Origin: Vigna angularis | Lineage: Eukaryota; Streptophyta; Magnoliopsida; Fabales; Fabaceae | Direction: 5' to 3' | DNA length: 64,000 nt | NCBI RefSeq assembly: GCF_016808095.1 | Contig: NC_068974.1 | Coordinates: 13,330,001 to 13,394,000, forward strand | Shown: positions 1-64,000 of the stretch, one piece after another | Layout: each line of letters opens with the position of its first letter | Position numbering within the stretch: the first letter of the stretch is position 1 | Position numbers and translations under genes: made by a program | The notes under the pieces: generated by a model | Told to the model about the DNA's origin: nothing | What the model saw: only the letters and a program-made list of their open reading frames with translations | Database searches by the model: none

Positions 1-280
1 TTTTATTTTTTTTTTACAGCAAGCAGCAGTGGAAATTTTGTCATGGCCAAGCACATTCAAACTGGAAAGTGTGTTTGATTAAAATGAAATTTGGAATTGT
101 TGAATGCCTCTATTGATACAGAACATATAAGCAAAATTCACACACTTAAATCCTATGGTGATCAAACTCAATTCAACATACAAGCATGGAGATGCAAAAA
201 TTTACTCTTAGCTATGCAATTTCAGAAATGTTGTGCTAGAAAACACCTAAAGAGGAACAAACATATGACTCAAAGCAAAG

Positions 281-674
281 CTAACAAGAAATAAAAGACA
301 TATACAGTCCAGCCAAGACAAGAATAAAAGCTGGAACAAGCACACAAAAGGGAATAAGGACACCTACTTGTTGAAGACTTCCAATAGCATTGTTGCTGTT
401 TGAAGAAATGTCACCATGGATAAGGCTTTGGACAGCCACGGGACTCACCTCCAAACTGTGATATGAAGTGTTTAATCCTTGCTTAAGAGTATTGGTAGGC
501 CTTAGCACCGTCCACAGATCAAATTCAGCCACCACAAGTACCAAACAGCAAGCAAACAATGCAAACAGATTAGAAGTCACACAATAGTAAGCACTGGACT
601 GACATAGTGGAGAAAAGATTTTACTGGGAACAACACAGAACGAATTTGAACAAAGTAAAAATTGTACATGAAAC
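281..674 (-). CDS. possible exon of a membrane protein, unidentified
   Basis: An open frame on the minus strand runs from a stop near 674 to a stop at 281. The last 99 residues start at a GTG, so the frame may be an exon rather than a complete gene. Two hydrophobic segments are visible: one near the start (LFALFACCLVLVVAEF) and one near the C-terminus (VLIPFCVLVPAFILVLAGLY). A serine/asparagine-rich hydrophilic loop separates them, which suggests a two-span membrane segment. An AG preceded by pyrimidines lies upstream and could be a splice acceptor. I do not recognise the family. It lies outside all the mobile elements defined here, so it could be the end of a host gene continuing beyond the left edge, or chance. 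Confidence 0.22.
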
Positions 675-795
675 TAGACATCCAGAAGAACTAGAAAACG
701 AACTAAAAATTGCATGGAAAACGAGGATTGCAAAATTGTAAATCAACTCAAATTCATTGAATCAAGGTAAGGTGTCCAAAAAGGAGACCCCTAAA

Positions 796-949
796 CCTTC
801 TTATATAACCTTTGGAGTGAGCTAAGATGTAAGATCTATGAAATGTGGGACTTTTGAGGGTGTAGTCCGTCCAGCAGCTGTTGCAGGTCTTCTAGGGACT
901 TTTGAGTCCCACATTGCTCAATTCTCTCCACTCCAAAGGGTTTATAAGG
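796..949. repeat. imperfect inverted repeat
   Basis: Arms at about 796-858 and 899-949 pair imperfectly. The left arm has TTGGAGTGAGCTAAG followed by ATGTGGGACTTTTGAG; the right arm gives TTGGAGTGGAGAGAA and ATGTGGGACTCAAAAG on the other strand. No target duplication was found. It may be a small fold-back element. The rest of 675-1235 holds nothing I can identify. Confidence 0.35.
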
Positions 950-1235
950 CAACTAGTTCTCCTATAGTTCAAAATATGAAAACTAGCTATGCTACTAACT
1001 CTTACACGCCTAGAATGCTCAGTTTCTCTTCTCTTCTTTTTAAGATCAAGCCATGGATAGTCCCACATTGCTTGTTCTTAAAGAGAAAGAAGAGTTTATA
1101 AGAAATTATTCACAAGAACTAAGAGAAAGAAATCAAAAGGCAAATACACGCCCAAAGGAAACCTATTCTACTCTTTTTTTATGCTTGTTGTCACTTTGAA
1201 AGCTCTTCATTGTTGCCCCATTTATGATCATATCA

Positions 1236-3727
1236 GAAAACAAAAGTGATTTTCTGAAAACTCGTACCCACTCTCTTCTGCATGCACCTTCTCCTTTCCA
1301 AACTCTGATATTCCATTTCTCTTTCTTCTCTCTAGAAAACCCTCCCTTCTCTCTACGTTAACTCATCTTTTCTCTGCTCCGATCAACGTTTAGTCACTGT
1401 AGGAGCATTCTCGGCGTCCTAAGCTTCATCTTGAACCGAACGAGTTTCAAGTTTGAGCGGGTAAGCGTATTTGTCCTTAGTTGTTCATCTTTTGTTACAT
1501 GCAAACCAAGTTCTGGTTGCATGCAGGGGTGTAGTCTAAGTTATTTGTGATTCTGATGTTGTTCAGTTTAAGTTGGAAGAGTTAAGTGATCATTGAGGGT
1601 AGAAAGCTGTAGTCGGGCGAACCAAAAACCTACTCTTAGGCAGTTCAATCACGTATCAAGGTAAGGGAAGCTTATTTAATTTAATTTGTATGTTGTGGTA
1701 TTGTATGAACGTTCGTTATTGGACTGAATGATTTTGATGCATGATGGTTGATATGATTGGATTGAATGAACGTTCGTTGATTTAATGAGTGGAAATGAAA
1801 TATGGTTGAGTTATGTATAATGTATGAAATATATGAAACTTACATGATATGGATTGTATGAGGAATAGGAAATGTACTATAATATGAACGTATGGAATAA
1901 TGAAGTTGTATACTGAGAAATGAATTGGAATGTAAATGAATTTGAATATGAATTTTCCCTATGATAACGTACGAGCGTTACTGAACGGTCTTTGAGCGTT
2001 ACTGAACGGTCTCTGACCGTTCGATTTTCCTGGTAAACATAGTTGAAATGTGATCCTTTCATTTGGAGAGTATCCTAGTTGAGGATGAACGTCCTCGTGT
2101 GGTAATACTATGCTTGAGCGTTTGGCAAAGCACAGTTGTATCCGGGTATCCTGTGATAAACTAAAGTTCTATATCTAACAGTATATTTTGTTGTCCGTAA
2201 ACACTGTTTCGATAGTATTTTAGACTATTTATTAAGCCTTTTTATTATAAGTTTAAATGTGCTCGGTCTTACACCAAGCTCTCGTCCCAAATACGTGCTC
2301 GGTCTTACACCAAGCGTTCGTCCTGAATAAGTGCTCGGTCTTATACCTAGCGCTCGTACTGAGTAGTGCTCGATCTTATACCAAGCGCTCGTACTCGTTT
2401 TTAATTTATCAATCTTGATGAAACAACGTTCGTCCAATTTCAGTAAAATCTCTTTTACCATGTTCTGTCATTGACTGGCATTAGGTTTCTACATTTGAAT
2501 TATTCCAAGTATGGTTCTTTAACGTCTTGATGTGTCTACATCCATTGGATCCGGCCTAGAGCCTCCGTACTTAATTTATTCTTTGAGTATTGGTCTGAAC
2601 TCACGAGAGTCAGGTCATTCAGCTGATTTACGTGGTAAATAACGTTCTTCATATATGGTATATTATTGTACTCAATTTGTTTCTCAAATCCAAAAGTAAC
2701 TCTCTCGGTCTTATTCTATTCTGGAACTGGAGACCTCTCTATCTCGTTCCAAGTGTTTGTCCTCGTTCTGAGTGAGGATTGAACGTTTGGTATCGAGTAT
2801 CCGTAAGAATCTTTGAACAAAGATGAAATTTAACTTATTGGTAATGAAAGATGAATTTGAGAAAAGTAATGAAGGATGAAATTGAAAATGATTAGAAATG
2901 AAATAGGAAGAGAATGTGATGTGGATTTGAACGAGCGTTCCAGGGAGGAACGACTCATGGATGAATATTGGAATTGGTAAAGTATGACTGTGGGCATGCT
3001 AATACTGGCGGTTCATTCTGATGTTCCGTGAGTACTCGTCCTCATGTAGAGGAGGGTAGGTCATGTGTGGGAACGACAGGAGGTCCTAGTCCTTAGGGGT
3101 ACTTTGGACGGAACGAACTAACCTCGGGTGGCAGCTAATGAGAGTTTTCCAGTTACTACATCACCCGGGTGCACGAACGCCTGTAGCTACGCAGATTTCA
3201 TACAGTCCGGACAGTTAGTCTAGTGATAGGCTTGTGTGATACGTACGTTGAAATTTATCTGGTGTTGAATTATTTGAAATGTATGTTTATGCATGAATTA
3301 AATTACATAAGCTTACCCTGCGTTTCCTGTCGTGTCTGTTTTTTTACGTCCGTCCTTGTCATTGCAATGATCATCCGTGTGGATGTGAGCAGAAGGAGTC
3401 GAGCTGCTGAAAAAGGCGCTGGAAGAAGAAAATTTGAAAGAAAGCAAAGTCAAGACCGAAGAGTAGGATGTTCGGTCAATAGTCTAGTTATAGTAAGGTG
3501 GACATCCACTCACCTTCCCTTTTGTTTATGTATGAACGATCGGTGTCGTTATTTTGTAAACCGGTCGGATAGTTTTGGGTAGTGATGTACGGCTTAAATT
3601 TGTAACTCTTTCTGTAAAGTCGTTCGGCCATGAGCGTACGCTCGACTGTAGTGTAAGACTAATCTGGTTTATTATTAATGTAATTATTCTATCATATGGT
3701 TTATTGCTGTATTTTTGGGATGTTACA
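1236..3727 (+). repeat. G1 5' LTR, truncated at its 5' end
   Basis: It matches 25939-28425 over its whole length and ends in GGGATGTTACA directly before the primer-binding site. The first about 165 bases of the LTR seen in the 3' copy (25775-25938) are missing here. Homology starts abruptly at GAAAACAAAAG, so the left end was lost by deletion or rearrangement and no left target duplication can be seen. Near 1973-2015 a 20-bp piece (GAGCGTTACTGAACGGTCT) is duplicated in this copy only. Confidence 0.9.
2259..2400 (+). repeat. four tandem 35-36 bp units inside G1 LTR
   Basis: Units start at 2259, 2295, 2331 and 2366. Each begins GTGCTCGGTCTTA (one has GATC) and ends with a GCTCGT/GTTCGT block. 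The same array is in the 3' LTR at 26941-27082, so it belongs to the LTR family. It is a minisatellite, not a CRISPR array. Confidence 0.85.
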
Positions 3728-3731
3728 TTAG

Positions 3732-3745
3732 TGGTATCAGAGCAG
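3732..3745 (+). other. G1 primer-binding site (initiator tRNA-Met type)
   Basis: TGGTATCAGAGCAG starts four bases after the LTR terminus CA. This is the standard plant retrotransposon site complementary to the 3' end of initiator methionine tRNA and fixes the element's orientation as plus. Confidence 0.92.
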
Positions 3746-3878
3746 ATTTGTTCTCTTAAGGACACTGTAGGTTATGAGTGCACTATGTTTTTGCTGTGTG
3801 CTTAATATTCGTTTGATGAGTTATTTTAAACTCTTTAGACATAACTAACGATCCTCTTCTCTGCTTCTCAGAGAACTA

Positions 3879-5112
3879 ATGGCACCGAGACCTCCTCCTC
3901 AACCTCAAGCCACCGAACGTGATGCGTCCGACAACACCAGGTTGTTGGAATGAGTAATAGAAAGGCTACAGCAGCAAAACGCTGCCTTGGTGCAGCAGAA
4001 CGCGGCTGCCTTACAGAGTTTGGAAGCCGCTCGCACAAACTCTGAAGCGACCCAGAGACAACTAATGGAGATCATCGCAACCACCAGGGGCACACCCGGA
4101 GCATCCACTTCCACCGCTACCCATCAGACCGAGTGGAGTTTAGAGAACTTTCTACAGCATCATCCGGCCAAGTTTAATGGGAAGTGCCTTCCTGACGAGG
4201 CCGATCAGTGGCTACGAGACATGGAGCGGATCTACAACGCCAAGAGGTGTCCGGACGACAACAGATTGGCGTTCATTGAGTATCTACTGACTGGAGAGGC
4301 CAGTCATTGGTGGGCGAGCATGAAGGCTATATTGACGGACGCTCAAAGACCCATTTCATGGGAAGTATTCAGAAGCAAGTTTTATGAAGAATACTTCCTC
4401 GATAGCGTTCGTTCCGCCAAGGAAGTAGAGTTTCTTCAATTAGTGCAAGGTGGGATGTCCGTCTCTGAGTACACCAACAAATTCAAGCATTTAGTATGAT
4501 TCAACACCATGGCTACCAGTGAAGAGTGGCGGTGTCGGAAGTTGAGAATGGATTGAGGAGCGATGTCAAAGTACTGATTTCAAGCCTTTGTATTAAGTCT
4601 TTTCCAACAATGGTGGAGAGAGCCAAAATATTGGAGAAGAACATTGAAGAAGTGGAACGGCAGAAGAAGCAACAACAGACGGCTAGGGGACCGATCTCGT
4701 CCAAAAGCAATATGAATTTAAGCAGAAATCCTTACGCTCGTCCTACACCACCATCTACTTCTAGTGGGTCTCAGTCACAATCTTTGGTTGCTGTCAATCG
4801 GTCTGGACAACAAGGGGCAGTGACGTGTTTTCAGTGTGGAGGACCACACTACCGATCATCATGTCCTCAGTTGTTGGGAGGAAGGTTTTGCACTCGTTGT
4901 AGGAGGATCGGACATCTGGAGAGCGAGTGTAATATGGGAGGACGAGCGGTGATGAGGCCACCAAATGCTGGAAGAAATCAACCAGGGAGTGGTGGCCGAG
5001 CACAGGCGATCGGTCGGGTTTATGCCATAGCGGGCGCTGGAACAGCAAGCTCAGGTACACTCATCACCCGCACTTACTTATTGTATGAACTGCCTTGCTG
5101 TGCGTCGTTTTA
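3879..5112 (+). pseudogene. gag: G1 gag (capsid/nucleocapsid), broken
   Basis: Gag would form the virus-like particle and bind the element RNA. The ATG at 3879 opens a proline-rich start (MAPRPPPQPQ), then a TGA at 3951 where the context suggests an original CGA. A gag core follows (WSLENFLQHHPAKFNG, ADQWLRDMERIY, GEASHWWASM), then a second TGA at 4498, again a likely CGA, and a frameshift near 4540. The 3' part reads on from 4526 and holds two zinc knuckles: CFQCGGPHYRSSC (CX2CX4HX4C, with H/Y spacing as usual) and CTRCRRIGHLESEC. The frame ends at 5112 just past the normal gag-protease linker (RVYAIAGAG), with no protease D-T/S-G. Both stops are C-to-T changes at CpG, as expected for methylated repeats. 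Confidence 0.9.
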
Positions 5113-5530
5113 ATTATTGTGATAAGGAAGTTGTTTGGTATGGTGGTGTAAACACCAGCAATTGGGTTAGTTAGGATATCTGAACCGTAAGATAGATGTC
5201 TATTACTATGTTAGTGAGAGTGTTATTATCTATAATTGACTAACTTAGGAGATACTCCATGAAAATGGAGTGTCGACGTTCGGTATCTATTAAGTTAGAC
5301 CGTTCGGTAGTAAGGGGGGTAACCGAACGGTAATATTAAACGTTTGAATAGTTGAGTTCTCCTGAAGAGGCGCCAAGGCTATCTAAAGTTGAGTCTCTTT
5401 TTGCGCTAATGCCAGGTGTTAGATTAACATTAGTAACTTATTACAAAGTAGCAATTGCGGAGTGGATGGAACTCAAGAATCAGTCTAATTGAGTTGAACG
5501 TTTCGTTATATAGTACGCTCATTTTGATGG
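5113..5530 (+). other. G1 internal non-coding segment left of A1
   Basis: No coding signal. This stretch replaces protease and reverse transcriptase. It is rich in short GAACG/CGTTC words also seen in the G1 LTR and resumes after A1 at 24165-25404. That right-hand part contains an LTR-like piece near 24585 (GTAGTCAGGCGAACC) and a short (TA)n tract near 24936-24970. Confidence 0.6.
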
Positions 5531-5535
5531 CATAC

Positions 5536-6821
5536 TGATGGACAAATTTATGAACACCAAAATATGATGTCACAAACTTGTTTTTCAATCGGCAAGTATG
5601 ACCGAATCGTTCAAGTAATAAACTTGGTAAGACCAAGTATCGTTCTTCCCAAAGGACTCACGGCCTAGTTTAGTTGTGTGGTTTCTTGATTAGCTAAGAC
5701 TTAAAGACGAAATATTTGGATTTTTATATGCAAAAGACGAAAATTAAATATGTATGCATGAAGTTTTGATCAATGGGAAAAGCACAAGATAAACACTTTC
5801 AATGAAATATATGTATGGATATGTTGTTGGGGGTCAATTTCATCTTATCCACTCTCATATATTTTAGGAATTCAACATTCAAATCATCATTGTTAATGCC
5901 ACTCTCTAAAGTACCTTTCAAGAAGGCTTCTCCCTAATCACGAGTTCATACAATTCCTAGCATTCTTAATGATCAGTTCATAAGTGCAGGAGCTTAACGA
6001 CAACCAATATACTATTGGGAGAAATTCCCCGGATCTAGACTTCCCCGTACGTGCCCGTATCGACAAAACCACTAATCATGCATCGAATGAGTTAAACAAC
6101 GCAAGCATTAAGCAAAGAAGAAAAACCCTAACTAATGATGAAAGAAAGCATAGGTCTTAATTAAAAGATGTAAAAACAAATTCCATATATGAGAGCTTCA
6201 AAAGATTATATTGATTCCCCAACAAACATACAAGGTTTAGTTCACCATATTCATGGTGAACCTAGATGAATAACAATGAAAGAATGGAAGATAAAACCCT
6301 AGAAAGGTGAAGAGGTAGCCTGAGCATCCAAGATCCTCCTTCAAAGGGGTGGAAGAGAGAGTGTTTGCTTCGTTTCTGCCAAAGATACAAACCCTAGGAC
6401 ATCCTAAAGCTTATATACTATTCTAAAATTACAAAAAATCTAGGTCCAAGCCCATAAGTATGCCGCTCAGCGGTAAGTGCGTGAGTCGTTTCTTCCCCTC
6501 AGCGGCCATTTTGCCCCTCAGCGGATCTCCCGTAAGCTCCTGAGTGCTGCTTAGCGGTAAACTGCCGCTGAGCGGTGACTTCGGCTTCTCCTTTTGCACT
6601 TTTTGATGTCTTTTCTGATTTCATCTCTCTCCTTCTTCACTTCTTTCACCAAATTCACCTTAAAACCTGCACAAAAACACTGAAATCAAGCATAAACCTG
6701 TCCAGCTCTCTTATTTCTGAAAATATGAATAAAAGTATGATTTCAAGCTAGTTTCTAAGTATATAGGTTGCTTTTAGTATCAATTTTAAGCATGAAAATA
6801 ACAGTTTTTCAACTGTTATCA
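5536..6821 (-). repeat. A1 LTR (biological 3' LTR)
   Basis: 1286 bp, starting TGATGGAC and ending GTTATCA. The adjacent 6822-6834 read on the minus strand gives AAGTTTGGGGTTG, a polypurine-like tract. Within it, 6463-6575 carries five near-copies of the palindrome CCGCTNAGCGG. Confidence 0.92.
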
Positions 6822-8092
6822 CAACCCCAAACTTAGAACTTTGCTTGTCCTCAAGCAAACAAGATGTAACTCCATCTTCAACCAATTCATATGATGGTTC
6901 ACTCATTCAAAAATCTTCTTTTTCAAGATAAGTAACAACTTCACTCAAACTTATGACCAAGAGTTCAATCAAGATGTGCACATGCTTTAGTGTTCACAAA
7001 GTCATTTAAATTCCAACAAATGCTATTTTTCATGAATGATCAATCAATTAAGCATGGATGTTTATGTGCTCATGGAATATTTCCTCACCAGATAAAGTGT
7101 TTCACTCACACACAAGTGTATAAGAGGTAATCACTCATTCACTCTACTATCACAATGTCACATGAATCAACTTTGCCTTTCATTTTATCACAATCAAAAA
7201 CATTCACAAGCATGCATCATCACAAGGACTTTTCAATGGCTTATAATGTGGCTGGGCTAACAAGAAAATTGGTTTTTCTGGATCACAAAATCCTTGAGTT
7301 AAGAGAATCATAACAACACAATTATTCTTATTCATTCCCAACTTTCTTTTGCCTTTGCATTGAGCTTTGCTTCTTTTTCTTTTCTTTTCTTCTTCTTTGC
7401 ATATTCTTACTTTTTAGCTCTTAGCTCAATGCTTTTCCTTTTTCATGTTTTCCGAACAACCCCAAACTTGAACATTTAATAATACCACACAAGATCTTCT
7501 ACTTAACTCAAGGTAAAGATTTTCAATCAAAGGTTTTAGTGTATGTTCAAGGCTAAGGGTTCCAAGGATAGAACACAAAATGTTCTCTTTTAGTGGGCTA
7601 ACTTTATGAATTTGGCCAATAAAAAGGGTTCCAACAAACGACCTTGATCATATGATGCAAAACAAGCAATTGATTCAATCATAGAAAACCTGGGCAAAGT
7701 CATTCATGCTTTCAAAGTAATAGCATTCAATCATACCAAAAACTCTGAAGCTCAAAACCTCACATATAAGCTCATTCACATTTGACATACACATCCTGCT
7801 TAATTTCACAATCACAATCATAATATCCTGCATTTGTTCACAAAGCTTGTGAATCACCTATATAAGCATTTTAATGTGTACATCTTCTCAACATCAATCA
7901 ATCAATAAGCATCATCAAGCATTACTTATCAAACAATCACAGTTAATAGCAAACCATCATAACAAACTAGGTGTTCAATAGAGTACATCAAACCTAATCT
8001 AAAAACAAAAACAAATAAGTTCAGAAAACTTAAACCAACAAACGCATAAGCATATGATAGCATTCATCAGTAAATGCTATCTCAGCTCCTCA
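6822..8092 (-). other. A1 3' untranslated spacer
   Basis: Between the polypurine tract and the accessory ORF there is about 1.27 kb of AT-rich sequence with a T/C-rich stretch near 7365-7440. I see no gene in it. Confidence 0.6.
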
Positions 8093-9328
8093 TCAATCTG
8101 AGCTGTCCTCTGTATCTTCCTTTTCCTCCTCATCTTCATCATCTTCAAATGCATCATCATCATCAGCTTCATCTTCTTCCATCTCTCTAGCTGAAGCTTC
8201 AGCTGCTTCAGCTCCTCCTCCATGCACTGGTTCCTCTGGCCAAGCTACCACATTATGGAATTCATCCATAGTCCACCTGTGGGCTGGAGGTGTATCATAC
8301 ATCCCCACAATCATCTCAGCAGTGGCCACCTGCCCTCTGTGAATGGACTGCAACTGAGCACCTATAAGAGACATATACATGTCCCTCATCTGGAATGGTT
8401 CTGCTTCACGTGTCTCAGCAGATGTCTGGCTCTGTGCTGGCCCTCTCTCTCTACGAGCACGGCGTGGTGGAACTGGTTGAGTTGCTTCCTCACCTCCACA
8501 GTACTGTCTGTAATAAGCCTCATCAATAGCTTTTCTTGGCCTCTCAAATGGTGGAGCAGAAGTGTCCACCCCAGCTATCTTGCAAAGGTGAATGATCAAA
8601 GAGGGATGTCCTAGTGGTGCTTTGTTGTTTGAAGTATTGGCGCACACACTAATCTCATCAGCTATCACCTGCCCAATATTAACATTCAAGTTTCTGATGG
8701 CACAGTAGATGAATAGTGCCCTGCTGAGAGTAATATCTGACACATGTGAACATGGCTGAATGTTGGCATGAGAAAACGCCATCCAATACTTTGCAAGAGG
8801 AGTCAAATCCGTCCTCCTAATGTTAACCACTGAGCCAGATCTATTCCTTTGGAAGTGTCCTCCAGTTATACACAGTACTCTCTCCACATCCTCATAATCA
8901 GCACCTTCCTCCATGCAAAGAGCAAACTGGCACTGCTCACCAGCCCATACAGTGTCCAGGAAGTTATTGATAGAATCAGGATCATACCTGATAGCATGGC
9001 CTCTGACATAGCCTAAATAATTCTCAGCTGGATAATCATCAATCTTCTTTGCATTGGTGTAAAATTCCTTTACCACAGCTATGTTGGCAGGTGCAGGATA
9101 GGTGGCTAGCTTTCCCCAGTCATTCCCTAACACTTGCTCTCCAAATTGAGGAGCAAAGTTAGGTATCATTCCAACCTTTCTCTCCATCAGAAGTCTCCTG
9201 TCCTGAACCACCCTAAAGTGCTTCTCATGTTTCCTAGAGAGGAACCTGCTAGAGTGGGGTTGCTCTGGTTCCTTTTCCTTTCTCATGGTTGCCATGGTTT
9301 TCAATCTCTTTCTTGAAGAGGATGTCAT
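8093..9328 (-). CDS. Athila-type accessory ('plant transposon protein' / env-position) ORF
   Basis: An intact frame of 411 residues from the ATG at 9328 (421 from an upstream ATG at 9358). An AG lies three bases before the 9328 ATG after a T-rich run (GTTTGAATGTAG), as expected if it is made from a spliced subgenomic RNA, so I prefer this start. After a basic N-terminus (SSRKRLKTM) comes the domain common next to pol in Athila elements: VKEFYTNA, YVRGHAIRYDPDSINNFL, LTPLAKYWMAFS, HVSDITLSRALFIYCAI, NVNIGQVIADEI. The tail is strongly acidic (EDDEDEEEKEDTEDSSD). No clear membrane segment is seen. Its molecular role is not established. It has stayed open although the element lost pol and its gag carries stops. 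Confidence 0.75.
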   Translation of the reverse strand: MTSSSRKRLKTMATMRKEKEPEQPHSSRFLSRKHEKHFRVVQDRRLLMERKVGMIPNFAPQFGEQVLGNDWGKLATYPAPANIAVVKEFYTNAKKIDDYPAENYLGYVRGHAIRYDPDSINNFLDTVWAGEQCQFALCMEEGADYEDVERVLCITGGHFQRNRSGSVVNIRRTDLTPLAKYWMAFSHANIQPCSHVSDITLSRALFIYCAIRNLNVNIGQVIADEISVCANTSNNKAPLGHPSLIIHLCKIAGVDTSAPPFERPRKAIDEAYYRQYCGGEEATQPVPPRRARRERGPAQSQTSAETREAEPFQMRDMYMSLIGAQLQSIHRGQVATAEMIVGMYDTPPAHRWTMDEFHNVVAWPEEPVHGGGAEAAEASAREMEEDEADDDDAFEDDEDEEEKEDTEDSSD

Positions 9329-9358
9329 TCCTACATTCAAACACAAATACAAAACCAC

Positions 9359-10494
9359 GGAACATGATGTTAATCATTAGTAAAACACAGAACACAACTC
9401 CTTTCGAAGCTAAACCACCGCTGAGGGCCAGAATTTCCCCTCAGCGCCACCAGTGCCACATTCCAACACGCAAAAATTCAGAAAAATCAAATCTGGCAGA
9501 GTGCCGCTCAGCGGCAGTTTACCCCTCAGCGGTAACTCTGCAAATTTTTTGAAAATCTTGTTTTAAAGTTGTCCTAACTCCACCCAAATGCAATTTTCAG
9601 TTTTCCAGTTCATAATCATGTAGTTTAATCGGTTCAAAAATCAAATATATCATCAAATCATGCATAGAAATCAAAACCCCTAAATATTCATGCTTTGACA
9701 ATCACATTCAAAATCAAAAACCCTAGAATGAACAAAATGCATTTTACTTACTTGGGTGGAGATACTAGATGCAATGAGAATGTTTCCAATTTGAGATACT
9801 CTCTTCCAACCCCAAACTTGAATGGAACACTAGTGAAAAAGTGAGTGGAATAGAAATTTTCTTAAGAGGGAAGAGTGAAAAGATGTGGAAAACCTTGGAG
9901 AAGGTATGTGGAAGTGTTTGCGCAGAGAAAAGCCTGAAAGTATGAGAACTTGCGCAGCTTAGGGTTTAAAAATACCCTAATGGGCTCGGGTCCCGCTAAG
10001 GGGAACTAAAGCCCATTCTGCGAGAGTACCGCTCAGCGGCACTTTCGTGATGTGCTCTTCTCCTTCTTTTCTTAACCTACGTGCCTCCCATACATGCCCC
10101 TCACTGGTTCCCTGCAAGTCAATGTTAAAAATGCTTATGCAAACCCTATTATGCAACTAAAATGAAACAAACAAAAAACAATCAATCAATTGGGTTGCCT
10201 CCCAGGTAGCGCTTGTTTAACGTCACGAGCCTGACCCAAAATCCACCAACACCCATCAATAGGTGTTACAAACTTACCAACACCCATCAGTAGGTGCTAC
10301 AAACTGAGTATCCTTCAGTAGATACTTAACCATCTAGCATCCTTCAGTAGATGCTATATCCAACAAAATATTTACAAAAATAATGTCCACAGATTAAAAG
10401 TTACAAAACCAAAATCAAAATCAAAAGTTTTTAAATCGTTGGGTTGCCTCCCAGCAAGCGCTCTTTTAACGTCATTAGCTTGACCCAATAAAGT
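9359..10494 (-). other. A1 spacer replacing most of pol
   Basis: No coding signal. Contents: palindrome pairs of the CCGCTNAGCGG type at 9418-9447 and 9504-9532 and a single one near 10028; a run of small hairpin words at about 10245-10360 (ACCCATCAGTAGGTGCT, CATCCTTCAGTAGATGCT); and two copies of TTGGGTTGCCTCCCAG followed by AAGCGC/TAGCGC blocks at about 10191 and 10439, which bracket the hairpin words. This replaces reverse transcriptase, RNase H and the integrase core. Confidence 0.65.
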
Positions 10495-10773
10495 TTAAGT
10501 TCCATCTTCTTTATAGTTGATGTTGTCATTCCACCAACTCCTCAGTTGTTTCCTCTGAACTGTCTTGGTCCTTCTAGAATATGGAGACTCTATCTCTATC
10601 ATCTCCTTCTCTTTAAAGCCCTTCACAACCCACAACTTATTCTTGATTCTTACAGGTGAGCCAAGTTGGAGTCTTCTTTTCGTCACTAGGAATTTCTCCT
10701 CCTCTTCCAATATTTTCTTCCTTGGGTACCTGAAACAACAAAAAATGGTTACCTGCAACCTTGAGATTTTCAT
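10495..10773 (-). pseudogene. possible integrase C-terminal remnant
   Basis: A 92-codon minus-strand frame overlaps the end of gag-pro in another frame. Its middle (RRLQLGSPVRIKNKLWVV, then EIESPYSRRTKTV and KQLRSWW) has the layout of the small C-terminal barrel of gypsy integrases, where a basic stretch leads to V-x-x-V-F...AVEI and ends near NGQRLK. The match is weak and read by eye. If correct, the pol deletion joined the end of protease to the end of integrase. It may otherwise be chance. Confidence 0.3.
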
Positions 10774-11950
10774 CTTTACGGCTAGTCATGGGTGCATCTT
10801 GAAATGCAGCTTTATAACTAGCTTCTTCCTCCTTTGCTTGCGTCTCATCTTTGAAGACGTCTACCACCACTCTCTCCTCTCTGTCTTGGAGCACCACTAT
10901 ACCTTCATTTACATCAATGATAGCTCTAGCCGTTTTCATAAACGGTCTTCCAAGTATGATAGGTATCTTCTCTGTCTCCATCTTCATCACCACAAAGTCT
11001 GCCAAGAACTGAAGTCTGCCAACACAAACTATAATGTCCTCTACAATCCCACATGGCTCCTTTGAAGATCCATCGGCCATTACTATTTTAACCTTTGCAG
11101 GTTTCACTTTAACATTGCCGATTTGCTCCAGTAAAGAATAAGGTATCAAGTTAACACTTGAACCTAAATCAAGGAGAGCTTTCTTTACCTTTTTCTTCCC
11201 TATGGTACAAGGGATAGAAAAACTGCCTGGATCTATTGCTTTAGGAGGGAATGACTCTTTTTTAACAGTTATACACTCTTTTGCCTCATCATCTCTACGT
11301 CTCTTCTTGGTAGAGATTTCTTCATCAGATTTTGTGTAAATTGTGATTTGCTGTAGAATATGTTCCCAAGGTGCTTCATTATCCACCATTCTGAATAATT
11401 CTGTGAAGTCCAGTTGTTTCCCTTGATGGATTGGAAAAGGAAAAGTACTTTTGCTCTCTTCTGTATCTAACTCAACTTTATCATCATCAACACTCTTAAC
11501 CACCTTGCACTCTTCTCTGGGGTTAACCTTAGTATTAGCCCCAAAATTTCTATTTGGCCTTTCTTCCAATTGCTTGGTAATCTGACCCATTTGAATCTCC
11601 AAGTTCTTTATAGCAGCTTCAGTGCTCTTTTGAGAAGATTCAGTTTTCTGTATGAATTGCTGAAGAGTTTCTTCCAACCTTGTTGATCTTTCATTAAGCA
11701 TAGATAACTGTTGCCAAAAGGTTGGTTGCTGCTGCTGCTTATTATATTGATTAGCTTGCCCAGTTTGTCCTTGACCAATGCTTGGGTGTGGTTTCCACCC
11801 TTGATTGTAATTCCCTTGACGGTATGGAAATTGATTGGCCATGAAATTAACGTCCTCTATAGCTTCAACTGGAAAGGCACATTGACCATTGATATGGTCA
11901 CCTCCACATAATTCGCACAACTGGGTTTGTACCTGTGCAGCAGTTCTCAA
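10637..11950 (-). pseudogene. A1 gag C-terminal part with zinc knuckle and aspartic protease
   Basis: 437 codons in the same frame as the gag ORF at 12038-12913, separated from it by two in-frame stops (TAG at about 12038 and TAA near 11968). It begins with a zinc-knuckle-like CELCGGDHINGQC, then a Q-rich stretch and a coiled-coil-like segment (TRLEETLQQFIQKTESS). The protease has the catalytic-loop motif DLGSSVNLIP (DTG-class with L at the second position), the flap-side stretch FLADFVVMKM and the conserved ILGRPFMKTARAIID. It ends soon after at 10637 with no reverse transcriptase following. Protease would cut Gag during particle maturation. Confidence 0.8.
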
Positions 11951-12037
11951 CTCTTTGGGTAATTATGCAAGAGTTATAGTCAGAGTCTCCAGCTGTTGAG
12001 TTAGAATTTTATTTTGTGCTAGCAAGGCATCATGCGT

Positions 12038-12913
12038 CTATAATTGTAGAACTCCTTTCTGTTGCGTAGGAGCTCCTCTTTCACTGTGGAGTTCATTATC
12101 ACTAGTAGCCATATTTTCAATAATTTCTGTTGCTTCCTCTAGAGTCTTCCATTTAATGTTTCCTCCTGCTGAGGCGTCCAGCATCATCTTGGTTTGTGAA
12201 CCAAGCCCTCCAAGGAAAGTTAAGACTACTTCCTGTTCTTCAAAGCCATGCGTGGGTGTTTTTCTTAGCAGACTTTTGTATCTATCCCATGCATGCCCCA
12301 GTGATTCTTCCATGCCCTGCTTAAATGAAGATATCTCTTGCTTGCCTTTTGTCACCTTTGATTGTGGAAAGTACTTGTTTAAAAACTTTGTTACCACTGC
12401 TTCCCACTCTGTGAAACTTCCTTCTGGGAAAGAATTCAACCAAAGCTTAGCATTGCCTCCCAATGAGAAAGGAAACAAACTAAGTTTGATCGCTTCATCT
12501 GGCACCCCATTAATTTTGACTGTGTTGCAAATCTCATTGAAGGTAGTGAGGTGCTCATATGGGCTTTCATGAGATAACCCATTGAATTGGTTGCTTTTTA
12601 CCAGTTGGATCAGTGCTGGTTTGACCTCCATGTTAGCTGCATTGACTCTAGGTCTAGCTATACTGTTAAAGTGCTGAGGTCCAGCTGTATTGGTGTAATC
12701 AACAAGAGTTCTTCTCATATTATTGTTCTCCATATTTTCTGTGCTATGAACAGAACCTTGTGGTGATGGTTGTAACAGAGTTTCCGGAGGAGGGAAAAGT
12801 TCTCTAGATGTTCGGATTCTTCTCCTCCGTCTACTCTCGTCTAGACCTTCAAGCAAAGGTTCTGTTGTTTTCTTGCTCCTAGTTTGAATTGCCTCCTGCA
12901 TACACAAGAACAC
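12038..12913 (-). pseudogene. gag: A1 gag N-terminal part (Athila-type capsid)
   Basis: 291 codons. Basic N-terminus (ESRRRRRIRTSRELFPPP), then the plant retrotransposon gag domain: FNGLSHESPYEHLTTFNEIC, KLSLFPFSLGGNAKLWLN, FTEWEAVVTKFLNKYFPQ, ESLGHAWDRYKSLLRKTPTHG, LTFLGGL. This is the Athila pattern, and the same domain order is seen in the T1 gag. The frame is stopped by TAG and then continues in register into 11950, so the original gag-pro was one long frame now broken by two nonsense changes. Confidence 0.85.
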
Positions 12914-13144
12914 AAAACCCTAGAATATTTGGTTAGCACAAAAAGATATAGGAGAAGATAAAAACAGAAAACAGAAAAATACAAATAAAAACAGAAAATA
13001 AAATAAAATCTAATCTAATCAAATAAAATAAAATAAAATCAAATAAAAACCGAAAAATAAAAAAAAACAGAAAATAAAAACAGAAATTCAAAATTAAAGT
13101 CAAAGATAATCAATAATCACACAAATTAACCAGTTAAACCACGA

Positions 13145-13166
13145 GTCCCCGACAACGGCGCCAAAA
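13145..13166 (-). other. A1 primer-binding site
   Basis: On the minus strand the sequence next to the LTR reads TGGCGCCGTTGTCGGGGA. This is the primer-site type typical of Athila/Tat elements (often assigned to tRNA-Asp) and sets the direction of the element as minus. Confidence 0.9.
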
Positions 13167-13169
13167 ACT

Positions 13170-14117
13170 TGATGGACAAATTTATGAACACCAAAATATG
13201 ATGTCACAAACTTGTTTTTCAATCGGCAAGTATGACCGAATCGTTCAAGTAATAAACTTGGTAAGACCAAGTATCGTTCTTCCCAAAGGACTCACGGCCT
13301 AGTTTAGTTGTGTGGTTTCTTGATTAGCTAAGACTTAAAGACGAAATATTTGGATTTTTATATGCAAAAGACGAAAATTAAATATGTATGCATGAAGTTT
13401 TGATCAATGGGAAAAGCACAAGATAAACACTTTCAATGAAATATATGTATGGATATGTTGTTGGGGGTCAATTTCATCTTATCCACTCTCATATATTTTA
13501 GGAATTCAACATTCAAATCATCATTGTTAATGCCACTCTCTAAAGTACCTTTCAAGAAGGCTTCTCCCTAATCACGAGTTCATACAATTCCTAGCATTCC
13601 TAATGATCAGTTCATAAGTGCAGGAGCTTAACGACAACCAATATACTATTGGGAGAAATTCCCCGGATCTAGACTTCCCCGTACGTGCCCGTATCGACAA
13701 AACCACTAATCATGCATCGAATGAGTTAAACAACGCAAGCATTAAGCAAAGAGGAAAAACCCTAACTAATGATGAAAGAAAGCATAGGTCTTAATTAAAA
13801 GATGTTAAAACAAATTCCATATATGAGAGCTTCAAAAGATTATATTGATTCCCCAACAAACATACAAGGTTTAGTTCACCATATTCATGGTGAACCTAGA
13901 TGAATAACAATGAAAGAATGGAAGATAAAACCCTAGAAAGGTGAAGAGGTAGCCTGAGCATCCAAGATCCTCCTTCAAAGGGGTGGAAGAGAGAGTGTTT
14001 GCTTCGTTTCTGCTAAAGATACAAACCCTAGGACATCCTAAAGCTTATATACTATTCTAAAATTACAAAAAATCTAGGTCCAAGCCCATAAGTATGCCGC
14101 TCAGCGGTAAAGTACCG
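13170..14117 (-). repeat. A1 LTR (biological 5' LTR), first segment, cut by T1
   Basis: Matches 5536-6473 and then continues as 23804-24159. The pre-insertion sequence held an extra tandem CCGCTCAGCGGTAA block compared with the other LTR. T1 entered beside this palindrome, duplicating TACCG. Confidence 0.92.
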
Positions 14118-16449
14118 TGCTACGACTGTCGCGGTCATACAAATTTGATTGCAGAAATAAGTATGCAGTATAACTAGGAAGTGACTCCTAGGTCGTCTCA
14201 CAAGGACCAATTTGTGACGGTTCAGTCTCAGATTTTTTTTTTACACAAAAGGGGGGTGTTTGTGAATATTTTTGGATGCGAAAAATAAAATTAAAACTGG
14301 AAATTAAATAACACAGAATTTAAAAAATGTTGAAATAAATTTAAAAGACAATAAAAACTGAACAATGAAAGACAGTAAAAACGGAACAGTAATTATGCAG
14401 AAACGGTAAAAACATTGTAATTAAAATTTACCAAAAGCTTCAGTAAAAATAAACCGTAAAAAATGACTCTTGAAAATAACATTACCAGTAAAACACAATG
14501 ATAGAATTTAACGGTGTAGAAAATCATTAACGGTAAATTTAAGAGATAAAAAGATTTAACTGGAAATGGAATAAAAACAATAAAAATAAAATTGTTTGAC
14601 TGAAAATGAAATTCAACATTAAAATAAAATTCTGTAGAAGTAAAAATGAAATGAACAATGCTTCAGAAATAAAAACTACATTTTTGGATGAAATGGAAAC
14701 TCAGCCCCTGGAAGGGAGGAACCGAGAGTTGCTTCCTAAACTTACTCCTAATCCTAAATCTAATCCCCTTTAAAATTCTCCCAAGTCTCCTCCTTTTCTT
14801 CTCTGCTGCCTTCCATTTTTATAACCACAATTCTTAACCCGTGAGCCTCTCCTTTTGCCAACTTGTCTTCTTCTTCAATCACTTTTTGCACACCATTCCA
14901 ATCGTGGGCTCCTCGTGGTTGTCCGTGAAGACTCTTCTTTTCGGTTGCTGGCTTTTGAGGATGTAGCTGGATAGTGAAGGCAGCTGGTTCTGCAAAAGTT
15001 CAATCACCGTGAGCTCCTCTCCCTCTGCATACATCTTCTCCAACGTGCTGGACTGATGGAGGTTGCTGGACTGGGAAACTGAGAGTGGCGGCTGGAGTTT
15101 GAAGCTTGCTGGACTTGCAACCAAGCTGGATGCTTGAAGCTGCTGCTGGTGTTTGCGCAGGCCGTGAGCTTTGCCAAATGAAGATCCAAATCTAAAAGTT
15201 TGTGTGGAGTGGAAGAGATGGAGAGTTAAAGAAAATCTGCACTCCAAGCCTCTCAAAAGCCGTGACCTTCCATGGGTGGTGGCTTCTCTTCTTCCAGCAG
15301 GCCTTGTCTCTCTTCTTGCTTCTCTTCCAGGCCGTGACAGCATCCAGTCCGTGACAGCAGCAACTGTGATCTTTCCTTCAACGTGCACATCATCCCTCTT
15401 CTCCTTTGGACGTAAGCTGGACAACACCGAAAATAATAATGTTGGCTTTCTTTTCTTTCTTGTTGATTTTTGGATGAAAGAAATGAATGGTTGCAAGCCG
15501 TGGAATGTTGTCAGCTGGATGTCAATTCAAGTCCATTTGTTGTGCAGCGCTCCATTTTTCTCCCAATTAGAAACCACGTTCCAAGCCAAGAAAGGGTGTG
15601 GGGGCGGATCCCACTTTTATTCCCTTGTATATTACCAGAATAAATTGTCCATGGGGCCGTGTGCTTCCAGCTCTTGGAGTTCCTAGATGAGGACGTGGCA
15701 GCAGCCCTTGAATCCATGTGCTTCACGTTAAAATGCATCACCATTCTATGATTTGTTCTTGAACAAAAACATCATACACTAATATCACTAAGTGACCATT
15801 TCTTCACGTGAATCACCGTTCCACTTTTGCTCTCTTGCTCCAGATTTATTTGTCCATGGGCCGTGTGGTGTGTCCTTGGTTGCTCTTTCTCCATGCCCCG
15901 TGACCAAATTATTGTTGCAGCATTTCCAACTCTTTGTTTGGAAGCAAATTGGAAAGTACTATTTTATTTCCATTGTGTATACGTGGGACATGGTGTTCCC
16001 TTACAAAATTTAATTATTGAACATCATTACTTCTTAAGCAATTGTGTGGCAGTAACGTGTGCTCAGCATACCAGCCCATATTCAATTAAAACCTTACTTT
16101 CACAAAGCTACGTTCACTTTTAATACTAGAAATGAATTGTTCTTTTCTTCCCAGGAATATCAGTGTGCCTCCAATGCCCCTTTTTCTTGTGTCAAGAGAA
16201 ATTAATCCTTTGACTAAATTTTCATTTCTCATTTAATCTCTAAATATCCCAAACTGTATTTTCAAAATTTTCCCTGCAATTATTAATGCAAATAATTAGC
16301 TCAGATAATTCAAATTAATTAAAATAAGAATTTCTGATCGAATTAAGCACTGTTAAGGAAAATAGGAGAATACTGGACAATTAAGCACAATTCCCCAATT
16401 AATTCTAGTACAATAAACTAAGTGAAGTGAACAAAATATTGGCTCATCA
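14118..16449 (-). repeat. T1 LTR (biological 3' LTR)
   Basis: 2332 bp, TG...CA. Near-identical to 21466-23798. Read on the minus strand, TATAAAAATGG at about 14813-14823 is a candidate TATA box. The related T2 LTR (62629-63150) lacks the middle of about 1.7 kb (about 14665-16363). A 205-codon minus-strand frame (14879-15496) and its copy at 22228-22845 lie upstream of this TATA box; I see no known domain and do not call a gene. Confidence 0.93.
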
Positions 16450-18025
16450 AAATAGACCACACTTAGTCTTTTGCACTCCTGGGCAAAATCAAGACGCAAA
16501 TCAGGGAATAGTTCATAGGACATCAAAGGAGTAACACAGACTCAGCAGACAGAAAAATAAAGACTCACAAGAAAGTAAACAGAATTTACACAGTTCTCAA
16601 GAAGTCTGGACAGAGAAAAGATGTAGAAAATATCCAACACATCATCAAGAAAAGCATATACTTATAGAAATCATCCAAGCAATTCAATACATAGCAAAAT
16701 GATTAATTAGTTCAAGAGGTGATTCATAAGTAACATAACCTCACAGATGCACTATAGTGTTTCTCTCAAGTGTCTAGGGTAAATAATAATATCAGCTCGA
16801 TGTACTCAAGAAAACAAACACAAGTAGACTTGGCAAGCTTCTAATTATCAATACTTAAAACATATGCATGTTCAGATCAAAAGGTCTTTACTGGGTTGTA
16901 ATGGGGCCAAGGACAGAGGAGGATAAATTTGGATAAGTAGCTATAGCTCAGAAGAAATAGAGGTGCACTAGGAAAAAATGTAAACACAGTGAAATCTCAC
17001 CCAAACCTCTAATTCAATCCTCTTCTCGACTCCATTATTCACAAAAAATATTTTTCAATTTTTTTTTTCTTTTTCTCATCATTTTTTTTTTATCCTGTCT
17101 TCTTTCTTTTTTTTCCCTTTTTTTTTTATCACATAACAGGATATAAATTATCATTTCAAAACATGATGAGGAACCAACTAGCCAATTCATCAGAATTCCC
17201 AAGGAGACCACACTTATTCACAAAATACTTCTATAGCTCCAGACTTTCCTAAGGTTAAGGTAATCATTTGTTTTTCACTTAGGATCAGTGTATGAGCTTC
17301 AACACAAAGAAATATATACAGTATAGGCTCAAAGGGGTTATCAAAGGATAATAACAAGGTAGGCTTATTTGGCTAAAGAGGCTCAAGAACAAAAATGCCT
17401 TTATCACGTCTGAACATGTATATCAATCAAGTATATAAAAAAGAATCAAGCCAAGGCATATGTGCAAGCATTCAAGATACATATCACACACAAGAAAGAA
17501 AATTAAGTGGCTCAAATCTCTCACACAGGGTGTTTTTGTCACGATTAAATCAACCTCTTAAACATTATAATCATTTTTCCAAGCAGAGAAAAGCAAGGAT
17601 TGCAATCTATAAGTATTAAGTAAGTGAAGGAAAAATCTACAACTTAGACAAAATCCAGAAATCAGGAGAAAAATGTAAAATTTATTGCACTCAAGACACA
17701 CTAAAACAACTTAAAACAGAAAAAAATTTAACACTAAAAAAAAAACAAAAAAATTTAACACACAAAATACATACTAACAGAAACTAACAGAAAATTCAAA
17801 ATTTCTCCCTAGTAGACCACACTTAAACCACACAATGTCCTCAGTGTGTTACAATCATCAGATTTGTCAATTTGAAAGCAGTCAAATAATATAGACAAGT
17901 GCAATAAAAAGTAGGAAAAATGGGAAGAAATTTTCAGTAACATCCATCAGAAGATGTCTAAATCACCTAGCACCCATTAGTAGATGCTAAAAATAATTTT
18001 TTTTTTTTTTTTTTTGAAAAAGGAG
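16450..18025 (-). other. T1 3' untranslated region
   Basis: Starts with AAAATAGACCACACTTAG next to the LTR, which on the minus strand is the polypurine end. AT-rich with several poly-T runs (17050-17130). Most of 16610-17610 is absent from T2. Near 17942-17992 are hairpin words CATCCATCAGAAGATG and AGCACCCATTAGTAGATGCT like those in A1. No gene seen. Confidence 0.6.
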
Positions 18026-18125
18026 ATGACCGGCACTGTGACAACAGTTTCGGTGGCAATGACCGGAACTGTTGCTACAGTGGCGGAATTTTGGCTATAA
18101 ATAGGCACCTCCTCAGCGTCTGAGC
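18026..18125 (+). promoter_or_regulatory. promoter of the captured WOX gene: two direct repeats and a TATA box
   Basis: Two diverged copies of a 33-bp unit start at 18026 and 18059 (ATGACCGGCACTGT, then ATGACCGGAACTGT, each continuing to CAGT...GGTGGC/GTGGCG). A textbook TATA box TATAAATA is at 18096-18103, followed about 30 bases on by a CT-rich region suitable for transcription start. The orientation matches the homeobox gene and is opposite to the retrotransposon. Confidence 0.7.
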
Positions 18126-18297
18126 GCCATTTCCTGACTCTCACTCTCTCCTCTCTACTTCTCTCTCAACTCTCTCTCTGCTCTCTCTGCTCTTTCTCTC
18201 AACCTGAGCGTCTGGAATCTCTGCGGAGCCTCTGCCCCGGTGCCTTCTGAAGAGCTGAGAACCGCGAGGAGCTCCTCTGCCAACCCTACTTCTCCGG
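18126..18297 (+). other. predicted non-coding 5'UTR exon of the WOX gene
   Basis: Starts just downstream of the TATA box, is CT-rich and contains no ATG. It ends at a perfect plant donor, GTAAGT at 18298-18303. The matching acceptor TTTTAG ends at 18926, three bases before the coding ATG. The intron (18298-18926) is T-rich, as plant introns are. Confidence 0.65.
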
Positions 18298-18929
18298 GTA
18301 AGTCCTCTGCACCTTGGATCTCTATTTCTTCCTTTTCTGCTTCTCTCAAGTTTCCAGATCTTTCCCTTTCTGTATTTCCTTTATTTTTTTCATCACTGCC
18401 CTACTCTCTTTATTTTTCTCTGCTTGTTCTCTTTCCTTCTCCCTTGTCCTGCTTTCCTGTTATTTATTATTTTTTTTTCTTTACTGCATTACCTGTCCTC
18501 TTCCCCTCTCCGATCCATCTTCTTTCTTCCCCTTCAATTTTTTTTTAGTCTTTCCAGTTTTCTGATTATTAAGCACACTAAAAACAACTAAAAATCAAAC
18601 TAAAATAAAAAATAATGGACAAAACACTGGACCTAGATCCGTTAGGACCCTTTGCGAGGACCAGGACCTAAACATGGACAAAACAGATGGACCGAAAACT
18701 GGAAAATGAACAAACCTGAGACAAGACACTGAAACAAAGACTGACAGGACAAAATAAATTTAACGGGAAACAAAAACAAATAAGGAAAACACAGAACTAA
18801 TCTAATTTTTTTTTATGCTTCTTCTTTTTTATGTTTTTTTTTATATGTTTTGTTTTTCTTTTCTTTTTTATGTTTTTGTTCTTTTTATTTTTTGGTTTTT
18901 TTTTTTCATTTTTTTTTATGTTTTAGAAT

Positions 18930-19478
18930 ATGATGAGCGAGATGGAAATCGAGAGATACACCAGTCAGCGGTGGCGTCCTACCGAAGATCAGGTCAAGAT
19001 GATGACCAACATCTTCAACTACGGGGTTACCCATCCAAGCCGAGCGCAAGTCGTCGAGATCACGTCTCGACTAAGGACCTACGGAGATGCCAGCGAATAC
19101 AACGTGCACTGCTGGTTCAACAACCACGGCAATCGGGTCAGGCGCTGGCAAGCGGAGATAGACCCCACTGGCACTCAGTTTTCACAACTGCCGCTGTACA
19201 TGTACGGTAAGAACTCTCATCAGATCTCAATTTATTGAATTTTTTTTTTTTTTTTATTATTATTAACACAATTTTTATTTTTTTTTTTTTGAGAAGAAAA
19301 TGGCTGGGTGGTAATGAGGGCACCGAGGCTGCTGGACCTGTTTCCCGTCCCGATCATCATCGACGACGACAGAGATGAGCGACAAATCCCTCCGCCTAGG
19401 CCTCCTACATTCCGAACCAGAGCTCCCTCAACGGAGCTCTCCCTAAGATCACCACCGAGCAACTACTTTCGTTTTTAA
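18930..19478 (+). CDS. WUSCHEL-related homeobox protein captured in a retrotransposon
   Basis: Two coding exons, 18930-19206 and 19294-19478, give 153 residues. The donor is GTAAGA at 19207; the acceptor is GAG or AAG at 19291-19296, a NAGNAG pair, and both keep the frame. Residues about 13-76 are a WOX homeodomain: QRWRPTEDQ, a G-x-x-x-P turn (GVTHPS), ITSRLRTYG and recognition helix NVHCWFNNHGNR. The DNA-contact N of WF-x-N is kept, but the usual WFQNHKAR is WFNNHGNR. Exon 2 gives a WUS-box-like LLDLFPVP (105-112), an acidic DDDRDE and a short EAR-like ELSL (140-143), in the order known for WUS-clade proteins. WOX proteins are transcription factors, mostly repressors, acting in stem-cell niches. 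It lies antisense to T1, so its introns survive passage through the T1 RNA. Activity is unproven. Confidence 0.82.
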
Positions 19479-20070
19479 AGCTTTATATTTTATTTTTTAT
19501 TATGTTTTTTTTTCCGCTGGCCGAGTGTGGCCAGAATATTAATGAGGCATGTAATCTGAACAATTATTATTTTTTTTATGTTTTTCTTTTTAGTATTTTT
19601 TTATGTTTTTATTAAGGTCTGTAATATTTAACGATCAGAAATGATCGAACCCAGAACACTTTTATTTAGTTTTTATGTATTTTTGTTATATTTGTTTAAT
19701 TAATAAATGCACTTAAATTATTATCTCTGCTCAAACTATATTCCACTGACCATTACAGCAACTTTACTCTCAGATTTTTTTTTTTTTTTTTATATAACAA
19801 AAAACTAAATAAATAAATAAAAACAGAACACATATTAACGAAACAAAAGACCTAATATTGAATCAAAATATCAAACCAAATAAAACACATATTTCAAAAA
19901 CAGTAAACAAAACACATATTTACAAAACATACATTAACAAAATAACAGACCTAAACAGAACACAATTTTTTTTTTTTAATAAAAAATTTGTAAACTAAGA
20001 AAATCAGAATTCTCCCCTAATTCGCAAATTAAGAAAATTAAGGGAAAAAGGAATAGGAAAACTCCCCTGG
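19479..20070 (+). other. WOX 3' flank and junction back to T1
   Basis: T-rich and A-rich tracts with no further gene. Homology with T2 resumes at about 20044 (GGAAAA...ACTCCC, then GGTTATGGTGG), so the foreign segment ends near there. Confidence 0.5.
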
Positions 20071-21024
20071 TTATGGTGGTAGTTGCCAAACTTGGATTAT
20101 CAGGGAGATGTCTTTTGCCTCAGGATCCAGCGATGAAATTTTTAGGAGGAACTGCTTCATCAATATTGCTCTATCATTCCCAACAAGATTTTTCTTCTTT
20201 CTTTTCATAGCAATCTGTTTCGACAGTATCTTTCCTTCTACTGGTAGTTGTTGAGCGTGTGACACCGGAATAGATATCTCTGGCTCGCTCAAAGAAGTAG
20301 CAGTATACTCTCCTTCATTAATCGTGCATTCCTTAATGTCAGCACCTGCATTCTCTTTTAACTCTGCATTCTTGTCACCAAACTCACATTTGATAGCATC
20401 AATCTCTAAGTCATCAGCTGCATCCTCAGGGATATCAGTATCAGAATCCAGAACAGGCTGCTCAAGTTCTTCCTTTGCTACCTCAATTGGACTTTCACCA
20501 GCCAGCTTGCAGAGTAACTTCCTCGCTTCTGTTGGGGTTATATCCATCCAACATCCACCAATAGCTGCATCCACAAGTATCATTTCATTGTCCAGGAGCC
20601 CTTCATAAAAATAAGTCAAGAGCAAATGCTCTGGAATTTGGTGGTTTGGACAAGTTGTGCAGAGCCTGTTAAACCTTTCCCAATAATCTGCCAGGCTTTC
20701 TTCTTTAAACTGCTCAATGGCAGTTATCTTCCTCCTAATGCTGATCACCTTTGCTGCTGGAAAGAACTTGTCGAAGAATTTTTGTTGTGTTTCCTGCCAA
20801 CTATTAAAAGGATATTGGTATATGAACCAGTCTCTTGCTTCATCTTGCAGGGATATGGGAAACATTTTAATCAACACTGTCTCCTTGGAAACACCAGCAG
20901 GCCTCATAGATAAACACACCAAACTAAACTCCTTGAGGTGCCTGTATGGATCTTCATGTGCCAACCCAAGGAATTTGGGAAGACACTTGACTAGATCATA
21001 CATCCAGTCTTGAGAATCTGTCAT
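20071..21024 (-). CDS. gag: T1 Gag (Athila-type capsid protein), intact
   Basis: 317 codons with no stops. The plant retrotransposon gag core covers residues about 15-175: LPKFLGLAHEDPYRHLKEF, IKMFPISLQDEARDWFIY, WQETQQKFFDKFFPAAKV, ESLADYWERFNRLCTTCPNH, LTYFYEGL, VDAAIGG. An acidic region follows (DTDIPEDAADDLEID), then a basic patch (KRKKK) and a C-terminus MKQFLLKISSLD...SLIIQVWQLPP that is conserved in T2. No zinc knuckle and no protease. The protein would assemble particles and package T1 RNA, with enzymes supplied by another element. Confidence 0.88.
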   Translation of the reverse strand: MTDSQDWMYDLVKCLPKFLGLAHEDPYRHLKEFSLVCLSMRPAGVSKETVLIKMFPISLQDEARDWFIYQYPFNSWQETQQKFFDKFFPAAKVISIRRKITAIEQFKEESLADYWERFNRLCTTCPNHQIPEHLLLTYFYEGLLDNEMILVDAAIGGCWMDITPTEARKLLCKLAGESPIEVAKEELEQPVLDSDTDIPEDAADDLEIDAIKCEFGDKNAELKENAGADIKECTINEGEYTATSLSEPEISIPVSHAQQLPVEGKILSKQIAMKRKKKNLVGNDRAILMKQFLLKISSLDPEAKDISLIIQVWQLPP

Positions 21025-21440
21025 TTTCTCTATTTCTAGTTCAAAACCTATCTTAGACCTGGACTTTCACTTCAAGCAAAGATTATAAAAAAAATACGAA
21101 AGCATAACATGAAGTAAAACTAACAACTCCAGTTTTTTTTTTTTTAATTAACAGATAAAATACATATGACACGCATACAGAAAATAGAACATCACATCAC
21201 AACACAAAATAAAACACAACACAATTAAACATATAAAAGACAAAACATATATTACAACCACGTAATAAAACAAAAACAGTAAAAATCAAAAACAAGAACC
21301 TGGACTGAAGTGACAACGCCGCCAAAATTTGCTGAAGGTGTCGTTGTCGCCTACAAAAATATACAAGACAAAACACACAAAACAAACATATTAACAAAAC
21401 AAAAATTTACACAACAAAAATCTAAAACCGAACCGTTATT

Positions 21441-21465
21441 GGTCCCCGGCAGCGGCGCCAAAATT
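21441..21465 (-). other. T1 primer-binding site
   Basis: On the minus strand, TGGCGCCGCTGCCGGGGACC lies three to four bases from the LTR end, again the Athila/Tat type. It differs from the A1 site at two positions. Confidence 0.9.
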
Positions 21466-23798
21466 TGCTACGACTGTCGCGGTCATACAAATTTGATTAC
21501 AGAAATAAGTATGCAGTATAACTAGGAAGTGACTCCTAGGTCGTCTCACAAGGACCAATTTGTGACGGTTCAGTCTCAGATTTTTTTTTTTACACAAAAG
21601 GGGGGTGTTTGTGAATATTTTTGGATGCGAAAAATAAAATTAAAACTGGAAATTAAATAACACAGAATTTAAAAAATGTTGAAATAAATTTAAAAGACAA
21701 TAAAAACTGAACAATGAAAGACAGTAAAAACAGAACAGTAATTATGCAGAAACGGTAAAAACATTGTAATTAAAATTTACCAAAAGCTTCAGTAAAAATA
21801 AACCGTAAAAAATGACTCTTGAAAATAACATTACCAGTAAAACACAATGATAGAATTTAACGGTGTAGAAAATCATTAACGGTAAATTTAAGAGATAAAA
21901 AGATTTAACTGGAAATGGAATAAAAACAATAAAAATAAAATTGTTTGACTGAAAATGAAATTCAACATTAAAATAAAATTCTGTAGAAGTAAAAATGAAA
22001 TGAACAATGCTTCAGAAATAAAAACTACATTTTTGGATGAAATGGAAACTCAGCCCCTGGAAGGGAGGAACCGAGAGTTGCTTCCTAAACTTACTCCTAA
22101 TCCTAAATCTAATCCCCTTTAAAATTCTCCCAAGTCTCCTCCTTTTCTTCTCTGCTGCCTTCCATTTTTATAACCACAATTCTTAACCCGTGAGCCTCTC
22201 CTTTTGCCAACTTGTCTTCTTCTTCAATCACTTTTTGCACACCATTCCAATCGTGGGCTCCTCGTGGTTGTCCGTGAAGACTCTTCTTTTCGGTTGCTGG
22301 CTTTTGAGGATGTAGCTGGATAGTGAAGGCAGCTGGTTCTGCAAAAGTTCAATCACCGTGAGCTCCTCTCCCTCTGCATACATCTTCTCCAACGTGCTGG
22401 ACTGATGGAGGTTGCTGGACTGGGAAACTGAGAGTGGCGGCTGGAGTTTGAAGCTTGCTGGACTTGCAACCAAGCTGGATGCTTGAAGCTGCTGCTGGTG
22501 TTTGCGCAGGCCGTGAGCTTTGCCAAATGAAGATCCAAATCTAAAAGTTTGTGTGGAGTGGAAGAGATGGAGAGTTAAAGAAAATCTGCACTCCAAGCCT
22601 CTCAAAAGCCGTGACCTTCCATGGGTGGTGGCTTCTCTTCTTCCAGCAGGCCTTGTCTCTCTTCTTGCTTCTCTTCCAGGCCGTGACAGCATCCAGTCCG
22701 TGACAGCAGCAACTGTGATCTTTCCTTCAACGTGCACATCATCCCTCTTCTCCTTTGGACGTAAGCTGGACAACACCGAAAATAATAATGTTGGCTTTCT
22801 TTTCTTTCTTGTTGATTTTTGGATGAAAGAAATGAATGGTTGCAAGCCGTGGAATGTTGTCAGCTGGATGTCAATTCAAGTCCATTTGTTGTGCAGCGCT
22901 CCATTTTTCTCCCAATTAGAAACCACGTTCCAAGCCAAGAAAGGGTGTGGGGGCGGATCCCACTTTTATTCCCTTGTATATTACCAGAATAAATTGTCCA
23001 TGGGGCCGTGTGCTTCCAGCTCTTGGAGTTCCTAGATGAGGACGTGGCAGCAGCCCTTGAATCCATGTGCTTCACGTTAAAATGCATCACCATTCTATGA
23101 TTTGTTCTTGAACAAAAACATCATACACTAATATCACTAAGTGACCATTTCTTCACGTGAATCACCGTTCCACTTTTGCTCTCTTGCTCCAGATTTATTT
23201 GTCCATGGGCCGTGTGGTGTGTCCTTGGTTGCTCTTTCTCCATGCCCCGTGACCAAATTATTGTTGCAGCATTTCCAACTCTTTGTTTGGAAGCAAATTG
23301 GAAAGTACTATTTTATTTCCATTGTGTATACGTGGGACATGGTGTTCCCTTACAAAATTTAATTATTGAACATCATTACTTCTTAAGCAATTGTGTGGCA
23401 GTAACGTGTGCTCAGCATACCAGCCCATATTCAATTAAAACCTTACTTTCACAAAGCTACGTTCACTTTTAATACTAGAAATGAATTGTTCTTTTCTTCC
23501 CAGGAATATCAGTGTGCCTCCAATGCCCCTTTTTCTTGTGTCAAGAGAAATTAATCCTTTGACTAAATTTTCATTTCTCATTTAATCTCTAAATATCCCA
23601 AACTGTATTTTCAAAATTTTCCCTGCAATTATTAATGCAAATAATTAGCTCAGATAATTCAAATTAATTAAAATAAGAATTTCTGATCGAATTAAGCACT
23701 GTTAAGGAAAATAGGAGAATACTGGACAATTAAGCACAATTCCCCAATTAATTCTAGTACAATAAACTAAGTGAAGTGAACAAAATATTGGCTCATCA
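21466..23798 (-). repeat. T1 LTR (biological 5' LTR)
   Basis: 2333 bp. Differences from the other LTR seen by eye: GATTACAG versus GATTGCAG, AAACAGAAC versus AAACGGAAC, and one extra T in a T run near 21582. All open frames within it are identical to those in the left copy. Confidence 0.93.
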
Positions 23799-23803
23799 TA
23801 CCG

Positions 23804-24159
23804 CTCAGCGGTAAGTGCGTGAGTAGTTTCTTCCCCTCAGCGGCCATTTTGCCCCTCAGCGGATCTCCCGTAAGCTCCTGAGTGCCGCTCAGCGGTAAAC
23901 TGCCGCTGAGCGGTGACTTCAGCTTCTCCTTTTGCACTTTTTGATGTCTTTTCTGATTTCATCTCTCTCCTTCTTCACTTCTTTCACCAAATTCACCTTA
24001 AAACCTGCACAAAAACACTGAAATCAAGCATAAACCTGTCCAACTCTCTTATTTCTGAAAATATGAATGAAAGTATGATTTCAAGCTAGTTTCTAAGTAT
24101 AAAGGTTGCTTTTAGTATCAATTTTAAGCATGAAAATAACAGTTTTTCAACTGTTATCA
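23804..24159 (-). repeat. A1 LTR (biological 5' LTR), second segment
   Basis: Continues the LTR interrupted at 14117 and ends GTTATCA, followed by the target duplication CATAC at 24160-24164. Contains the CCGCTCAGCGG / CCGCTGAGCGG palindromes in the same order as the other copy. Confidence 0.9.
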
Positions 24160-25404
24160 CATACAAGAAGGATGAATCAGTGTGGAACATGTGAGAGCAT
24201 TGCTAGGAATGTTAAGGATAAGAAGAGTTGGGTGTAGAATTGTTCGAAGTGTGAATTACTGGATAAGCAAGGTACAAATACTAGGGCGTGTGTAAGCAAT
24301 GATAAACTGAGAGTCGGGTTTAGTTGAGAGTTTCTGGAACTTAGTGTTATAAGTGAGGATACGAACGTTATTAGGGGCCTCAGTTGAGAGTAGAGAGTGA
24401 ACCGTTTGGTAGAACCGATAGGAAGTGAGCAACGAAAAGATTTTGAGTTAGAGACGAACGGTCAGACGGATAGGACAATTCAAGAACGTGAAGGTCTAGA
24501 CGTACATACAATTTGAACCGAACAGTTTCAAATTCTGAAATTAGATTGTTGAATGTAGGGATAGAAGGGATTGTAGTCAGGCGAACCGTAATTCTGCCTC
24601 TAGGACGTACGCGCGTTTAGAATTGATTAGGGGTCAGAGAAGAAGTCTCATTTCCTCCAATGACCAAGAAATCCAGTCTTTGCCTAAACCTAAGATATTT
24701 AATACTCTCCATCAATCACTTGGAAAAGTTTCTATGCTCTCCTTCTTAAACAGTAGCTGTCAGTTAGACCAACTTTTAATTTATTTAGTTGGTTTCCTTG
24801 CTGATTAGTCGTTCGGTTTTCGTCTAATCGTTCGTGGCAAAACTTTCTCTTCCTTCTACGCGTGGGTTATAAACGAACATTCTATTTTTCTCTTCTTGGA
24901 CGTTCGTTATTTCCATCCTTTACTTGGATTGATTCTATATATATATAAATATATATAATTATATACACATATATTACTTTGCCTTGGTTTTCAATAATAA
25001 TTCAACCCTGTAATATTCAGATTTTTCCTCTCTGTGTTTTCTCTTCTCTAATATTTGGTATCTTCTGTTTCTCTGTTTCACACTCGAATCAAACAGTGAT
25101 AAATTTTTCCATTTAATATTTCTCCTTTGGAAGACTTGTGACTTTCTACTAGTAACTTTCGCATTCTGTATTTATGTTACCGATCAGTTAACCTCTCTAA
25201 GCCATTATCTATTTACTTAAATGTTATCAACCAGTTCTTTACGTCAGAGTTTTTCTGCAGTTCACTTTCTTCCCATAATTATTCAGCCTCACTCAAATAT
25301 AATCGATCGGTATAGTTGAAACCGGTCAACATTGAAGATTTGCTAAGGACGTGCGTGTGGGCAGAGTCGTTCGTCCTAGGAAGCTGTCGCCTAAATTCAT
25401 TTGA

Positions 25405-25729
25405 CCGTACCAGATTTTGAGACGCATTGGGCCAGTAGCGTACGAGATATCATTGCCTCCTCAATTAGCTAATCTTCATCTAGTTTTCAGGTACCACCAC
25501 TCTGGAAGTATATTGGAGAATCATCTCATGTGCTAGAGCTAGAGGACGCTCGTATTTATGGATACCGATCGGTAGAAATACAACCAGTACGTATTGGAGA
25601 TAGCCAAACCAAGTACTACAAGAGGAAAGTCATCAAATTGGTGGGTGTAGTCTGGGACGAGAAGACTGACGACATTATGTGGCAAGTTGAAGATTTCAAG
25701 CAGGGACAAGTGCTCTCGTCTATTCTTTA
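25405..25729 (+). pseudogene. G1 integrase C-terminal remnant
   Basis: The first part reads ILRRIGPVAYEISLPPQLANLH, the conserved end of the chromovirus integrase where the strand leads to a V-F-H-V-S-Q-L motif. After a frameshift near 25500, a second frame (25530-25729) holds VEIQPVRIGDS, VIKLVGVVWD and WQVEDF, matching the usual tail with I-V-D-R and W-E-x-E. The catalytic core, reverse transcriptase and RNase H are missing upstream. It sits directly before the polypurine tract, as the end of pol should. Confidence 0.75.
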
Positions 25730-25760
25730 GTATGTTTTAATTTTCGAGGACGAAAATTTT

Positions 25761-25774
25761 GTAGTTGGAGGGAA
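25761..25774 (+). other. G1 polypurine tract
   Basis: GTAGTTGGAGGGAA directly precedes the LTR start TGTCAG. This is where second-strand DNA synthesis would be primed. Confidence 0.8.
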
Positions 25775-28425
25775 TGTCAGACCTCGGAAAACCCCACCCA
25801 AACCACACCTGTCTAATCTCATTAAAAACGCACCCAAAACCCCTCTGAGCGGACGCCAGGTGTCAACCAGCGAAGTTTCGAAAATCATATAATGGAAGGC
25901 AGGTGTCAGCAGGAGAGCGGACGTCTGTTTGGATGGGGGAAAACAAAAGTGATTTTCTAAAAAGTCGTACCTACTCTCTTCTGCATGCACCTTCTCCTTT
26001 CCAAACTCTGATCTTCCATTTCTCCTTCTTCTCTCTAGAAAACCCTCCCTTCTCTCTACGTTAACTCATCTTTTCTCTGCTCCGATCAACGTTCAGGCAC
26101 CGTAGGAGCATTCCCAGCGTCCCAAGCTTCATCTTGAACCGAACGAGTTTCAAGTTTGAGCGAGTAAGCGTATCTATCCTTAGTCGTTCATCTTTTGTTA
26201 CATGCAAACCAAGTTCTGGTTGCATGCAGGGGTATAGTCTAAGTTATTTGTGATTCTGATGTTGTTCAGTTTAAGTTGGAAGAGTTAAGTGATCATTGAG
26301 GGTAGAAAGCTGTAGTCGGGCGAACCAAAAACCTATTCTTAGGCAGTTCAATCACGTATCCAGGTAAGGGAAGCTTATTTAATTTAATTTGTATGTTGTG
26401 GTATTGTATGAACATTCGTTATTGGACTGAATGATTTTGATGCATGATGGTTGATATGATTGGATTGAATGAACGTTCGTTGATTTAATGAGTGGAAATG
26501 AAATATGGCTGAGTTATGTATAATGTATGAAATATATGAAACTTACATGATATGGATTGTATGAGGAATAGGAAATGTACTATAATATGAACGTATGGAA
26601 TTATGAAGTTGTATACTGAGAAATGAATTGGAATGTAAATGAATTTGAATATGAACTTTCCCTATGATAACGTACGAGCGTTACTGAACGGTCTTTGACC
26701 GTTCAGTTTTCCTGGTAAACATAGTTGAAATGTGATCATTTCATTTGGAGAGTATCCTAGTTGAGGACGAACGTCCTCGTGTGGTAATACTATGCTTGAG
26801 CGTTCGGCCAAGCACAGTTGTATCCGGGTATCCTGTGATAAACTAAAGTTCTATATGTAACAGTATATTTTGTTGTCCGTAAACACTGCTTCGATAGTAT
26901 TTTATACTATTTATTAAGCCTTTTTATTATAAGTTTAAATGTGCTCGGTCTTACACCAAGCGCTCGTCCCAAATAAGTGCTCGGTCTTACACCAAGCGTT
27001 CGTCCTGAATAAGTGCTCGGTCTTACACCTAGCGCTCGTACTGAGTAGTGCTCGGTCTTATACCAAGCGCTCGTACTCGTTTTTAATTTATCAATCTTGA
27101 TGAAACAACGTTCGTCCAATTTCAGTAGAATCTCTATTACCATGTTCGGTCATTGACTGGCATTAGGTTTCTACATTTGAATTATTCCAAGTATGGTTCT
27201 CTAACGTCTTGATGTGTCTACATCCATTGGATCCGGCCTAGAGCCTCCGTACTTAATTTATTCTTTGAGTATTGGTCTGAACTCACGAGAGTCAGGTCAT
27301 TCAGCTGATTTACGTGGTAAATAACGTTCGTCATATATGGTATATTATTGTACTCGGTTTGTTTCTCAAATCAAAAAGTAATTCTCTCGGTCTTATTCTA
27401 TTCTGGAACTGGAGATCTCTCTATCTCGTTCCAAGTGTTCGTCCTCGTTCTGAGTGAGGATTGAATGTTCGGTATCGACTATCCGTTAGAATCTTTGAAC
27501 AAAGATGAAATTTAACTTATTGGTAATGAAAGATGAATTTGAGAAAAGTAATAATGAAGGATGAAATTGAAAATGATTAGAAATGAAATAGGAAGAGAAT
27601 GTGATGTGAATGAAATGATGTGGATTTGAACGAGCGTTCCAGGGAGGAACGACTCATGGATGAATATTGGAATTGGTAAAGTATGACTGTGGGCATGCTA
27701 ATGCTGGCGGTTCATCCTGATGTTCTGTGAGTACTCGTCCTCACGTAGAGGAGGGTAGGTCATGTGTAGGAACGACAGGAGGTCCTAGTCCTTAGGGGTA
27801 CTTTGGACGGAACGGACTAAACTCGGGTGGCAGCTGATGAGAGTTTTCCAGTTACTACATCACCCGGGTGCACGAACGCCTGTAGCTACGCAGATTTCAT
27901 ACAGTCCGGATAGTCAGTCTAGTGATAGGGTTGTGTGATACGTACGTTGAAATTTATATGGTGTTGAATTATTTGAAATGTATGTTTATGCATGAATTAA
28001 ATTACATAAGCTTACCTGCGTTTCCTGTCGTGTCTGTTTTTTTACGTCCGTCCTTGTCATTGCAATGATCATCCGTGTGGATGTGAGCAGAAGGAGTCGA
28101 GCTGCTGGAAAAGGCGTTGGAAGAAGAAAATTTGGAAGAAAGCGAAGTCAAGACCGTAGAGTAGGATGTTCGGTCAATAGTCTAGTTATAGTAAGGTGGA
28201 CATCCGCTCACCTTCCCTTTTGTTTATGTATGAATGATCGGTGTCGTTATTTTGTAAACTGGTCGGATAGTTTTGGGTAGTGATGTACGGCTTAAATTTG
28301 TAACTCTTTCTGTAAGGCCGTTCGGCCATGAGCGTACGCTCGACTATAGTGTAAGACTAATCTGGTTTATTATTAATGTAATTATTCTATCATATGGTTT
28401 ATTGCTGTATTTTTGGGATGTTACA
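25775..28425 (+). repeat. G1 3' LTR, complete
   Basis: 2651 bp, TGTCAGACC...GATGTTACA. It contains the 36-bp tandem array at 26941-27082. The base run after it is TATTA, probably one half of the target duplication; the other half is lost. It landed at the very start of the first peptide-gene unit. Confidence 0.92.
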
Positions 28426-28970
28426 TATTACAACCTCATAGACACATTAAATAACTCTAAAATAAATTAGAACAAAACACTCCTAGTGATAAATTAAATA
28501 TTTTAACTTTTTTAATATTGCATTAATTAATTTTTTATTTAGTAATATAAATTTATACATATATATACACAAAAACACACACATATTGGATTTAAATATT
28601 TAAATATTGGATTTTAAATATTTAGCTTTCTATATTTAAATATTGGATTTTAAATATGAAACATAGTCAAAATTTACATTTAAAGTAATTATATCTTAAA
28701 TGTATTTAAGGTCAAAATAATTACATTTAAAGTCAAAATATATTATATTGACTAAATATACTTAAGAATGAAAAAGTATAATATTTTTTTTCCTCACGTG
28801 TTTAGCTTTATATATTTAAATATTGGATTTTAAATATGAAACATTGTCAAAATTTACATTTAAAGTAATTATATCTTTATATAATAAAGAAGTTATTAAT
28901 ATATTTATTTTTAAATCAATTTTATTGACTAATTAACTTTTAATGGAAAAGAGTATAATAATTATTTCTC

Positions 28971-28977
28971 TATAAAT
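28971..28977 (+). promoter_or_regulatory. TATA box of peptide gene 1
   Basis: TATAAAT lies 85 bases before the ATG. The same box is at 34530-34536 before gene 2, and the flanks are conserved between units. Confidence 0.65.
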
Positions 28978-29061
28978 TCATGGTTAGCTTTCTGAAAAGC
29001 AATACCAAATACTTTTCCTTCTATTCATATTTTGAATCCTTAGAAAACTTACATAAGAGAT

Positions 29062-29535
29062 ATGGAAAAAGTTGAGATAAAAGCTATTGGAGTTTTAGTT
29101 ATGGTGATGATTCTTTTGAGTTTTACACATGCTGAATTAAATAGCAAAAATGATGCTTTTTTATGCAGTGTTAAATGTGCATTAAAATGTGAACTTAAAG
29201 TCTCTCCTGAATATGAAAAATGTCTTACAGATTGTGAATCACACTGCAATGAATTATCCCCTGATCCTATATTTAAATGTTTTACTAGCTGTGACTTAAT
29301 GAAGGTCGTTGCCTACAACACTGGTACGTGCTCTCTCAAAATTTTTACTTGTTTCAATAGTTTTACATTTTTATTTAGATTTCATTTTATTAATTATTTT
29401 TTTTGATAACTTTGTTAATTAGCTTTCCTATTGCTTATAATTTTAACCATTGACTTTACTTTCTTATCAGGCGCTCATGATCTTGCAAATAACGTGATGA
29501 ATACGTGCATGCAAGAGTGTACAAAAAAGTTGTAA
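29062..29535 (+). CDS. secreted cysteine-rich peptide, thionin-like / Ole e 6-like CX3C type, gene 1
   Basis: Two exons: 29062-29323 and 29471-29535. The donor is GTACGT, the acceptor TTATCAG, and the join is in frame with a stop at 29533, giving 108 residues. Residues 1-24 form a signal peptide (hydrophobic GVLVMVMILLSFTHA), so the product is secreted. The mature part has ten cysteines in CX3C steps: CSVKCALKC, CLTDCESHC, CFTSC and, from exon 2, CMQEC. This is like plant thionin-like or pollen Ole e 6-like small proteins; the family name is by pattern only. Such peptides act in defence or pollination signalling. AATAAA-like signals lie near 29697. Gene 2 is its tandem partner. Confidence 0.8.
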
Positions 29536-30792
29536 TTTCTAAGAAGAACTTTGTAGTGAAACATTGATAGAAGAAATTATATTCCTACACAATTTTGAGA
29601 AATAATCTTGATCAATGTTGAATTATTTTTATACTTATTGTGTAACTACTTTCCTCCATTTTATGTCTTCCTTTGTACTATTGAAACTTGAGTATTAATA
29701 AAATTAATAAAATAAAAAAATTTGTTTTAACAACATTAACATAAAATTTCCATTAAGAAAGAAAATTACAAAATATTCTAACAAAAAATAGTGATATTTA
29801 AGGTGTGTGAGCAAGATAATTGAGATATAATACGAATTAAAACTATGAATATGTAACATCCCTTCCGAATTATTATAGTATTTTAAGACAAAATTTTATC
29901 CAAAAAGTGTAATCTGATTAAGGTGACAATTTTAATAGTTTTAGTATTTTATAAATTGTAAAATAGTCTAGTTTAGGTCAAAACTATATTTAACAGGTTA
30001 TGCTGTGATTAAATTCCTTTTAAGGATAACTTGGCACATAACATATTTAGACTCAATTAAAACTGACTATGGTAACATGTAACATACCTTAACTTATTTG
30101 CACATCATAAAAAAAAGAAACCTTTAAATCCATTAGAATAATAGTGTGAAGTTACATTATTATTATTTTATAGTTTTTTATATTATTTAAGAGATCTAAC
30201 GTTTTTAAAAATAATTAATACTGATGAAGAAATATGTGCTAAAAAGTTTATTATCTTCTGTTTCAAATTCTATAGTTGTAATCAAAGAGTATCATTCTTT
30301 AATAGAAAATTTTTTCCATCAAAACATCCTTTTTTATATATATATATATATTAAATATCAAAAAAATTGTGTTTAGGATATATTCATTAAATATATTTTA
30401 TGGTATTAAATATTTGATTTCATGAAATATAATATTTATTTATTAATTTAATTATGTGTTATATTTTTTATAATTTTTATTGTTTTAATTAAATTTTCAT
30501 TTGAAGGTTTTTTCCTTACATTTTTAAAATATTTTAATTAAATTTCTATTATTTAAAAGAAAGAACTTCAGTAAAAAATTCAAATTTTTAAAAACTTAAA
30601 ATTTATTTTATTATTTAAATAGTTATCCGTAAGTCAAACAAGCTAACTTCTCTTACAATAATATTATGTCTAATTAACTTGGTCCATATTTTATTTGGTA
30701 ATAATGTATTATTTAGAAAATATAAATTTTATAATAACATACATTAATTATAATAAACAATTGGTTTGTTTTAACATATTCATAACACAAGA

Positions 30793-30837
<45 letters not shown>

Positions 30838-31730
30838 ATATGTTAATGATGATAAATTGATAAAATAATATACTATATGTTTTAATATATATAATCATTT
30901 GAGAATATCTAATTACCATTAGATTTCGTAGAGAATTTTAATAAAATAATTTAAGATAATATTTAGGATACTATAAATTTTATTGAAAATAGTATATATA
31001 TTTAGATGTTTACCATGTTAAAAGAAACTTAATAATATTCTAAAATTGTGATAAAATTTTTTATTTTTAATATTTTTATTTTAGAAATAATAATACAAAG
31101 AAATAGATAAATGCTTTTGGAATAATTTTTTATAAATATAATTGCGGGTAATTCCTTTTGTTGTAAAATCATTGGGATTTAATGATATAGAAAAAAACAT
31201 AACTCATTCTGAATACAACTAATTGTCTTATTTCTTGGTATTCACTTATTCTGCCGTTATATATATTTTATAGAAATATTATATAATTGTTTTACAAAAA
31301 ATTCTTTTCACTCAACTATTGCTGCAAATAAAATTTGAAGAAATTATTACTTCTAATTTTAAATGATAAAAAGTTTTTATATTTGTTTTTCACAAAATAT
31401 TATCTTAATAATTTTTTCATAATGTAGATATTATTTTCTTACATCATTAAGGATGACAATATTACACTATAAAATGACATCATTATAATATGAATTGATT
31501 ATCACTATGCAGCCATTATAAGTTTCCACGTATTCACTGATATTATAAGGTTGTCATTTAACAAAAGAAATAAAAATAACACTTTGCATAAAGAATAAGA
31601 ATTATATTACAACCACATAGACACATTAAATAACTCTAAAATAAAATAGAACAAAACACTCCTAGTGGTAAGTTAAATATTTACACTTTTCTAATATTGC
31701 ATTAATTAATTTTTTAATTAATAACATAAA

Positions 31731-31732
31731 TT

Positions 31733-31763
<31 letters not shown>

Positions 31764-31779
31764 GTATGTATATATGTGT

Positions 31780-31819
<40 letters not shown>

Positions 31820-31904
31820 GTATATGTATATGTATGTATGTATATGTATGTATATGTATGTATGTATATAGATATATATGTATGTATATAGATATATATG
31901 TATG

Positions 31905-31936
<32 letters not shown>

Positions 31937-32127
31937 GATATGTATATATATATTATACACATATATATATATATATAGATATATATATATATATATATAG
32001 ATATATATATATATATATATATATAGATATATAGATATATATATTTATATATATATATATATATAATATATATTATATATAGATATATGTATATATATAT
32101 ATAGATATATATATCTATATATATATA
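31731..32127. repeat. long (TA)n / (TATG)n microsatellite
   Basis: About 400 bp of TA dinucleotides with interspersed TATG and TAGA. It forms long meaningless open frames on both strands. It sits in the upstream part of unit 2 and borders R1. Other (TA)n tracts: about 30800-30836, 33246-33302, 33948-33992, 44380-44436, 50690-50716, 55650-55712, 56178-56240, 56687-56712. Confidence 0.95.
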
Positions 32128-33998
<1,871 letters not shown>

Positions 33999-34619
33999 TA
34001 ATCTTTTAAATAAACTATTTTAATACTACATTTAAAATTTAGGAGACATAGTCAAAAATTACATTCATTGAATATATTAATTATATAATAAAGCAATATA
34101 TAAAATAATAATATTTTTCTAATTAAAATATATTTTGTTGACTAAATATTTTTAAGAATGAAAAAGTATAATATTTTTTTCCTTACGTGTTTAGCTTTCT
34201 ATATTTAAATATTCGACTTTAAATATGAAACATAGTCAAAATTTACATTTAAAGTAATTATATCTTAAATATATTTAAAGTCAAAATAATTACATTTAAA
34301 GTCAAAGTATTAACTAAATATTCTTAAAAATGAAAAAGTATAGTATTTTTTTCCTTACGTTTTTAGCTTTCTATATTTAAATATTGGATTTTAAATATGA
34401 AACATCGTCAAAATTTACATATAGTAATTATATCTTTATATAATAAATAAGTTATTAATATTTTTATATTTAAATAAATTTTATTGACTGATTATTTTTT
34501 AATGTAAAAACGTATAATAATTATTTCTCTATAAATTCATGGTTAGCTTTCTTAAAACAATACCAAAGACTTTTTCTTCTATTCATATTTTGAATCCTTA
34601 GAAAACTTACAAAAGAGAT

Positions 34620-35092
34620 ATGGAAAAAGTTGAGATAAAAGCTATTGGAGTTTTAGTTATGGTGATGATTCTTTTGAGTTTTACACATGCTGAATTAAAT
34701 AGCAAAACTGATGGTTTGATATGCAATGTTAAATGTTCACTCAAATGTAATCCTTTAGCCTCTCCTCAATATGAAAAATGTATGATAGATTGTGAATCAC
34801 ATTGTAATAAAATATCCTCTGATCCTATTTCTAAATGTTTTACTAGTTGTGACTTAATGAAGGTCATTGCCTACAACACTGGTACGTGCTCTCTCAAAAT
34901 ATTTACTTGTTTCAATAGTTTTACATTTTTATTTAGATTTCCTTTTATTAATTATTTTTTTCATATCTTTGTTAATTAGCTTTCTTATTGCTTATAATTT
35001 TAACTATTGACTTTACTTTCTTATCAGGCGCTCATGATCTTGCAAATAACGTGATAAATACATGCATGGAAGAGTGTACAAAAAAGTTGTAA
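34620..35092 (+). CDS. secreted cysteine-rich peptide, thionin-like / Ole e 6-like CX3C type, gene 2
   Basis: Exons 34620-34881 and 35028-35092, same splice sites as gene 1, 108 residues. The signal peptide is identical to gene 1, and the ten cysteines keep their spacing (CNVKCSLKC, CMIDCESHC, CFTSC, CMEEC). Between the signal peptide and CFTSC about 17 residues differ from gene 1, while the C-terminal third differs at about three. The TATA box is at 34530. The downstream region is cut after about 200 bases by the Tat insertion at 35299. Likely an active duplicate with a changed mature surface; target unknown. Confidence 0.8.
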
Positions 35093-35298
35093 TTTCTAAG
35101 AACTTTTGAGTGAAATTTGATAGAAGAAATTGTATTCCTACCAAATTTTCAGAAATAATCTTGATCGATAAACAATGTTCAATTATTTTCATACTTATTT
35201 TGTAACTACTTTCCTCCATTTTATGTATTCCTTTGTACTATTGAAACTTGAGTATTAATAAAATTAATAAAATAAAAAAATTTATTTTAACAACATTA

Positions 35299-36215
35299 TC
35301 AACGCACCAAGGGCACATACCAAACACCCTCGCCCCTGCGTCATCGAACTCGAGGCACTCTATAATCTGACGAGAAGAGAAGGGGCGTGGCAACGAGGTC
35401 AACACACTTAAAGCCTCCAACTCTTCGATCGTCATCTTATCTTCCGACCACGAGGTAAATCTCAGAGGATCATGCGTCCAGTATAAGGGAAATCTGGGAT
35501 TCCCCTCACCATCGAAAAAGAACCGTCGACCAGCATCGGTGATCGACACCTTAAAAAACTTCTCCTTAAACCCTCTATACGATTGCAGGTAAAGCTCTAG
35601 AAGCGCGTTACCTGGTTCTGAGATCAATGATACCCACCCCTTCGTCGCAAGCGAACGACATCTGAAGAAATACAAAAACAAACCTACAGTAGGCCTAATT
35701 CCTAGCGCCCCACACAACACCCCGAACGCCTGTACATACCCCCAACTATTGGGATGCAGCTGGCTCGGTGCAACGTTCAAGGTGCGCAAAACATCCATTT
35801 GGAATGTGGTGAACGGCAATCTCACATACAGATCATAGAATAGCAAAGCATAACAGTAAAAGAATTCGTCAGCGGCATTCTCCCGCCCATAACAGATCCT
35901 CTCATCCTCCCGGCACGCTATCAACTTCACACAGGTGTGATACCCTAGGGTCCTCAACACACAACTATTCTCAATCCAATCCGTAATTACAGCTCTACTC
36001 CTAAATTGACTCCTAAGTTCTTTTACCTCACGCGCCGCCCAGGCGCACTCATCTCCATTAATCGGAGATATTATGCGTCCCCCTGGACCCTCGCCGCGCA
36101 CATTTCCATACACAAATGCCATTTCCCCATATGGTATCGTGGTAACTTCGGAACATTCCGCCGTAGATGACGGGCCCGGCATATCGCCCCCGATATCCTG
36201 CCCCCTTCCTTCCAT
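35299..36215 (-). pseudogene. Tat antisense ORF, N-terminal half ('gypsy-type transposon' domain)
   Basis: Starts at ATG 36215 (MEGRGQD), with an upstream CAG/GTAACC donor near 36260 in an apparent leader. The domain typical of Tat antisense ORFs is clear: DEFFYCYALLFYDLYVRLPF, QMDVLRTLNVAPSQLHPNSW, YVQAFGVLCGALGIRPTVGL, FLYFFRCRS, then FFFDGEGNPRFPLYW. It is cut at CPWCVDNVVK where host sequence begins. Such ORFs lie between pol and the 3' LTR of Tat elements in antisense and can have their own promoters; their function is unknown. The missing half is at 42626-43446. Confidence 0.8.
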
Positions 36216-36581
36216 GATCAACAATAAACACACTAAGACGAAAGAAATTTTAGGGTTACCTGGTTGATTCTCGTAGCAACGAAGGCAATGAGACTGAAGA
36301 AGCAACAATCTCGCTCGCAGTGCACACTCTCAATGTCTGTGCTTCTGCAAAAGTGACTAACCCCCTTCTGAATCGTGCTGAAGAAGCCAAACCGTTTAAT
36401 CGTCAGGCGCCGTAGGATCTTTTTAATCTAACGGCTACTAATTCGCGTCCCCTCACTTCCCTAAAGGAGCGGGAAAACCCAAAATTCGTAACGCCACGCA
36501 CAGCTGTCATACACGTCTCCTCGATTCTTCAAACAATACTCAAAAGTCCTTCATAACTTTGTCATCATCCATTTACTCGGA

Positions 36582-36592
36582 CTTGGGGGGCA
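36582..36592 (+). other. Tat polypurine tract
   Basis: CTTGGGGGG followed by CA and then the LTR start TGTACTATAGG. Its place before the only LTR shows that this side is the 3' internal end. Confidence 0.75.
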
Positions 36593-37269
36593 TGTACTAT
36601 AGGATACCTAATCCTCCAACTGTCGACCAATAACCCGACGACAATTAAACCACTGTAGGACATTCTCATGCCCGTAATGACATTCGACCACATAGCGTGG
36701 TCGACCACTAGATAACCGACTGTAATAACATACGACCATGTGGCGTTGTCGACCGGTTGAGGCTCGACAACCGACATGAAGCATATGTGCGACACGTCGT
36801 CCACTCAGGTCGACACGAATGATGATCGACATACAATATGCGACATCGTGATCTAGCGGTTACAGATAAGCAATTACACATCTTGGCTACACAGCGCCGT
36901 GAATCACGGCCATATATCACGGAAGTAATTGACTCGGTATCAGCACACGATATGACGGTTACAACTTCTAAACAGTCATTTTCAGTAACCGACCGGATTT
37001 TCAGGTAAACGGTTTATTATGTTAATTTAAATATACAAAGCACACCAGGAAAAAGGTACATTTTTCCCCTAAGAGAAAATTAAGAAAGATTTGGTTGTTC
37101 TAACAACACCCTTATTGACTTGAGCGTCGGAGTGCCTTTGCAGGTACCCAGCCCACCTTACCCAGAGACTTGGAGAAGAGAGAAAGACAACATAGTGAAA
37201 GCAGCACAGAGAAGGAAGAGAGTAAGGTTGTTAGGTTCGTATCTTGGTCTCCACATCCCTACCGAAACA
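36593..37269 (+). repeat. single LTR of the permuted Tat element
   Basis: 677 bp, TGTACTATAGG...CCGAAACA. It is bordered by a polypurine tract on the left and a primer site on the right, so internal sequence flanks it on both sides. It contains GACTTGAGCGTCGGAGT near 37119, also present in the foreign LTR at 43453-43829. Confidence 0.85.
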
Positions 37270-37272
37270 TTT

Positions 37273-37290
37273 TGGCGCCCACCGTGGGGC
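37273..37290 (+). other. Tat primer-binding site
   Basis: TGGCGCCCACCGTGGGGC, three bases after the LTR, the usual Tat-lineage type. Confidence 0.88.
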
Positions 37291-37325
37291 CCGAGATTAC
37301 TATCCCAACAACGACCACCGGAGCA

Positions 37326-38370
37326 ATGGAAAATACCGATACGCACGATTTGATCAGGCAATTGCAGGCGCAAATTGAGGCACAAGCACAAACCATGCAG
37401 GAGACTCAACGTAAACACGCAGAGGAGATAGCGGCGCTGCGAGCACAAATCCCAACGCCAGAGTTATCTGCCTCCAACAGACAGGAGGATAACGATGCCA
37501 GCCATCATGGGGGAACCTCTGAACGGGCGCGTGCCAGATATTACTCCCACCTTTATCATCAGCAACCTTTCGTCCTGCTTAAGGCCGGGGCAAGCCTCGG
37601 AACAATTATATGCTGACCCTCCAGCATCCATGGAGGAACTCCAATCCACTATGGCGAAATTCATCCGCATCGAAGATCACCGTAACTCCAGGAGGAAGCA
37701 CCAACAGGATGTCCCTAACCAGGAGACAAGAAAACCAACGAAACGACCCCCCAACGACTACAGACCAGATCGACCACCTAGGAAGGAGTCAGGGTGGACG
37801 TCTAAATACGATCGCTACACGAATCTCAACGCACCAAGGGCGAGGGTGCTAGAAGAGGCCTTACACGCCGAACTTCTCACCGTGCGGCGAAGTGCCACCC
37901 CAAAGAACGCGGATAACAGCAAAACTTGCCGGTTCCACATGAACCGTGGGCACAACACGGAAGAATGTAATATAGTAAGAGACGAGTTAGAACGACTCAT
38001 TCGTGCAGGTTACCTCCAGAATTACGTCAAGGAGAGAGTTTCCACTAGAGCGACAACTCCTCGCCGAAGAGATCCTCCTAGGCGAAGTCCCCAACGATCT
38101 CCCCCTAAAGATGATCGACATCGTAGGCGGTCGCGCAGTCCACCTCGGCGCATAGAGAGGGAACGCTCAGTCCGAGGCCGCATCGACACCATATCTGGTG
38201 GTTTCGCGGGGGGAGGCGTGTCGGCTTCGGCGAGGAAGCGACATTTGAGACAGTTGAAGTCGGTCCATATGGTCGAGCGCCAGGCTCGTTCGATCCCTGA
38301 CATCACGTTCACGAACGCTGACTTCCATGCTCCCGATCCTGATCATGATGATCCTATGGTCATCACGGCT
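37326..38370 (+). pseudogene. gag: Tat gag with its core deleted
   Basis: The start (MENTDTHDLIRQLQAQIEAQ) is a glutamine-rich coiled coil. Near 37500-37560 the text jumps to the end of the capsid domain (LRPGQASEQLY, PASMEELQSTMAKFIRIEDH), so most of the capsid core is gone and the frame shifts. A zinc finger of the Tat form CRFHMNRGHNTEEC (CX2HX4HX4C) lies near 37925, then an arginine/serine-rich stretch (RRRSRSPPRR). The product could not form a particle. Confidence 0.8.
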
Positions 38371-38900
38371 AATATAGCTCGGTATGATGTCAGCAAGGTT
38401 CTCGTCGACCAAGGAAGCTCGGTCAACATTTTATATTGGTCCACTTTTCAGAAAATGGACCTATTTGAGGATCTCATCGCCCCGTTTAATGAGCAGATTG
38501 TCGGATTCTCAAGAGAACGAGTAGACACCAGAGGATACCTTGACCTGCGAACTCGGCTCGGAACAAGTCAGGAGGCACCTGAACTTCGAGTTCGATTCCT
38601 GCTGGTAGAGGCAAATGCATCGTACAACGCCCTGCTAGGACGACCTTGTCTGAACGCGTTTGGGGCAATCGTGTCTACTCCCCACCTCGCCATGAAGTTC
38701 CCAACAGACCATGGTGGCATTTGTACCGTGAGGGCTGATCAGCGCACAGCCCGACAATGCTTTGTCGCCGGGTTAAAAATCACTCCCTTCATCCCAACCA
38801 GAAGGACGAAAGGACCCGAGGCAGCGGCAGTCGACTTAGACCCCCGAACCAACATAGACGAGCGTCTGCGTCCGCAAGGCGAAGTCAAACTCCTGTCCTT
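38371..38900 (+). pseudogene. Tat aspartic protease
   Basis: Continues the gag frame. Active-site loop VDQGSSVNILYWSTF (D-x-G-S-S type), flap region then RVRFLLVEANASYNALLGRP and the C-terminal NAFGAIVSTPHLAMKFPT. The frame is then lost by a shift near 38900-38920 before reverse transcriptase. It would process Gag-Pol. Confidence 0.82.
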
Positions 38901-38919
38901 ACGACCGACATATCCAAAA

Positions 38920-40000
38920 CCACTAGCGTTGGCGGAGACCTCACCTCCAACGAAGAGCACGATTTGGGACGCATTCTACGGAACAACGCAGACTTGTTCG
39001 CATGGACAGCTGCTGATATGCCAGGCATCCATCCCGGGGTCATGGCCCACAAGTTATCCATCTTCTGGGAGGCACGACCTGTCGCCCAGAAGAAGCGACG
39101 AGTCGGGGAAGAGAAGCGCCAGGCTATCCAAGCTGAGGTTGGGAAACTACTGAATGCCCAATTCATTAGAGAATTGACGTACACTACGTGGCTGTCAAAC
39201 GTAGTCATGGTAAAAAAGTCCAACGGCCAATGGAGAATGTGTGTCGATTTCACTGATCTTAATAAGGCATGTCCTAAAGACTCGTACCCCTTACCCAGCA
39301 TCGATCGTCTGGTAGATGGAGCTTCAGGTCATGTAATGCTAAGCTTCCTCGACGCCTACTCAGGCTATAACCAGTTTCCAATGTACGAGCCCGATCAAAG
39401 CAAGACAGCCTTTATTACCGAACGCGCTAATTACTGTTATGAAGTAATGCCGTTTGGATTGAAGAATGCCGGGGCTACTTATCAACGCCTTATGGATAAG
39501 GTTTTCTATCACCAGATTGGACGATGCATGGATGTATATGTCGACGACATGGTTATTCGCAGCAACTCTATCGAACAACACCTGCAAGATTTGAAGGAGG
39601 TCTTTGCCCAGCTCCGACGGTACAGCATGCGCCTCAATCCTGCCAAGTGTACCTTCGGTGTCCCCGCAGGAAAGTTCTTAGGTTTCATGCTCACGCGTCG
39701 AGGCATTGAAGCCAACCCCGACAAGTGCAAAGCCGTGCTCGATATGCCAGCTCCAAAAACCCTACGAGAAGTACAACGTCTTGTAGGTCGCCTTACCGCC
39801 CTGTCCAGATTTATTCCAAGGCTGGCTGAGTACATCAAACCCATCCTGAAGAATTTGAAAAAGGGCTCCACTCAACACTGGGACAATGATTGCGAGACTG
39901 CATTCAGCACTGTCAAACGAATCTTAACCAGTCCTCCAATCATGGCCCGACCGGACGAGGGATCCGACTTACAGCTATATCTTGCAGCCTCCCCGTATGC
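38920..40000 (+). pseudogene. Tat reverse transcriptase
   Basis: The frame 38757-40415 reads through the polymerase. Landmarks: FAWTAADMPGI, the fingers WLSNVVMVKKSNGQWRMCVD, the palm SFLDAYSGYNQFPM, MPFGLKNAGATYQRLMD and the catalytic YVDDM, then KFLGFMLTRRGIEANPDKC. All main motifs are present, but the link to gag-protease is frameshifted. Confidence 0.88.
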
Positions 40001-40740
40001 GGTTAGCGCCGCCTTGATACAAGAGACACCCTCCCTTAAGTTGATCTACTTCATCAGTCGTTCTTTGCAAGGGGCCGAGGAACGATATTCCCGCATTGAG
40101 AAGTTTGCCTTGGCGTTGCTCACAGCCTCCCGCCGGCTTCGACCATACTTCCAGAGCCATCAAGTGATAGTCCGCACAGATCAACCCATCACCAAGATCC
40201 TCCGTAAACCAGACTTGGCAGGACGAATGGTTGCTTGGTCAGTGGAACTGTCAGAATTTGGCCTCCGCTACGAGCCCCGCGGATCTGTTAAGGGTCAACA
40301 TTTGGCAGACTTCGTAGCCGAGTTAACACCTGCCCCAGAGAACTCCACGACAAAATGGCTCCTCAGCGTGGATGGTTCCTCCGACAAAAGGGGGGAGGAG
40401 CCGGTGTTGTCTTAGAGGGGCCAGATGATTTGGTCCTAGAGCAAGCCATCATATTCAAGTTTCCAGCTAGCAACAACCAAGCCGAGTACGAAGCCTTAAT
40501 TGCTGGCCTATCCCTGGCTAGAGAGTTGTCGGTCGAGCGTTTAGTGTCGGATGGACTCGAAGTTGGTCGTCAACCATGTGAATGGAATCTATCAAGTCAA
40601 GGACAGTCAGCTGTTGCGTTACTACCACAAGGTTCAGACTTTACTCCGCAATTTCGTCGAGGTTAATGTCCTCCATGTACCCAGGGAGCAAAACGCAAGA
40701 GCAGACCTTTTGTCCAAATTAACTCATTCTAAGGAGCGAG
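40001..40740 (+). pseudogene. Tat dual RNase H region, frameshifted
   Basis: The first RNase H follows reverse transcriptase (SRSLQGAEERYSRIEKFALA, KPDLAGRMVAWSVELSEF). A second, archaeal-like RNase H follows, as is typical of Tat: LLSVDGSSDKRG, then a shift near 40395 to GAGVVLEGP, FPASNNQAEYEALIAGL, and another shift near 40550 to DSKLVVNHVNGIYQVKD and VLHVPREQNARADLLSKL. Two frameshifts break it. Confidence 0.82.
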
Positions 40741-42053
40741 CGCAGTTATCCTCAATCATTAGAATGACGCTCGACCGTCCTGTAGTGGAAGCTTTTGTCA
40801 CTAATGTGTCGACACCTATAACAGACTGGCGGCAGAAAGTCAAAGACCTCATGGAGCGGCAGGACAAAGGTGTTAGCATTACCGCGGCTGATTCCAAACA
40901 CATTGCGCGTTTTGTGTGTATAGGCGACGACCTATATCGTCGCGGCCATAGCACTCCTCTGCTGAAATGCGTCTCGGACGAAGAGGCCGACTATGTGCTG
41001 CGCGAACTGCACACAGGGATATGTGGATTTCACTCTGGCAAACGGACATTAAGAGGACGTGTTCTTCGCGCCGGATATTACTGGCCTACTCTCGACCGCG
41101 ACTGCGAGATATTCGTCAAGAAATGCATTTCCTGTCAAGCACATGGTCACGACATCCGTGCACCTCCTGAAGACTTACACAATATTGTCTCTCCCTGGTC
41201 GTTCGCCCAGTGGGGTCTCGACATAGTTGGACCATTGCCGATCGCCAAAGCGCAAAACAAGTTCCTCCTCGTGGCGGTTGACTACTTCACAAAATGGATA
41301 GAAGTTGAGCCACTGTCCGTCATCAGCGCCCAACGAGTGCAGAAGTTCATTTGGCGTCTCATCTGTCGGTTCGGACTCCCTTAGAAGATCATCACCGACA
41401 ACGGTCGCCAATTCATCGAACGCAAATTAGAGGATTACCTCAACAATTTAGGCATTAAGCATGTCACATCATCAGTCGAGCACCCTCAAACCAACGGCCA
41501 AGCCGAGGCCGCAAACAAAGCCATTTTGACAGAGTTAAAAAAGCGACTCGGTGAAGCCAAGAGTTTATGGGTGGAGGAGCTACCCGAGGTCCTGTGGGCA
41601 TACAGATGCACTCCCCATGGATCTACGGGGGACACGCCATTCAACTTAACCTACGGCACTGATGCCATGCTTCCAGTCGAGGTAGGCGAGCCCTCATTGA
41701 GGCGCCAAATCACTGATATGTCCCTTAATGAAGAGTAGTTACGGAAGAATCTCGACGTCCTTCCTGAACGTCGTGAGGTTGCCACCATCCACGCAGAGGC
41801 CCAAAAGCGCATGCTATCTCGACGGTACAATACCAAGGTCAAACCCAAAACCTTCAAAAGCGGCGATTTGGTGTGGCGAAAGCGGGGAGAAGCTCGGAAG
41901 AATCGAGCCCATGGCAAACTCGCAGCTAACTGGGAAGGACCATTTCGGGTTGTAGAGGACATGTCGAACGGCGCATATCGTCTCCAGCTTCTTGATGGAC
42001 ACCCAGTTCCCAACACTTGGAACGCCACTCACCTTAAATATTACTTTAGTTAA
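40741..42053 (+). pseudogene. Tat integrase, two in-frame stops
   Basis: The zinc-binding H-H-C-C region is visible (ELHTGICGFHSGKRT, then CEIFVKKCISCQ). The catalytic core has GLDIVGPLP, DYFTKWIEVEPL, a TAG at about 41382 after CRFGLP, then ITDNGRQFI and HPQTNGQAEAANKAIL (the D, D and E positions). A second TAG at about 41736 precedes the C-terminal domain (GDLVWRKRGEA, WEGPFRVVEDMSNGAYRLQL, WNATHLKYYF). Otherwise in one frame from 40551. Confidence 0.87.
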
Positions 42054-42220
42054 CATCCATTTCCTGTTCATTCTTCTTATAACACTATCAAGTTCAATTA
42101 TCAAATAAAGATTATATTTCATCATGATTATTGCTTAGATTCATTTATCACTGCTCTAATGTCGAGTCCCAGGGTTGTCGTACCAGACACGTCCATACAC
42201 AAAGGGGATGAACGCAATCT

Positions 42221-42400
42221 CACTGGCCGATGTTCACCCTTGAACACCCAGTCTGTTCGGGACACACTCCCACTGGCCGATGTTCACCCTTGAACACCCA
42301 GTCTGTTCGGGATACACTCCCACTGGCCGATGTTCACCCTTGAACACCCAGTCTGTTCGGGATACACTCCCATTGGCCGATGTTCACCCTTGAACACCCA
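42221..42400 (+). repeat. 50-bp tandem repeat, 3.6 copies
   Basis: Units start at 42221, 42271, 42321 and 42371 with CACTGGCCGATGTTCACCC and are almost identical. Tandem repeats in the 3' untranslated region between pol and the antisense ORF are a known habit of legume Tat elements and a possible seed of satellite DNA. Confidence 0.95.
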
Positions 42401-42625
42401 ATATTTTCCTCACTCGACCATCGCTCTCCACTGTCACACAAAGCGTTATCAATACACTCGACATTCACACTTAGCGATCACCACAGCAAATCAATCGCAG
42501 AATCAACTAAGTTAAACGAACAGCGCACTCTATTTCACCGTCAAGCATTCGTGAATAATCAAAGTTTAACATTCATAGTCGTCAATCAAATACTCAAGTA
42601 TGTATGTACAGATCCTTACTACATC

Positions 42626-43446
42626 CTAATCTATTACAATTTGGGGTGTGTCGCCTTCAACAGCTTCAGCAGTCTCCTTGGCGAGCTCGTCCACTTCCGT
42701 TGCTCCCTCGGGCTCATTGTTGGCGACCTCCTCTTCATCCTCTTCCCCCTCCAGGACAGCGTCATCCGGAATTTCCTTCAAGGGCTTCAGATGACCTTCA
42801 TGCACATCCTTCCGGACATCAAATTCAGCTCCCTTGGTTGATACCTGAAGCAAGTGCCCGACTTGCCTCAAGGCCTTCCTGAAACCTTTCTTATGTTCGT
42901 CCATGATCGCATCCTTCAGCTCCTCGATCAACTCATTTTTTTCAAAAACCTCTACCTTCAGCGCATTCCTCTCTCGGGCCACTATCAGCATTGAGTTCTT
43001 CGCTTGATCCAGATCCCTGGCCATCTGATCGCGTTCTTGTTGGAGGGCCACACCAGCTTCCCGAGTCTTATTCCACAGTGTCTCGCCCTCCTTCAGAAGT
43101 TGTTCAGTACGCTTTTGCCTTACCTCACAGCCCGCATGGATTTCGGCGAGCTCTTTCAGCTGGGCGCGCACCTTCTCGAACTCAGACCGCATCTGACCCC
43201 TATCCGAAGCATACGCTAGATGCCAAGCCAACGCTTGTGCTCGTGTGTTCATCTCCAGCAAGCTGTCAGCAATCTGTTGCTCGCTCATGTTTTCGATCAC
43301 CTTCTTCTCTGAAGCATCCATGTTGAGGTCTACCCTATGACCCGGCATGAAGGCACGATCCCATATGCCCAGCGGAAGGGGGCGTTCATTTTCGTCAACC
43401 ACCTCCCTACTTTTCTTTTAACAACATTATCAACGCACCAAGGGCG
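42626..43446 (-). pseudogene. Tat antisense ORF, C-terminal coiled-coil half
   Basis: Begins with the CPWCVDNVVK coding sequence shared with the other half (at 43416-43445), has a small frameshift before VVDENERPLPLGIWD, then about 250 residues rich in heptads (SEQQIADSLLEMNTRAQALA, EFEKVRAQLKELAEIHAG, EVFEKNELIEELKDAIMD) and an acidic tail (EGEEDEEEVANNEPEGA). This is the usual C-terminal coiled coil of Tat antisense ORFs. Confidence 0.72.
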
Positions 43447-43452
43447 CCAAAA

Positions 43453-43829
43453 TGTTTCGGTGTACATTTTCCTGTGTGTCTCTGTTGCTCCTGGATGTCT
43501 GGGATGCTTGCATTTCTTCAACTGTTGTCCTTCGTCCAAAGGAGGGGGAGGTACCTGCAAAGATACTCCGACGCTCAAGTCAGATATGAGTTATGGAGCT
43601 GAAGCTCTGAAGAGAGTAATTGGATATTGCTCTGAAATATTATTCAGGATCTCTAGAGCATAAAGAGAACGTACCTGGACTTTGGTCCTGTTACTGTATT
43701 TATATGCAATATAAAAATAACCACCTTACCTAAAAATGTGGTTAGTGGCTTTGACAAATATCTTAACTGTCTAAAATATCTAAGGTATTTATGTTATTAC
43801 ATAAATATCCTTACTACATAACATCATCA
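43453..43829 (-). repeat. solitary LTR of another Tat-type element with a stub of its primer site
   Basis: Read on the minus strand it runs TGATGTTATGTAG...GTACACCGAAACA and is followed by TTTTGGCGCCC, the start of a Tat primer site. After GCCC the sequence switches into the antisense ORF of the permuted element. TATAAATAC-like sequence lies inside, and the motif GACTTGAGCGTCGGAGTA is shared with the 677-bp LTR. No partner LTR exists at the left junction (35285), where host sequence meets the Tat element directly. Confidence 0.75.
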
Positions 43830-44375
43830 CTTTCCATTAAGGAAGAAAATTACAAAGTATTCTAACAAAAAATAGTGATATTTAAGGTGTGTGAGGAAGG
43901 TATTAAGATATAATATAAATTAAAACTATGAATCTGTAAGATCCCTTCCGAGTTATTATAGTATTTTAAGACAAAATTTTATCCAAAGAATGTAATCTGA
44001 TTAAAGTGACAATTTTAATAGTTTTAGTATTTTATAAATTTTAAAATAGTGTAGTTCAAGTCAAAAATATATTTAATAGATGCTGTGATTAAATTAATTT
44101 TAAAGATAACCTAGCTTCACACATAACATATCTTAACTCAATTATTTCGACGTCATAAAAAAAAAACTTTGAGTCCATTCTAATAATAGTGTGAAGTTAC
44201 ATTATTGTTATTATTTTATAATTTTTTATATTCTTAACAGATCTAACGTTTTTAAAAATAATTAATACTGATGAAGAAATATGTGCTAAAAAGTTTATTA
44301 TCTTCTGTTTCAAATTCTATAGTTGTAATCAAAGTTTATCATTCTTTAATAGAAAATGTTTTCCATCAAAATATC

Positions 44376-44438
<63 letters not shown>
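43830..44438 (+). repeat. unit 2 downstream region resumes
   Basis: Homologous to 29745-30350 of unit 1 (TTTCCATTAAG, then GTTATTATAGTATTTTAAGAC). Ends in a (TA)n tract at 44380-44436. No gene. Confidence 0.75.
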
Positions 44439-44440
<2 letters not shown>

Positions 44441-47430
44441 TAAGACCCATGAAAAATATTTAGATTTAATAAATAGTAGTAATTTTTAATTTTTACGGAT
44501 AAAAATAAAATTAATAAAATTATGGCAAGAAAAATTAAAATTTATGATAGATAATTATAATAATTCCAGAGGAAGGAGTTTAAAATTTTGAGAATTTATT
44601 TTAGAAGATTTTGAAAAAAAAATTAATAGTAAAAAGGGAATAGTAAATAGTGAATAGTAAAAAGTGAATAGTAAAAAAAATAATAATAAAAAAAATGAAT
44701 AGTGTTCAGTGGATAAGGCTTCCTACGGTGCATTGATAAAGCAGATAAGAAGATTTGGTGGTGGATGATTAAAATATTATATTTTGAGATTTGGTTAACA
44801 CTAAATATCCTTGGGATATGGTTTTGATCTCGGGAAGCACGTTATAATTGAGGTTGCGTTGTGGTTGATGGCTCTGATAAACTCACTAGATGAAAGGTGG
44901 GAGTTGCCCTGATAAGCTTTTTGAGTGGTGGGAATTACCCTGATAATCTCTCTAGTTGAGTGGTGGGAAGTAACATGCTTAAATGATTCGGAAGTGTACT
45001 TGCATGGAGAAGCTCTTGAATAGAGTGATGGGAAGGGACACGATTTAATACTTGTCAATGAAACTATTGAATAAAGTGGTGGGAAGGGATACTTGGCACA
45101 ATGGTTTTGTTCTATGACATGTTTTGATGACCCATAAATTCTTTATATCTATGGGAGTTATTACAAGTATTAGAGGATTAATTAGTATAACCATTAAACT
45201 ATATTTTAATGTCATAGGATGGATTTAACTCTTGTGGCATAAGTGGTTTATTTAAATGAGCAGGTGTAGTACTAATAAGGTATGATAGTTGGAAGTTAGT
45301 TAGTTTTAAATTCGGCCTTATTGAGATAAAAATAAGCGGTTTTAGACTTTATAATATTGTTGATTGAGTGATCTGCTGAGTCTTATCAGATATACGCAGT
45401 TGTTAGGTACTAGGTTACAGACAACATTAAGTTTGTGGATTCATATTAGGATAGGATGTGGGAAGGTATTTTGAGGACAAAGTTTATATTCCTAAGATTT
45501 AGAGTTTATAAGTTAATTCTTGAAGAATTTTTTAAGTTAGGCTAGTAATGTTTGCTAGGAAAATAATTAGATTGAAGTAATTTGGAGTATAATCTTGAAA
45601 GAAGCTTGATTATTCTAATTTTGTTAAGTATTTTAGAAGTGTTTATCAGGGAAAGAAAATAGTGGTTCAACATTTAGTGTGGGTTAAATAAAAGATGATG
45701 ATAAGTATTTTAGGGATATCTGACCAATGCAAGTGAAGGATAGACATTGTAGTCTAGGGTATGATCGAAAGGATGGTTTGGTCATGTTCCAATATGTTTT
45801 TAGAAGTTTATCGTCTTCAAGAATTGTTAGTTGAATGTTGAACATTAAGTGTAGTTAAGGGTGAAGGCAATATTATCGAGAATCAAATAAGTTCATCAAG
45901 GACGAATGAAGGAAATAATGCATGATCTTAAGTATGGAAAGGTTTCTATGGATGTTATAAAGCATACTCAATATACATATTATTTTTGGACAAGTTCTTG
46001 TTAAGTGGGTATGGAAAAGAAAACATAAGGATGAATTGTTTAGTAATAGTGTTTTAGACTTCGTGTAATCATTAGAGTAATTATAAATTTTACGGAGAAT
46101 AGAAGTAGAGGGTAAGGTGGAGCAATCTTGTATAATTTTTGGTAGACATAAGTGGCTTTTGGAGGCGTACGATTTCTAGGAGTAGAAACTGTGTTGAGAA
46201 AATAGAATGGAAAGTTGTTACGGAAAAAGAATGATTCTTAAAGTTTTGCAGGGTCATGGAAGTCTTAAATAAGGATCTATAAGGGGAATCACTTTCTGGT
46301 TATAGTGGGTTTGAAAAGTTTTCTGGAATCTTGTGATTAATAGTTTATGAGTGATGAGTTCTTTTAAAACATTAATGGATTATTTTGAGACTAGTGAGGT
46401 ATGTTTAATGGTGGTTTTGATGAGGCTAAAAGTGACAAGTAAGAATGTTTTGAAGGTTTATGATTTTAATTTTTTTCGTGAGTAGATTTCAATTTGAGAT
46501 GCTAGAAATTTTATGCATAAAATAAGTAGAGAAATGATTCAGGTTATGAGTGTGAGACTTCTCTAGTGGAATGCGTGTAAATGAGTATTAAAATAAAATT
46601 TTTGTTGTCGAATTTTTTTTATATACTATTGATTTTGTTTTAGACAATGTTTTTATAAAATGTGCATTTTCTTAAGGCTATGTACATTTAGTATGTTCAT
46701 ACATAGTTATATGTTGTAATTATAAATGTGAAAAAAAAAATTTCAAACATTCATTCTGTTTAGATGATGATTTTGAATATTGGATCCTCAATACTGTGGG
46801 ATTATGAAACAGTTGTTGTTGTGATGGTTGATAGTATATGATATTTGATAATTAAAATTGGATGTTATCTTTAATAGGTATAAATGGTCTAAGACATGCG
46901 TGTTGTGGTTGAAAATAGAGATTTCAAGGGACAAATATGTGAGATTGAGGTTATTTAAGTAATCTAGTTTCCTAAATTTGTTTTGGTTTTGAAGTTTAAT
47001 TAAAAAAAAATTGATCTAGAACCAAGGGTAGTTCATTAGAGATTGGAGTACAAAGTTGGAAGTTTGTAAATTGAAGGTTTTGAGTGATAGGTGATTATTT
47101 GTCATAAGTTATTACTATGACTTGTTAGGTTGCAGAAATCAGGTGCGGAAGCTAATGGTTGATTATTTTGGTGTTGTTTTTAGGTGATGAGATTTTGAAT
47201 TAGAAAATTTTTACAAAAGGAGGAGAAGGATCATATAATTAAAATAAAAAAATAACTTACTCTCTTCTCTGAACCCATCTGAAAATTTGAAAATAAAACT
47301 AAAACTAATTAATAACTTTTTATACTACTCCTAAATACTTTAATCACCTAATTCCATACCATAATTAAATATCTAATATTCAAAATTATAAAATAAAAAT
47401 ATAAAATATTTTTCTTCTATCTGAGTTTTA
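44439..47430. other. unclassified insert, possibly an LTR-element remnant
   Basis: Replaces unit-1 sequence 30350-31315. It starts TGTAAGACCCATG next to a TA tract, a common start for legume gypsy LTRs, and has a diverged repeat of GTGGTGGGAA words at 44880-45080. No open frame of note, no second LTR and no target duplication seen. Confidence 0.4.
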
Positions 47431-48384
47431 TCGCTACAAATAACATTTGAAGAAATTAATACTTCTAATTTTAAATTACAAAAAGTTTTCATATTTGTAT
47501 TTCACAAAATATTATCTTAATAATTTTTTCATAATTTGGATATTACTTTCTTACATTCAGGATGACAATATTACCCTATAAAATGACATCATTATAATAT
47601 AAATTGATTATCCACTATGCAACAATTATACGTTGCCACATATCACTTTAATAAAAGAAATAAAAATAACACTTTGCATAAAGAATAGGAATTATATTAC
47701 TATCTCATAGACACATTAAATAACTCTAAAATAAATTAGAACAAAACACTCCTAGTGATAAATTAAATATTTTAACTTTTTTAATATTGCATTAATTAAT
47801 TTTTTATTAAGTAATATAAATTTATACATATATATACACAAAAACACACACATATATTGGATTTAAATATTTAAATATTGGATTTAAAATATTTAGCTTT
47901 CTATATTTAAATATTGGATTTTAAATATGAAACATAGTCAAAATTTACATTTAAAGTAATTATATCTTAAATGTATTTACGGTCAAAATAATTACATTTA
48001 AAGTCAAAATATATTATTTTGACTAAATATACTTAAGAATGAAAAAGTATAATATTTTTTCCTTACGTGTTTAGCTTTCTATATTTAAATATTGGATTTT
48101 AAATATGAAACATTGTCAAAATTTACATTTAAAGTAATTATATCTTTATATAATAAAGAAGTTATTAATATTTTTATTTTTAAATAAATTTTATTGACTA
48201 ATTAACTTTTAATGGAAAAGAGTATAATAATTATTTCTCTATAAATTCATGGTTAGCTTTCTGAAAACAATACCAAAGACTTTTCCTTCTATTCATATTT
48301 TGAATCCTTAGAAAACTTACAAAAGAGATATGGAAAAAGTTGAGATAAAAGCTATTGGAGTTTTAGTTATGGTGATGATTCTTT
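47431..48384 (+). repeat. end of unit 2 and start of unit 3
   Basis: 47431-47690 matches the end of unit 1 (31316-31600); 47691-48329 matches the upstream region of gene 1. The unit junction is head to tail. Confidence 0.78.
48330..48384 (+). pseudogene. peptide gene 3, 18-codon stump
   Basis: The first 18 codons are identical to the signal-peptide start of genes 1 and 2, and the promoter region upstream is well kept. The gene is cut inside the signal peptide by a CACTA-type terminus at 48385. No mature peptide region remains. Confidence 0.9.
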
Positions 48385-48414
48385 CACTACTACAAATTCA
48401 TTGATTACCGAAGG
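48385..48414. mobile_element. CACTA-type terminal remnant
   Basis: CACTACTACAAATTC followed by ATTACCGAAGG, the same plan as the terminus of the full CACTA element at 48673. Only the end is left; it runs into a (TA)n tract and R1 copy 2. Confidence 0.6.
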
Positions 48415-48672
48415 ATATATATATATATGAGTTTGCTAACTTGGATAAGTATATTTTCAGTTGGTACATTTTAGTAATGTGTATCGGGTTTTAGTAGACA
48501 AAAATACCCTAATAGATCATGAATTCTAAGTTTTAAGGTTAAGGACATTTTAATAATTTTCATTCCCAAAACTGAAAAAGAAAAAAGAAACCCCGAAAGT
48601 TTGGTTCACCTCCCTCATTCCTCTCTACCTTTTCTCTTTTATCTTTCTCACTCCAACATTTTCTTAGTCATG

Positions 48673-50681
48673 CACTACACAAAAGAAGGGCATTACCGAA
48701 GGCCAGAAGCCCTCGGTAAAAGGTAATTACATGGTCAAAGAGCCCTCGGTAAATCTCTTGTCGTTAATTACCGAGGGCCAGAAGCCTTCGGTAAAAGTCT
48801 TCGGTAATTACCTAACGTGGGTAGTTACTGAAGGGAAAAAGCCTTCGGTAAGTTGGAGGCATATCTAAGGCACAATTGTATTTGTTATGAAACCAACACT
48901 TCATGACAAAAATAACACTACACATAAGGCACGTGACTTTAGACAAAACTGGAAAATGAATATGCAAGCTGGAATTCAACTCAAGCAAACGAAATTCACT
49001 GATTAAAATGATGAAGAAACACTAAGGAACACTGGAAGTACAAGCACAACAAGTACAAACATGATTTAAACCAATTTCTCACCTTTTTAGTACACTTTCT
49101 TAGGTTCTAACTACTCAAAATTTGACTTTTAGGTAATTGTTTGCTTTTGAGTATTTTCCTAGTGTCATTTCACTACTTTAGACTTGTTAAGATATTAACA
49201 TTAGTTATTGTTAGTCTACTTTAGGTGAATTGCCTCTTTCTCACCCTTTTAGTAGACTTTTTTAGGTTCTACATACTCAAACTTCGAAGTTGAGGTAATT
49301 CTTTGCTTTTTTCAAATTTCCTAGCTTCATTCTACTAGTTTAAACTTGTTAGGATGTTCAATATAGTAGTACTCTTTTTAGGTTTTAGGTAGTGAAATTT
49401 TGAGATTTTGCTACTTGATCCAATTTGTCATCTCTATTAGCTTCATTTAAGTACTTTAAACTTGTTAGGATAACAACAATATACTTTCTTTGGTTATATT
49501 AGGTGAATTTCGAAATTTTTACCTATTTTTAGAACACTTTTTATGTTTTAAGTACTTCAATTTTGAGACTTCACAATTGAAGTCCAAAATCATATGTTGA
49601 ACTTTGACTTTAGAGTTCACTTTCACAATGAAAGTCCAAATTCATGTACAGGTTGTTGGAGACTTTAAGAGACATATCTTTTAACATGTTGAAGGCCAAA
49701 TTAATCACTGGAGTGCCCTTAACCACTACCAGTTGGAGCAAAGGTAATAAAGTTTAACCTAAGAGATGGTCTACTTTAGCCTTAGTAAGGAATTTTCAGT
49801 TTTTTAGTTAATATATAAACTATAAAACAACTATAACTTTGGTTCCTTCTTCTAGTTTGGTAACTTGGGGGATTTAAGATAGTATATAACCAACATATAT
49901 TTATATTGGTTTGTCCTTGTACTCTACTTCATCCTTATAGTTACTCATTTTAAGTCTTATCCTGTATTGAAAGAAATTTTTAAGGGTGTTGTCATGGTCT
50001 TTTTCCAAGAGGGAATTTCGGTTGAAGGGTGGGGAACAAGGTGTGGAGATTATATATAAGAAGAATATGCATCACAGACAACACAAGAGAGAAGACAAAC
50101 AAAATTTTATTTACCAAAAGGAGGGGCCAACATGTTTATTTATCAAATTGTTGCATGGCTATAGGCTTTTAGACAGATCAATCAGGAGCAAAATAAAGCC
50201 AGGTAAACATAATAAGACATCATTTACCTACCTGCAAATGATGAAGTCTTCGACACTTGAATGTAGCCCTTAAACAATGACACTTTTGCAACTAACTTTA
50301 ACCTACTCCGTTTGAAGCTTCCAAACGTTATGTGCTTCTAATTGAAACCCCAAAACCTTGTACAATAATGGACAATTTTAATTAGCAAAATACAACAACA
50401 ACAAAAGATTAATCATCAAACACCCTATATCCATCCCAAACCTAAACAACTTTAACTTTAAGGTTTCTGACAATATTTACCAGAATCTACTTATGCAAAC
50501 AATTGACTTGTCAAAGTAACATGTGTTTCCACTAACTCTGTCCGTGAATTAATTTGGTCCATGAGCCATGTTCATTTGGTTTTGTTATATAAGATAATTC
50601 TATTGTCCACTCACGGTCAGATTATAAACAAAGCTACTTACTTCTTCATCATACACAATTACCACTTCATATTATATATAC

Positions 50682-50718
<37 letters not shown>

Positions 50719-53700
50719 CAAATTCTGTGGTGGCTAATATTACTTGATTGTCATATGCAGAGATTTCTACACCAACAAAATGAGACTTGTAGTTCACCAT
50801 TTCAAATGATAATAAAACTAGTTCAACTAGGTTTTGAAAGGTCTCGAATTTAGCTCCTAGTAGCTCGAATTGTTAACTAATTAATCAAGCCCTTTAATTA
50901 AATAAAACACTTTAATAATTTGTGGAAGAGAAATAAAAAATTAATAAGGATAAGATGGAGTTTCCTCTAATATTTTATCCATGAATCATTTACTTAATCA
51001 TATAACTTCCAATTCAGAGACATTAAGTCATTTGCTCTTTTGCTCTTTAACCTATACTGCATTTCCTCATTATTTACTCTAACCATACCTCATTATTTCA
51101 TTTTTAATACATTATGTCTAGCATTTTTCACTTTTTAACATCAACTTATTCATATAAATATTGTCACAGTTTATTTAAAGATTTCTAATTAGATTTCAGA
51201 ATCTAAATCATACCAACAGAAGACTTAGTACTCTGGAAACCTAATAAAGAGGGAGGAGAAATGATAGCAACGAGGACTCTACACATAGAGGGCATACAAA
51301 CTTAAATATGTTTGCACATCAGTATGTTAAGTATTTTGGCCAAAGGTAAACCTTTATGGTTACATTATCATTGTTCTAGTTCCAAACTGGTAAAGAAGGT
51401 TATAATTTGAATGTAATAGGTTGGCTATCAAAGAAGGAACATAACTCTCCCGGTTACAACTCTTGTGCAATTATACTACAAGGAAGAGTAACTCATGACC
51501 TCAAAGCTCATGCAGCAGACAGTCCAAACAAAAATTCCTTTGCATATATCAAATTATTAAAAATCAAAACAAGATTCAAATATTGCAATACTAAAACGTT
51601 CAATGGGTCCTTGTTTTAGTTTTCATTGGATTAAGCTACTGATTTGATGAGCTATTATGTTCTTCATGGATTTAAAATGACTGAGGGTAACAATTACGAA
51701 ATTATTACTCCTATCCATGCTTATTTAAGGCAGAAAACACACACAATGAAATATAAAATGTTCCTCTTCAACTTCAATTTATTAACAGTGGTTCCATCAT
51801 ATAAGCATAATCAAAAATACATTCCTAGCAGTAGTAAACTATTTTGCACATCTAGGAGCCTCCCTTGACGAATACAAGAACCCTCCTCACAACAACGTCC
51901 ACACATCGTGATGTTAACTGACCACCCTCCTGACTACAAATGCACTGCAACTAGAGAAAAGAATCAAACCTTAGCTGGAAAAAAAATCCTGCACTAGAAA
52001 AAGTCCCTAGTTTGGTGGTTTGATACTAAAAAACATATGCAAGTGATTTAAACACACAACTGAATGTTCAAGTAACTTTATTTGATGATTTTAATTGTCT
52101 TTAAACTCTAAAATGAGTTAGAAACAGTCTGCAACTCAAAATCACTACTACACTTCTATTTTAACTCAAAAAGTAATGGTTTTCACCGTGTTAAATGTCC
52201 TTGCAAGGTCCAGTTCGAGTTTGACCATGCTTACTTGTTGTTTTCAAGCTTAGTTTAGTGTATTTGCACTTTCTACAGTCATTTGCATGGATAGCTAGCT
52301 GTTTGAATCATTATAACATAGAATGAGGTGTGTAGTTGTTTAATTTGCTACATTATTAGCTGTTATAAGGTCAAATTTTCGAATCTACTATTTCTATGCC
52401 AAAAAATAGCTCAAAAGACTTTGTTTTGATGATTTAAAGTTGTTCTAAAATTCTAATTTGACTTATAACCACTGTTCTATAATTTCACAACTCAAAACCT
52501 CAATTTACAGTTCATTTTTTCTAGTGCAAAGTTGAATCCAACTTTGATTTTTGAATTTTTGCATTTGTAATTGGTTTGAGTTGTAACAAAAGCTAGGTTG
52601 TGATTTGAACTGAAACATGTGAAAAAGAAATATTATACAGGTGCTAAAAGGCATTTACTTTAATGGTTTGATCATGAGCACACTCTTTTTGGCAAAAATT
52701 TATTGATTCTAATGCTTGAGACAAGTGTATTTGATACATGCATACATGTTTCAAGTGCTAACAATCACAAATTATCATTAAATCTCAATTAGAGTAGTTG
52801 AGTTGATCATTTTGCTAGTTTTATCATTGTTTCTGTTTTTTGTAGAGCTTTGCACTGTGCTTTAGTCTTTGAGTGGTTTTAGGTCACTTTATATCTCCTA
52901 ATTGATAGTCTGCAGCTAGGTCTAGTTGATTAGGATCTTCTTATGCATTTAATTGAACCACCCAGCCTTTACTCTGCTGTTTCTCCATTCTGCAACAATT
53001 ATTAGTGAAATTTTCGGCATTTAAGGGACCTGCCACTATCAATTGTTGATTCTATGTGTGATAAGCATCTTTTTAATTTTTACTTCAGAATTGGTTGGCT
53101 TCTTCTACTACCTTTGAGTACTAACACATGTGTATTCCTTTAGATTTTGAAACTCTATCATCAAAGTTGGTTAGATTAGAAGTCCTTGACATAAGTTGGA
53201 ACTATTTGACTAATGACATTTTGCCATCTCTAAGAGGGATTCACATCTCTAGAAGAACTCTATTTGTCTGACAATGAATTTGACTCAGATAATCATATCC
53301 AAGGTGGAATAATTTTCCCATTTCATTTGTAAAGCTAAGGATACTGATAAGCTTCAGGATAATATATACACGTATGTAATGTAAGATACTTTACCTTGCA
53401 GGTTTATGCTCTATGTTGAAGAATCTTGAGGTCCTTCACTTGTCTTACAACAACTTCAATGACAGTGATATTGCATTCTCAGTGGACTTTCTTCTCTAAA
53501 GTCTTTAAATCTAGGATACATTGAATTGACTCCAAGATCAATTCTTAGTATGTTACACTTCCTACATCTCAAATCATCATCATGTTTTTTGGTTGAAAAT
53601 ATATGAGTGTAATGAGTATGTATATTACTAGATATATCAAAGATAAGGTCTCTAGAGATTCTTGAGATGGAGGGGAACCAGTTGAATGAGACTATTTTTT

Positions 53701-54830
53701 GGCGTTTAGGTTAGTTATGCTTATTCTTTATTTTACCGAAGTAGATTCGAATCAATGCAAATATGGATGCTCCTTATTTTGTGTGTATACTCATAATTAA
53801 ATGTTGCCAATTTTGTTTCTATCAAAGAAGGATGGATTTACGTGGCCACCCACTTTACAAGTCCTAAAGCTGACTTGAAACAGTTTCTCCAATGAATTTC
53901 TCTCATCTCTAAGTGGGCTTCAACGTCCCAAATCCCTTGATTTAATATCAAACCGATTAAACGGATTGCTCGATATAAGTGGTTAGTATAACTATTGTTT
54001 TTATGGTGGTTGGACTTAGACTTAGACCTAAAATTTGTAACCTACAAGTTCTACTAAGTACACTTTAAACCATTCAATCAATATTAAAGGTTCACTTCGT
54101 AGTTGAAGTTTTGTGTAGTTAGAGCACACAGTTGCACGCATTAGAAGCAAAGGCAACAGACCAATAAACTTTCTCAATCAAACAACATCATACACTGCTG
54201 CCACAAGAACATCAAACAGATTCAAGAACATTGTAACTCATAATGAATTTTTAAACGCACAACTTACCTCAACCAAGAAAGCCCTTGACGATGGCAACCT
54301 TTGTACAGCACGACAACCACATAAGCCCACAATGACCCCTCCAACGAAGTCCCTCAACCAATTTCCTTCAAGTTCTGAGCACACCGTCTTCAGGTCGCCA
54401 CAACACCGTCGTCACGTCGCGACCACCACCTTCGAACAACCCCCTTGGAATAATGTAGTCCCGCAACCACCACCCTCCTCACCGGCACTATCCTAACGTC
54501 GACACAGTAATTGCAGCAAAAAAGGGGTTAATTTTGATTTTTACACGCTAGACGAAGATGCTTGGGTGTTTTGGGGTGAGAGACAAAAAATTGGGGGAAA
54601 GCTTCTGTGGAAAGTAAAATTTGGAGAATGGGAGAGGGGAATCCCAAATTTCCATTTCACTAGGTCGATGCTTATACCGACGGCCTATGGGGCCTTCGGT
54701 AAACTCAAAAAGCCTTAAGTAATCAACCACTTACATGACCGTCGGTGCATCCTTCGGTAAATCAACTTTACCGAAGGCCTCAAAGATCGTTGGTATTATT
54801 CCTTCAGAAATTAACGTTTTTCCTGTAGTG
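48673..54830. mobile_element. CACTA (En/Spm-type) DNA transposon, non-autonomous
   Basis: Ends CACTACACAAAAG and, on the other strand, CACTACAGGAAAAACG. The 3-bp duplication is ATG (48670-48672, 54831-54833). R1 copy 1 gives the empty site (CTTAGTCA then GCCTACG). Both ends carry subterminal copies of TTACCGAAGG/CCTTCGGTAA: about seven in 48691-48850 and about five in 54668-54810, as expected for transposase-binding sites. No transposase domain is found in 6158 bp. Cargo includes an LRR gene fragment at 53130-53990. The remaining interior (48860-53100 and 54000-54660) shows no identifiable gene. Confidence 0.88.
53130..53990 (+). pseudogene. captured LRR receptor-like gene fragments inside the CACTA element
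   Basis: Four leucine-rich repeat pieces lie in order on the plus strand: LVRLEVLDISWNYLTNDILP (about 53165), LKNLEVLHLSYNNFNDSDI (about 53415), IRSLEILEMEGNQLNETIF (about 53645) and LQVLKLT...NSFSNEFLSSLSGL (about 53860). They follow the plant LxxLxxLxLSxNxLxG plan. Non-coding stretches of 100-200 bases separate them, some starting with plausible splice sites, as in intron-rich receptor-like protein genes. Stops interrupt several. Neither a membrane segment nor a kinase is present. It is a decayed transduplicate, not a working receptor. Confidence 0.7.
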
Positions 54831-55647
54831 ATGCCTACGGTAGTCCCAACTGAAAAATTCATAAACACTCGCCTGACCCAAATCTACCTTCCTCACTTAT
54901 CCAATTTGTTTCTCTCTCATCAACATACTTTCCCTTACCCATACTCAGCAACCAGCGACACCACAATTTGTTGCTAATTCAAGTTAGCGAACCCGATATA
55001 CACTTGTGGTTAAACAATTTATCTTTGTAAAGAGTTGAGTCATTGGCATATTCGTCTTCAAGAAAAAGTTCATTCAATATCTCTTCAATTTCATCATCTT
55101 CACTAACCTCTCTAATTTCAACATCTATAGAGGTTGAATCATCATCTCTAAAAAAACCCTCCAGGCCAATTACGAATTTCTTCATATGTCATTATGCTTG
55201 TGAAAATTAGATAAAATTAGATAAGACAAAAATTATAAAATGAAAACTCAGTGTAAATAATTTTTGTAAGAAATTGTTTAACGATTATGTTTGTGAAAAT
55301 TAGATAAAACTAGATAAGAGAAAAATTATAAAATGAAAACTCATTATAAAATTATTTTTTGTAAGAAATTGTTTAACAACGAGTGTTTATGAGTTTCTCA
55401 GTTGGGACTACCGTAGGGATGACAGAGAAAATGTTGCAGTGAGGGAGATGAAATGGAAATGGTTGAAATGAACGAGGTAGGTGAGTAAGGGTTTGAGGTT
55501 TCTTGTTTTTTTTTTTAGTTTTGAGAATAAAAATTATTCAAATACTCTTAACCTTAAAATAGAGAATTCATATATGAGGATATTTTTGTCTACTAAACAC
55601 AATGCTAAAATGTACTGATTGAAAAAGGGTGTACATGTTAACAAACC

Positions 55648-55710
<63 letters not shown>

Positions 55711-55715
<5 letters not shown>

Positions 55716-56171
55716 TAATCTTTTAAATAAACTATTTAAATACTACATTTAAAATTTAGGAGACATAGTCAAAAATTACATTCATTGAATATATTAATTA
55801 TATAATAAAGCAATATGTAAAATAATAATATTTTTCTAATTAAAATATATTTTGTTGACTAAATACTTTTAAGAATGAAAAAGTATAATATATTTTTTCC
55901 TTACGTGTTTAGCTTTCTATATTTAAATATTGGACTTTAAATATGAAACATAGTCAAAATTTACATTTAAAGTAATTATATCTTAAATATATTTAAAGTC
56001 AAAATAATTAAGTCAAAGTATATTTTATTGACTAAATATTCTTAAAAATTAAAAAGTATAATATTTTTTTCCTTACGTTTTTAGCTTTCTATATTTAAAT
56101 ATTTGATTTTAAATATGAAACATAGTCAAACTTTACATATAAAGTAACTATATCTTTATATAATAAATAAG

Positions 56172-56245
<74 letters not shown>

Positions 56246-56680
56246 TATAAAAACATTGTGTTTAGGACATATTCATTAAATATATTTTATGGTATTAAAT
56301 ATTTAATTTCATGAAATATAATATTTATTTATTAATTTAATTATGTGTTGTATTTTATATAATTTTTTTAATTAAATTTTCATTTGAAGGTTTTTTCCTT
56401 ACGTTTTTAAAATATTTTAATTAAATTTCTATTATTTAAAAGAAAGAACTTAAATAAAAAGATTCAAATTTTTAAAAACTTAAAATTTATTTTATTTTTT
56501 AAATAATTATCCATAAGCCAAACAAGCTAACGTCTCGTACAATAATAATATTATGTCTAATTAACTTGGTCCATATTTTATTTTGGTAATAATGTATTAT
56601 TTGTAAAATATAAATTTTACAATAACATACATTAATTATAATAAACTATTGGTTTGTTTTAACATATTCATAACACAAGA

Positions 56681-56716
<36 letters not shown>

Positions 56717-56730
56717 ATTGATATGTTAAT
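55711..56730 (+). repeat. fourth peptide-gene unit with the gene missing
   Basis: 55711-56178 matches the upstream region of gene 2 (about 33990-34450). After a (TA)n tract, 56241-56730 matches unit 1 downstream sequence (30350-30850). The gene that should lie between is absent, probably lost by recombination between TA tracts. Confidence 0.7.
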
Positions 56731-58770
56731 TGTAAGGGCCTGTAAATTTATAAAAAGGGCTATTGGGTCCTATGTGGGACAGTTGACCCATCTCTCTAAG
56801 TCAATCTGACCTTAGCAAAGAGCTTAGTAGATTCTAATTTTCTGAGCTTCTCTCTCTAAAAATTTCAAGCCCTAACTTTCTCTGCCTTCTCTCTACCAAA
56901 TCTTGAAATTTGACCTGTGCATTGTCATTTAGGTGGTGATTTTGCGTTCCCGGAGTCGAGAGCTTCGACTTGAACCGATCGGTTTCGCGTTCTATAGCGG
57001 GTAAGTGGTTTTTTCCTTTTCCTCCACTGTTCTTGAAATTAGGGCATGCGATTTTGCTCTTGCAAGTGCCTTGTGTATTTTTCTTTTCATTCCTTGCCCT
57101 ATTCTAGCTTTAAGAGTTGTTAGTTGTCACCAATGCGGTGATCTGTAGGTCCTGTTTGGTTCTCCGCTGTTTGGGGTCCTGTTTAAAGTATTCTAGCAAG
57201 CTATACTGCTCAACTTCCAAGTAAGGGGAGCTGGGGTTTTTGTGCTGTTATGTGAAATTCTTGAATTTGTATGAGTTAGATTTAGTAGATATAGTGATAG
57301 AGTGCATGTAAAGTTTGTGGATTGGATTTTAATTAAGGAAAATCTGAAAACTTGTGATTTTGCCTATTTGATCGTGTACTGCTGGTTGATGTTGATATGA
57401 ACTGTGAATTGGATGATTAGGAACTCGTATTGATACAATGTTGTGATAATTTTGAATGCTTAGAAGAAATGAATTCTGTTAAATAATTTATTAGGAAATA
57501 ACCATGTGAATCATTGAAGTTTATAACCTATGAAGAGAACTAAGGTAGTCAAAATCTGAATTTTGTATTCCAGGCTGTTAGGATCAGTTTAGATAACTTG
57601 GGTAAGTTAATTGTGACTCATTAGGAGTGTTAAAAGTGTTAAAAATAATTTATAAGTGGTAGATTCAGAATTGAGTACCTAGGTTGATGAAATTGAGGGT
57701 TTGAAGTTTAAATCAATATTAAGTCACTAGATAATAAGATTATGAAGTATTAGAATCAGTTGTACAAGTTTATTTCGTCATATAGATCAAGTTTGGAGTG
57801 TTAGAAACTCATTAAAGTGTCTAAGATGCACCAAAACCAGAAAAATCACGTTACTGTCAAAAACTGATAAGAATAATCGATTATCTCACTTGATAATCGA
57901 TTGTTTTAGTCAGAGAGTTGTATCCTCTTCAAAGCTCTCGCAAATAATTGATTATCACATATGATAATCGATTATTGTCGTCAGAAAATCATTCAGGACA
58001 GTTTTGGGTGGTTTTAGGGGTTTCGGATGTCCGTTTTGGACGTTCTTTAGGTCGTTCTGGGGGTTTTTGACCCTTCCGGAGCCATTGGTGAGGGTCTCCA
58101 AGCTGTTTGAATTACTTAAGTATTGATAATTGAAAGTCCTAAAGAAATTTGTGTTAATAAGTGATGGTTTTGTGAAAGTATGTAATGTATGAGTTGTTTT
58201 TATGACATGGTTGATGTTGTATGATGGTGTATGGGTTTGGTATGAGACAATATAGTAAGAATGCACTTGAATGACTATGAAATTTTATGTTTGATGAATC
58301 AAAGTGGTTTATGAGGTACATTAATGATCCAAGAGGAATATCATGTGATTTAAAGTGGTCGGATTGAATATGAAATTAAGATCTCTCGGTGGGATCAGTT
58401 AGTGTGTTGAATGAATGTGAGAGGCTTCCATATGGGGGGTTATCCCTAACACTCCAACGGTCTTTCATTCTCACTTAGAGAGGATTGACGTGTGTGGTGG
58501 GAGTAGTGGGAGGTCCTAGGGTAGGCGTTATCACTCAAGGTCTATTCCGCGGTAACGGACTAGCCTTGTGTATGGTCGGGTGGAACCCCTCGGTAATGGC
58601 TTTGCAAAGCAGTAGGGACTATCACAAGTGCACAACCCGTCCCAGCTCTACATACATTCTATGTCCGGACGTGTCTAGGAGTCTTAACATGATAGGATGC
58701 TTGCTTTAATGAGTTTTTTGAAATAAATATTTATGTTTAGGATGACTTACATGTTTATGTGTGTATGGAC
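56731..58770 (+). repeat. truncated gypsy-type LTR
   Basis: Starts TGTAAGGGCCTG within GATATGTTAA of the unit. It shares scattered blocks with the G1 LTR: CTTGAACCGA...GAGCGGGTAAG/AGCGGGTAAG and GGGAGGTCCTAG near 58500. It therefore looks like an LTR of a related family without its 3' end. It carries two TAAT(C/T)GATT(A/G) palindrome pairs at 57874-57903 and 57945-57974. Confidence 0.6.
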
Positions 58771-58925
58771 GTTCTTGGAAATATTACTTTCTTACATCAT
58801 TAAGAGGGATAACAGTATTACCCTATAAAATGACATCATTATAATATCAATTGATTATCCACTCTGCAACAATTATAAGTGTTCACGTATGACTAATATT
58901 ATAAGATTGTCATTTAACAAAGGAA
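58771..58925 (+). repeat. end of the last peptide-gene unit
   Basis: Matches 31430-31570 of unit 1 (ATTACTTTCTTACATCATTAAG, shortened here by small changes). Homology stops at ATTTAACAAAGG where the copia element begins. Confidence 0.7.
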
Positions 58926-58927
58926 AA

Positions 58928-60012
58928 TGATACTTGAACAATCTCTTTTGACAACATTTAGACACGGGACAGTGTTAGCAAAAATCAACGATGAAGTTTT
59001 GATGATGAACAGATTTGCACAAGTCAAGACAAATTGAAGATCTATGTATTTTTATAAAGCTTTTATAATAATCAAAGTTGGTGTAACAGTGCTCACAAAT
59101 ATATTAGGGCTGATTCTTGTAATTTTGATTTATTTGCTGTTGAGAAACGTCCACAAGTTGTTTTAATCGATTAAACCCAGTTTTAATCGATTAAAACAAG
59201 GCTGGCTCTGAAAACCCAAGTGCCCCTATAATAATCGATTAAAGCTAATAATAATCGATTAGTTAATCGATTATTCCTGAGAATAATCGATTAACACTAG
59301 TCGTTGGGGGTTTCAGATTTGAAAAACTAGCCGTTGTACTCATTGTAATCGATTAATACTTGTGTTAATCGATTAAATGTGTTATATGGCCCATTTTCGA
59401 AGAATGGAAGGGTATTAGGCTGAGTCTATAAAATGGCTCACTCTTTATCTCAAAAAAAACTCTTCCCTTGTGATAAAGATCTCTGAACTCTTTGAGAACT
59501 CTGTGAGATTGTTGAAGCTAAGGAACCTCTTGTCTGCAAAGTCCTGAAGTGCTACTACGGTGACAGAGGAATAGCTTGTTCATCCTTGGTGTATCCGAGG
59601 AAGTGCCTGGAAGAGAATCATCCTTCGTGAAGCATTCGAAGGAGGTGTTCATCCTTTGTGAAGATTCAAAGGAAGTGTAAGTTCGTCTCTTGTGGTTTCA
59701 AGAGAGGTGGTATTTCTAAACTCTTACAAATTGTTTTTCTTTGTGATTAATATTTGTAACTGTTTTGTGTTAGTGAAAAAGGTTTATCTTGTTTGAGATA
59801 AGCGACTGGACGTAGGATCCGAGTGATCTGAACCAGGATAAAATCACCTGTGCAATTTTTCTCTTTCCCTTACTCTGTCATTTATATTTAATTATCTGCT
59901 CAGTAAGAAAAATTAAGAGAAAAATAATAAAAGGCAAAATAAAAGTATATAACCAATTCACCCCCCTCTTGATTTGTTCCACGCTAATAATTCCGTTGCA
60001 GCGATTCTAACA
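58928..60012 (+). repeat. copia 5' LTR with palindrome array and TATA box
   Basis: 1085 bp. Eight exact copies of the palindrome TAATCGATTA lie at 59164, 59184, 59232, 59252, 59264, 59284, 59346 and 59366 (start positions). A TATA box TATAAAA is at 59427-59433, so the array sits in U3, about 50-265 bases upstream. Confidence 0.88.
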
Positions 60013-60013
60013 A

Positions 60014-60027
60014 TTGGCATCAGAGCT
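60014..60027 (+). other. copia primer-binding site
   Basis: ATTGGCATCAGAGC directly follows the LTR. It is the initiator tRNA-Met type with TGGCATC in place of TGGTATC. Confidence 0.82.
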
Positions 60028-60046
60028 TGCTTTGATAGTCATTCAA

Positions 60047-61735
60047 ATGGCAGGATCACATCAAACCTTTGCAGAGGGTGCATCAATCAATAGACCGCCA
60101 CACAGGTGAGAACTATGCATTCTGGAAGGTAAGAATGCAAATATTTATTGAATCTATTGATTGTGAAATTTGGGATATTATTGCGTCTGGCTCTTCTGTT
60201 CCTACTAACAATACACAGGAACCAAAGCCCCGTGGTCAATGGACCATTGAAGAAAAGAAAAGATTTCAGAATGACGTAAAAGCCCGGAATATCATTGCAT
60301 CAGCATTGACTATTAATGAGTTCTACAGGGTCTCTGTCTGCAAAACTGCTCAAGAAATGTGGGACGTACTCAGAGTGACGCATGAAGGAACAGATGATGT
60401 AAAGAGGGCAAGGAAGAACTCCTTAATCCAAGAGTATGAAATGTTCCGAATGAAGCAAGGAGAAACAATTTCAGACGTTTAAAAACGCTTCACCAACATT
60501 GTTAATCATCTCATTGGACTAGGTAAGTCATTTGATACCGATGAACTTAACATTAAAATCTTGAAGTCTTTAGATAGGTCATGGCAACCAAAGGTGACTG
60601 CAATCTCGGAGTCACAAAACCTAAACACCATGACTATGGCGGCACTCTTTGGAAAATTGAGGGAACATGAACTAGATCTTGGAAGACTTGATGAAGAAGA
60701 AGCAAAAGCCAAAAACAACAAGAAGAGTTTGGCATTAAAGTCGGAGGTTGAAAGAAGCAAAGGTAAATCGGAAGATGAAGACTCAGACGAAGAGGAAAAT
60801 TTAAGTCTTGTGATCAAAAGATTAAACAGGTTCATGAAGTCTAAAGGTAAAGGAAGATTTAGATACGAAAAGAAAGATAATCAAGTATCTTCCTCAAATT
60901 ACCGATGCTACGGCTGTGAAGAAAAGGGGCATCTAAAAGCAGACTGCCCAAATCAAAAGAAGGGTGAAGACAAAAAGGAGAAAAGATTCTTCAAGAAAAA
61001 GAAGGCCTACATTGCATGGGAAGACGACAATGAGACCATTTCAGATTCAAGCGACTCAAATGAAGAAGCAAACATCTGTTTGATGGCAGATGATGATAAT
61101 GTCAGCCAAGTAAGTAATTCACACTATTCTGATAATGATAGTCACATTGATGAAGATGAATTGGATGAAACTTATGCTGCATTATTAATTGAATCTGAAA
61201 AATTAGATATTTCTCATAAAAAGCTGAAAAAGGATTTTAAAAATTTAAAATCTGAATTTGACAACCTTCTTGAAGAAAATGAAAATTTGAAGTTTACTTC
61301 TGAAAATCTCTCTAAAATAAATGATACTTTGAAAACTGAATTTACAAATTTGTCTGAAGAAAACAGAAGTTTGAAAAATAAATTTTTATATCAAGCAGAA
61401 GAAATCAGAAATTTGAAAAGTAAAGTTTTATATTATGAAAAAGAAAAATATATTGCTAATAATGAATGTGAATCTTGCCTAAAATTCAAATATTTTTCTG
61501 AAAATACAACTACTGGAGAATGTAGTAAAATCTCCTAAAATAAAGCTGCTAAGAAATTTGTTCCTAAAAATAAATATAGAACCCGTAGAGCATGGGTAGA
61601 AAAAGGAACGATTAACAGAAACACAAATGTTGTATCCTGTTTTTACTGCATGAGAAAAGGCCATACCTCAAACAAATGCAGAATTAAACGTTTTGGTGTT
61701 TCTAGTGGAAGATATGTTTGGGTTGCTAAATAATT
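60047..61735 (+). pseudogene. gag: copia gag (SIRE-like), broken
   Basis: ATG at 60047 (MAGSHQTF), a frameshift near 60105, then ENYAFWKVRMQIFIESID, TAQEMWDVL and YEMFRMKQGETISDV. A TAA at 60481 (probably once CAA) and a TAA near 61537 interrupt it. A zinc knuckle CYGCEEKGHLKADC is near 60905, followed by acidic and coiled-coil stretches (LKKDFKNLKSEFDNLLEENE) and a second knuckle CFYCMRKGHTSNKC near 61640. The length and double knuckle fit SIRE gag. Confidence 0.85.
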
Positions 61736-61803
61736 TGAATCTAACCCAAAAGGACCCATACAAAGAAGTTGGGTACCTAAAATAGCTTGTTTGTTCCTTT
61801 TTT

Positions 61804-62628
61804 TTGCAGGTATTACAGAAATCAAGAAAAGTCATGTGGTGTCTCGATAGTGGTTGCTTAAAACACATGACAGGAGACAAGACGAAGTTCACAAATTTTA
61901 AAGAAAAGGAACAAGGCTTTGTTACCTATGGTGACAACAACAAAGGAAGAATTCTTGGAAAAGGGGATATAGGAAGCAAAGACACCTTGATGATCAAAGA
62001 CGTGCTATATGTAGAAGGACTAAGGCATAACTTAATTAGCATAAGTCAACTGTGCGACAAAGGATTCAAGGTAACCTTTGAGAAGAATTCTTGCACTATT
62101 TTTAAGAATGATTCTTCTGAAATTGCATTAAAAGGAGTTAGACATAATAATATTTATTTAATTGATTTAGAAAATGCATCAAATAAAAATATTTCATGTT
62201 TAGTTGTTAAAGAGGAAAACCCATGGTTATGGCATAGGCGTGCTGCTCATATACATATGCAACAATTAAACAAACTTATATCTAGAGATCTAGTAATTGG
62301 TTTACCTAAATTAAAGTTTGTAAAAGATAAATTGTGTGATGCATGTCAAAAGGGTAAACAAGTTAAAAATTCCTTTCATTCAAAAAATATTGTTTCTACT
62401 TTAAAACCTTTAGAACTTTTACATATGGATTTATTTGGTCCTTCAAGGATAAAAAGTTTTGGTGGAAACTATTATGCTTTGGTTATTGTTGATGATTTTT
62501 CAAGATATACTTGGACTTTGTTTCTCACTCTTAAAAGTGAAGCTTTTAAAGAATTTAAAAAGTTTGTTGTTTTAATTCAAAATGAAAAGGATCTACGAAT
62601 AAAAGCTATTAGAAGTGACCATGGTGGT
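61804..62628 (+). pseudogene. copia protease and integrase, cut by T2
   Basis: Protease: WCLDSGCLKHMTGD (D-S-G active site) and [19 protein letters not shown]. Integrase: the zinc region starts NPWLWHRRAAHIHM, where LGH is usual, so this H motif is altered, then LCDACQKGKQ. The catalytic core shows LELLHMDLFGPSRIKSFGGNYY (first D), DDFSRYTW and then RSDHGG (second D), where T2 enters at 62629. Open throughout this part. Confidence 0.87.
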
Positions 62629-63150
62629 TGATGCGGGCGTCGCGACCCGTCAAATTTGTTGAGCATAAAAGAATGCAGTATATTTACTAGGAAGTGACTC
62701 CTAGGTCGTATCTCAAGGACCAATTTGTGGTTCAGTCTCAGATTCAAACACGAAGGGGGGGTTGTGATTTTGTTTTGATGCGGGAAAATTAAATTAAAAT
62801 TAAAACTATGCGGAAAACGTAAAACGCAAAAGTAAAAACATCAATAAAATCATAAAAACAACATTTGGAAATACAATGAACAGTAAAATGATGGAATATA
62901 GCGATGCAGAAAATATTGAACGGTGAAATACAATAGATAAAAATAAAACACTGGAAATGGGATTCATCAACGATTATCACTTAAATTAAAATTCCAAAAT
63001 ACTGAAAGATAAAAATAAAACGAACAAATTGTTTCAAATACTTTGATACACTACACGCTCAGAAATAAAAATACTGGACAATTAAGCATAATTTCTTGAT
63101 TAATTTTAGCACAATAAACTAAGTGAAGTGAATAAAATAATGATTCATCA
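62629..63150 (-). repeat. T2 LTR
   Basis: Matches both ends of the T1 LTR: ACTAGGAAGTGACTCCTAGG near 62686 and ACTGGACAATTAAGCA near 63073. It lacks about 1.7 kb from the middle of the T1 LTR. Confidence 0.85.
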
Positions 63151-63632
63151 AAATAGACCACACTTAGTCTTTTGCACTCCTGGGCAAAATCAAAACACGA
63201 ATCAGGGAATAGTTCAAAGGACTTTTAGGAAGGTGACACAAAACGCAGCATACAAAAAATGAAAACTCACGAGAAAAATGAACAAAATTTACACAGTTCT
63301 CAAGAAATCTGGACAAACTATAAGCATTAATCAAGTGAAGGAAAAATCTACAGTTTAGACAGACTCCAGAAATCAAGAGAAAAATGTAAAATTTATTGCA
63401 CATAAAACAACTAAAAACAACTTAAAACAGAAAAAATTTAACACTTAAAAACAAAAAATTTCACACACAAAACAAAGAAAATTCAGAATCTCTCCCAATA
63501 GACCACACTTAAACTACACATTGTCCTCAATTTGTTCTAAGCATACATCAGCAATCAAAACAGTCACATATCATGGACAAGTGCAATAAAGGCAGGAAAA
63601 AGGGAGAGAAAGAAGATGCAAACTCCCGTAGG

Positions 63633-64000
63633 TTATGGTGGAAGCTGCCAATTTTGGATCATCAGGGAAAGGTCTTCATCTTCACGATCCAACACTGAAG
63701 TGTTGAGGACGAACTGCTTCATCCTCCAAATTTGATCAAGCAGGGAAATGTTTTCCACAGCTGGATCTGAGCGGAAATTATTGATGAGCCGGTTCAGGTG
63801 GTGCCTATTGTTGTTGAAACTTTTGTGAGTGTCGGCACCTTTGTCTTCCACTGTGGGTGCATGTTGGTCAAATTCATTCGTACCTCCTGCAATAGGGATA
63901 GTGCAATATGGTTCCAAATAAATTTCATGTAGGGGTATAACACCCAATCCCAGTGTAATAGGCTGAACCTCATATACACCCTCAGAACATGAATCAATTT
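63633..64000 (-). CDS. gag: T2 gag C-terminal part
   Basis: Only the C-terminal 104 codons are called with support (63633-63947); another minus-strand frame overlaps to 63997, so the upstream part is uncertain. It ends MKQFVLNTSVLD...SLMIQNWQLPP, matching the T1 gag end MKQFLLKISSLD...SLIIQVWQLPP. The capsid core should lie beyond the window edge. Confidence 0.6.
   Translation of the reverse strand, partial: IDSCSEGVYEVQPITLGLGVIPLHEIYLEPYCTIPIAGGTNEFDQHAPTVEDKGADTHKSFNNNRHHLNRLINNFRSDPAVENISLLDQIWRMKQFVLNTSVLDREDEDLSLMIQNWQLPP

Follow-up and report, generated by a model that had tools for sequence, protein, structure and literature searches.

The Vigna angularis retrotransposon that we term T1 carries, antisense to its own gag gene, a spliced homeobox gene, and we regard it as almost certain that this is a selected, element-borne gene derived from a WUSCHEL-related homeobox (WOX) gene. 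The gene lies on the plus strand at positions 18026-19478 of the window, by which we mean the whole stretch of 64,000 nucleotides analysed here (C5:13330001-13394000 in the assembly of 448,266,875 bases used for all searches of the plant's own genome).

A first-pass annotation had described a TATA box, a CT-rich leader lacking ATG, a consensus 5' UTR intron, two coding exons joining in frame to 153 residues, and a WUS-box-like LLDLFPVP in the last exon. The signals are all present (Table 1), and the first ATG past the TATA box, at 18615, falls within intron 1, leaving the stretch from the TATA box to the first donor free of ATG. The two coding exons do join in frame, but the proposed junction 19206/19294 and the length of the product probably need correction. 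Both acceptors are possible: with exon 3 from 19297 the product has 152 aa (...MYENGW...), with exon 3 from 19294 it has 153 aa (...MYEENGW...). Since the nearest-acceptor reading in the other copies compared is usually MYEN or MYEY, intron 2 probably ends at 19296. Sequence inspection supports a putative promoter of the gene's own. The database proteins P0038 and P0061 extend through the promoter region, matching window positions 18026-18292 and 18026-18286 respectively. A chance open reading frame is excluded by the homeobox matches, the genomic copies, and the openness and dN/dS of those copies, all described below.

Table 1. Features of T1, its WOX gene and the related element T2, in window positions
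Feature	Position	Strand	Basis
T1, non-autonomous LTR retrotransposon, gag on minus strand	14118..23798	-	self-BLAST, boundaries, flanks
Target-site duplication TACCG, left	14113..14117	.	boundary inspection
Target-site duplication TACCG, right	23799..23803	.	boundary inspection
T1 3' LTR, 2332 bp, TG...CA	14118..16449	-	99.87% to right LTR
T1 5' LTR, 2333 bp	21466..23798	-	self-BLAST, boundaries
Primer binding site TGGCGCCGCTGCCGGGGA	21443..21460	-	sequence, beside T1 5' LTR
T1 gag ORF, 317 aa	20071..21024	-	PF03732, 5.3e-16
WOX cargo segment, approximate extent	17935..20055	+	both junctions aligned with T2 63300-63800
TATA box TATAAATA of WOX gene	18096..18103	+	sequence
CT-rich 5' leader exon	18128..18297	+	start inferred ~30 nt past TATA; sequence
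5' UTR intron (intron 1), GTAAGT...TTTTAG	18298..18926	+	donor and acceptor in sequence
Coding exon (exon 2), WOX-type homeodomain	18930..19206	+	frame, Pfam, PDB matches
Second intron (intron 2; probable end), GTAAG...AG	19207..19296	+	GT donor in copies; acceptor via copy comparison
Last coding exon (exon 3; probable start), LLDLFPVP, C-terminal APSTELSLR, terminal stop codon	19297..19478	+	
First AATAAA downstream of WOX stop, possible poly-A signal	19702..19707	+	sequence
T2, T1 relative cut by window end, no WOX segment	62629..64000	-	alignment

As the annotation had it, the WOX gene lies on the plus strand within a minus-strand element of nearly identical LTRs; T1 is 9.7 kb long and its LTR pair differs by two substitutions and a single one-base indel. 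The rice substitution rate is 1.3e-8 per site per year, and at that rate two substitutions in 2332 sites would place the insertion some tens of thousands of years ago. For coding content T1 has gag and no pol-sized frame: among 27 stop-to-stop frames of at least 60 aa in or across its interior, none besides gag exceeds 136 aa. Features of the Athila/Tat type are the TG...CA ends of the LTRs, the 5-bp target-site duplication and the primer site beside the 5' LTR. T1 is tentatively Athila-like, by that primer site, which we take to be of the tRNA-Asp type, and by its PF03732 gag, which was compared with the gag of the neighbouring element and shares 33% identity with it. T1 is inserted in an LTR of a second element (LTRs at ~5536-6823 and at 13170-14110 plus 23799-24161), which is in turn flanked on both sides by the long repeats (1236-3728 and 25939-28426) of a third element. 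T2 is 78-86% identical to T1 over the matched pieces and passes directly from the equivalent of T1 ~17934 to that of ~20056, near the end of gag, with the WOX segment absent; the alignment across this junction bounds the cargo to ~2.1 kb.

Several side observations concern the same window. About 1.8 kb of the T1 LTR (14571-16368 and the matching part of 21466-23798) has no match in the T2 LTR and holds frames of 205 aa (14879-15496, minus strand) and 171 aa (15171-15686, plus strand), for which Pfam gave nothing above cut-off; the 10-kb loci described below match the T1 LTR mainly at its two ends, its middle being variable. An open frame at 33366-33824 (152 aa) resembles plastid petD and is probably plastid DNA in the nucleus. 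Dispersed repeats at 28545-28789, 34114-34358, 47816-48060 and 55832-56076 are 62-97% identical and lie in the 28-56 kb part of the window, some of the matches being inverted. The element interrupted by T1 has a minus-strand frame (8093-9358) with Transposase_32 (PF20167, 2.2e-65). Another minus-strand frame (35238-36308), with Transposase_28 (TRP28), lies upstream of plus-strand frames at 37495-41384, and reverse transcriptase and RNase H are found in the plus-strand frame 38757-40415. TRP28 is a domain reported for Retand antisense ORFs (PMC7264820; PMC11963269).

The assignment to the WOX homeodomains, made at first from the letters alone, held when the product was searched. The window product contains PF00046 at an E-value of 2.2e-6, which passes the cut-off, as do all 17 members of a profile alignment of this product and 16 relatives. 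The sole PDB sequences matched (E <= 0.01; with the profile, E <= 0.001) were WUSCHEL (9.6e-11) and STENOFOLIA (1.3e-10). An AlphaFold model was made for the relative P0008 with an alignment of 30 of 82 proteins; its pLDDT by block is 82-93 for residues 11-70, with a mean of 65.1 and low confidence over the rest of the chain. Among solved structures, Foldseek places the homeodomains of STENOFOLIA and WUSCHEL at the top for this model, including a complex titled WUS-HD bound to G-box DNA.

In protein databases the relatives are concentrated in Vigna. All 62 matches of the first search were named Vigna angularis (the truncated 'Phaseolu' in UniRef names of such proteins is presumably the synonym Phaseolus angularis), a profile of 9 sequences gave 41 matches at E <= 10, 40 from Vigna and one from Rehmannia, and a profile of 17 sequences gave 82, comprising 74 from V. 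angularis, one from V. radiata (P0065), two from V. umbellata (P0069 and P0072) and five others. These five are from Castilleja, Rehmannia, Erythranthe, Salvia and Phtheirospermum, all of which we take to belong to the Lamiales; one is named WOX2 and one WUSCHEL-related homeobox. The searches that gave matches outside Vigna were limited by length and shared words. No relative from Glycine or cowpea was named in the protein searches, where masking of transposons in annotations could hide some, and none was found in the bacterial and viral contig collections. A tree of the window product with 45 of the 82 proteins contains only four rows from outside Vigna, on long branches flagged by the tool.

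In the genome, the gene is far from the single occurrence that would have spoken against the annotation. The T1 exon, used as query, gave 150 scored matches (the best 150 of 624 candidates), all at 89-100% identity, 4 with internal stops and 146 without. The protein P0052 returned at least 145 homeodomain-exon rows, five exon-3 rows having been dropped before counting; 99 were new relative to the T1-exon list and, among the matches listed, comprised 25 of family B (7 with a stop) and 74 of A type (8 with a stop). The homeodomain of P0078, a Castilleja foliolosa protein with the source name 'Homeodomain' ('WOX2-like' being our own label), found among the matches listed 13 rows of host-like type, of which 11 stand at 61-84% and two, both partial, at 60%, together with 137 further rows at 37-47%, 12 of these 137 with stops. 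Family C came from the search with P0071: stops interrupt 12 of its first 42 rows (55-97%), and among the matches listed C11:3752240, at 46%, is the sole WOX locus of host-like type. The union of the T1-exon, P0052 and P0078 searches contains at least 329 putatively transposon-type homeodomain exons on 11 chromosomes, and at least 13 host-like WOX loci, two of them partial, are present in the genome. The distance between neighbouring exons on the same strand is mostly 7.9-8.8 kb in T1-type runs and 22.8-23.2 kb in family B, a spacing suggestive of elements in arrays and of a larger carrier. Runs of three to four WOX exons spaced at 8.1-8.8 kb occur at C6:890918-917659, C6:1947086-1972123 and C9:14399964-14416487, and are probably head-to-tail arrays of T1-type elements.

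Twenty of the 150 places, taken from across the ranking, were examined in 10 kb of sequence. Seventeen of these loci, on several chromosomes, have a T1-type context, with the WOX gene antisense in every one. A T1-type LTR stands on both sides in 15 of the 17, and on the gag side only in L019 and L026; L022 and L026 also contain inverted pieces of other copies. The LTR pairs of those 15 loci are 99.39-100% identical over 916-2287 bp, no pair having been obtained for L019 and L023-L026. The promoter and leader were matched at 77-85%, in the gene's orientation, in 18 of the 20 loci (in some partially). Across the 65 copies sampled for selection, the best match to the 15-base TATA context in the 1 kb upstream has at most two mismatches in 37 and at most three in 56, and GTAAGT occurs within the -800 to -400 stretch in 55. 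The annotation's argument that antisense placement let the introns survive reverse transcription agrees with the uniform orientation in the 17 loci and with the recurrence of intron 2 and the promoter region in the copies.

The WOX gene also sits in a second repeat family, which we call T3. L023, L024 and L025 share other flanks among themselves, with tandem repeats of ~102 and ~90 bases in L023 and L025. L069, the right flank of L025, contains on the WOX strand a frame for gag and protease of Athila-like type, which may be part of T3. By upstream type the 65 copies divide into 48 T1-type, 11 T3-type and 6 ambiguous, three of the last (L010, L014 and L015) being T1-type by their 10-kb context. 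The WOX genes of T3 type form one clade (support 0.978).

These contexts bear on the possibility that the copies are ordinary host WOX genes, segmentally duplicated, with retrotransposons inserted in or near them. Some copies are indeed annotated at source as WUSCHEL-related homeobox genes, the surroundings of the three T3 loci leave room for it, and PMC10357499 reports a WOX expansion in Vigna reflexo-pilosa. However, the target-site duplication encloses the whole of T1, WOX gene included; 17 of 20 loci, on several chromosomes, show T1-type parts with one and the same relative orientation; and, among the matches listed, the 13 host-like loci stand at 60-84% to the Castilleja query, against at most 47% for the other 137 rows. 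We consider such an origin of the copies extremely improbable.

The gag gene was followed in the same genome. Its search gave at least 150 rows, 78 of them at 69% identity or more; 77 of these were entered, and the rows left out were a partial one at 84% (C10:16020814) and 60 of the 72 below 69%. The T1-type gag frames elsewhere are mostly 418-453 aa, compared with 331 aa stop to stop in T1. Among the exon matches listed, a WOX exon lies within 6 kb of 40 of the 77 T1-type gag loci, antisense and downstream in 39 cases and on the far side in one. The P0078 list added one more such locus, reducing those with no listed WOX exon within 6 kb from 37 of 77 to 36; some of these may truly lack the exon, as T2 does. 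Twelve gag rows at 49-58% (12 of the 72 below 69%) have frames of 889-1942 aa, from the length of which we infer the gag-pol of autonomous helpers, and none of the twelve has a listed WOX exon within 16 kb.

Two further observations concern exchange among the copies. Eight T1-type loci (L010, L011, L014, L018, L021, L022, L026 and L028) match the T1 gag (20071-21024) only near one end, and show instead a gag ~40% identical to that of the neighbouring element; gag seems to have been exchanged within the T1 family. Among L002-L048, at least three types of exon 3 are joined to a near-identical exon 2, which suggests recombination or template switching among copies.

Selection on the protein was assessed in 65 non-redundant copies, window included. 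They were drawn from the 150 places that rank highest in amino-acid identity of exon 2, after removal of L001, which is the window itself, and of L002, L004 and L007, which are the same places as L009, L010 and L011. Ranking by exon-2 identity inflates openness and lowers exon-2 dN, while exon 3 and the matches from other queries are less affected, although not free of bias. In this sample exon 2 stays open in all but one of the 65 copies (L022 has a stop); all 65 have the GT donor, and 64 an AG acceptor in frame. Full spliced products of 150-154 aa come from 63 copies, and one product has 112 aa. By the pooled Nei-Gojobori method over 2080 pairs, which are not independent, exon 2 gave dS 0.277, dN 0.029 and dN/dS 0.105 in a sample biased to conserved exon 2, and exon 3 gave dS 0.553, dN 0.100 and dN/dS 0.182. 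Third codon positions account for 71% of pairwise differences in exon 2 and 59% in exon 3. Exon 2 has the smallest mean distance, 0.070, followed by exon 3 (0.171) and by 940 upstream bases (0.274), the last in an alignment that mixes T1 and T3 types. For exons 2 and 3 respectively, dN/dS is 0.107 and 0.218 within T1-type, 0.129 and 0.093 within T3-type, and 0.098 and 0.128 between the two. Samples less tied to T1 have stops in 8 of 74 (P0052, A-type) and 12 of 137 (Castilleja homeodomain) of the matches listed, while older families decay, with a stop in 7 of the 25 exons of family B and in 12 of the first 42 rows of family C. The dN/dS that the annotation had proposed as a check thus bears, within a biased sample, signs of purifying selection on the WOX-derived protein; random decay is excluded for the sampled T1-type and T3-type copies, families B and C showing more stops.

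By dS bin, dN/dS is 0.247 in the youngest (16 pairs) and then 0.107, 0.106, 0.162 and 0.119, six pairs outside the bins having been dropped. Selection that operates on transposing lineages and is relaxed once a copy has inserted would give such a pattern, but 16 pairs are a small number. It might equally be asked whether the gene is a captured passenger, its copies alike through recent spread of the element, since the LTR pairs show single insertions to be young and the youngest bin has the highest ratio. Yet at silent sites the copies are not young with respect to one another (dS 0.28 and 0.55), dN/dS in the biased sample stays at 0.106-0.162 in every bin above 0.05 and at 0.098-0.128 between T1-type and T3-type, the splice donor is kept in all 65 copies, and neutral simulation to 51% identity, without indels, leaves 339 of 20000 frames open. 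A mere hitchhiker is for these reasons very improbable.

Conservation is concentrated in the motifs. Between families A and B it is 0.78 in the WUS-box region, 0.81 in the C-terminal motif and 0.52 in the homeodomain, compared with 0.31 and 0.17 in the linkers. We take the WUS box consensus to be TL-x-LFP-x-x; the 63 full-length products have LLDLFP (53), LLNLFP (6) or LLHLFP (4), the T being replaced by L in the T1 type, while family C has TLDLFPIP. The C-terminal motif PS[TM]EL[ST][LF]R occurs in 62 of the 63, and its leucine pattern is presumably EAR-like, of a putative repressor type. In helix 3, W48, F49, N51 and R55 are kept, and positions 47, 50 (in T1 only) and 54 differ from the Lamiales WOX proteins (NVFYWFQNHKAR against NVHCWFNNHGNR in T1); the numbering, and the DNA-facing and specificity roles of these positions, are assumed by us to apply to these products. 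The families differ here as well (CWFNNHGN in T1, CWFQNHGN in B, CWFQNYGY in C), and a changed helix 3, distinct in each family, suggests new DNA targets.

These features bear on whether the product is, as the annotation put it, a mobile stem-cell regulator. Mobile and WOX-derived it is, but the helix-3 residues differ from those of host WOX proteins, and the product may work for the element and not as a regulator of stem cells. A factor acting chiefly on host cell fate, as WUSCHEL does, could enlarge or protect the stem-cell or germ-line pool such that copies are inherited more often, and the WUS-type fold, the WUS-box-like motif in 63 of 63 full-length products and the C-terminal motif in 62 would suit it. 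Given that the presumed DNA-facing positions differ from those of other WOX proteins, the host targets may have been lost, and we think host manipulation unlikely.

Among described systems, the aORF-3R genes of Tat, Retand and Grande elements (TRP28/PF04195, SMC, gene23) resemble the T1 gene in being extra genes antisense to gag-pol in the 3' internal region, and gene23 of Grande is transcribed from an upstream promoter and has a nuclear product, according to PMC7264820 and PMC11963269. Known aORFs, as far as those papers describe them, either have no similar genes outside elements or have TRP28, Smc, mitotic checkpoint, DNA polymerase III gamma/tau, topoisomerase 2 or Mis12 domains, whereas T1 has a WOX relative with spliced coding exons in a gag-only element. 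TRP28 was not found in the T1 antisense gene, in which Pfam finds the homeodomain only; T1 works like a Retand-type antisense aORF element but is not classed as one. Transduced host genes also lie inside LTR elements but, according to PMC7264820, are usually in sense and in one or few copies, while the T1 WOX gene is antisense, retains introns, exists in many copies and is under selection. Compared with WOX proteins, the T1 product shares the WOX-type homeodomain, a WUS-box-like motif and a C-terminal ELSLR, and differs in its length of 150-154 aa, the T to L change in the WUS box, helix 3, its hundreds of mobile copies and the 37-47% identity of these to a WOX query among the matches listed. 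HBZ is an antisense gene of HTLV. Such retroviral antisense genes offer an analogy to the predicted role of the T1 WOX gene, as antisense regulators with promoters of their own, with no common descent; HTLV antisense genes are mentioned in PMC11963269. The annotation knew of no described WOX cargo and we met none in the literature examined: among the matches listed from open-licence titles and the starts of abstracts, no homeobox gene inside an LTR element was described.

Antisense transcription itself, and not the protein, might regulate the element, a role proposed for antisense ORFs generally in PMC7264820. The codon-position bias and the conserved protein motifs point instead to a protein, although the two could coexist, and we hold a purely RNA-based role to be improbable.

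The explanation that we favour as a whole, and consider reasonably probable, is that T1 is a member of a family of non-autonomous Vigna LTR retrotransposons, active in recent times, that encode two proteins: Gag in sense and, in antisense, a small WUSCHEL-type homeodomain factor with a TATA promoter, a 5' UTR intron and a coding intron. A host WOX gene would have been captured in antisense, introns included, so that splicing of the WOX mRNA would leave the element's genomic RNA untouched, while autonomous relatives would supply the enzymes in trans. The protein would be an accessory transcription factor, in which the homeodomain, the WUS-box-like motif and the ELSLR repressor-type motif are kept, and would set the place or strength of expression of the element, or of host genes that benefit it, the most plausible setting being meristem or germ-line cells, from which a new insertion passes to the next generation. 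That the product regulates its own element in particular we put at about even chances.

Sites in the LTR offer a weak lead at most. The sequence TCACGTGA, which we take to be a WUS site, is confined within the window to the two T1 LTRs, with one occurrence in each, its count being reached in 7 of 300 LTR shuffles and 10 of 100 window shuffles; it is a candidate LTR site for the WOX product. An excess of TAAT in the T1 LTR (0 of 300 dinucleotide shuffles) was rejected, as it disappears when a second-order model is used (160 of 500) and is not shared by T2.

The origin of most antisense ORFs is described as unknown, and the absence of similar genes outside elements as an argument against capture, in PMC7264820. 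A cellular relative is evident for the T1 WOX gene, which also has introns and a predicted promoter and on which selection has been measured, with the consequence that both origin and function become testable. We would suggest, tentatively and as the less likely course, that a retrotransposon lineage repurposed a plant stem-cell regulator as an accessory factor of altered DNA specificity, passed among several carriers, for expression in the meristem or germ line, forming a selfish WUSCHEL circuit that would also explain WOX 'expansions' in Asian Vigna. Vigna gene models counted as WOX genes can be transposon genes; the WUSCHEL-related expansion in V. reflexo-pilosa, not linked to elements in the available text of its report (PMC10357499), may have the same transposon cause.
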